From a virus, in IMG/VR virus record IMGVR_UViG_3300050821_002255, positions 1 through 34,925 of that record: DNA of 34,925 nucleotides. The stretch is one strand, 5' to 3'. Below, piece after piece: positions 1-34,925 of this stretch. Made by a program: the position numbers and the translations under genes. A model generated the notes under the pieces. That model worked only from the letters and a program-made list of their open reading frames with translations. It was not told where the DNA came from and ran no database searches. Every line of letters starts with the position of its first letter. Within the stretch, counting starts at the first letter, position 1.

Positions 1-1
1 C

Positions 2-1354
2 CATGCAGATTCAGGACACATTGTGGTAGACACATATCTGGGGGTTCCAGGGGCATACAGTACAACGACGAGCGTGCGCACTGACGGAATCAACTGGGCA
101 AGCGCGCAGATTGTGGTGACGAGCATGACGCAACCGAGTCAATCCTTCACGGACGGAAGTGCGGCGACAGCGACATTGACTGTGAATACGTACACAGGGT
201 TAAGCAGTGCGACAGCGACAGGGACGCCCATTATTGTGACGAGCAACACGGCGACAGCAGGCGCGTGTTTGAGTGGAGGCGGAAATCCGAATCAGGGGTT
301 AGGCAACTTCAATATCTGTAATCCTGGCCAGTGGGCGGTGGGTGCGTCGAGTGGTGCGACGGCCTGCAACATTTCGGCGGCTTTAAACACAGCAGGGGTG
401 TTGGTGTCGACGTGCAACTTTGTGACGGGAGTGGTGTATTCGACAGCTCCGACGTTCGGGACGCAATGGAACAGTTTTGTGATTAACAGCAGTACGCCAG
501 CGGCGTTAAGTTCGACGACGTTCAGTGGAGGTCAGAACAACGTGGTCGTGACAGTCAATGGAGTGACGTTTATGGCTAACAGTGGAACATCGACGGGATG
601 GGTGACCAACACCAGCAACAGCCAAACGGCCTTGAATTTAGCGACGGCGATCAATAACAGTAGCACGACCACTGGTGTTGTGGCGAGTGCGGCGAGTGGG
701 ATTGTGAGTGCGACGGCGACTGTGATAGGAACTGGCCCGAACGGGTACGTTATTATGAGTTCCAGCCAGACGCCATTGACGATGGCGGTTTTCACATCGT
801 CGAGTAACGTGACGGGTTCTGGGTCAGGAACCATGACGGGGGGGACGAATGCTGGGTACGCATTTAACGGCACGACGATCAATCTTCCTGGCAACAACTT
901 TTTGTTAGGAGAAGGGGTTTATTTGAGTACCAGTAACGCTGTGTCTCCTGCTCCTTTGACATGGGGATCGACGTACTATGTGATTCCAGGATCTAACGGA
1001 ACCATTCAGCTGTCGTTAACGAGCACGGGGGCGATCGCAGGATTAGCAATCACTTATACTTCGAGTCAGACCAAAACAACGTCAGACACATTTACGTTGA
1101 ATGTGCCAGCGATTGCTGGGACTCCGTCATTGCAATGGGTGGCCAGCAACGATAACGTGGATTGGGTTCCTTACACAGCGACTCCGTTTGGGCAGACCAT
1201 CAGCAGTGTGACGTACAGTTCCTATTTTTCGACGGGAACCGTCAATAATTTTGATTTTGGTCATATGGATTACGGATACCTTGGATTAAAGGTAGTGACT
1301 CCGACGTCAGGAGCCATAAATGTGTCGGCTCGAGTGGTAGGGAATGCCCCCTGA
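2..1354 (+). CDS. Ser/Thr-rich virion (fibre or decoration) protein, 5' partial
   Basis: The frame is open from the left edge of the window (codons before the GTG at 23 read HADSGHI), so the gene probably starts outside it. The product is rich in Ser, Thr, Asn and Gly with beta-strand character. Around 540-850 it holds a module of the type VTVNGVTF...ALNLATAIN...ATATVIGTGPNGY, a fold-like repeat I know from phage tail and fibre proteins. The C-terminal 90 residues (SLQWVASNDNVDWVPY then YGYLGLKV) resemble a small virion-associated beta domain in which a noise-like sample is compared across strands; this is recollection, not a search. The stop overlaps the next ATG (TGATG). A surface-exposed virion protein is likely; the exact role is unknown. 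Confidence 0.7.
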   Translation, partial: HADSGHIVVDTYLGVPGAYSTTTSVRTDGINWASAQIVVTSMTQPSQSFTDGSAATATLTVNTYTGLSSATATGTPIIVTSNTATAGACLSGGGNPNQGLGNFNICNPGQWAVGASSGATACNISAALNTAGVLVSTCNFVTGVVYSTAPTFGTQWNSFVINSSTPAALSSTTFSGGQNNVVVTVNGVTFMANSGTSTGWVTNTSNSQTALNLATAINNSSTTTGVVASAASGIVSATATVIGTGPNGYVIMSSSQTPLTMAVFTSSSNVTGSGSGTMTGGTNAGYAFNGTTINLPGNNFLLGEGVYLSTSNAVSPAPLTWGSTYYVIPGSNGTIQLSLTSTGAIAGLAITYTSSQTKTTSDTFTLNVPAIAGTPSLQWVASNDNVDWVPYTATPFGQTISSVTYSSYFSTGTVNNFDFGHMDYGYLGLKVVTPTSGAINVSARVVGNAP

Positions 1355-1716
1355 TGCCACTCAGTAAAAGCAAATCCGAGAAGGCATTTCATTCCAATAT
1401 AAAGGAAATGGTGAAGGCGGGTCATCCTGTGAAACAGGCAGACCCAAAGGAAGGCAAAAAAATGAATCGAGGGCCGAACAAAGGACCACAGGGCAAAGAC
1501 GATGAGGGAGATGGAAACGAGGCTTATATAGGATGTCAGGAGGAGTACGAGGAGGAAGGGCATAAGGACGTCGTGACGGACATTCCTTCTATTAACGGTT
1601 TTGACTTGAAGGCACCTGAGGACAACCATACTCCGAACTTTACTAAGGCACCGAAGGGCGAGAAGATCGGCTGGAACTTTCAGCATGGACGAGGGAACGG
1701 GGGGATAGGGATATGA
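1354..1716 (+). CDS. Small charged phage protein
   Basis: 120 residues, strongly hydrophilic. The first 25 residues (MPLSKSKSEKAFHSNIKEM) match a very common N-terminal pattern of small phage proteins, in which PLSKSKS is followed by a Lys-rich helix and a GHPxKQA stretch. The middle is Asp/Glu-rich with the single Cys at about residue 61. The start lies in a TGATG overlap with the upstream gene and the stop in an ATGA overlap with the downstream gene, so it is translated in a coupled series. Function unknown. Confidence 0.75.
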   Translation: MPLSKSKSEKAFHSNIKEMVKAGHPVKQADPKEGKKMNRGPNKGPQGKDDEGDGNEAYIGCQEEYEEEGHKDVVTDIPSINGFDLKAPEDNHTPNFTKAPKGEKIGWNFQHGRGNGGIGI

Positions 1717-1973
1717 TTCCGAAGAAGAAAGAGGACTACAATTTTGTGGAGGGGGCAGGTCGTCCTTACGAGATGAATCCGAGGGATGCCTTGGAGAAGA
1801 CGACGGAAGAACGGCAGAAGCCTGTGATTATTCATCTTGGAGAGTTGAACGGACAGGATGGGAATGAAAGGGCTCCGAAGAATTATCATCGGAAAGCAGG
1901 TCGCACAGTTGGCAGTTTTGCAACTCCGACGGATGATCAGAACAGTATTGAGGATGGCTTTGATATCGAGTAA
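1713..1973 (+). CDS. Small hypothetical protein, paralogue A
   Basis: 86 residues, Glu/Lys/Asn-rich, no membrane segment. It starts in an ATGA overlap. Residues from about 34 on (RQKPVIIHLGELNG, then APKNYHRKAGRTV, ending DIE) match the neighbouring product encoded at 1954-2223 (RQRPIVIELSDLNE, MPKNFTDKRGRII, ending DIE). The two genes therefore look like a tandem duplication. A role next to the terminase (small packaging or head protein) is only a guess from position. Confidence 0.7.
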   Translation: MIPKKKEDYNFVEGAGRPYEMNPRDALEKTTEERQKPVIIHLGELNGQDGNERAPKNYHRKAGRTVGSFATPTDDQNSIEDGFDIE

Positions 1974-2223
1974 GGACAAGAAGGTCGAGATCAAAACGTG
2001 GGGGGGTGGCATCCCCTTTTTTGTGCCGAGTCGATATGACGTGTTGACGAACGATTTTGAGAGACAGAGACCGATTGTGATTGAACTGTCTGATCTGAAT
2101 GAGGGACGTGGGATGCCGAAGAATTTCACTGATAAGAGGGGCCGGATTATTCCGACGCTGGATCGATACTGGACGGACCAGCATCTGTCGGATACTGTTA
2201 ACGGAGCCCGAGACATTGAATGA
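1954..2223 (+). CDS. Small hypothetical protein, paralogue B
   Basis: The frame is open further upstream, but the ATG at 1954 fits best: it gives 89 residues, lies just behind GAGG and overlaps the previous gene by 20 bases. The product (MALISSKDKKVEIKTW...) shares the core R(Q)xP(V/I)xIxLxxLN, the PKN(Y/F) segment, a K/R-GR turn and the terminal DIE with the protein before it. It ends in an ATGA overlap with the next gene. No known domain is recognised. Confidence 0.7.
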   Translation: MALISSKDKKVEIKTWGGGIPFFVPSRYDVLTNDFERQRPIVIELSDLNEGRGMPKNFTDKRGRIIPTLDRYWTDQHLSDTVNGARDIE

Positions 2224-2486
2224 ACATCCCCTATGACTACTACCGTTTTCTTATACAGTCGGTGCGCGGGAATTTCCAGATCAACACGGATTATGATGCC
2301 TTCGGAGACGAGCTTTATTCAGGCGTGGCAGAAGCTCGAGCATTGGTGGGCGACCCGATCTGGGCCATTGGTAAAGCGGTCTACACGCCAACCGTTATTG
2401 GTGGAGCGACCGTGCAGTTATTGACGCACTGGTCGTTCCTTACTGGTGTTGCATGGACAGGTCGTGCAGGACTGACGTTTCCATGA
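2220..2486 (+). CDS. Small hypothetical protein upstream of the terminase
   Basis: 88 residues, starting MNIPYDYYRFLIQSV. The C-terminal half is fairly hydrophobic and Gly/Thr-rich (AIGKAVYTPTVIGGATVQLL), but no clear membrane helix is seen. Both ends are ATGA overlaps, with the preceding small gene and with the terminase, so translation is coupled to terminase synthesis. The place is often held by a small terminase subunit, but I see no DNA-binding motif, so that assignment is not made. Confidence 0.65.
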   Translation: MNIPYDYYRFLIQSVRGNFQINTDYDAFGDELYSGVAEARALVGDPIWAIGKAVYTPTVIGGATVQLLTHWSFLTGVAWTGRAGLTFP

Positions 2487-4219
2487 ATGCGATTCAGGAA
2501 CGACGACGCTTGGCGAAGGATGCCAAGAATCTCGCTAAACTGACTCCCGACCAGATTGCCAAGCAGAAGATCGAGTTAGCTGAACAGATTGCTGCGCAAC
2601 GAGCTCAGTTAGAAGCGATCAAAGGATCAGATCCGTTCTGGTTTTACGAGCCCACCAAAAACACCGTTTCTGAAACGCAGCGTATTTTTCTAAAAGAGTT
2701 CCTTCGTGCAGAGGATATTCCAGCCAGACTTGACAGCGCAATGGACGTTCATGCCTGTGAAGCGAACATCATTGGAGTGTCTGGGGGCAACCAGAGTTCA
2801 AAGACGACGACCTGCACTATCGAAGATTTGATCAAAGCCTGTCGAGTGATCCCACCGAGTTTGAAGGGAATTTATCCAGAATCGAAGTTACCGAAGAAGA
2901 AGTTCAACCGCATTCGTGTCGTATGCGAAGATTACCAGAACGGGATTTTGAAACATAATCTTCCGAACCTGATGCGATGGACTCCTCGCTCCTACCTTAT
3001 AGATGGGCGTTGGGAGAAAAGCTGGTCTGCCGAGAAGATGCAGTTGACCTTGATTCATCCCGAAGAAAAACAGATCTGCGCGACCATTGAGTTGATGACG
3101 AACAATGCTGAGGTGGGAACGTTTCAGGGTCCACCGATCGACAGAGTTCGGTATGATGAGGAACCACGCGAAGACATTTTTGACGAGAATCTTCTGCGGT
3201 TTGTGATTTCTGACCATTTGGACATTGCCTTCGGCATGACTCCGACGCATGGTCTTTCTTGGGTATATGACCGACTGTGGAACAAGGATGAGGTTCAGGG
3301 CAAAAACTCGGTGCGCTGGTTTCAGCTATGTTCCATTTCGAACCCGAAGGCGAACTTGGAGACTCTTCGTGAAATCTGCAAAAACATCAAACGATACGAC
3401 GAGCTTAAAATGCGGTTGCTTGGCGAATGGATTTCATTGTCCGGGCTCGTCTATGGGAGTTATTTCAAACGTAGAATCCATGTCATTGCTCCTGAGAAGC
3501 TGGGGCTCGGTGCGGGGGAGTACTTGGATTGCCATTGTGCTTCTGCTACTTATGGCGATTTGTCTGTCCCGATCGCTGAACTTCCGCATGTTCCTGATTG
3601 TCCTTTTCTTCAGTATGTTGCCTTTCTTGGTCTTGATCCTCACGAGGTTAAAGCAACTGCGGCAGTTATTGTCGGCATAGATCGCGACGAGACGATTTTT
3701 GTAGATCGATGTTACAAGGGGGACAAGACCTTGAAGGGAGTTAAACATGACCTCAATTTTCTGCTTTCGAAATATCGTTATGGTTTCGGAAAATGTGATC
3801 CTCACGCGGACTCAGATCGAACTGCTTTCGACAATATTAACGCTTGGAAGATCCTTACCCGAGGAGAGAATCCCATCCCGAATCTCAAGAAAGCGGACGC
3901 TTATAAGGGATCAATCCTGGCTGGAGTTGATATTATTCGACAGATGCTTATTGGCCGAGATGAGTCGCATCCCCGTCTCATGATCATAGACCGACCTGTG
4001 AATCAGGAACTGATTCACAGTTTCCGGACATTACAGCGCGACACCTTCACGAATGAGGACCACCGAGGCCCGAAGGACGCTATTGCGGAAGGAAAGCATG
4101 ATCATCACGCAGCACTCCGCTACATTTTGCAGAGTCCCTTACGATGGTATCCGTTAGAGCAGGGAACAAACAAAGAGCTATCGAATATTGAAAAATCGAT
4201 TGAGGCCATGTATGCCTGA
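2483..4219 (+). CDS. terL: Terminase large subunit (packaging ATPase and nuclease)
   Basis: The chosen start is the ATG at 2483, in an ATGA overlap; an in-frame start at 2453 would overlap by 34 bases. The 578-residue product has a Walker A GGNQSSKT at about 101-108, a Walker B RVRYDEE at about 221-227 and the coupling motif MTPT at about 252-255. The C-terminal half has an RNase H-like nuclease pattern: GLDPHEV near 383-389, CDPHADSD near 438-445 and KHDHHAALRY near 538-547. It would drive DNA into the prohead at the portal and cut the concatemer. The length is usual for the family. The portal follows after a small Cys-rich gene. Confidence 0.93.
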   Translation: MNAIQERRRLAKDAKNLAKLTPDQIAKQKIELAEQIAAQRAQLEAIKGSDPFWFYEPTKNTVSETQRIFLKEFLRAEDIPARLDSAMDVHACEANIIGVSGGNQSSKTTTCTIEDLIKACRVIPPSLKGIYPESKLPKKKFNRIRVVCEDYQNGILKHNLPNLMRWTPRSYLIDGRWEKSWSAEKMQLTLIHPEEKQICATIELMTNNAEVGTFQGPPIDRVRYDEEPREDIFDENLLRFVISDHLDIAFGMTPTHGLSWVYDRLWNKDEVQGKNSVRWFQLCSISNPKANLETLREICKNIKRYDELKMRLLGEWISLSGLVYGSYFKRRIHVIAPEKLGLGAGEYLDCHCASATYGDLSVPIAELPHVPDCPFLQYVAFLGLDPHEVKATAAVIVGIDRDETIFVDRCYKGDKTLKGVKHDLNFLLSKYRYGFGKCDPHADSDRTAFDNINAWKILTRGENPIPNLKKADAYKGSILAGVDIIRQMLIGRDESHPRLMIIDRPVNQELIHSFRTLQRDTFTNEDHRGPKDAIAEGKHDHHAALRYILQSPLRWYPLEQGTNKELSNIEKSIEAMYA

Positions 4220-4349
4220 TTTTTGTGAGTATGGATGTGTTTTATGGAAGCACGAAAAATGTCCTTGCAATTGTGGATGTATGAAATTGAATGGATTCCA
4301 TTTAGAAAGCGACATCCCGAGGTTAAATATTTGTCATGAGTGGATCTGA
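4212..4349 (+). CDS. Cys-rich microprotein between terminase and portal
   Basis: A 45-residue frame bridges the gap between the terminase stop and the portal. It overlaps the terminase by 8 bases and the portal by 14. GAGG at 4202-4205 lies six bases before the ATG. The product has Cys at 5, 9, 17, 19, 21, 23 and 41 and His at 14, 30 and 42, including CPCNCGC, which suggests a small metal-binding knuckle. Without this gene the portal would be preceded by a 116-base gap in an otherwise gap-free operon. Function unknown. Confidence 0.6.
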   Translation: MPDFCEYGCVLWKHEKCPCNCGCMKLNGFHLESDIPRLNICHEWI

Positions 4350-6297
4350 CGTCTCATTATCGTTCCCAGCCGATAATCAGGTTGAGTACATCGGTAAACC
4401 TGGAACCGAAGAGGAAAAACTGGTTCGGCGCGGAATCGACATTATCCGCATGAGTCGCAATGTTCGGAATCTGATTGAATTTCAATGGTCGAAGTCCAAT
4501 GATCTGTATGATTCCAAGTTTGATAAAAAGGAGATGGCACACTCGGAGTTTCTGGGTGTTCCGCGCATCTTCATTCCGAAGACTTACGCTCAGACACAAC
4601 GGATGCTTGAAGAAATCCTTGAAACTTTCTTTTTTGATGTGGAGGAGTTTTGCAGTATTCGGACATGGAAAAATACACCACGTGAGACGATTGATATTGT
4701 CAAGGCTCTGTTGAATTATCGCCTGAACGATCACCCGATCCAGTCGTATCAGGAGGTCTATGAATTCTGTCAGGATGGGATCAAGAACAAGGTCGGGATC
4801 TTCAAAGTTTATCCCCGTTTTAAGATTGTCAAGCGAGAAGGACGCAAGTTCCTTGTTGACGAGAATGCGAATGAGGTGCCCCCGCCAGATAAGAACGCAG
4901 ATCTTGAAGAACTTGTTCAATTCTTTTCGCCTATCGTCGAGTGTGTTCCCTACGAAGACATATTTCTACATTTTGAATCGACGTGGAAGGACTATTGGCG
5001 TAACCCGATTGTGCATCGAGTAAAGCGCAGTCGAGATTACTGCACGAAGCGAGGGTACAAAAATGTCGATCTTATCCAGTGGGCAGGAACGTTTCCGGGG
5101 ACTGACCTTATCAAGATGCAGAGAAGTCTCAATCAGGGAAGTCCATTCTCAGGAGCGCCGGAAGATATCGAGGAGCAACAGTACATCTGGATCTATGAAT
5201 GCTGGGATCTTCAACCCGGAAAATTCGGATATTTGGAATCAGGCTCGTTTGTTCTGGGAGGCTCCGCAGAACGCCCCATGGCGCTTATGCGTGGATGGGT
5301 AAAAAATGAGCTTCCTTACCAATTCGATCCGACCGAACCCGTACGCCCTCCGTTCGTCGTGGGAACTGCTTTCCCTGAAGCACATGGCATGTACGGAAAA
5401 GATTTACCGCAGGTCACGGAAGGCCTCCAGAAGGAAACGAACGCGAGATTTAATGCCGAGCGCGAAGCCTCTGCCCGCGCCCTGCGTCCCCCCGTCCTCG
5501 TCAACCGGGGGGCCAATGTTGACTTGATGGCGTTAATGATCCGGAAGATCGGAGGGGTGGTACAAGGCAATGACATCGGACAGGAAGCTATACGGGAGAT
5601 GGAGATTGCGAACCCTATACCGATTTCGCTCCCGGGCCAGCAGAGGACGGACCAGTTGTATACTGAGATTTCGTCTATTGGGCCGGAACAGATGGGAAGC
5701 AATGCGCCTGGGACAGAGGATCAGTCCGCGACTGCGAGCTCCACGCAATCTTCTAATGCCAGCAAAAAAATGAACATGGTGATTCGGAACTTGACTCAGA
5801 CAGGCATTATTCCGATGTTGCGCTTCCTATTAAGATTGGAGCAGGCGTATGAGTCGGACAGCTTGATTGAGCAGGTGACAGGGAGGGTACTCGGATGGAA
5901 GTTCGTAAAAGACAGCGAAGGCAAACACGTCGGACCACGTCCCAGCGTCGTAATTCAAGGGGATTTAGATTTGCAGGTGTCGATCGGAATGAACAAGCAG
6001 AACCAATTGGCTCAACTCAAGACCATTACGGAGCTTGGGAGTCAGGCCAATGGTCAGACCACCCAAGCCCTTCAGATTGGAGCCGTAAAGGCTCAGGATG
6101 CTAAGTTTTTCAATGTGGTCTGGGCATTCAAACAGATGGCGAAACTGCTTGGGCAGAAGAACATGGATGAAATGTTCTTGCCTGCGATGCAACCTCCTCC
6201 ACCACAGCAAGGTCAAGGACAGCAGGGTAATCCAAGTCCTCCATCGGTTTCTGGGGGTATGACTCCAGCCCAGATGAATATTTTGAGTCCAAGCTGA
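4336..6297 (+). CDS. Portal protein
   Basis: 653 residues, placed directly after the terminase as portals are. The N-terminal 200 residues are helical and charged, followed by a mixed core (VPYEDIFLHFESTWKDYWRN near 208-227, KDLPQVTEGLQKETNARF near 355). The long helix with the acidic/aromatic pattern after AEREASARALRPP fits the stem and wing of podovirus-type portals. The C-terminus is a Pro/Gln-rich tail (about 618-640) that could lie inside the head. As a dodecamer it would form the DNA entry ring. Identification rests on size, composition and position plus family resemblance. It overlaps the next gene as TGATG. Confidence 0.82.
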   Translation: MSGSDVSLSFPADNQVEYIGKPGTEEEKLVRRGIDIIRMSRNVRNLIEFQWSKSNDLYDSKFDKKEMAHSEFLGVPRIFIPKTYAQTQRMLEEILETFFFDVEEFCSIRTWKNTPRETIDIVKALLNYRLNDHPIQSYQEVYEFCQDGIKNKVGIFKVYPRFKIVKREGRKFLVDENANEVPPPDKNADLEELVQFFSPIVECVPYEDIFLHFESTWKDYWRNPIVHRVKRSRDYCTKRGYKNVDLIQWAGTFPGTDLIKMQRSLNQGSPFSGAPEDIEEQQYIWIYECWDLQPGKFGYLESGSFVLGGSAERPMALMRGWVKNELPYQFDPTEPVRPPFVVGTAFPEAHGMYGKDLPQVTEGLQKETNARFNAEREASARALRPPVLVNRGANVDLMALMIRKIGGVVQGNDIGQEAIREMEIANPIPISLPGQQRTDQLYTEISSIGPEQMGSNAPGTEDQSATASSTQSSNASKKMNMVIRNLTQTGIIPMLRFLLRLEQAYESDSLIEQVTGRVLGWKFVKDSEGKHVGPRPSVVIQGDLDLQVSIGMNKQNQLAQLKTITELGSQANGQTTQALQIGAVKAQDAKFFNVVWAFKQMAKLLGQKNMDEMFLPAMQPPPPQQGQGQQGNPSPPSVSGGMTPAQMNILSPS

Positions 6298-6680
6298 TGC
6301 CAAAATTGACGACAGAACAGCAGGAAGTTGAAACCTTTATCCGTGCTACCGCGCAACAGGCGCAGGCATGGCAGGCTTCTATTACGGCTGATGAAGATCT
6401 GGAACGATGGTGTTCTGAGGGGCACTGGACTTATTTGCGTTCCAAAGTTCTGGATGTGATTGAACGTCGAGCTTTCCAGACCATCAAGAATCCGGCCTTT
6501 GATCCATCCAATTTGTCACAAGTCGCGCAGTTCAAAGCATTATGTCAGACCATTGACTTGATTGAGGCGGAAATCAATCAACGCTTGGCTACAGTGCAGG
6601 ACGCGCGAACGCAGTTACAGAAACTTGAAATAGACGCTACCCTTAACGGGCGCGTCGAGGAGAATCCAAATGGCTACTAA
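6297..6680 (+). CDS. Small helical head-region protein
   Basis: 127 residues, predicted almost fully helical (TEQQEVETFIRATAQQAQAW, then a Gln/Glu/Leu-rich C-terminal helix IEAEINQRLATVQDARTQL). It starts in a TGATG overlap with the portal and overlaps the scaffold by 11 bases; the scaffold ribosome site (GAGGAG) lies inside its 3' end. Small helical proteins between portal and scaffold are common, but no named family is recognised. Confidence 0.65.
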   Translation: MPKLTTEQQEVETFIRATAQQAQAWQASITADEDLERWCSEGHWTYLRSKVLDVIERRAFQTIKNPAFDPSNLSQVAQFKALCQTIDLIEAEINQRLATVQDARTQLQKLEIDATLNGRVEENPNGY

Positions 6681-7704
6681 AATCAAAGATTTGGCTACCG
6701 CTGAAAAAGCGGCGTTGAATCTGAACAAGGGACTTGAAGTTCCGGCACCTAGCGAACCGAACGCGCCACGCGAGAAAGGGACCACTGAACGACTGTTTCC
6801 TGATTTCATGACTTCCGATGGTGGAATCGTGAACAGGCCAGTCGATCAGAATCCTGCTCCAGTGCTAGCGACGGACACGCTAGTTCCGGCACCTCAAACC
6901 CAGACGCCTCAGACCAAAGCACCTACCACCCCTGTCTACATCAAGCCAGAAGATATGGCAGGCAAGATGGCGAAATTGAAAGTCGATGGAGTCGAACAAG
7001 ACGTGCCAGCCGAAGACTTGTTTAAGGTCAAGCAATTGGAACGCCACTCGATCTCGCAGTTGGAGATGTTGGCGAAAGAACGAGCTCAATTCGAACGGGA
7101 ACGACAGGAATTTCTGGCGAGACAAACAGTCACAAAAGAGCCAGAGAAGAAGGAACCTCCTGTGAAGGTCACGCCTGAAATGGAACGGATTGCGGCATTG
7201 GAAGCACAGATCAAGCAGTTGAATGATTCTACACTTCCAGCTCGACAAGAGGCTGCGATCAAGCAAATCGAGAAGATGGCGAAAGATAAGTTAGGGACGG
7301 ATGATTTCAGATCTTATTTTGACAAGATCCGAGATATTGCTGTGACGGAAGGATTGAAGGCGAGAGCCGCTGGAGATGTTAATGCGGTCCAGTTCTTTGA
7401 TTCTCCGCAGTTTTACTATCAGCAATATCAGGAGATGAAACTCCGTGATCTCATGACGAAACCTCCAGCTTCTCAAGTTCCTGCAACTCAGGCTCAACAG
7501 GGCGCTCCTGTATTGGTCAATAACGAGGGTAAACCCGTCAGCATCCCGACGTTTGAGAGTTCCAGTGGCGTTCCAAGCTCACCCAGCGAACAAGGCAATT
7601 GGCAAAGCACGTACAACACCCTGTTATCAAGGGCAAAAGCAGATCCTACGGATCTTAATTGGATGGCTGTGATGCGGCATAAGTTCCGAGAAGGTCAGCA
7701 GTGA
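6670..7704 (+). CDS. Scaffolding protein candidate
   Basis: 344 residues, sitting just before the capsid gene. The N-terminal third is Pro/Thr-rich and disordered. Residues about 100-200 form a charged heptad-like coiled coil (VKQLERHSISQLEMLAKERA, then ERERQEFL), and the C-terminal part is Gln/Ser/Pro-rich with a final basic segment (MAVMRHKFREGQQ). This layout, with a disordered N-terminus, a central coil and a short basic tail, is that of internal scaffolds that guide capsid assembly. GAGGAG lies seven bases before the ATG. Confidence 0.75.
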   Translation: MATKIKDLATAEKAALNLNKGLEVPAPSEPNAPREKGTTERLFPDFMTSDGGIVNRPVDQNPAPVLATDTLVPAPQTQTPQTKAPTTPVYIKPEDMAGKMAKLKVDGVEQDVPAEDLFKVKQLERHSISQLEMLAKERAQFERERQEFLARQTVTKEPEKKEPPVKVTPEMERIAALEAQIKQLNDSTLPARQEAAIKQIEKMAKDKLGTDDFRSYFDKIRDIAVTEGLKARAAGDVNAVQFFDSPQFYYQQYQEMKLRDLMTKPPASQVPATQAQQGAPVLVNNEGKPVSIPTFESSSGVPSSPSEQGNWQSTYNTLLSRAKADPTDLNWMAVMRHKFREGQQ

Positions 7705-7723
7705 GCTGTAAGGAGAAATCCGC

Positions 7724-8635
7724 ATGAACCCGCCTACCAGTACGTTTCAAACGTATCAGGCGATTGGTAACCGAGAAGACTTGATCGACATTATCACCAT
7801 TTTGTCGCCCATGGATACTTGGTTTACGTCGAACACAGGTTCGACGCGTGCCATTTCGACGTTTCACGAATGGCAGACCGACGCTTTAGATACGCCAGCC
7901 GCAAATGCGCAGATCGAAGGTAACGACGCGACGGCAGAAGCCGTCACAGCGACCGTGAGACTTGGGAATTACACCCAGATCTTGTGGAAGGTGTTTTTCA
8001 TCTCTGAGACTCAGAGAGCGATCGTGGCTGCAGGTCGTAACGACGAAGTGGATTATCAGACTCTGAAGATGTCCAAGAGCTTGGCGCGTGACATCGAATA
8101 CGCGCTGGTGTTAAACAGTTCCTCGGCTTCTGGTGCGTCTGCGACCGCTCGTCAGTTGAAAGGTGTTCTGGGCTGGATCACGTCAAACGTGACCGCTCCG
8201 AGTGCCACGACCGTAGCATTGACGGAAGCGTTGTACAACACGAATCTGGCTGTCATCTGGAAACAGGGCGGATATCCCACCGTGACGCTCGTGGGAGCAT
8301 ACCAGAAACAGCAGATTAGTGGCTTTACGTCGAATGTTCGGCGCATTGAGGCTGAAGAAAAGAAGCTGGTCAACTCCGTAGACGTTTACGAGTCCGACTT
8401 CGGCATGATCATGGTGCGCCTGCATCACATCCTGAACGACAATAACCCTGGATACGTTGTCAATCTAGGTGTTATGGAACTTTGGGTAAAGGCATGGCTC
8501 AGACCCGTTAACCGGATCGAGCTGGCGAAGACTGGATCAGCTGACAAGTACAAGATCGAAGCCGAACTGACGCTGGAAGCACGAAACCAGCTAGGTTCTG
8601 GGATGATTACTGGCTTGTTCTACAGCTACAACTAA
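7724..8635 (+). CDS. Major capsid protein, DUF5309 (SU10-like) family
   Basis: 303 residues. The start is the ATG at 7724, preceded by AAGGAG at a good distance. The N-terminus carries the family pattern TFQTYQAIGNREDLIDIITI, then SPMDTWF, a short loop, and FHEWQTDAL. The middle (TRLGNYTQILWKVFFISETQ-type strand, then KSLARDIEYALV) and the C-terminus (VNRIELAKTGSADKYKIEAE then LTLEARN) also match DUF5309 capsid proteins of the HK97 fold. It would form the icosahedral shell. A hairpin with a UUCG loop follows directly. Confidence 0.9.
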   Translation: MNPPTSTFQTYQAIGNREDLIDIITILSPMDTWFTSNTGSTRAISTFHEWQTDALDTPAANAQIEGNDATAEAVTATVRLGNYTQILWKVFFISETQRAIVAAGRNDEVDYQTLKMSKSLARDIEYALVLNSSSASGASATARQLKGVLGWITSNVTAPSATTVALTEALYNTNLAVIWKQGGYPTVTLVGAYQKQQISGFTSNVRRIEAEEKKLVNSVDVYESDFGMIMVRLHHILNDNNPGYVVNLGVMELWVKAWLRPVNRIELAKTGSADKYKIEAELTLEARNQLGSGMITGLFYSYN

Positions 8636-8641
8636 AAAAGT

Positions 8642-8665
8642 CCGGGCTCTGCTTCGGCATCCCGG
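8642..8665 (+). other. RNA hairpin with C(UUCG)G loop after the capsid gene
   Basis: CCGGG at 8642-8646 pairs with CCCGG at 8661-8665, and inside it TGC-TTCG-GCA forms a second short stem capped by the very stable C(UUCG)G tetraloop. No T-run follows (the next bases are CACAATTTG), so a complete intrinsic terminator is unlikely. An mRNA 3'-end stabiliser or processing site for the abundant capsid message is more plausible. Confidence 0.6.
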
Positions 8666-8678
8666 CACAATTTGAATT

Positions 8679-8987
8679 ATGTTGATCAGCGCGAAGTACA
8701 AAAATGACTGTATTCAAGCCACTCACGTCGAAAAGATCGATGATCAAGTGCGTTATTGCAATGATCTTGCGAAAGACAGGTCGAATGGTTTCACCAAAGA
8801 CCGAAATATGCGACGTTTGGGTTCATTCCCGACGTTTACGTTGATGGAATATGATCGTATTCATCCAGGTTGGTACGCACGAGTGACGGAAACAAACGAT
8901 CGCGATGATAAACAGAAGGCATGGCGCGAATTTTTAGGGACAGATTACGCCAAACCTTTTATGATGGTGGAGAAACTGAAACACTAG
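8679..8987 (+). CDS. Hypothetical protein downstream of the capsid gene
   Basis: 102 residues, mixed charge, no membrane segment (LISAKYKNDCIQATHVEKID, later TFTLMEYDRIHPGWYAR). No Shine-Dalgarno-like sequence lies in the 13 bases before the ATG, and the UUCG hairpin is only 13 bases away. A terminator follows. Genes in this place in related phages can encode head-completion proteins, but no family is recognised here. Confidence 0.65.
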   Translation: MLISAKYKNDCIQATHVEKIDDQVRYCNDLAKDRSNGFTKDRNMRRLGSFPTFTLMEYDRIHPGWYARVTETNDRDDKQKAWREFLGTDYAKPFMMVEKLKH

Positions 8988-9021
8988 TTCTTTTTGTGTC
9001 GGAATTATAGTCGTCAAGAAT

Positions 9022-9072
9022 GAGTGCCAGAGCGGTGGCCGCTTCCATCGTTATATCTGGCACTCTTTTTTT
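9022..9072 (+). terminator. Rho-independent terminator abutting the next start codon
   Basis: GAGTGCCAGA at 9022-9031 pairs with TCTGGCACTC at 9056-9065 (10 bp), with a small inner stem GCGG/CCGC at 9032-9042, and seven T follow at 9066-9072. The ATG of the glycosyltransferase gene starts at 9073, the very next base. This is a full intrinsic terminator closing the head module, or an attenuator for the next gene. Confidence 0.8.
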
Positions 9073-10251
9073 ATGATTAATATTCTGGGATTCGTGAAAT
9101 CAAAATCGGGCTGCGATTGGTACCGTTGTGAACAGCCTTTGTTAAAAATTGCCGAAAATAAGGCAGCGCATGTCCGTTTTTTTAATAAAGGCGACGACAT
9201 TGGATGGTTCGGGACTGACGAAGCGGCTCAAAAGATCGAAGGCATGTTCGAATGGGCTGATATTATCTTTGTTCCACGCCTGATTGAGGGTAAATTGATA
9301 TCCGTGATGAGCACGTTCCGTAAGAACTTTGGAAAAAAGGTCGTTACTGACTGGGACGACGACATTTTCAATGTGAATCCTTTGTCTCCTTCCTATCGGC
9401 AGTTCGGGACGGAAGAAATCCGATGGAAGATGGCTGATGGGACGTGGCTTGATGGATGGATCGACGGTAAAAACATCGATCTGGCTAAGAATCGATATCA
9501 ATTGAAGGCGATGACCGAAGGAATCCAGTTTTCGGATGCTTTTATCGTTACAGGTGAACCTTTGAAGAAGGCCTACTCCAAATATCATGACAATATTCAT
9601 ATCTGCCCAAATTCGATTGATTTAAAGCTCTGGAAGAAAATGCCACTCAAGCCAAGCGACGGAATCCGGATGGGTTGGTTTGGTGGAAACTCGCATTACG
9701 AGGATTGGCGAGCGATCATTGCTCCTTTGATCCGAAGTTTCATGGCAACCAATCCGAACGTGACTCTCGTGATTATGGGCGAGAAATGGTCAAGCCTTTT
9801 GCAGGGTGTTGACGAGAATCGCATTGAATTCCATCCTTGGGTTCATATTGAGGCCTATCCTTACAAGGCGGCACTTCTTGATCTTGATTTTGCCGTCATC
9901 CCTCTCGTCGACAACGATTTCAACAACGGAAAGAGCCCTATTAAATGGATTGAGATGGGAGCTCTTGAAGTTCCTGCTGTGACTTCGTTCGTGGCCCCTT
10001 ATGACAAAGTGATGGATCTTGTTCCTGATAACGGAATCTTCGTTGAGGGAAACAGTGCCAAAGGATGGTATGAGGGTATGAACACTTTGGCTCATGATGC
10101 TGATTTGCGGAAGAAGATGGGATTAGCGGCCTACGAAAGCGTGAAGAAGTTCTATAACGCTGACGACACTTGGAAGTTATGGCTGAAGGTGTTTGAGGAA
10201 GTCAAAAGCAAGAACCTTTCTACTGCGACAGTTGCGGTTGGTAACTCCTGA
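9073..10251 (+). CDS. GT-B fold glycosyltransferase (GT4-like)
   Basis: 392 residues. The N-terminus starts INILGFVKSKSGCDWYRCEQ, the entry strand and loop of a phage or bacterial GT-B enzyme. The middle has SDAFIVTGEPLKKAY and ICPNSIDLKLW, and the C-terminal half has the nucleotide-sugar domain (RMGWFGGNSHYEDW; KSPIKWIEMGALEVP at about 290-304, which carries the conserved Glu region). It would move a sugar from an activated donor to an unknown acceptor. It sits between head and connector genes with no ribosome site of its own and directly behind a terminator. It may decorate a virion protein or alter the host surface; the sequence does not decide. Confidence 0.85.
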   Translation: MINILGFVKSKSGCDWYRCEQPLLKIAENKAAHVRFFNKGDDIGWFGTDEAAQKIEGMFEWADIIFVPRLIEGKLISVMSTFRKNFGKKVVTDWDDDIFNVNPLSPSYRQFGTEEIRWKMADGTWLDGWIDGKNIDLAKNRYQLKAMTEGIQFSDAFIVTGEPLKKAYSKYHDNIHICPNSIDLKLWKKMPLKPSDGIRMGWFGGNSHYEDWRAIIAPLIRSFMATNPNVTLVIMGEKWSSLLQGVDENRIEFHPWVHIEAYPYKAALLDLDFAVIPLVDNDFNNGKSPIKWIEMGALEVPAVTSFVAPYDKVMDLVPDNGIFVEGNSAKGWYEGMNTLAHDADLRKKMGLAAYESVKKFYNADDTWKLWLKVFEEVKSKNLSTATVAVGNS

Positions 10252-11159
10252 TGGCTATTCCTACTACCCCGACTGCTTTATCGCTTGTGACGGAAGGACT
10301 TCGTCAGGCGCGTATTTTCTATCCGACAACGCAACAGATCAATACTTACCAGAACGAAGTGATGGAACAGTTGAAGAACGATCTTTGGCAACAAGTCAAG
10401 CAGATGAAACCACTGATGACGTTTTCGTATATGGTATTGACGCCTGGACAATCACGTTATTCTTGTCCGTCAGATTACTCGTCTGATATGTCGATGGTCT
10501 GCGAGACTGGACTGTATACTGGAACTATCAATTCGGCAACGTCAAACACTATTACAGTCCCCACAATTCCGACAGGGGTGTTCGATGTCAATCAGGTCCT
10601 AGGCGAGGATCTTGTGATTATTTCTGGGACGGCAATGAATTCCGTTTCGCAAATTACGAACGTGGTAAACAACAACAATGGAACCCAGACCTTGACGGTA
10701 TATCCGAATTTTCAAGGGACTCCTGATTCGACGTCTTCTTACATGATTGTCGACAATACATGGCCGATTGATCAACGACACATCGCCGAGTTTGACATGT
10801 ATCATCGGTCTGGAGGGATTGATCGACCTCGATATTTCTATCCAATGGGTGACGAGGATTTTGACGAGTTTCAGTTCGATGTGGCTCCAGACAATTTCTA
10901 TGTCTATTGCGTTAGGATGCGCTATTTCGTCAACATCATGACTCTTGACCTGAATTCAACTTTGATGAGTTCTCTTTACTTGAAGTTTAGAGAGTATTGG
11001 ATCAAAGGAATCAAGGCTCAGGCGTTAGCGGATCAAGACGACTCGACGGCGAATGATGCTTTTCATGAGCGCGACCAGAAGTTGCAGTCACTCATTATGT
11101 CTCAGCAGTACGGAACAGACCTTCACAATTTCGCTCAGCATGTGACCGATTACCAGTGA
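10251..11159 (+). CDS. Head-tail adaptor-like protein
   Basis: 302 residues. The N-terminal 60 are helical (ALSLVTEGLRQARIFYP, then QQINTYQNEVMEQLKNDLW), then comes a beta-rich insertion (residues about 65-165, Thr/Asn-rich) and a C-terminal helical part ending in a Gln/Asp-rich tail. This helix, beta-insert, helix layout and the position after the capsid fit connector or gatekeeper proteins of podoviruses. It begins in a TGATG overlap with the glycosyltransferase. The assignment is by layout, not by a strict motif. Confidence 0.6.
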   Translation: MAIPTTPTALSLVTEGLRQARIFYPTTQQINTYQNEVMEQLKNDLWQQVKQMKPLMTFSYMVLTPGQSRYSCPSDYSSDMSMVCETGLYTGTINSATSNTITVPTIPTGVFDVNQVLGEDLVIISGTAMNSVSQITNVVNNNNGTQTLTVYPNFQGTPDSTSSYMIVDNTWPIDQRHIAEFDMYHRSGGIDRPRYFYPMGDEDFDEFQFDVAPDNFYVYCVRMRYFVNIMTLDLNSTLMSSLYLKFREYWIKGIKAQALADQDDSTANDAFHERDQKLQSLIMSQQYGTDLHNFAQHVTDYQ

Positions 11160-11170
11160 GAGGATAACCT

Positions 11171-11731
11171 ATGGCCGGAATTATTGAACTGACATCAGCG
11201 ATCGCAGGAAGTACAAATTATGCAGTCATCAATAATCCGTCTGGCCAGCGATGGAACGGTACTTCTTTTGAGTCGTTCAACGGGGCCAATTGGAGTGCTT
11301 ATGTGGTGGCTTTGACGGAAGACCGTTTCTCTGGAAATGGGACAGGGTATTATAAAGCTGTATTTCCTTTGACCATCCCAGCAGGTCGATATACCTTCAC
11401 ATTTTACCAGCAGGTGGGAGGTTCGCCAGCCCTAGGAGATCCGACGATTGGGAGTGGTGGTCCGATGTACTGGACAGGGACAGTTGAGGATCAAGGTTCA
11501 GCCATTACGGTGCTGGCTTTTTTCAATGCTACGATCATGAACGAGCTGACCTCACTTCCTTCTTCTACTCCTACACTATATCAGGCCATGATGTTGATGT
11601 ACATGAGTCTACGAAACCAACATCTGGCCACGGCTTCACAGGAATCTATTTGTAATGCGGCAGGCGCAAGCATTACGACAGCCCCATTGTCTGACAACGG
11701 AACCACTTACACAAAAGGATCTTTCGCGTGA
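11171..11731 (+). CDS. Virion-associated beta-rich protein
   Basis: 186 residues; GAGG precedes the ATG. The first 110 residues follow a pattern I know from many phage structural regions: a variable start, QRWNGTSFESFNGANWSAY, VALTED, GYYKAVFP, then YTFTFYQQVGGSPALGDP. The C-terminal 60 residues (AMMLMYMSLRNQ, then ICNAAGASIT and LSDNGTTYTKGSF) are a second commonly linked module. It is probably a tail or head surface component. It ends in a GTGA overlap with the next gene. Confidence 0.7.
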   Translation: MAGIIELTSAIAGSTNYAVINNPSGQRWNGTSFESFNGANWSAYVVALTEDRFSGNGTGYYKAVFPLTIPAGRYTFTFYQQVGGSPALGDPTIGSGGPMYWTGTVEDQGSAITVLAFFNATIMNELTSLPSSTPTLYQAMMLMYMSLRNQHLATASQESICNAAGASITTAPLSDNGTTYTKGSFA

Positions 11732-11961
11732 CATTGGAGCAACGAAGACAAGCCATCGATTTCGGAAAGATTCGCGGAACTGGGATGCCAGTCCCTCCGA
11801 TTGGCCTATTAACTGTTTCACAGAGGGCGCATGTAGTGAATGTCTATTACGAATCTCCAGCGCCTCCAGCACCATTCTTTTTCTGGAGAAATAGGAATCT
11901 GGTTTCGAGTTCTTGGGCCCCTAAAGTAACGCCACAAGACGGCAGTACACAGGTGATTTGA
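11728..11961 (+). CDS. Small hypothetical tail-region protein
   Basis: 77 residues with a GTG start in a GTGA overlap and a TGATG overlap at its end, so it is coupled on both sides. The N-terminus is charged (MTLEQRRQAIDFGKIRGTG) and the C-terminal part is Pro/Phe/Trp-rich (PAPPAPFFFWRNRN). No domain is recognised. Position between two virion genes suggests a small structural part. Confidence 0.65.
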   Translation: MTLEQRRQAIDFGKIRGTGMPVPPIGLLTVSQRAHVVNVYYESPAPPAPFFFWRNRNLVSSSWAPKVTPQDGSTQVI

Positions 11962-13496
11962 TGGGATATGCTGGAACACAATTCAGAATGCCACTAACGG
12001 ATACAGGATTTCGTGATGACCGGAATACTCAGTTGTTGCCTCCGACAGCCTTGTTGGTTCCTTCTTGCAATGTGAACTACCATGAGAATGGTCTTTCAAA
12101 GCGTGGAGGTACCGTGATTCAGGTGGTTGGAGGAGGACAACCAGGACAGGGCATGTTTCAGTTCCTAACCCCGACAATCCAGAAACTTGTATTCGTTTCG
12201 AATGGGGTTCTGTACAACACGAACTATTCTAACGTCCTTTTCTCCAGTTTTTCGAAGACCAACGCAGTGAATTTCTGTCAGACTTCAAAATATGTGTTCG
12301 CAGCAGACGGACAGGCAAATCCTCAATATTGGGATGGATCATCAGGATCTTCAAGCAATGTGACGCCAGCCGCTTCTTGGACAGGGAACATGCCAATCCA
12401 GATGGTAGTTCATACACGAGCTGGTTCAGGGGCTGGAGATAGGCTTTGGGCGGTGACGCCAGACGCGCTTTGGTATTCGAAACTCAATACTCCGACGGAC
12501 TTTCTTAACAGTGATGCAGGAACTATCCCGATTGATTCCATTGGAGGTCTTGTAGGTGCCTATGATTTGGGTGGGCAACTATTCGCATTCTCGAAAACTC
12601 AGACGTTCTTGATTCAAGACACCGATTCTTCGATAGCAAACTGGGGATATACCAATGCTCTTTGGGAAGGCGGGGTCGCTTCTTGGAGGCTGATTGATAA
12701 GGCCATGAACAATCTCTTTTTCATGGCTGAGGATGGACTGATTTACAATTTGTCTGGAGTGCTAACGACAGGAGCATACAATGCGGCTCCTCTTAACAGG
12801 CCAGCATTCGTAGATAAGTTCATTCGTGACAACGTTAATCTCGGTAATGTCCAGAATTTTCATGTGTCCTACGATCGGAAACTACGTGCCCTTAAATTCT
12901 TCATGCAGGAAGGTGGATCTGGAAACAATATCGCGTTGACTTACTTCATTGACAAACGCCCAGAGAGTGCCTGGATTGTCCACAACAACACCAATTTTAC
13001 TTCTGGATATAACGCTTCCTGTTCATGCGAAGTCAGAGTAGCAGCTGGGAATTATCAGGTTTGGACGATGGACTATACAGGCAACGTCTGGGGCCTTGAA
13101 CAGACTTCACGTGATGACGCAGGGAACGCTTATCCTGTTATTATCAACACCAAAGCTCAGGATTTGCAGATTCCTAGAAATAACAAACACTGGTTTGCGA
13201 TGGCATTGCGTGGCGATGCGTCGGGGACTGTCAATTTTACGATGTATCCGACGGTAGAAGGGCAGGCGCTGGCTTCGCAGACGTTTACGATGGGTGGCAC
13301 TGGTTCGGTGTTTAATACAGCGACATTCAACAATTCAACATTCGCGACGGACCTCATAACAACGGCTCCGGTTGGTCTTGGAGTTTATGGTAGAGACCTT
13401 CAACTTCAATTGATCGAAAACGAGGTGGGGGTAGACTTCTTTTTAGCCGAGCTCCTTTATATGGTCAAACCTCTTGGAATCAAGGTGGCGCAATGA
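11961..13496 (+). CDS. Tail nozzle or hub-like beta-propeller protein
   Basis: The ATG at 11961 (TGATG overlap) is preferred to an in-frame TTG at 11958. 511 residues, almost all beta, with blade-like repeats. The N-terminal region has the pattern of podovirus tail-nozzle and stabilisation proteins (SCNVNYHENGLSKRGGTVI near 34-52, VFAADGQANPQYWDG near 112), followed by strands such as RLWAVTPDALWYS and GQLFAFSKTQTFLI. It would close the tail tube. The family resemblance is moderate and the placement after the adaptor supports it. Confidence 0.65.
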   Translation: MGYAGTQFRMPLTDTGFRDDRNTQLLPPTALLVPSCNVNYHENGLSKRGGTVIQVVGGGQPGQGMFQFLTPTIQKLVFVSNGVLYNTNYSNVLFSSFSKTNAVNFCQTSKYVFAADGQANPQYWDGSSGSSSNVTPAASWTGNMPIQMVVHTRAGSGAGDRLWAVTPDALWYSKLNTPTDFLNSDAGTIPIDSIGGLVGAYDLGGQLFAFSKTQTFLIQDTDSSIANWGYTNALWEGGVASWRLIDKAMNNLFFMAEDGLIYNLSGVLTTGAYNAAPLNRPAFVDKFIRDNVNLGNVQNFHVSYDRKLRALKFFMQEGGSGNNIALTYFIDKRPESAWIVHNNTNFTSGYNASCSCEVRVAAGNYQVWTMDYTGNVWGLEQTSRDDAGNAYPVIINTKAQDLQIPRNNKHWFAMALRGDASGTVNFTMYPTVEGQALASQTFTMGGTGSVFNTATFNNSTFATDLITTAPVGLGVYGRDLQLQLIENEVGVDFFLAELLYMVKPLGIKVAQ

Positions 13497-13936
13497 CACC
13501 CTATTCGAAAGATTATATTGCTTCAGGAGACGTCTTCGCTGACGAGATGGTGTTCTGCATCCGTTGCGGGACGCAGACTATGGGTCTTGGATACAAAGAA
13601 ATGCCAAGCGTAAATGATCCGAAGAAGCTCGTGAATGTCGCTCATAAGAAACAGTTCGGGAATTATCGACAGATGCCAGTAGTTTTGTCTCGTCGAGGAC
13701 GAGAGAGTATCACGAGTTTGCCCTGCTGTCAGGAATGCGTAAAGGAAATTGATCCTTCTCGTGATACCGATTTACTCATTAAACAAATTAAGCGAGCGAT
13801 GCAGATTGAAGCGCGATATGTCGGAATGCCAGAGGAAGCGGTGGAAGCCATCTCGAAGGCGTGGGCTGACGCACGAATCGTTCGGAAATGCAATCCTGAA
13901 GAAGCGGCCACAGGCAGAATTATGGAGGCTGTATGA
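13493..13936 (+). CDS. Small protein with a Cys4 zinc-ribbon-like site
   Basis: 147 residues, starting in an ATGA overlap. CIRCG at about 22-26 and CCQEC at about 78-82 give a likely split four-Cys metal site. The C-terminal third is a charged helix (RAMQIEARYVGMPEEAVEAI). The next gene starts at its end with GGAGG inside the coding region. It is placed among tail genes; a structural or chaperone role is possible but not shown. Confidence 0.65.
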   Translation: MTPYSKDYIASGDVFADEMVFCIRCGTQTMGLGYKEMPSVNDPKKLVNVAHKKQFGNYRQMPVVLSRRGRESITSLPCCQECVKEIDPSRDTDLLIKQIKRAMQIEARYVGMPEEAVEAISKAWADARIVRKCNPEEAATGRIMEAV

Positions 13937-14868
13937 GTCAGGCGCAGTTCACGATCCCTCTCATCACTGTCATTCCTGGACAGTTGATCACAGCGGCTCT
14001 CTGGAATAATGAATTTGTGAATCTTCAGACCAATCTCAATCCTTCTGGGATTGGTGGGTACTCAGATACTGATACCCAGATGCAGATTCAGACGGCTCCA
14101 TATCCCGGGTCCGTGACCAGCCATGCGTCTAGTTTGGCTGGAGAATTGGAACGGGTTCGATACCAAATCAGCCAGATCTTAGGCCCGACAACTCCAGCGT
14201 TCTGGTATGCCGCTCCTCCAACAAACTTAACAGCATTGGCTGGTATTGCGCTTCCATTGGGAGCAGTAATTGACTATCACTCGGCCACTCCTCCAAACTC
14301 CAACTTTTTGTTGGCAAATGGACAGGCTATTGGACGAAGCGCTTTTGCGGGATTGAATGCTCTTTATAGCGCGGCTTCTTATCCATTTGGAAATGGTGAC
14401 GGATCGACCACCTTCAACCTTCCGAATTACACTGATCGGATGTCTATTACAGCTGGGAACCTTTATGCGCTGGCGGCAACAGGTGGTGCTGTCAATGCGA
14501 CTTTGGCGGCTAATCAGATTCCAACTTCGTCCCTTGGAGTTTCCGTAACTGATCCTGGTCATAATCATATCCAGAACGCGCATAGCCATGGAGTTACCGA
14601 TCCAGGACATACCCACCTTGAAAAAGGAGATACGACAGGTGGTGGTTCTGGTGCGGCAGTAAGTGGTAATTTTGGGTTTAGTGGAACAGATACGACCACA
14701 GGGAACACAACTGCTAGTGCAACAACAGGGGTCACGACAAACAATGCTACAGCGACAAATAACGCAAATACAACGGGTATTACAGCTTCTGTGACAGGGG
14801 GAGGATCAACACCAGTCCCTACATTACCTCCTTATATCGGTATGTACAAGATGATTCGAGTTCTATGA
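13933..14868 (+). CDS. Tail fibre with phage tail collar domain
   Basis: 311 residues. Residues about 105-175 match the phage tail collar domain (PF07484-like): LPLGAVIDYHSATPPNSNFL, then ANGQAIGRSAFAGL and GNGDGSTTFNLPNY. The next part has a His-rich stretch (DPGHNHIQNAHSHG, then DPGHTH, about 212-231) like the metal-binding HxH repeats of short tail fibres. The rest is Thr/Asn/Gly-rich and ends in VPTLPPYIGMYKMIRV, the typical collar-fibre terminus. It is likely a receptor-contact fibre. GGAGG precedes its ATG. Confidence 0.85.
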   Translation: MSQAQFTIPLITVIPGQLITAALWNNEFVNLQTNLNPSGIGGYSDTDTQMQIQTAPYPGSVTSHASSLAGELERVRYQISQILGPTTPAFWYAAPPTNLTALAGIALPLGAVIDYHSATPPNSNFLLANGQAIGRSAFAGLNALYSAASYPFGNGDGSTTFNLPNYTDRMSITAGNLYALAATGGAVNATLAANQIPTSSLGVSVTDPGHNHIQNAHSHGVTDPGHTHLEKGDTTGGGSGAAVSGNFGFSGTDTTTGNTTASATTGVTTNNATATNNANTTGITASVTGGGSTPVPTLPPYIGMYKMIRVL

Positions 14869-15167
14869 AAAAGATATTCGACGACGGCATTTTGGAAGCT
14901 ACTCTTTACGCGAATGGGTGGGTGTTTTGTCGATGGGTGAAAAACAAGCATGGGCGACTACAGAAGAAACTTATTAAGGACTTGAATTTGATCGAGACAT
15001 TCATATTTAAGTCAAAGCTCGTAGGATGGTTTACGGATTCGGAGTTGGTCCATACGGATTTTCATAAGTTACTTATTAAGTTTGGGGCTTTACCGAGAGA
15101 GATAAGCGGAGACTTTCAGCGGTTTATTAAGCCCATTTTGAAAGAAGGAGACCTTCATGTGCGGTAA
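14865..15167 (+). CDS. Small protein, possibly a degenerate GNAT-like fold
   Basis: 100 residues, ATGA-coupled to the collar fibre. The C-terminal half (GWFTDSELVHTDFHKLLIKF, then GALPREISGDFQRFIKPI) resembles the end of small phage GNAT-like proteins (H..LL.K.GA followed by a final strand), but no acetyl-CoA loop is visible. A fibre-associated assembly or modification role would fit its position. The frame overlaps the next gene by 11 bases. Confidence 0.55.
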   Translation: MKKIFDDGILEATLYANGWVFCRWVKNKHGRLQKKLIKDLNLIETFIFKSKLVGWFTDSELVHTDFHKLLIKFGALPREISGDFQRFIKPILKEGDLHVR

Positions 15168-16077
15168 TGCTCCATCTGCTCCTAATTTACCAAGTTACCC
15201 AGGTATGAGTTCTGGGCAACAACAGATTGTTGGTCAGCAGGCTGGAATTAATCAACAGTATGGAAATATTGTTGGGGGGGTAAGCCAACAATTAGGAGCA
15301 AATCAGAATATTCTCCAACAATTGAGTGGACTTTTTAATTCTGATGGAACAGTTAATCAAAATGCCGTTGCTCAACTTCAACAATTAGCGGGAGGACAAA
15401 CAGGAGCCGCCGGAACCGCTGGAACTTCTGCTTTGTCTGGTCTTGGTTCTACTCAGCAGGCTTTAGGTGCGACTTCGCAAGCATATCAAAATGCTTTGCA
15501 GGGAAATGTACCACAAAATCAGCAATTATCTTACCAGCAGAACCAAAATTTCCTTGCGACTCAGGAACAAGCTGCGCAGCAAGGAATTAAGATAACTGGA
15601 ACGAATTGGAATGATGCTGTTTCTGATTCTACAGCAGGTCAGAAATTGATTCAAAATCTACAGCAAAATAATAACATCCAAAACCAACAATATGCTTTGG
15701 GATATACAGGTCAACTGGCAGGAAATATGGGGCAACTTTCAGGAGCTTATGGAACTCAGGCTAATTCTGGAATGGGCTTATCTCAATATTCTCAGCAAAC
15801 TCCATTGAATTATCTTGGTCAGTCCATTACTCAAGGCCAATCTGCCTTAAGTCCTCTTTTGCAACAATATGGATCAAGTTTAACATCGGCTTATAATCCG
15901 TTATACACCCAACAGAACAATCAATATATGGCTCAGATGGGACAAGCACAAGGTCAATACCAAGGTGATATGAACCAATATAACGCCCAAAATCAGCAAT
16001 TATATGGCGGTATTGGTCTAGGGATGCAAGCGGCAGGAACAGGAATGGGAATCGCTAGTATGCTTGGAGCCTTCTAA
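15157..16077 (+). CDS. Gln/Asn-rich candidate internal virion (ejection) protein
   Basis: 306 residues starting MCGNAPSAPNLPSYPG, with AAGGAG before the ATG inside the upstream gene. It is very rich in Gln, Asn, Gly and Ala, with helical Gln-rich stretches (QQLGANQNILQQLSGLF) and a Gly/Met-rich C-terminus (GIGLGMQAAGTGMGIASMLG). An MCG start with such a body is common in phage ejection or virion-internal proteins placed after tail genes. A strong terminator follows at 16108. Confidence 0.6.
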   Translation: MCGNAPSAPNLPSYPGMSSGQQQIVGQQAGINQQYGNIVGGVSQQLGANQNILQQLSGLFNSDGTVNQNAVAQLQQLAGGQTGAAGTAGTSALSGLGSTQQALGATSQAYQNALQGNVPQNQQLSYQQNQNFLATQEQAAQQGIKITGTNWNDAVSDSTAGQKLIQNLQQNNNIQNQQYALGYTGQLAGNMGQLSGAYGTQANSGMGLSQYSQQTPLNYLGQSITQGQSALSPLLQQYGSSLTSAYNPLYTQQNNQYMAQMGQAQGQYQGDMNQYNAQNQQLYGGIGLGMQAAGTGMGIASMLGAF

Positions 16078-16107
16078 ATATGCTGAAGAAATCTTGCCCT
16101 TCTAACG

Positions 16108-16139
16108 CTCTGGCGGGTACAACCGCGCAGAGGTTTTTT
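16108..16139 (+). terminator. Rho-independent terminator
   Basis: CTCTG-GCGG at 16108-16116 pairs with CCGC-(G)-CAGAG at 16123-16132, a 9 bp stem with one bulged G and a GTACAA loop, followed by TTTTTT at 16134-16139. It lies between two ejection-protein candidates and would lower read-through from the tail genes. A sequence GATTATAT at about 16147 could be part of a promoter for the next gene, but no clear -35 box is seen. Confidence 0.8.
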
Positions 16140-16170
16140 ACTGATTTGATTATATCACAAGGAGCTAGTT

Positions 16171-17442
16171 ATGGCTGATTCGTCTCTTCCAATGGCGCAG
16201 ATCCCATCATTCTCTTTAGGTGCGACTCCAAACAATGCCCCATCTGTTGCAAATGCTATCCAAGGGATTCAAGGTGGTGGTCAACAAGCGATCCAGGCTA
16301 TGCAGTTTCAGCAACAACTCGCACAGCAGAAACAACAGCAGGCCATTGAAAAGAATATGAAGATGCTTGAGACGGGAAGCCAGATGATGCTTGAGGGGGG
16401 TCCAGAAGTTCAGCAGACTGGACAGGACTTGATCAAGCAATCATATCCGTTCCTGACAGGCCAACCATTACCAGATGGAATGCCGCTCGATAAGAACACA
16501 GCAAAAGATTTGGGATGGTACATGGATCAGCATAGGCAATGGCAACAGACAAATGGGAAGGAAGGGCTTTCGGCGCAAGATGCTGTTACAGGAGCAACAC
16601 AGGCTGTTGCACGGTATGGGATGAAATACCAGCAACAGCAGATGGGATTGCTCGAAAAGACTCCGATGTATAAGGAGGCGACTGCTACGCAGGAGCCCGG
16701 ACAGGTCAATGGTCAACCAGCGAATTTCAATCCACAAAGCGGTCAACCAACTGCGCAGGGGTCAGGCCAACCGATGCAAGGGAATTTTGTTCCGAATACG
16801 ACGCTTGCAACGATTCAGAATGAGAAAGCCCAATCTCTCAAGAGTACGTTTATGGAAGCATCTAAGGATTTCCAACAGATTGCTCCTGACTATCGGGATT
16901 TTTCAACGCTCATGGCTCAACCTATGCCAGCCGATCCATCGACCATGAGTCCACAGGACAAGCAAAACGCTGTTACGAACCAGAAAGCGGCTCTTTTGAA
17001 ATACGTCCAGCTTAACGTTCCAGCTAGTCGACGACCTCCGAATATGTCATCTCTCGAAACGATGGCGCAGGGTGGCGAACTTCCACAACAGGCTCAACAG
17101 GTTTACAATCAGTTGTTTCAAACTGGTACGCCATTAACAGGGAAGATGGTTAACGCGCTTCGCGCGACCGCGACCAAAACATATCTCTCAGCGGAAGCAC
17201 AACAGGCCCAGATCGAGAATTCATGGGCTCAGAACGCCAAGGCGAACGGGGTTGATCCTTCGACGGTCGTCCAGAACTTCCGGCCATCGACAGCGGCCAG
17301 CTCATCACAATTCTTTCCGTCACAGGGGCAGGCTCCTTTGCTTGGAAGTGTGGTCAATTTCAAAGGGAAAACAATGAACGGAAAGAAGATGCTTGTTGGA
17401 CATGATTCCCACAATCCTGATAACTGGGTAGAATCCGAATAA
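16171..17442 (+). CDS. Gln-rich candidate internal virion (ejection) protein
   Basis: 423 residues; AAGGAG lies before the ATG, directly behind a terminator. The N-terminal 60 residues are Gln-rich and helical (QQAIQAMQFQQQLAQQKQQQ). The middle is mixed helical and Pro/Gln linkers, and the C-terminus ends in a compact beta part (GSVVNFKGKTMNGKKMLVGH then NPDNWVESE). Size, composition and position next to a Gly-zipper protein fit podovirus ejection proteins that leave the head with the DNA. No enzymatic motif is seen. Confidence 0.6.
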   Translation: MADSSLPMAQIPSFSLGATPNNAPSVANAIQGIQGGGQQAIQAMQFQQQLAQQKQQQAIEKNMKMLETGSQMMLEGGPEVQQTGQDLIKQSYPFLTGQPLPDGMPLDKNTAKDLGWYMDQHRQWQQTNGKEGLSAQDAVTGATQAVARYGMKYQQQQMGLLEKTPMYKEATATQEPGQVNGQPANFNPQSGQPTAQGSGQPMQGNFVPNTTLATIQNEKAQSLKSTFMEASKDFQQIAPDYRDFSTLMAQPMPADPSTMSPQDKQNAVTNQKAALLKYVQLNVPASRRPPNMSSLETMAQGGELPQQAQQVYNQLFQTGTPLTGKMVNALRATATKTYLSAEAQQAQIENSWAQNAKANGVDPSTVVQNFRPSTAASSSQFFPSQGQAPLLGSVVNFKGKTMNGKKMLVGHDSHNPDNWVESE

Positions 17443-18920
17443 TGGATACAACGCCAACCATCGATTCGGACGCTTATTTCGCGAAAGCTCCTATCGTCAA
17501 TGATTCTGATACGGCGGTTGATTCGGATGTTTATTTTGGCCAACAACCACAATCTCAAGGTCAAGATTCTCTTAAACCTCAAGATTGGATTTCAAAGGTT
17601 TACCATCCAGCTATTTCAGGAGCGGCCATGACAATGGGAGGAGCCGCAGGCGCGATATTAGGAACAGCGGGAGAACCTGGACTTGGGACTGCTTTAGGTG
17701 GTTCCGCTGGTGCGGTGGCGATGTATCCTCCAGCTAACAATTTTGCCAATTCAATAGATGCGGCTCGCGGAATGCAATCGCCTACGTCAGATGGAGTTTT
17801 AGGAGACTTGAAAACAGGAGCAGAAATTGAGGCAGGTGGTAAAGTCTTGAGCGCGGCAATTGGCGCGGCGGCTCCAGCGGTTAAGAGTGCCATTGTCAAA
17901 AGCATTTCATCTGTTTTTGGGCCAAGTACAGATGCGATAAACGCATGGCTTGATAATCCATCATTGCCCAATGCTCCAGACGTTGTGGCATTAGCTCGAA
18001 AACTTCCACAGACTTTGAATAATTTGAAGGGTCTTATTTCACAGGCATCAGATCAGGCCGGAAAATTTCTTAGTACTTCAGCCGATCCAGCGGAAGGAGC
18101 TATCGCAAAATCAGATTTGATTAATCTCATTTCAAAAGAAAAAGGATCTCTTCTAACGGGGGGGCCTGTATCAGGACAGGTGATTGGGCCAGCGAATCAG
18201 GCGGCTGATGCTCATCTTGATGCGTTGATGCAATCGCTAGATCAAATACCAGGGGACTATTTGCCTCAAACTTCCGTCAAAAGCCTTATTAAAGCTGTCG
18301 ATAACAACATTAATTTTGCAGATAAAGGAGCATCAGCGACTAATACGGCATTGGCTAATTTCAGGAGTGGGGCAAACAAGATTCTTAAATCTGGAAATAC
18401 GGAATATTCTACAGCTATGCAAGAGATTAGCAAGATGATGGGAACACTCGAAGATACGCAAAGTCAGTTTGGAATTACGAACGAGATTGGTCAAGGACTT
18501 CAGCCGACGGATCGAACGATTACGGCTTTGAACGGTATAAACAAAGCTACGAAATCTATTTCTCAGGATACTTTGAATGATCTCTCAAAATTGACTGGTG
18601 ATGATTATGTTGCAGACGCTCAGAATGCGAAATGGGCGCAGGAATTTAAAACGGGATCAGCGCAAGGATCACGGCGTGTTAATTTGGGGGCTCTTGTAGG
18701 TGCGCCTGTTGGGGCTGGCGTGGGTGCTTTAACAGGTCATGCAACGGCAGGAACGATGGTAGGAGAAGCATTGGGTGCTGGAACAGGTGCTTTGGCTGAT
18801 AAATTTGGGGGTCCAATGGCGGCATCTATTAGCAGACTATTACAACAGCTTTCACAGCATTTACCAGCGGATTTGGCGTCTAAGATTGTGGCGAGCGCTT
18901 TTGCTCCACAAAGCCAATGA
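17442..18920 (+). CDS. Gly-zipper candidate internal virion (ejection/channel) protein
   Basis: 492 residues, coupled by TAATG. Two short acidic repeats mark the N-terminus (IDSDAYF near 7 and VDSDVYF near 26). Residues about 58-95 and 413-450 are Gly/Ala-zipper stretches (GGAAGAILGTAGEPGLGTAL; LVGAPVGAGVGALTG) that could insert in a membrane as a channel. The middle is helical. Such proteins in short-tailed phages form the trans-envelope conduit for DNA. The assignment is by composition and position. Confidence 0.6.
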   Translation: MDTTPTIDSDAYFAKAPIVNDSDTAVDSDVYFGQQPQSQGQDSLKPQDWISKVYHPAISGAAMTMGGAAGAILGTAGEPGLGTALGGSAGAVAMYPPANNFANSIDAARGMQSPTSDGVLGDLKTGAEIEAGGKVLSAAIGAAAPAVKSAIVKSISSVFGPSTDAINAWLDNPSLPNAPDVVALARKLPQTLNNLKGLISQASDQAGKFLSTSADPAEGAIAKSDLINLISKEKGSLLTGGPVSGQVIGPANQAADAHLDALMQSLDQIPGDYLPQTSVKSLIKAVDNNINFADKGASATNTALANFRSGANKILKSGNTEYSTAMQEISKMMGTLEDTQSQFGITNEIGQGLQPTDRTITALNGINKATKSISQDTLNDLSKLTGDDYVADAQNAKWAQEFKTGSAQGSRRVNLGALVGAPVGAGVGALTGHATAGTMVGEALGAGTGALADKFGGPMAASISRLLQQLSQHLPADLASKIVASAFAPQSQ

Positions 18921-18931
18921 TAAGAAAGGCA

Positions 18932-19045
18932 ATGAAGTTCCCAACAAGATATGCGATTGGTAAGCCAATGGCTAGAATTGCAAGTGTTTCCATACCAAAT
19001 TTTACCCCCTCTGGGGCGAAAAGTAAAGACATAAAAGGAGAATAA
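18932..19045 (+). CDS. Basic microprotein (37 residues)
   Basis: A short frame fills the gap between 18920 and 19047. It starts ATG at 18932 behind AAAGG and ends in GGAGAATAA, so its last codons form the ribosome site of the next gene, the usual junction in this operon. The product (MKFPTRYAIGKPMARIASVS, then a Lys/Ser-rich tail) is basic and has no known domain. The opposite strand also has a frame here with a hydrophobic segment, which I consider less likely. Confidence 0.45.
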   Translation: MKFPTRYAIGKPMARIASVSIPNFTPSGAKSKDIKGE

Positions 19046-19046
19046 A

Positions 19047-19223
19047 ATGGGACCAGAATGGCCGAAAAGCACGACGGAAGCGTATGACCCGCAAGGGTCT
19101 GGAATAGGTGGCGATATTGATGCGCCAGGCATAGCAAATTCAGGTAACTTGAAGCATAAATGGGACGTTCCTGGCGATCACTCAAACTCGTCAGAACCAC
19201 CTTCAGGAGAGAAAAGCGAATGA
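19047..19223 (+). CDS. Small hydrophilic protein (58 residues)
   Basis: AAGGAG lies at 19035-19040, six bases before the ATG at 19047. The product (MGPEWPKSTTEAYDPQGSGI..., ending EPPSGEKSE) is Gly/Pro/Ser-rich, acidic and probably disordered. It overlaps the next gene as ATGA. No domain is recognised. It belongs to a run of four small genes just before the large fibre genes. Confidence 0.6.
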   Translation: MGPEWPKSTTEAYDPQGSGIGGDIDAPGIANSGNLKHKWDVPGDHSNSSEPPSGEKSE

Positions 19224-19378
19224 ATCCTTTAAACTGTCGTTTGCAGAGTGGAAAAAAGACGACTATGGTAGCAATTGGACCTTTAGGAAACGCGACGAAG
19301 TCTGTCGCTTTAAAATATGCAGACACGCTGTATTATCAGATAGATAAACATGGCGATTATGTACAGGAGAAAAACTAA
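19220..19378 (+). CDS. Small protein (52 residues)
   Basis: The frame opens earlier, but the ATG at 19220 in an ATGA overlap is the best start. The product (MNPLNCRLQSGKKTTMVAIG, ending DKHGDYVQEKN) has a basic N-terminal half and a Tyr/Asp-rich end (KYADTLYYQI). The stop overlaps the next ATG (TAATG). No family is recognised. Confidence 0.55.
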   Translation: MNPLNCRLQSGKKTTMVAIGPLGNATKSVALKYADTLYYQIDKHGDYVQEKN

Positions 19379-19620
19379 TGGCGATAAAAACTGACACCAA
19401 TAGTCTGAAGTTTGTTTCTGGTCGTGGAGATGTTTCTGCGAATGTAGCAAAATCGGATTCTGAGGTTGTTCATGAAGAAAGCGAGGTCATGCAACTTGGG
19501 ATGGAAGATGGAATAGGCGATAAGGTCAATGATTTCGGAGCCAAACCTGTCTTTGCAACTCCAAATAGTTTCCATACGGGTCGTGGTCTTGGACGTGGAC
19601 ATGGTCCAGAAACCAAGTAG
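19378..19620 (+). CDS. Small hydrophilic protein (80 residues)
   Basis: Starts in a TAATG overlap with AGGAG before it. It is acidic in the middle (EVVHEESEVMQLGMEDG) and has a Gly/Arg/His-rich end (HTGRGLGRGHGPETK). It lies last in a cluster of small genes before the secreted fibre genes. Function unknown. Confidence 0.6.
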   Translation: MAIKTDTNSLKFVSGRGDVSANVAKSDSEVVHEESEVMQLGMEDGIGDKVNDFGAKPVFATPNSFHTGRGLGRGHGPETK

Positions 19621-19642
19621 ATAAAAGCGGCTGGAGGATTAT

Positions 19643-21748
19643 GTGAAAAACTTATTGAGAGCTTTCGGGCTCATTTTAGGAATAGGTGCGCCTCTTTTTG
19701 CGGCTCCTTCAAGTCCTCCAGCCGGGAACTATATTCAGAATGTTAGCACTAATGCGAGTGTTCAAGTTTTTAAGGTTACAAGCGGAACAGTTACCAACCT
19801 GACTATTACTGGTACTTGCAGTGGGGCTGGATGCGGGACGGGTGGTGGGGGTGGATTGGTTTCACCTGGGACATTTACATGGACAAACAATTTCGGGACA
19901 TCAGTTTCTACAGTCACAGCCACCATTTATTCGTCTGCTCCTGTGGTCAATGTTTCGACAATAACAAATTATCCGAACTCTGCTATGACATTCCAACTTT
20001 ATAATGGGATCGGAGTTAGCAATTCTTTATCATTAACAGACAATTTTAGTAACGGAACCATTCTTACTTTTGGTGCGAAAGCCAATACGTTTACAAACAT
20101 TGAAAATTCAGATGGGATAAGTAGCGGGAATGGACAGACGGGAGATTCCGTCTTTTTAGGTCAACCTTTTGGAGCCGGGCCGGTATATTCAGGGTTTCAC
20201 GTTATTGCGCGGAACGTTTCAAACGATAAATATGCTTTATCTGTAGATACTGATCCAATCAACGGGATAGAGTATTTATCTGTTTCAACCAATGGAGTGG
20301 TTAATGTTCCGTTAGTTCTCACACTGGCTACGGCGACATTCTCAGGACAGGGTAATGCTTCGATTACGGAAGGAAACGGAACGGCAGGACAGATAGTTAT
20401 TTCTACAGCTGGAGCAGGAGTGACAGTGGGGCATTGTGCTCAGTTCGGGTCGTCTATGACAATTGTCGACGCAGGAGCTTCGTGCGGGACTGGAGGAGGA
20501 GGAGGGACACCTGGGGCACCTGTTAACTCTGTTCAATACAATAGCGCCTCTGCGTTTGCCGGATCAAACAATTTCCAGTTCAACGGAACCAGCGTAACGG
20601 TGCAAGGCAGTTCCGTCACGATCAAAGGTGCGTCTGGCGGCGCGTCTCTAAACACGGTTGGCTTATTGGATGTTTATCAGGAAGGCGCATATGGAGGATC
20701 TAATTCATCGCTTGTGTCAGCGGGTTCCAGTAACCAGGCCGATCAGTTCGATATTTACGATCAAAAATATGTGGCGGCCTATTATGGCTACAAAACGTTT
20801 GGACTTCTAATCGACACAAACCGAGATGGAGCCATTGAGTCCGTTAACAGTATTCAGAGCAAACTGAACCTTTGGAACAATGGCGAAGTAGACATCCAGA
20901 GCGCATCGACGGCCAATGGCGGGGCGAATATTGTCTTAATGCCGAATACTGTTCCGGAGGTCGTGGTATCAAGTCTCGGGGTGACGGTAAGCACGATTGC
21001 CACTATAGCCAGTCTTAACATTTCGTCAAACACGACAGCGACGCAAACAATCAATATCAGCAGTGCCGGGGTGACAGCGAGTTCAAATACCATGGTCATA
21101 AAAGGTTTTCATGCGATCACAGTTCAATCTTTCCTTAGTGGCTCCGGAACCTACACGACTCCTGCTGGCGTGCAATGGATTCGCGTGAGGATGGTCGGAG
21201 GTGGAGCAGGCGGAAGTGGTGGCGGTGTAGGTGCTGGGACAAATCCGACCCAAGGGAGTTCTACAACTTTGGCGAATGGGGTTATTATTTCAACGGCTGG
21301 TGGAGGACAGATTGGTTTATGGACAGCTCCCGGTGGCACAGGTGGATCGTCTATTCTTTCTAACGGAATGATTGGAATGGCTTTATCTGGTGGAAGCGGA
21401 GGAGGATCGGGTGCCGCTACAACAGTCAATACGGCTGGTGGCCAAGGTGGATCTTCCGCATTGGGTGGAGCTGGTGGAGCTGGAAATGTTGGCACGGCGG
21501 CTCTTAACGGTGCCACGAATACTGGTGGTGGTGGTGGTGGTGGCGTTGCAGGAGGGACTGGCGGAACTACTGGCGGATCAGGAGGCGGCGCGGGAGGATT
21601 CATAGATGCGATTATCAATGCCCCGGCAGCATCCTATACCTATTCCGTTGGAGGTGGTGGCAATGCTGGGGGTGCCGGGACAAACGGAGCGGCAGGGGGT
21701 GCTGGCGGGTCAGGAGCGATCTGGGTTGAGGAGCACTACACAAATTAA
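19643..21748 (+). CDS. Exported Gly-rich adhesin or fibre, signal peptide 1 of 4
   Basis: 701 residues with a GTG start behind GGAGG (19633-19637). Residues 1-20 form a Sec signal peptide: basic MKNLLR, a hydrophobic core, and an LFA|AP cleavage site. The body is beta-rich with modules in which two Cys precede Gly runs (TCSGAGCGTGGGGG near 57; CAQF...CGTGGGGG near 267) followed by NSVQYNSASAFAGSNNF, a common tail-fibre motif. From about residue 498 (GTYTTPAGVQWIRVRMVGGG) to the end it is a Gly-rich domain like the polyglycine receptor-binding parts of phage adhesins. An ATG at 19641 is followed at once by a TGA that overlaps the GTG. A signal peptide on a phage fibre is unusual. Confidence 0.8.
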   Translation: MKNLLRAFGLILGIGAPLFAAPSSPPAGNYIQNVSTNASVQVFKVTSGTVTNLTITGTCSGAGCGTGGGGGLVSPGTFTWTNNFGTSVSTVTATIYSSAPVVNVSTITNYPNSAMTFQLYNGIGVSNSLSLTDNFSNGTILTFGAKANTFTNIENSDGISSGNGQTGDSVFLGQPFGAGPVYSGFHVIARNVSNDKYALSVDTDPINGIEYLSVSTNGVVNVPLVLTLATATFSGQGNASITEGNGTAGQIVISTAGAGVTVGHCAQFGSSMTIVDAGASCGTGGGGGTPGAPVNSVQYNSASAFAGSNNFQFNGTSVTVQGSSVTIKGASGGASLNTVGLLDVYQEGAYGGSNSSLVSAGSSNQADQFDIYDQKYVAAYYGYKTFGLLIDTNRDGAIESVNSIQSKLNLWNNGEVDIQSASTANGGANIVLMPNTVPEVVVSSLGVTVSTIATIASLNISSNTTATQTINISSAGVTASSNTMVIKGFHAITVQSFLSGSGTYTTPAGVQWIRVRMVGGGAGGSGGGVGAGTNPTQGSSTTLANGVIISTAGGGQIGLWTAPGGTGGSSILSNGMIGMALSGGSGGGSGAATTVNTAGGQGGSSALGGAGGAGNVGTAALNGATNTGGGGGGGVAGGTGGTTGGSGGGAGGFIDAIINAPAASYTYSVGGGGNAGGAGTNGAAGGAGGSGAIWVEEHYTN

Positions 21749-21790
21749 TGCTGATCTGGGAATTCCGAGAGCTTGTGTTGGTTTAACTTA

Positions 21791-24700
21791 ATGAAATGGA
21801 AAATAATTCTCGCTCTTTTGATTGGTACTTCGGCATGGGCTGAACAATGCCAAATCACATCTCCTCTTCCAGTTCCTGTTTCAATTTCAGGATGTACGTT
21901 TAGCGGAAATCTTCCAGGTGGATCAACATCTTATATTCAGAACACACTGAGTCCAACAACCACCACTCAGGCGTTCAGCATTCAATACAGTTCCACTTCT
22001 GGAGCCCAATATCTTCCATATATTACTGGAACCCAATGCCTTCATGAAGTGAATGGGCAGACACTAGGAACAGGATCAGATTGCGGATCAGGAGGAGGCG
22101 GGGGAGTGGCTGGTCTTCCTGTGTGGATTTCGTCTGGATCGGTAGCTTACGAAACGACGGTTTCCAGCCCGAACTATAATACCGTCTATGATTCAAATAC
22201 GCTGATCGTTAATTTGCTTGCTTCCGGAACTGCTCAAATTCTTGTATCGACGACTGGACTCTCTGCTACATTTCTGACCAATTCTAGTGCGGCAATTACG
22301 TATCAGCCAGTTGGTAGCTATTTAACAACATCCTCAGCGACGGCAACCTATTTGCAACAATCCAGCGCCTCATTGACATATCAATATAAAGGGAATTATC
22401 TTACGGGTCGGCCTTTCCCGGTTTCTATATCCTCTGGATCTTCAACAAATTCCGTTGCGATATCGAGCCCGACTGATAATGTCATTTTTGATTCAAATAC
22501 ATTTGTCGGAACTCTTCAAGGAACAACCAGTTCCTATATATCGCTTGGGTCATCCGTTACAAAACAGGGTGTTATTACTGCCGCGAGTTTGGGGGCCTTA
22601 ACAGCCAACCAGAGTATTACATGGACTGGATCAGGAGATACTACGGGTTCTGCTTCAGGCACAACATCCATTTCGCCAGTTCTGACAGCGGCGGCCACTC
22701 AGCCGAATATCGTAACGCTTTCAGCATCGAGTACGACTATCCAAGGGGCTTCCGGACTATCTGTCAAGAATTATGAAATTGTGGCAGGAAGTCTCAATGT
22801 TACTGGCGCAGGAGGTATTAACGTTACGTTTGGCGTAAACGCCAGTACTGTTGTCGCCAGCACAGGAACTTTCACTTATGTTTCAGGATCAACGATCAGC
22901 TATTCCAGTGCGACATTGACCAACCTATCGCTTTCGACGATTCAAGGGGTAACGCCCGGACTCGTCGCTGGAACCAATATCACGTCGATTACGGGAACGT
23001 GGCCGAATCAAACGATCAATGCCGCGACTCAGAGCAGTGGAGGTGGAGGAGGTTCAATTGTCAATGTGTCGAACCAATTCAATACGCCGTACTATTCTGC
23101 AACGGGATCTTCGAATACGTTATCGGGTCTTGGGAACTTTACGAATAACGGTACGACCATTACGATTGTCAGTACCGTAACAACGATCGGAAGTATCGGG
23201 ACCATCACCGAAACAAATGTGACCACTCAGACGGCTTCCGGTGTCTATTTCAACAATACCAGCAGTACCATGACGATCTCCAGCATGTCTGTCACGAACT
23301 TTTCCGCGATCGGGGCTGGCAATATAACCATTCCTTCCCCGGTAACGATTTCCACGCTATCAATTACCAACGGAGCCGTGATTCCATCGAACAGCCAGAA
23401 CTTTGGGAAGTCCACACTAAACCAATGGTTTTCACAGATGGCAACAAACCAGAGCCAAACTGCTCCTGCTAAAAATAACAAGTTGAGTTTCTTTGTTCTA
23501 GGTGATTCTCATATGGCTCAGAATTACATCATGAGCCCATTCACTGATTGGCTTTATTCGAATTTTGGCAATGCGGGAACCTATGTCCCTCTTTCGAATT
23601 TCAGTCAAGCGTCTCCAGATCGTCGTCCAAACGGGTGTACTTATTCGATTCTCGGGAGTACCTGGGTGACAGCACCACAAGCCAGCACGTCGTTAGGCTT
23701 AGACGACGACACCCTTCATAGCAGTACGTCTGCCGCCACAGCCGTTGTCACGTGTCCCGGATCAGATCAAGTCACGTTGCACTATGAAGTTCAGCCCAAT
23801 GGAGGAACCGTTTCATTGAGTGTGGATGGCGGAGCTCAACATGCTATTTCCACGGCAGGAGGAAGTGTCACAGTGGCTTCCATCACGGTTACAGGATTAG
23901 CGTATGGTGTCCACGAGGCCTCAGTGACGTATACGACGGTTGGAACGGCGGGCATTGATGTTCTCGACCTTGTTTTTTTCTCATCGAACACTCCGGGAGC
24001 CGTCATGTATCGTGTCGGGACCTATAGCATGCAGTTGGCTCAATATAACGCTCAAGATCCCGTCCAATACGAAAAACTGCTCGGGATGCTTCCAAGTACT
24101 CCGACCGTCGTCATGTTTGAATTCGGGATAAACGAAGAAGCAAACAATGTGAATCCGGCAACGATGATTGCCAATGCTCATACAGAGATGGCTCGATTCC
24201 GGACTGTCTATCCGAATGCAGACTGCGTTTATTTCTCGCCTCCAGTCAGTAATGTTGACGGGAATTTCACTTATCCGCTAAGTGCTTACGAAATGGCATG
24301 GGCGAGTGCGGCGGTCGTCGATCAATGCGCTCTCGTTGACTTTACCGCCTATTTTTCATCGGAGCCTTATTTCTCACAATATTATTCCGACGGAATTCAT
24401 TTGAATCAGGCAGGCGGTCTGGTCGCTGGAAACACAATGATTAATATGTTTTCGAATGTTCCTGGAAATCTATCTCCGTTTACATACAACGTATCGAGCG
24501 CGGCGATCTCTTACGGAAACGACCAGAGTACGAACGCGCTCAGCAACGTGACATCGTTTGGAAGTGGCATCGTTATTTCGTCCGGAATTACCAATTCGGG
24601 CGTCATTGGAAACAATCTCAATTTGTCGAGCAGTAACGTATTCATGATCGGCGGTTTGCCGGGATCTGGGAAAGAACAGAACTTAACAGTCTCCACGATT

Positions 24701-25486
24701 ACCGTCGCCGCCATTAATGCCAGCGGGAAAGTGTATATCTCCTCAAATGTTTTTATCGTCGGAGGTGGTACATTGACCGTCTCAACGAACACCGCTTTCG
24801 GAAGCAATTCGACGACGATGACCGTCACAGGCGGAATTATCAATACAGCTTTGACAGCCAGTCTTCCTGTTCAGACGGATGCCAATCAGCAACTTATTTC
24901 GTCAGCGATTAATCTTTCAGGGAGTCAAGTCTCTAATACGCTTGCGGCGGCGCGATTCGGTACATTAGCAGGCGATGTAACGACAGCAGGAGGATCTTAC
25001 AACACGACCGCGGCGGCGAATCAGGCGAATATTAAAACGTTGAGTAATGCGTCCAGTACGACCGTGGCATCTCCCGGATTTGCTGTAACGGTGGGCTCAA
25101 CTACTTTGACGGATACCAGCATTACGGATAAATTTATTCTCCGTATTGGAACGGGGGCTGTTTCGGGTTCTTATGCTGTAGCCATATCAACAACAGACCA
25201 TCTGAATTTTGAAGTGTTCAATTCATCGCCCGTCTTGAGTTCATGCGGAACAGGGCCAACGATTATCGGGAGTGATAACGCTTTCGAGATAACACCGGGA
25301 GCTACTGCCGCAGGGTGTACGGCTACATTCGGAAAGGCCTATATCAATCCGCCGATATGTACTGTGACGGAGCAGACATTCAGTTTAACGAACGCGCTGA
25401 GTTATACCATCACAGCAACCGCGATCACTATGACGGAAACGTCATTGACATCAAAACTTGATGTTAATTGTTTCGGGAGAGACTGA
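21791..25486 (+). CDS. Exported fibre with SGNH hydrolase domain, signal peptide 2 of 4
   Basis: The start is the ATG at 21791 (an in-frame start 18 bases upstream spoils the signal peptide). 1231 residues. Residues 1-17 end in SAWA|EQ, a good signal peptidase I site. The N-terminal half is Ser/Thr-rich fibre sequence with repeats (AITYQPVGSYLT, SLTYQYKGNYLT, CGSGGGGG). The enzyme part has block I GDSH with the nucleophile Ser573, block III GINE with Asn781, and DGIH with Asp867 and His870, so the full SGNH set is present. A beta-sandwich insertion (about 640-720) sits between block I and III. It probably de-esterifies surface glycans. The C-terminal 300 residues are fibre-like. No clear ribosome site precedes it. 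Confidence 0.85.
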   Translation: MKWKIILALLIGTSAWAEQCQITSPLPVPVSISGCTFSGNLPGGSTSYIQNTLSPTTTTQAFSIQYSSTSGAQYLPYITGTQCLHEVNGQTLGTGSDCGSGGGGGVAGLPVWISSGSVAYETTVSSPNYNTVYDSNTLIVNLLASGTAQILVSTTGLSATFLTNSSAAITYQPVGSYLTTSSATATYLQQSSASLTYQYKGNYLTGRPFPVSISSGSSTNSVAISSPTDNVIFDSNTFVGTLQGTTSSYISLGSSVTKQGVITAASLGALTANQSITWTGSGDTTGSASGTTSISPVLTAAATQPNIVTLSASSTTIQGASGLSVKNYEIVAGSLNVTGAGGINVTFGVNASTVVASTGTFTYVSGSTISYSSATLTNLSLSTIQGVTPGLVAGTNITSITGTWPNQTINAATQSSGGGGGSIVNVSNQFNTPYYSATGSSNTLSGLGNFTNNGTTITIVSTVTTIGSIGTITETNVTTQTASGVYFNNTSSTMTISSMSVTNFSAIGAGNITIPSPVTISTLSITNGAVIPSNSQNFGKSTLNQWFSQMATNQSQTAPAKNNKLSFFVLGDSHMAQNYIMSPFTDWLYSNFGNAGTYVPLSNFSQASPDRRPNGCTYSILGSTWVTAPQASTSLGLDDDTLHSSTSAATAVVTCPGSDQVTLHYEVQPNGGTVSLSVDGGAQHAISTAGGSVTVASITVTGLAYGVHEASVTYTTVGTAGIDVLDLVFFSSNTPGAVMYRVGTYSMQLAQYNAQDPVQYEKLLGMLPSTPTVVMFEFGINEEANNVNPATMIANAHTEMARFRTVYPNADCVYFSPPVSNVDGNFTYPLSAYEMAWASAAVVDQCALVDFTAYFSSEPYFSQYYSDGIHLNQAGGLVAGNTMINMFSNVPGNLSPFTYNVSSAAISYGNDQSTNALSNVTSFGSGIVISSGITNSGVIGNNLNLSSSNVFMIGGLPGSGKEQNLTVSTITVAAINASGKVYISSNVFIVGGGTLTVSTNTAFGSNSTTMTVTGGIINTALTASLPVQTDANQQLISSAINLSGSQVSNTLAAARFGTLAGDVTTAGGSYNTTAAANQANIKTLSNASSTTVASPGFAVTVGSTTLTDTSITDKFILRIGTGAVSGSYAVAISTTDHLNFEVFNSSPVLSSCGTGPTIIGSDNAFEITPGATAAGCTATFGKAYINPPICTVTEQTFSLTNALSYTITATAITMTETSLTSKLDVNCFGRD

Positions 25487-26220
25487 TGAAGAAAATCTGT
25501 TTGTTATTATTGCTGGCATCTCCTTGTCTGGCGGGGACGATCACGACCAATTTCAGCCCTATTGGAACGCTTACTTTTTCAACCGGTACCGTCCCTATAC
25601 TATTGACGACTCATACATTTGCAGGAAGTTCCAATACAAACAGTATCACGACTCCAGGGATCAATACGGTCGGTTCATCATTGATTGTTGTGATTGTCTC
25701 CACTTACACCCTTCAGACTTCGGGAACAGGCTTATCGGATTCTCTAAGTAATACATGGATTGGATTGAACACTTACGCTAATAGCAACCTCAACGAAGTC
25801 ACGATGTTCTATGCGGCCAATCCCACCACAGGAGCCGCGCAGACGTTTACTATCAATTCTGGGGCCGGATATCCAGCATTGGCAGTCTTAGCATTCAGCG
25901 GAACACCTGCTGCACCTTTTGATTCTCAGAATGGAGGCGTTACGGCAAGTGCTACGACCCTTCAACCTGGCAACGTGACACCTTCAGTGGATAACGAATT
26001 GATTGTGACGGGTTTAAGCCTTGGCGGAACAGGAGTAGCATCCATTAATTCCGGGTTTACCATCACGGACCAGATCGCTCAGAATGGGGCCTCTAATTAT
26101 GGAGTGGCGGGAGCTTACATTATCAAAGGATTTGGTACTTCAGGATTTGGTGTGAATCCGACATGGACGAATAGTGGATCTGCCACCAGTTTAGCTTCTG
26201 ACATTACGGTATTTAAATGA
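25486..26220 (+). CDS. Exported beta-sandwich adhesin, signal peptide 3 of 4
   Basis: 244 residues from the ATG at 25486 (TGATG overlap, GGGAGA before it). Residues 1-16 are a signal peptide (MKKICLLLLLASPCLA|GT). The Cys at 14 does not form a proper lipobox. The mature part is one domain with a pattern I know from secreted bacterial and metagenomic phage proteins: NSITTPGINTVGSSLIVVIV, then SDSLSNTWIGL, MFYAANPTTGAAQTFTI and LAVLAFSG. Its function is probably binding. It ends in an ATGA overlap with the next gene. Confidence 0.75.
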   Translation: MKKICLLLLLASPCLAGTITTNFSPIGTLTFSTGTVPILLTTHTFAGSSNTNSITTPGINTVGSSLIVVIVSTYTLQTSGTGLSDSLSNTWIGLNTYANSNLNEVTMFYAANPTTGAAQTFTINSGAGYPALAVLAFSGTPAAPFDSQNGGVTASATTLQPGNVTPSVDNELIVTGLSLGGTGVASINSGFTITDQIAQNGASNYGVAGAYIIKGFGTSGFGVNPTWTNSGSATSLASDITVFK

Positions 26221-28496
26221 GAAAAATACTCCTACTTATTTTATTTCCAACCTTCTCGTTTGGGTTTGGTCTTCCTCAGTTGGCTCATCTTCATGATGAT
26301 TTTACGCCTGGAGTCACTACTTATCTGGCCATAGGATCAGGAGCATTAATAGCTGAAAATATCGAATCGTTGGCTCAGATCCCCTATTATTATTCAGGAA
26401 CTATGTCGAAATTATGGGTAAACATCCCGATTAACTCTTTGACTTCTATTTCAACCTGTACGATGCGGATCAATGGGATGAATGGAAATGAAGTAGTCAA
26501 AATCGGTGCAGGGGCTACAGGAACGTTTACCGACAATACTCATACCGACACAATTCCTTTTAACGCGCTTGTTGATGCTCAATGCGCTATTGGAAAGACA
26601 GGAACATCATTTCGGATACAAGGAGTTATGACTCAATTTGTTCCAGACATTCCCGTCTATGCAATGAAATGGATGGCTGGTACATGGCCCATTCCTTTTA
26701 CGGGGACTGGCCAGACTAATGGATTTGCCGATTTCTACGAAGTTCCTATTGGTCTTCAGGGAAACGGAGCCGGTCAATGGGCAAATCAGACCGAATCCAA
26801 TGTTTATTATCTAATGCATTCATCAGGGACATTCCTTAATATGACCATCAATGTTTCTTCCAACACAAGAAGCGTGACAATTCCATTCAACTTTCGTAAG
26901 AATGGAGTCAATCAAATGACGATCAACGTGGTGGCCAACTCAACAGGGATTTATACTGACGCCGTTGATTCAGTGCATGTAGTGGCAGGAGATACAGTGA
27001 CATACAGCATCGGAACTAGCGCGGGAAGTGACGGAAACCTGATTGCGTCTACTTATTTGTCCACAGATTTTATTTCTGACAGTAACGCCATTGAGCTTGG
27101 GGAAGGGTTCTCGGGTGGTCATCAGAACAGTGCTGGTGGCAATCAACAGATGCCCTATATGTCCTGCAACTCTTGGGGGGGTAACGAATATCTTACGCCA
27201 GCTTATGCCGCTGGAACGATTGGAAATCAAAGTGTTTATGTCTTATCGAACACTCTATCGGGGACTTCTGTTTTCAATCTCAATAAAAACGGGACGGCTC
27301 TGAATGGGAATATAACGATTCCCGTTGGAGTTTCTGGCACTGTTAAAGGAACGGGCTCCGATTCGATTTCTGTGGGCGACTTGATTGATTATACACAAGT
27401 GGCTCAAGCAGGCACAGGAAGCGCAAACTTTGCAACGTTTGGGTCTGTTTTGACAACAACAACAACAGCAAGAACTCCTTCTGATCCGATTTTGATTCCT
27501 GTGTTTCCGACTGATAATGTCTGGGATGCGAGGATAGATACGCTGACCGTTTCTTCATCAAACACGGTCTGGATGAGCAACGCCCAGACGACCCATAACA
27601 TCTCCGTATTTGTTGGGACTACGTATGGAAATGAATGGCTTGGATTGCCCTATAATCTTATTTGCGGGGGTGTAACTCCTAATGTCCCAGTCAGTTGGGC
27701 TCCAGGCAACTTCTCGAATCAATCCGACACCATCCCTGTCGCAGGCCTTCCTATCCCTTCCGATGCTATCGAGGAAGGCGATCCTGCCAGTTTGAAACCA
27801 GCAGGGTTTGATTATCACTTGATCCTTGTCGACACATGCACTCCGCGTCTGTATGAAATGTATATTGCTTCACGAACCATCGTTAACGGAAACTGGAATG
27901 GGCAATGGAACATTATTCAGTTATCGACATGGCAGTTGACATCAGATGCCCTTCGTCCTGATACATGGACATCCGCTGATGCGGCAGGTCTTCCGATATT
28001 GCCGGGATTGTTACGATGGGATGAAGTTCAGACAGCCATTGCCAACGGAACAATGGTAGTTCCTCATGCATTGCGGTTCACTTTAGCTCTTACATATGGT
28101 CCTCATATCTGGCCAGCACGTCATGATGCTAATACGGGGTCTCCGGGATACCCACCCTTCGGAATGCGAGTACGATTGCAGTCTACTTATAACGTTTCTG
28201 GGTATTCGACGATCAATCAGGTGATTCTCAATACACTTAAGAAATATGGAATGTTTATGGCCGATAACGGTACGGCATGGCAGATTGCAGGAGCTCCAAA
28301 TTCAAACTGGAATGATTCGGATCTTCATAACTTGACAAATCTGACGGGAGCTAATTTCGAGGTGGTTAATGAAGATGGTTTGATGGTTAGCTCAAATACG
28401 ATGCAAGTCAATGGGTATGTTCCACCTATACCCAATCCAGCTCCAAAAATATGGACTGGTAAATTTACAGTTATTGGTGGGGGTTCCACTTATTAA
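26217..28496 (+). CDS. Exported adhesin with a bacterial secreted-protein domain, signal peptide 4 of 4
   Basis: 759 residues. Residues 1-16 (MRKILLLILFPTFSFG) look like a signal peptide. The first 420 are beta-rich repeats of an adhesin type (repeats with FNLNKNG and FRKNGVNQM blocks). Residues about 434-735 match a domain I know from secreted proteins of many soil and water bacteria: WLGLPYNLI, FDYHLILVDTC, SADAAGLPILPGLLRWDEV (about 585), HALRFTLA, WPARHDA, FGMRVRLQS, LKKYGMFMADNGTAWQIAGA. It appears acquired from bacteria and fused to phage repeats. The domain's activity is not known to me. It is ATGA-coupled to the gene before. Confidence 0.75.
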   Translation: MRKILLLILFPTFSFGFGLPQLAHLHDDFTPGVTTYLAIGSGALIAENIESLAQIPYYYSGTMSKLWVNIPINSLTSISTCTMRINGMNGNEVVKIGAGATGTFTDNTHTDTIPFNALVDAQCAIGKTGTSFRIQGVMTQFVPDIPVYAMKWMAGTWPIPFTGTGQTNGFADFYEVPIGLQGNGAGQWANQTESNVYYLMHSSGTFLNMTINVSSNTRSVTIPFNFRKNGVNQMTINVVANSTGIYTDAVDSVHVVAGDTVTYSIGTSAGSDGNLIASTYLSTDFISDSNAIELGEGFSGGHQNSAGGNQQMPYMSCNSWGGNEYLTPAYAAGTIGNQSVYVLSNTLSGTSVFNLNKNGTALNGNITIPVGVSGTVKGTGSDSISVGDLIDYTQVAQAGTGSANFATFGSVLTTTTTARTPSDPILIPVFPTDNVWDARIDTLTVSSSNTVWMSNAQTTHNISVFVGTTYGNEWLGLPYNLICGGVTPNVPVSWAPGNFSNQSDTIPVAGLPIPSDAIEEGDPASLKPAGFDYHLILVDTCTPRLYEMYIASRTIVNGNWNGQWNIIQLSTWQLTSDALRPDTWTSADAAGLPILPGLLRWDEVQTAIANGTMVVPHALRFTLALTYGPHIWPARHDANTGSPGYPPFGMRVRLQSTYNVSGYSTINQVILNTLKKYGMFMADNGTAWQIAGAPNSNWNDSDLHNLTNLTGANFEVVNEDGLMVSSNTMQVNGYVPPIPNPAPKIWTGKFTVIGGGSTY

Positions 28497-28507
28497 GGGG
28501 GGTTCTA

Positions 28508-28678
28508 ACGGAGTGTCCTAGCGATGGAAATCCAATGGAGCTTCAATGGGATGTATCTGACGGACGAGGGGTTTGGTGGACTTGTCTGATTTGTGGTGCC
28601 TCCTTAAAAGTAACGGATTCCGAGTTGGGTGGACATGGAGATTTCCAGAAACCGGATACACAAGGAGAAGCGGCATGA
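28508..28678 (+). CDS. Zinc-ribbon-like microprotein, probable ACG start
   Basis: The frame runs TECPSDGNPMEL...GVWWTCLICGASL... and ends in an ATGA overlap with the next gene. The first ATG (28535) would give 47 residues and lose the first Cys. The zinc-ribbon pattern (C, then WTCLICG) starts earlier, and AAGGGGGG at 28495-28502 lies five bases before an ACG at 28508, where an ATG would give M-E-C-P. So an ACG start, or a point change of ATG, is likely. No ATG, GTG or TTG lies upstream in frame before the stop at 28460. Function unknown. Confidence 0.55.
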   Translation, partial: TECPSDGNPMELQWDVSDGRGVWWTCLICGASLKVTDSELGGHGDFQKPDTQGEAA

Positions 28679-29052
28679 TTATTATAGTCACACGAACGAA
28701 TAAAAGTCAGGACGGAATCTTTGGAACGCTTTCGATTGATATCGATCCCTATAAATGCGTCACGCTGGAGAATCTGGCCTTAGAAATACCCGTCGGGATC
28801 TATCCGGTCATCTATCGATGGTCGGAAGATTTCCAACAGATTATGCCGCATATTGTCGTTCCGACACGCACGGCAGTGATGTTTCATTGGGCCAACTGGC
28901 CAAAACAGCTTCTGGGCTGTATTGCTCTTGGGACAGAGGAAGATTTCAAAGATGACATGGTAACGGAATCCAAAGACGCATGGATCAAGTTCGCTGAGGC
29001 GATTACCGATCAGCCGAATCTGACGCTCAAAGTGGAAGAAGATTATCAATGA
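28675..29052 (+). CDS. DUF5675 family protein (lysis region)
   Basis: The ATG at 28675 is preferred because AAGGAG lies eight bases upstream and it makes an ATGA overlap; the frame is open further upstream. 125 residues with the DUF5675 pattern: IIIVTRTNKSQDGIFGTLSI, CVTLENLALEIPVGIYPVIY, then VPTRTAVMFHWANWPKQLLG followed by CIALG. Members occur in phage genomes close to lysis genes; their activity is not settled. It starts a run of small envelope-type genes. Confidence 0.8.
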   Translation: MIIIVTRTNKSQDGIFGTLSIDIDPYKCVTLENLALEIPVGIYPVIYRWSEDFQQIMPHIVVPTRTAVMFHWANWPKQLLGCIALGTEEDFKDDMVTESKDAWIKFAEAITDQPNLTLKVEEDYQ

Positions 29053-29216
29053 ACTGGCTTCTTCTCGTCATTTTGAATGCGGGCTCCATGACGCCACAGG
29101 TGATTATGGAAAGGTTCCCGGACTATCAGAGCTGTAAGGTTGCCGCCACCAAGATCAAAGGATATTTGGCCGACGGGATCGTGACGGACGAGTGTATACA
29201 GGATCAACAGAAATAA
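29049..29216 (+). CDS. Small exported protein with two Cys
   Basis: 55 residues, ATGA-coupled to the DUF5675 gene. The N-terminus MNWLLLVILNAGSMTPQ is a short hydrophobic segment. The rest has two Cys (29 and 49) with a helix between them, a pattern of small phage proteins (F....C...A......C) found next to lysis genes. It may be anchored at or exported through the inner membrane. It was too short to be noticed by size filters. Confidence 0.6.
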   Translation: MNWLLLVILNAGSMTPQVIMERFPDYQSCKVAATKIKGYLADGIVTDECIQDQQK

Positions 29217-29225
29217 GGAGGATTT

Positions 29226-29417
29226 ATGCCATTACTGGAAGTCGTACTGGTTTTAATTGCTGTCGGTGTACTGGTCTACTTGGCTCAGATTGCGCCATGG
29301 ATTGACGGAACGTTCAAACAGATCATCAAATGGGTGGCGATCTGTGGAGTCATTCTGTGGATCTGTTCTTTGTTCGGATTGTTTCAGCATCTCGGAGCGA
29401 TTCGAATCGGGAGATGA
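29226..29417 (+). CDS. Thivi_2564-like small membrane protein
   Basis: 63 residues with AAGGAGG before the ATG. Two membrane helices are visible (LEVVLVLIAVGVLVYLA, and IKWVAICGVILWICSLFGLF) with a short charged loop APWIDGTFKQ between them and a basic end RIGR. The layout matches the Thivi_2564 family of membrane proteins: MPL start, W/P-DG turn, second helix with LF. A holin-like role is possible in this context. It ends in an ATGA overlap. Confidence 0.75.
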   Translation: MPLLEVVLVLIAVGVLVYLAQIAPWIDGTFKQIIKWVAICGVILWICSLFGLFQHLGAIRIGR

Positions 29418-29755
29418 GCCTGATAACGCCTATCGGACGTGAGATATTTAGAGACTGTGGTATCGCGTTTTTAATGATAGAACGTGCAATCCACTGGGCT
29501 GTAAGTTGGGAAGAAAATATCGAAAAAGTGTCCGTCCTGTTTGGGCGGCGAAAAGGAGATAAAATGAACATCCTAGAAATACCGCAGTTTATCCGTGACG
29601 TAGTACAACTCGCTAATGATGTCAAATCAGCAGAGTCTGTATTGGCTCCCCAGTTCCCGCAATTGTTGGCGGATGCTGAGAAGATCAAGACCGATGGGGA
29701 GGCCCTTCTTGGGATCAACAGGATTGCCGCTCCCATGGCGCCACCAGCGGCATGA
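29414..29755 (+). CDS. Small helical protein with a possible second internal start
   Basis: The full frame from 29414 (ATGA overlap) gives 113 residues: MSLITPIGREIFRDCGIAFL..., then MNILEIPQFIRDVVQLANDV and an Ala/Pro-rich end. A second in-frame ATG at 29564 has a perfect AAAAGGAG before it (29551-29558) and would give a 63-residue product. The second start has much the better ribosome site, so either two proteins are made or only the short one. The product is soluble, with amphipathic helices. Function unknown. Confidence 0.6.
   Translation: MSLITPIGREIFRDCGIAFLMIERAIHWAVSWEENIEKVSVLFGRRKGDKMNILEIPQFIRDVVQLANDVKSAESVLAPQFPQLLADAEKIKTDGEALLGINRIAAPMAPPAA
29532..29560 (+). promoter_or_regulatory. 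Stem-loop and ribosome site before internal start 29564
   Basis: CCGTCC at 29532-29537 pairs with GGGCGG at 29543-29548 (one G-T pair) over a TGTTT loop, and AAAAGGAG follows at 29551-29558 with ATG at 29564. The stem lies just before the ribosome site, within the longer frame. It may tune internal initiation; no T-run follows, so it is not a terminator. Confidence 0.45.
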
Positions 29756-29853
29756 TCCTCAAGATCGTTGGAGGAGTGGCTGTAGTTGTTCTGGGGATAT
29801 TGGGAATCTGGTGGTTTTTAGGAAAATATGTCTTTAACCAATGGGGTAACTGA
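29752..29853 (+). CDS. One-helix membrane peptide (33 residues)
   Basis: ATGA-coupled to the gene before and TGATG-coupled to the next, so both junctions support it. The product MILKIVGGVAVVVLGILGIW... is a single hydrophobic helix with a short charged start and the end KYVFNQWGN. It belongs to the cluster of tiny membrane proteins between the DUF5675 gene and the exported barrel-like protein. A holin or holin partner is a guess. Confidence 0.6.
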   Translation: MILKIVGGVAVVVLGILGIWWFLGKYVFNQWGN

Positions 29854-29948
29854 TGTTTAAAATCATCGAAATTATAGGAGCAGGATTGGTTATTGGAATC
29901 CTAGCTTGGCTTGTATTCTGGCATTACTCGGGAGGAGACCCGCAATGA
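29853..29948 (+). CDS. One-helix membrane peptide (31 residues)
   Basis: TGATG overlap at the start and ATGA overlap at the end. The product MFKIIEIIGAGLVIGILAWL... has one membrane helix and a short polar end (HYSGGDPQ). GGGAGGAG inside its 3' end is the ribosome site of the next gene. Together with the preceding peptide it may form a pair. Function unknown. Confidence 0.6.
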   Translation: MFKIIEIIGAGLVIGILAWLVFWHYSGGDPQ

Positions 29949-30517
29949 AAAACAGGATTCTATGGGTTTTGATCTTTGTCGCGATTGGCGTCTGTTTCTA
30001 TGGCGCAGAACGGGCATTTGCTGATAATGTTCAAGTTGATCTTCCGTATGGGATCGGGTCTATCCAGCTTCCTTGGCAGGCTACCGAGATCGTGACGGGT
30101 CTTATGAAACCCATCAAGGGTGGGGGGGCTGAATGGATCACAGGAGCGTCATTGCCCATCGTTACGCTCGGGCGGTTGTCGGACGGGTATAGGATCATTG
30201 ATGGCTCTATTGGCGGGATCTTTGCGGTGCCGAATTCCGGGGCTACGCCTGATGCTTATGGTGGCCTTGGGCATGATCTGATTCAGGACATCCCGGGTCT
30301 TAAACAGTTCAGCAGTGCTCATCTGAACGTAGGCACAAGCTACTCTAATGCCGCGCACGGGTGGTTATGGGGTGGGACTGTCAGTTATGCCTTCTGGGCG
30401 AGTCCTACCGTCACTCTGCCACAACCTACAGTGACTACGGCAGTCCAGACACCTGTTCCTACTGCCCCCCCACCTCCGCCTTCGACAACAATCCCTGCTC
30501 CGGAGCCTGTTCCGTGA
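29945..30517 (+). CDS. Exported, outer-membrane-barrel-like protein
   Basis: The start is the ATG at 29945 (GGAGGAG before it). 190 residues. Residues 1-26 are a signal peptide ending AFA|DN. The mature part alternates polar and hydrophobic residues (VDLPYGIGSIQLPW, GASLPIVTLGRLSDGYRIID, HLNVGTSYS) and reaches GWLWGGTVSYAFW near 138-150, like the last strand of a small outer-membrane barrel. A Pro/Thr/Val-rich tail of about 40 residues follows, which is odd for a barrel. It could alter the host surface or help in lysis. Family not recognised. Confidence 0.65.
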   Translation: MKNRILWVLIFVAIGVCFYGAERAFADNVQVDLPYGIGSIQLPWQATEIVTGLMKPIKGGGAEWITGASLPIVTLGRLSDGYRIIDGSIGGIFAVPNSGATPDAYGGLGHDLIQDIPGLKQFSSAHLNVGTSYSNAAHGWLWGGTVSYAFWASPTVTLPQPTVTTAVQTPVPTAPPPPPSTTIPAPEPVP

Positions 30518-30837
30518 AAAAGCAAGAGATGCGGGAATGGGTCTCCGCTCTCGGGGATGTGATCGATCACAAGCTGAGTAAATGGAAGAAGGATAACCCT
30601 ATCGAAAATGGGGAAGCTGTCCGGTTAAGCTGGCAGTTTGGGCAAGTCACCATTGAAATGTATGTGTTCTGGGAAGATCAAAAAGAAGAAGTCAAACTCC
30701 AATGCAACGGACCCAGATTCCATCATTATCACGAATGGTCTGGCTTGAAAGATTCTACCTTCAACAACATCATGGACAGAGTTGGAAACTGGGCACAGGT
30801 GGTGATGTATCCGCCGCACGCTATTGATGAGACCTGA
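30514..30837 (+). CDS. Hypothetical protein, 107 residues
   Basis: The GTG at 30514 makes a GTGA overlap with the preceding gene and is chosen over ATG 30529. The product is soluble, with a Lys-rich N-terminal helix (DVIDHKLSKWKKDNP), strands (AVRLSWQFGQVTIEMYVFW) and a His-rich bit (RFHHYHEW). The stop overlaps the next start as TGATG. No domain is recognised. Confidence 0.6.
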   Translation: MKKQEMREWVSALGDVIDHKLSKWKKDNPIENGEAVRLSWQFGQVTIEMYVFWEDQKEEVKLQCNGPRFHHYHEWSGLKDSTFNNIMDRVGNWAQVVMYPPHAIDET

Positions 30838-31310
30838 TGGATGAAAAATGGGAAAATGCCGTTGACAAGAAACTTGTTGATCTTACGAGCGCACAAAGAA
30901 GTACCGACGACGAACTGGACGAACTGGATCTCAAATATAACTCTCTCGATCATATTATTAGGGGCGATCCCGAGAATGATCTGGTCGGTTTTCAAGAGAG
31001 AATCAATACCCTCGAAGTTGGGGTACGTGAGTTACTCGCTGAGAAGGTTAAACTCAAAGTGTCCGATTCCGCCGTTCAAGGGATCAAATGGCAATCGGTA
31101 ACGGCAATTGTCTGCGCGGTCATTGTGGGTCTGTCTGCGATCCTTCCGCACCTCGACAAAATTATCAGTGTCTTCTACAATGACGATGCTGTCTATGAAC
31201 CAGACGCCAAACTCAAACAAGCCATTGAAGCCGACAAACGACGACACCGAAATAAAAAAATCATCGTCCATTACATCAAAGCCCTCCCCGTCGAAACCAC
31301 GGGTCAGTAA
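30837..31310 (+). CDS. Coiled-coil protein with one membrane helix
   Basis: 157 residues. Residues about 1-80 are a charged coiled coil (KKLVDLTSAQRSTDDELDEL, GFQERINTLEVGVRELLAEK). Residues about 88-104 (SVTAIVCAVIVGLSAIL) are a membrane helix, followed by a basic tail (KRRHRNKK). This coil-then-helix plan is like haemolysin XhlA-type or holin-accessory proteins of phages. It ends the plus-strand envelope cluster together with the next gene. Confidence 0.65.
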   Translation: MDEKWENAVDKKLVDLTSAQRSTDDELDELDLKYNSLDHIIRGDPENDLVGFQERINTLEVGVRELLAEKVKLKVSDSAVQGIKWQSVTAIVCAVIVGLSAILPHLDKIISVFYNDDAVYEPDAKLKQAIEADKRRHRNKKIIVHYIKALPVETTGQ

Positions 31311-31314
31311 CGGA

Positions 31315-31425
31315 GTGCCTTGCCAGAACTGTACGCACGGGACGTGGGATCATGGTATTTATTCTGGGATGCTCTGCTACGTAGACGATGATTGTACGTG
31401 TCCGGGATTCAGGGCGAAACTCTAG
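31315..31425 (+). CDS. Cys/His-rich microprotein (36 residues)
   Basis: From the GTG at 31315, four bases after the preceding stop: PCQNCTHGTWDHGIYSG..., with Cys pairs CQNC and CYVDDDCTC plus His at 7 and 11, and the end CPGFRAKL. This is the pattern of mini zinc proteins (CxxC..H...C.....C.C..F). The frame is open upstream to an ATG at 31195, which would overlap the previous gene by 116 bases and add a disordered Ser/Pro/Lys-rich stretch. Its stop overlaps the stop of a minus-strand gene. Confidence 0.5.
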   Translation: MPCQNCTHGTWDHGIYSGMLCYVDDDCTCPGFRAKL

Positions 31426-31586
31426 CGTGTATAACCGGGGTCGTACTTGGGTTGCGGCTGGTATCCAAACAGTTTATTGAGCCGTTTCTGAATCGCGCTG
31501 GCTCGTCCTTTTCCGCGCAGGTACACGTCACTCCGGATAATAAACCGTTTTGGCCTTTTACGTTTCTCGCCTTGGCTGTGATTCAT
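31422..31586 (-). CDS. Small basic protein, last gene of the minus-strand operon
   Basis: 54 residues, ATGA-coupled to the gene upstream (start at 31586). The product MNHSQGEKRKRPKRFIIRSD..., then RGKGRASAIQKRLNKLFGY, is strongly basic and could bind nucleic acid. Its TAG stop (31424-31422) overlaps the TAG of the convergent plus-strand gene at 31423-31425. No family is recognised. Confidence 0.6.
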   Translation of the reverse strand: MNHSQGEKRKRPKRFIIRSDVYLRGKGRASAIQKRLNKLFGYQPQPKYDPGYTR

Positions 31587-31756
31587 CGACAGTTCCTGCA
31601 TCCGACCTGTTCACAGCATTCAGAAAGTTGTTGCTGGTTAAGCACGTTTATGGGCTCATGCTGAGGCCGATCAGGATGGTCCTGCGCGGCCGTGTAAATG
31701 ACAAATCCAATTGCGATTATAGACACCCAGAATATCCATTTTTCGGAGGGGGTCAT
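31583..31756 (-). CDS. Membrane-anchored Cys-rich small protein
   Basis: 57 residues, start at 31756 in a TAATG overlap with the gene upstream, end in an ATGA overlap with the next. After a polar start, EKWIFWVSIIAIGFVIYTAA is one membrane helix or signal anchor. The outer part ends in CCEQVGCRNCR, four Cys that could form disulfides in the periplasm. Function unknown; it could be an envelope or exclusion protein. Confidence 0.65.
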   Translation of the reverse strand: MTPSEKWIFWVSIIAIGFVIYTAAQDHPDRPQHEPINVLNQQQLSECCEQVGCRNCR

Positions 31757-32007
31757 TAGTCTTTACATGCACAAGCTGTAGAACTTATTAGTACGCATCC
31801 CAGACCACAACTTGATACAGAAGTGGGATGGATCCTTCTTTCGTGTGCTTCGTTAAGTGCAGTGGCCCAATCAAGACAAGATTCGTTATCTTTTTCGCAT
31901 ACCCATCCATTATTTGTTAATTTTAGTTGGTTGAAAGTGTCGTTCCATGTTTCACTGCTTAAAGATATTACCAACGGCATCACCAGCAGCCACTTATATT
32001 GTTTCAC
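31756..32007 (-). CDS. Exported Cys-rich small protein
   Basis: GTG start at 32007 behind a perfect GGAGGAG. 83 residues; the N-terminus MKQYKWLLVMPLVISLSS is a signal-like hydrophobic segment. The mature part has seven Cys (WVCEKDNESCLDW, SSCGLGCVLIS, and the end CACKD), so disulfide-rich and probably periplasmic. The stop overlaps the next start (TAATG). No family is recognised. Confidence 0.65.
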   Translation of the reverse strand: MKQYKWLLVMPLVISLSSETWNDTFNQLKLTNNGWVCEKDNESCLDWATALNEAHERRIHPTSVSSCGLGCVLISSTACACKD

Positions 32008-32031
32008 TTCTCCTCCATTTCTCGTCGGTCG

Positions 32032-32166
32032 TCATTTATCTTTCTTCACTTCTTTTTTCCAATCATGCTCAGGATGAAATCGGATGAGTTTGAAGAACAA
32101 ACCGAGCCAGAACACCCACCAAGGTATAAGATGGTTTCGATCCCGATCACAATCAGGGCACACCAT
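32032..32166 (-). CDS. Small membrane protein with CxxC head
   Basis: 44 residues; the ATG at 32166 follows directly on the stop of the upstream gene. The product starts MVCPDCDRDRNHLIPWWVFW, so a CPDC pair and a His precede one aromatic membrane helix, and ends in a very charged tail (HDWKKEVKKDK). Metal or thiol chemistry at a membrane is possible. Both the junction and the composition support it as real. Confidence 0.6.
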   Translation of the reverse strand: MVCPDCDRDRNHLIPWWVFWLGLFFKLIRFHPEHDWKKEVKKDK

Positions 32167-32385
32167 CTATTTGTCTTTCGGGAATTCTGCGAGAGCTTCT
32201 TTGGCTATTTCGATAGCTTTATTGCCTTGGTCATAGTGGCGTATATTCCCAATCTTCTCCAGAGCCTCTTTCGCGTTCATCGCGAGGGATTTCAAGCGGT
32301 CGCGCTCGGCACGAATAGTATCTATTTTTTGATAATCATCAAACGGAATTGAAATCATTCCTATTTTTCTATCTTCTTCGCTCAT
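32167..32385 (-). CDS. Small coiled-coil protein
   Basis: 72 residues; AAAGGGG lies about seven bases before the ATG at 32385. The product (MSEEDRKIGMISIPFDDYQK then IRAERDRLKSLAMNAKEALE) is a charged helical protein of the type that fills phage early operons. No DNA-binding motif is clear. It is followed at once by the CPDC membrane gene. Confidence 0.7.
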   Translation of the reverse strand: MSEEDRKIGMISIPFDDYQKIDTIRAERDRLKSLAMNAKEALEKIGNIRHYDQGNKAIEIAKEALAEFPKDK

Positions 32386-32386
32386 C

Positions 32387-32593
32387 TCATTCCCCTTTCG
32401 CCTTTCGCCATTCGTTTAGAGCGTCATTTTCTATGGGTGATCGTTCCGATTCATAGATAGCGTCTAAGTATCTAGCACATCTCTCCGCCGCTTCCAGACG
32501 GGCGACGAGAGCTTGTATTTCTTTCCATCCAATCTGAAATCCGAAAGTTCCAGTAGATTTCAACTGTTTCAAATCTTCGTCATTAAAACTCAT
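32387..32593 (-). CDS. Small helical protein
   Basis: 68 residues (MSFNDEDLKQLKSTGTFGFQ, then IQALVARLEAAERCARYLDA). Charged and helical, with a Trp-containing middle. The ribosome site is weak (AGAAG). The stop lies two bases from the next start. Such short helical proteins are frequent in phage early regions. Function unknown. Confidence 0.7.
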   Translation of the reverse strand: MSFNDEDLKQLKSTGTFGFQIGWKEIQALVARLEAAERCARYLDAIYESERSPIENDALNEWRKAKGE

Positions 32594-32605
32594 ATTTTCT
32601 TCTTG

Positions 32606-33364
32606 TTAAAGTGAAGGGGCTGGCGTGTTAGAATCCTTTAATAATTCCAGCAATTTATCAGCATATCTTTCATACGCCGCGCTCGCCGCGCTCCTCGCCG
32701 CGCTCTCCGCGCTCTCCGCGCTCCACGCCGCGCTCGCCGCCGCGCTCTCCGCGCTCTCCGCGCTCCACGCCGCGCTCGCCGCCGCGCTCGCCGCGCTCTC
32801 CGCGCTCCACGCCGCGCTCCTCGCCGCGCTCGCCGCGCTCCACGCCGCGCTCCACGCCGCGTTCGCCGCGCTCTCCGCGCTCCACGCCGCGCTCGCCGCC
32901 GCGCTCTCATCCCATTTACCAGTGCGAATAGAGTTCTCGTGAAGTTTTAAACATCCGTGAATAGATTCGACTATTTTCTGTTTAAGTTTTTCGTCTAAAG
33001 TAATGGCCAATACTCGTTCAATATTCTCTTTGAGAATGAATGCGCAGAATTTCCATCTCACAGGTTCAAGGTTCACTCCGACAGGAATGCTGGCAAGGAA
33101 ATTAACAGCAAACTTTTTGGCATTGCCGTTATCTAATCCTTCAAAAATACAATCTTCGAGTCTCGCCAACCATTCGGGAATTCCTAGTTCAGTTTCGTAG
33201 GCGTTATGATTATTGGAATGAATGGTGCATCCCACGGCACATCCCTTCCCGTTCTCCCAATATGTTCCGTTAATAAATTCATCCGCTTTAGCGTGAGCCT
33301 TAAGCCGCTTCACGTAGGTATCCTTGATTTTCTTGTCTCCTAAAAACGACAGCAATTCAGTCAT
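32606..33364 (-). CDS. Phage protein with Ala-Ser-Trp repeat C-terminus
   Basis: The ATG at 33364 is chosen (AAAGGA six bases upstream, 8-base overlap with the gene before); the frame is open further. 252 residues. Residues 1-170 form a conserved globular part (LSFLGDKKIKDTYVKRLKAH, GKGCAVGCTIH, YETELGIPEWLARLED) that I know from a family in phages and bacteria. Residues about 175-235 are a repeat of A-A-x-S-A, x being Trp, Glu, Arg, Ala or Asn, followed by ERYADKLLELLKDS. The repeat DNA is almost only GCG, GCC, AGC, TGG and GAG codons. Function unknown. Confidence 0.8.
   Translation of the reverse strand: MTELLSFLGDKKIKDTYVKRLKAHAKADEFINGTYWENGKGCAVGCTIHSNNHNAYETELGIPEWLARLEDCIFEGLDNGNAKKFAVNFLASIPVGVNLEPVRWKFCAFILKENIERVLAITLDEKLKQKIVESIHGCLKLHENSIRTGKWDESAAASAAWSAESAANAAWSAAWSAASAARSAAWSAESAASAAASAAWSAESAESAAASAAWSAESAESAARSAASAAYERYADKLLELLKDSNTPAPSL
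32676..32908 (-). repeat. GC-rich tandem repeat encoding A-A-x-S-A
   Basis: About 230 bases of short GC-rich units (minus strand: AGCGCGGCGTGG, AGCGCGGAG). The period in the coding frame is three to five codons, with Ala and Ser fixed and the remaining position Trp, Glu, Arg, Ala or Asn. Other frames on both strands are also open here. Repeat expansion or contraction would stay in frame when whole units change. Confidence 0.8.
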
Positions 33365-33527
33365 ATGATGTCCTTTCTTTAAAGCAGACCCCGCAATACT
33401 GATCGTCTTTCCCAAGCCATCCATACGCATCAAACCAGTCATGCCAGCCGATGAGGCAGCCGAACACGCGCCATTTATATCGCCAGCCTAAAGCGTAGAG
33501 ATTAAGACGAAATGTTTTGGGGGTCAT
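33357..33527 (-). CDS. Small Cys/His protein (56 residues)
   Basis: Start ATG at 33527 in an ATGA overlap with the Ser-repeat gene; GGGAGGG lies just before it. The product (MTPKTFRLNLYALGWRYKWR, then GCLIGWHDW and YCGVCFKERTS) has a C...WHDW...CxxC layout found in small phage zinc proteins. It overlaps the next gene by 8 bases. A longer in-frame reading from a TTG at 33770 gives an E-R/L/Q repeat and is rejected. Confidence 0.65.
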   Translation of the reverse strand: MTPKTFRLNLYALGWRYKWRVFGCLIGWHDWFDAYGWLGKDDQYCGVCFKERTSYD

Positions 33528-33802
33528 ACCCTCCCGCTCCCGCTCCAGCTCCCGCTCCTGCTCCAGCTCCTGCTCCCGCTCCCGCTCCCGCTCCTGCTCC
33601 TGCTCCCGCTCCAGCTCCTGCTCCTGCTCTTGCTCCCACTCCCGCTCCTGCTCCCGCTCCCGCTCCAGCTCCTGCTCCTGCTCCCACTCCCGCTCCAGCT
33701 CCAGCTCCTGCTCCTGCTCCCGCTCCCGCTCCAGCTCCCACTCCCGCTCCAGCTCCCGCTCCCGCTCCAAGTATTAATATTTCCGATTAAAGCCGTGTTC
33801 AT
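33524..33802 (-). CDS. Ser-Gly/Trp/Arg dipeptide-repeat protein
   Basis: 92 residues. The ATG at 33802 makes an ATGA overlap with the gene before, and the stop makes an ATGA overlap with the gene after, so both junctions fit the operon. A short unique head (MNTALIGNINTW) leads into about 75 residues of S-x, with x being Gly, Trp, Arg or (once) Lys (SGSGSWSGSGSWSGSGSRSR...), ending GRV. The only base that varies in most hexamers is the first base of the x codon. A surface or disordered binding role is possible. Nothing else is known. Confidence 0.6.
   Translation of the reverse strand: MNTALIGNINTWSGSGSWSGSGSWSGSGSRSRSWSWSGSGSRSRSWSGSGSRSGSGSKSRSRSWSGSRSRSGSGSGSRSWSRSGSWSGSGRV
33529..33768 (-). 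repeat. Degenerate hexanucleotide tandem array, 40 units
   Basis: Forty units of (C/A/T)GCTCC on the plus strand (GGAGC(G/T/A) on the minus strand) with four clear exceptions: three CACTCC and one TGCTCT, plus a CCCTCC edge unit. Frames stay open in nearly all six readings. On the minus strand the units resemble ribosome binding sites and they end just before an ATG. Confidence 0.9.
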
Positions 33803-34125
33803 TTTGTTTCCTTCGGTACTTTATTTTCCCATGGAAACGCATCAACAATGGCGGTCTTGTTAATCAGCATCGGGCCAACATACTCCACTTCGTTGAATAC
33901 TCCTTTCGACAGGCATTCGCTGAACCGTCCAGAGTCAGCTACCCATGAAGCATCCTTGAAAATCAGGAAATCGCCTTGGATATCTTTCAAGATCCCGACT
34001 TGATGATACGTCACCGTTCGAATCAGATAGGCTTTGCCGATTTCAAACGGACCTTCTGAAACTGATCCATTACTTTCTCCTTCTAATACCTTTTCTACGA
34101 GTCTATCCAACAATTGTGATTTCAT
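33799..34125 (-). CDS. Conserved small phage protein
   Basis: 108 residues. AAAGGAGG stands before the ATG at 34125. The body (PFEIGKAYLIRTVTYHQVGI, then DFLIFKDASWVADSGRFSEC, VGPMLINKTAIVDAFPW) matches a small beta-rich phage protein family that I know by the pattern FxIGKxYLIRTVTYHxxG...AxWxADSGRF. Its function is not known to me. It is ATGA-coupled at both ends. Confidence 0.75.
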   Translation of the reverse strand: MKSQLLDRLVEKVLEGESNGSVSEGPFEIGKAYLIRTVTYHQVGILKDIQGDFLIFKDASWVADSGRFSECLSKGVFNEVEYVGPMLINKTAIVDAFPWENKVPKETK

Positions 34126-34328
34126 GCGGCCTCCTTTAGTTTTTCTCGCGCCCAGATGTGACGTCCTTCAAAAAGAAATGGCATCATCTTCCATCCTACC
34201 CCCGGCTGTTCGCCCAGCTTGACATCATAGTGGCAATGCGTCTGTGCCAGAAATGCCCGCAGGCGGTCCAACTGGTTCTGGTGGGCTGGCAGAGCCAAAG
34301 CCATGATCAAGAATGTTTCCGCAACCAT
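34122..34328 (-). CDS. Small hypothetical protein
   Basis: 68 residues from the ATG at 34328; the ATG at 34304, three bases after the stop of the upstream membrane peptide, is an alternative giving MALALPAHQNQ. The product (AHQNQLDRLRAFLAQTHCHY, then MMPFLFEGRHIWAREKL) ends in an ATGA overlap with the next gene, whose AAAGGAGG lies in its 3' end. No domain is recognised. Confidence 0.55.
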   Translation of the reverse strand: MVAETFLIMALALPAHQNQLDRLRAFLAQTHCHYDVKLGEQPGVGWKMMPFLFEGRHIWAREKLKEAA

Positions 34329-34408
34329 TCCAGCGCCAGCATGAACGGCAATGCGATCACGCAGAGAATTACGGCCACAACACTAATGCAGTATTGTTTC
34401 GGAGTCAT
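34307..34408 (-). CDS. One-helix membrane peptide (33 residues)
   Basis: The ATG at 34408 lies behind GGGAG and inside the 3' end of the nuclease-like gene (26-base overlap). The product MTPKQYCISVVAVILCVIAL... is one membrane helix with two Cys and a basic end (EWLRKHS). Like the other tiny membrane genes it would be lost by a length filter. Function unknown. Confidence 0.55.
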   Translation of the reverse strand: MTPKQYCISVVAVILCVIALPFMLALEWLRKHS

Positions 34409-34832
34409 TGGGTATCTCCCGGTGAACGACTTGTCCGCTTTCGATAATGAATTCTACTTGATGAAGCTCTAAGAACTTTCGCGTTTCTCGATGTCGCTTG
34501 AACGGTCTCCAGCTCCAGATGAAAAACAGGTTTCCCGCCTTTAACCATGTTGGCAAGTAAGGGTTTGGTGGGATCACTTCCCGTACCAGTTCTCCCTTCT
34601 TGATTTTGTCTTTCGTATAGCCTTCCAGAATCTTATGCACATGCGGCATCACGTCCGGCCCACAACATTGAATCCCCAACACCCCCGAACGATCAGAGCG
34701 GATCGCCACCAAGTCGATACAGTTATAAAGGTCGAGTGTCGGAGCCCACATCGTCGCCGGTCGCTCGACTTTCCAGACGTCGTATCCTTGACTTTCCAGT
34801 TCCGCTTTTGACCGTTCGAGAGGGGAAGACAT
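34383..34832 (-). CDS. PD-(D/E)XK nuclease-like protein
   Basis: 149 residues from the ATG at 34832 (TGATG overlap). After an N-terminal helix (ERSKAELESQGYDVWKVER) comes DLYNCIDLVAIRSDRSGVLG followed by IQCC, an alternation of a DL strand, ID, then GIQ that fits the core of PD-(D/E)XK nuclease-like folds, with Gln in the place of Glu. Next come a helix with Lys (HVHKILEGYTKDKIKKGEL) and FFIWSWRPFKR. Activity is likely but the active site is not certain. Confidence 0.55.
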   Translation of the reverse strand: MSSPLERSKAELESQGYDVWKVERPATMWAPTLDLYNCIDLVAIRSDRSGVLGIQCCGPDVMPHVHKILEGYTKDKIKKGELVREVIPPNPYLPTWLKAGNLFFIWSWRPFKRHRETRKFLELHQVEFIIESGQVVHREIPNDSETILH

Positions 34833-34925
34833 CAGAATGGGATTCCAGAATCCGCCGTGATATTTTTCATTCGCGCATAGACTTTATCTTTGATCGTTTC
34901 ATGGACAATATCGCAGATGACTTTT
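34832..34925 (-). CDS. Hypothetical protein, 5' partial at window edge
   Basis: The frame is open from the right edge of the window and ends in a TGATG overlap with the nuclease-like gene. The visible C-terminal 30 residues read KVICDIVHETIKDKVYARMK and then NITADSGIPF. Helical and charged. Too little is present for an assignment. It shows that the minus-strand operon continues beyond the window. Confidence 0.55.
   Translation of the reverse strand, partial: KVICDIVHETIKDKVYARMKNITADSGIPF

Follow-up and report, generated by a model that had tools for sequence, protein, structure and literature searches.

Virion assembly in tailed phages is cytoplasmic, and their fibers are normally regarded as products of the cytoplasm. 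Coat proteins of filamentous phages are virion proteins that cross the inner membrane via Sec/YidC and are assembled there, and inoviruses extrude through the envelope. Signal peptides (SPs) of phages have been discussed for proteins of the lysis kind (PMC3765740; PMC7504290). Bacteria export proteins that resemble phage fibers. The mosaic adhesive trimeric (MAT) proteins of Bdellovibrio bacteriovorus are bacterium-encoded, phage-fiber-like trimers that begin with an SP and are displayed on predator surfaces or located in a vesicle; all 21 share an N-terminal beta domain of ∼130 amino acids (aa) after the SP (PMC10769870). A preliminary description of the locus analyzed here knew of no described system like it. 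This stands for phage-encoded systems, as the literature searched (mostly open-access journal papers) held no report of SP-bearing phage fibers, but MATs are a bacterial precedent (PMC10769870).

The window, which is the whole stretch of DNA analyzed (34,925 nucleotides), is a 34.9-kb IMG/VR virus fragment of a podovirus (IMGVR_UViG_3300050821_002255; table 1). Its head protein is a distant relative, at 40% identity or less, of the head proteins of LUZ24-like phages and Pelagibacter phages. Within the late operon, four large genes (genes 1–4; 19643–28496) come after those for internal virion proteins, where T7-like maps have the tail-fiber gene. A glycosyltransferase gene (phrog_7162; 9073–10251) lies between head and tail genes and is kept in relatives. 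The window also has two repeat-rich regions on the minus strand: ∼40 CTCCCG hexamers at 33531–33768 within an ORF, where the encoded repeat is rich in E/R/Q/L, and a gene at 32606–33442 whose C-terminal half has Ala/Ser/Trp-rich tandem repeats (AAWSAESA...; 32675–32908).

Table 1. Coordinates of features in the window.
Feature	Position	Strand	Details
Gene shortly upstream of terminase, 5'-truncated	2..1354	+	All homologs have an SP
Packaging, head, tail, and internal-virion block (podovirus)	2453..18920	+	SP in none of its genes
Terminase	2453	+	Podovirus late block
Portal	4336	+	Podovirus late block
Major head protein	7724	+	phrog_1328, E 5e-80
Tail	11958	+	Podovirus late block
Collar-domain tail fiber without SP (contrast gene)	13933..14868	+	PF07484 E 1.3e-8; phrog_8469 tail fiber
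Internal-virion-type proteins	15157–18920	+	Podovirus late block
Gene 1, SP fiber-like, 701 aa	19643..21748	+	SP 19643–19702; GTG start with GGAGG in front
Gene 2, SP fiber-like, 1231 aa from ATG 21791	21791..25486	+	SP 21791–21841; fiber repeats
Putative SGNH/GDSL hydrolase domain within gene 2 (approximate bounds)	23486..24460	+	GDS aa 571–573, DGIH aa 867–870
Gene 3, SP gene, 244 aa from ATG 25486	25486..26220	+	SP 25486–25533
Gene 4, SP gene, 759 aa, ATG 26217	26217..28496	+	SP 26217–26264 or –26270
Fifth SP gene, 190 aa, AFA-DN cleavage site	29945..30517	+	Lysis region, outside fiber cluster

We scored SPs with a home-made, rule-based scorer that looks for a basic n-region, an uncharged hydrophobic 8-mer, and small residues at −3/−1, and that recovered nine of nine textbook E. 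coli SPs. As the preliminary description had claimed, four consecutive large genes each encode a Sec SP: all four ORFs are found, and their N-termini look like good Sec/signal peptidase I (SPase I) SPs, with a basic n-region, an h-region of ∼7–15 residues, small residues at −3/−1, and no lipobox Cys at +1. When the first 41 residues of genes 1–4 were shuffled, the real score was reached in 1.6%, 0%, 0.16%, and 0.6% of cases, respectively. SPs are specific to this class of genes. Across the window and relatives, 13 of 14 genes of the fiber locus and seven of seven homologs of the gene upstream of terminase were positive versus 0 of 134 conserved core virion genes and 11 of 268 other genes; in the fourteenth fiber-locus gene, G005_8843, there is an SP at a GTG within the gene. 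The corresponding Fisher p of 9e-18 is only a guide because the sequences are related and genes were grouped by position after the data had been seen.

The predicted SP of gene 1 is MKNLLRAFGLILGIGAPLFA, followed by APSS, and the predicted mature protein starts with APSSPPAGNYI. A Gly-rich receptor domain had been described among the four proteins; in gene 1, a Gly-rich C-terminal tip is visible in the sequence, but there is no Pfam match. In genes 2 and 3, the frame opens at a TTG (21773 and 25468, respectively), but the first SP codon is the ATG that comes next, making ATG 21791 and ATG 25486 the better starts. The predicted SP of gene 2 is MKWKIILALLIGTSAWA, followed by EQCQ. Gene 2 also encodes the putative SGNH hydrolase that had been described among the fiber genes: the catalytic motifs GDS (GDSH), GxN (GIN), and DxxH (DGIH) can all be read in its sequence, and its match to PF13472 (E 4.2e-7, 31.1 bits) is slightly under the Pfam cutoff of 32.9. 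For gene 3, the predicted SP is MKKICLLLLLASPCLA, followed by GTIT, and homologs with SPs are present in contigs L205 and G307 (the same as L014). Gene 3 was also considered as a lipoprotein, which was rejected as there is no lipobox in the region ASPC-LA. The predicted SP of gene 4 is MRKILLLILFPTFSFG, with or without a further FG, followed by LPQ. Its body has a beta-rich N-terminal part and then a C-terminal domain (27507–28493) whose family has members in 45 of 294 Planctomycetota genomes, consistent with the secreted bacterial domain described previously, and also in other phages; one of these, L222, encodes a relative of the domain in a protein without an SP. A scan of viral contigs with gene 4 gave no confirmed match. 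An AlphaFold2 model of the C-terminal domain (A5; pLDDT 51) was too low in confidence for use and had no Foldseek match, and a second model (A4; pLDDT 48) was likewise too low. Profile searches of genes 1–4 recognized none of the known fiber domains (Collar, S74, attachment module), and PDB sequence searches returned no significant match. Outside the fiber cluster, the product of the fifth SP gene has a predicted cleavage site between AFA and DNVQVDLPYGIGSI and a homolog with an SP (G005 15928, reverse-complement coordinates); it is a predicted phage-encoded exported protein, possibly of the outer membrane.

Related phages keep the signals, a check that the preliminary description had proposed. 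A scan with the head protein identified eleven related virus contigs, of which six were analyzed in full together with a 38-kb Phycisphaerales MAG contig. The fiber loci of G004, G005, G007, G008, and G012 have one to three SP genes each. In alignments, all seven relatives that include the gene upstream of terminase have an SP at the same place; because all its homologs have SPs, the truncated copy is the probable sixth SP gene of the window. Alignment also shows that the mature N-terminus of gene 1, PPAGNYxxNxSTxA, is kept across six phages, the window and five relatives, and a scan with this motif found these same phages and no others. SPs are conserved even though the bodies of the proteins have strongly diverged. 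The third SP gene of one relative has a GH123 N-terminal domain and another has DUF2341. Relatives of the head protein are also present in MAGs of Phycisphaerales (74% identity) and Micrarchaeota (46%), on contigs L110 and L111, which are probably phage contigs binned into these MAGs. In the rest of the Phycisphaerales MAG and 293 further Planctomycetota genomes, the N-terminal module is absent except for two weak repeat matches in ORFs without SPs. The use of a home-made scorer and the presence in bacteria of the family of the gene 4 C-terminal domain could suggest an artifact, in which secreted genes of a host were misassembled or misbinned into the contig or SPs were called by chance. We consider this highly improbable, as gene order and SPs are repeated in several independently assembled contigs, the SP genes are continuous with those of terminase, portal, and head, and false rates in shuffles and core genes are low.

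If the SPs work, mature proteins should fold in an oxidizing place and have paired Cys residues. Across 22 phage contigs, 55 proteins with an SP were set against 170 from the same phages that have none. Among proteins with at least two Cys, the count is even in 43 of 49 with an SP versus 43 of 100 without, and after merging homologs, in 33 of 39 (p 1.4e-5) versus 31 of 61. The SP proteins of 20 of 21 contigs mostly have even counts. Cys spacing in SP proteins has a median of 15 residues versus ∼30 in shuffles or random placement, and Cys density is 0.87 per 100 aa in SP fibers versus 0.32 in ordinary fibers. In the window, gene 1, with four mature Cys as two close pairs (59/64 and 265/281), and gene 2, with 12 that are for the most part in close pairs, fit the pattern. 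In contrast, mature Cys are absent from gene 3 and odd in number (five) in gene 4, which counts against the explanation favored below. Overall, mature SP proteins have the Cys pairing expected of an oxidizing compartment, which supports real export. The hydrophobic N-termini could instead be uncleaved anchors by which the proteins are fixed in the tail or capsid while still in the cytoplasm, given that fibers are normally cytoplasmic and that isolates with related head proteins assemble fibers without SPs. But the h-regions are short, the residues at −3/−1 are small, the sites resemble those of SPase I, and such N-termini are found in 0 of 134 other virion genes. The bias to even and paired Cys, which points to an oxidizing compartment, is also unlike that expected for a cytoplasmic tail anchor or a chance hydrophobic start. 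The anchor explanation is therefore improbable, and true export with oxidative folding of the SP proteins is very probable.

SP-bearing fibers are not confined to this lineage. Two sets of fiber-bearing viral contigs, both confirmed by tblastn, served as controls; one was collected by the gene 2 repeat module and the other by the very common fiber motif FWRGDGT. In the repeat-module set, three of 74 complete ORFs scored as having an SP and a fourth was recognized by eye (L013, the same gene as that of G008). In the FWRGDGT set, 13 of 82 ORFs scored and two more (L127 and L205) were recognized by eye, giving 13–15 of 82. Unrelated phages, among them L014, L225, L154, L164, L165, L180, and L205, have adjacent SP fiber genes in runs, and the sets of L014 and L225 include homologs of genes 3 and 4. 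Glycosyltransferase-like genes, identified by reading, are immediately 5' of the sets in these two contigs (L014:5255–5968 and L225:246–902), and a link between such genes and glycosylated Ser/Thr-rich fibers is possible. The isolates phiM5, HTVC106P, and ppBeUSDA76-2, which have related head proteins, and Methylophilales phage Venkman have no SP on their fibers. Because SP fibers recur in unrelated contigs while most fibers and the isolates checked are without one, we regard the SP as a recurrent minority state of phage fibers. In another lineage (phrog_212), contig L017 has two short SP-bearing virion-like proteins right after the head protein gene (11844–12323 and 12343–12795), so small head-region proteins can have SPs as well. 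Searches of INPHARED by tblastn with gene 1, the pre-terminase protein of a relative, and two L017 SP proteins gave no match, and we found neither an isolate with SP fibers nor a virion proteome of such a phage. The core of the earlier suggestion, that the locus encodes exported host-contact or glycan-modifying proteins, is supported by conserved SPs, Cys pairing, and SGNH or GH123-type domains, but the locus is not an oddity of one phage because SP fiber genes recur in many uncultured phages.

Hints as to whether exported products join virions come from what follows the SPs, most clearly in L154. There, the SP directly precedes a module that starts at residues 1–5 of tailspikes or fibers in isolated phages of Rhodoferax, Pseudomonas, Xanthomonas, and others, and a Collar domain as found in phages (PF07484 E 4e-11) is recognized in the same protein (L154:16877); together, these argue for retained virion attachment. 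An SP fiber of L164 (L164:9152) has a subthreshold S74 chaperone domain. In these two cases, it looks like an SP was added onto ordinary virion fibers. The opening motif of the first SP fiber of L014 has weak similarity to the beginning of the phiM5 fiber, a protein that the phiM5 record gives as present in the particle proteome. For genes 1–4 themselves, the case for virion fibers is weaker because no fiber domain was recognized and a Collar fiber without an SP is present. The main alternative is that the products are exported and never on virions, acting instead on the surface of the infected host or, once released, as free adhesins or enzymes. They might, for instance, trim glycans of the host or its neighbors, block receptors against superinfection, or aid progeny release. 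Evidence for export, namely SP specificity and Cys pairing, is identical under this explanation; SGNH and GH123-type domains are what glycan enzymes acting freely might have, the separate Collar fiber is kept, bacteria commonly encode the gene 4 C-terminal domain, and MATs, which combine an SP with phage-fiber architecture, are on the cell surface (PMC10769870). Conversely, the genes are at the tail-fiber position of a virion operon, their adjacent fiber-like products of 240–1250 aa resemble a receptor-binding set, and an SP ahead of a tail-attachment module and Collar domain, as in L154, would be pointless for a free enzyme. We view action away from virions as possible but somewhat doubtful.

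We favor a scheme in which the products complete the particle after export. Genes 1–4, the fifth SP gene, and the gene upstream of terminase would yield Sec precursors late in infection that are cut by signal peptidase I. The mature proteins would then fold with disulfide bonds in the host periplasm, as predicted by SPs of the Gram-negative type. The products would be modular, trimeric-fiber-like adhesins, some with domains active on glycans, among them the putative SGNH hydrolase. They may wait outside the cytoplasm until, at lysis, virions from the cytoplasm meet the contents of the periplasm, upon which they would dock onto tails or heads. Translocation, cleavage, trimerization, and docking are steps that we infer. 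Because virions are assembled in the cytoplasm, docking requires an additional step, which counts against it. So do the Collar fiber, which could be the real tail fiber of the window, and the display of bacterial MATs of like architecture on surfaces rather than in virions. We consider the whole proposal, from export and oxidative folding to attachment to virions at lysis or later, to be evenly balanced. Its generalization, in which a recurrent class of tailed phages finishes virions extracytoplasmically with Sec-exported, periplasm-oxidized fibers and glycan enzymes docked at lysis, is more tentative and falls a little short of even.

The recurrence of a conserved Sec signal with Cys pairing implies that some phages either finish particles extracytoplasmically or dress or attack the surface of the host during infection. 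Both readings bear on receptor recognition, superinfection, the choice of compartment when receptor-binding proteins are expressed in the laboratory, and the origin of bacterial exported tail-fiber-like adhesins such as MATs. The combination of an SP and an even number of Cys can be used by annotation pipelines to flag the class.

Relative to known systems, the locus resembles podovirus fibers and tailspikes (of the kind of T7 gp17 and P22 gp9, and those of LUZ24-like phiM5) in its position after internal virion proteins, in low-charge repeats rich in Ser/Thr/Gly/Asn, and in glycan-active domains; phiM5 has an SGNH hydrolase whose annotation notes detection in the proteome of the particle. It differs in that the podovirus fibers checked have no SP and ordinary non-SP fibers have few Cys, whereas those of SP proteins are more numerous and even in number. 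Like SAR endolysins and Rz1 spanins, the products are predicted to use the host Sec system, but those lysis proteins are small, are uncleaved SAR proteins or lipoproteins, and are not fibers. Filamentous phage coat proteins offer a parallel as virion components that are translocated across the inner membrane, but the phages here are tailed and have cytoplasmic heads. MATs, the closest known system, share with the SP proteins a large, modular, exported form in which an SP is followed by tail-fiber-like, beta-rich shafts and varied adhesive tips. Here, tandem gene sets with SGNH or GH123-type domains are located in the virion operons of phages. By analogy, the phage SP proteins may act like an exported fiber; the likeness is one of an SP and a fiber-like body. 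For this reason, and because they are encoded by phages, we do not assign these proteins to the MATs. Exported phage-fiber-like proteins of bacteria nonetheless provide a precedent for this architecture.
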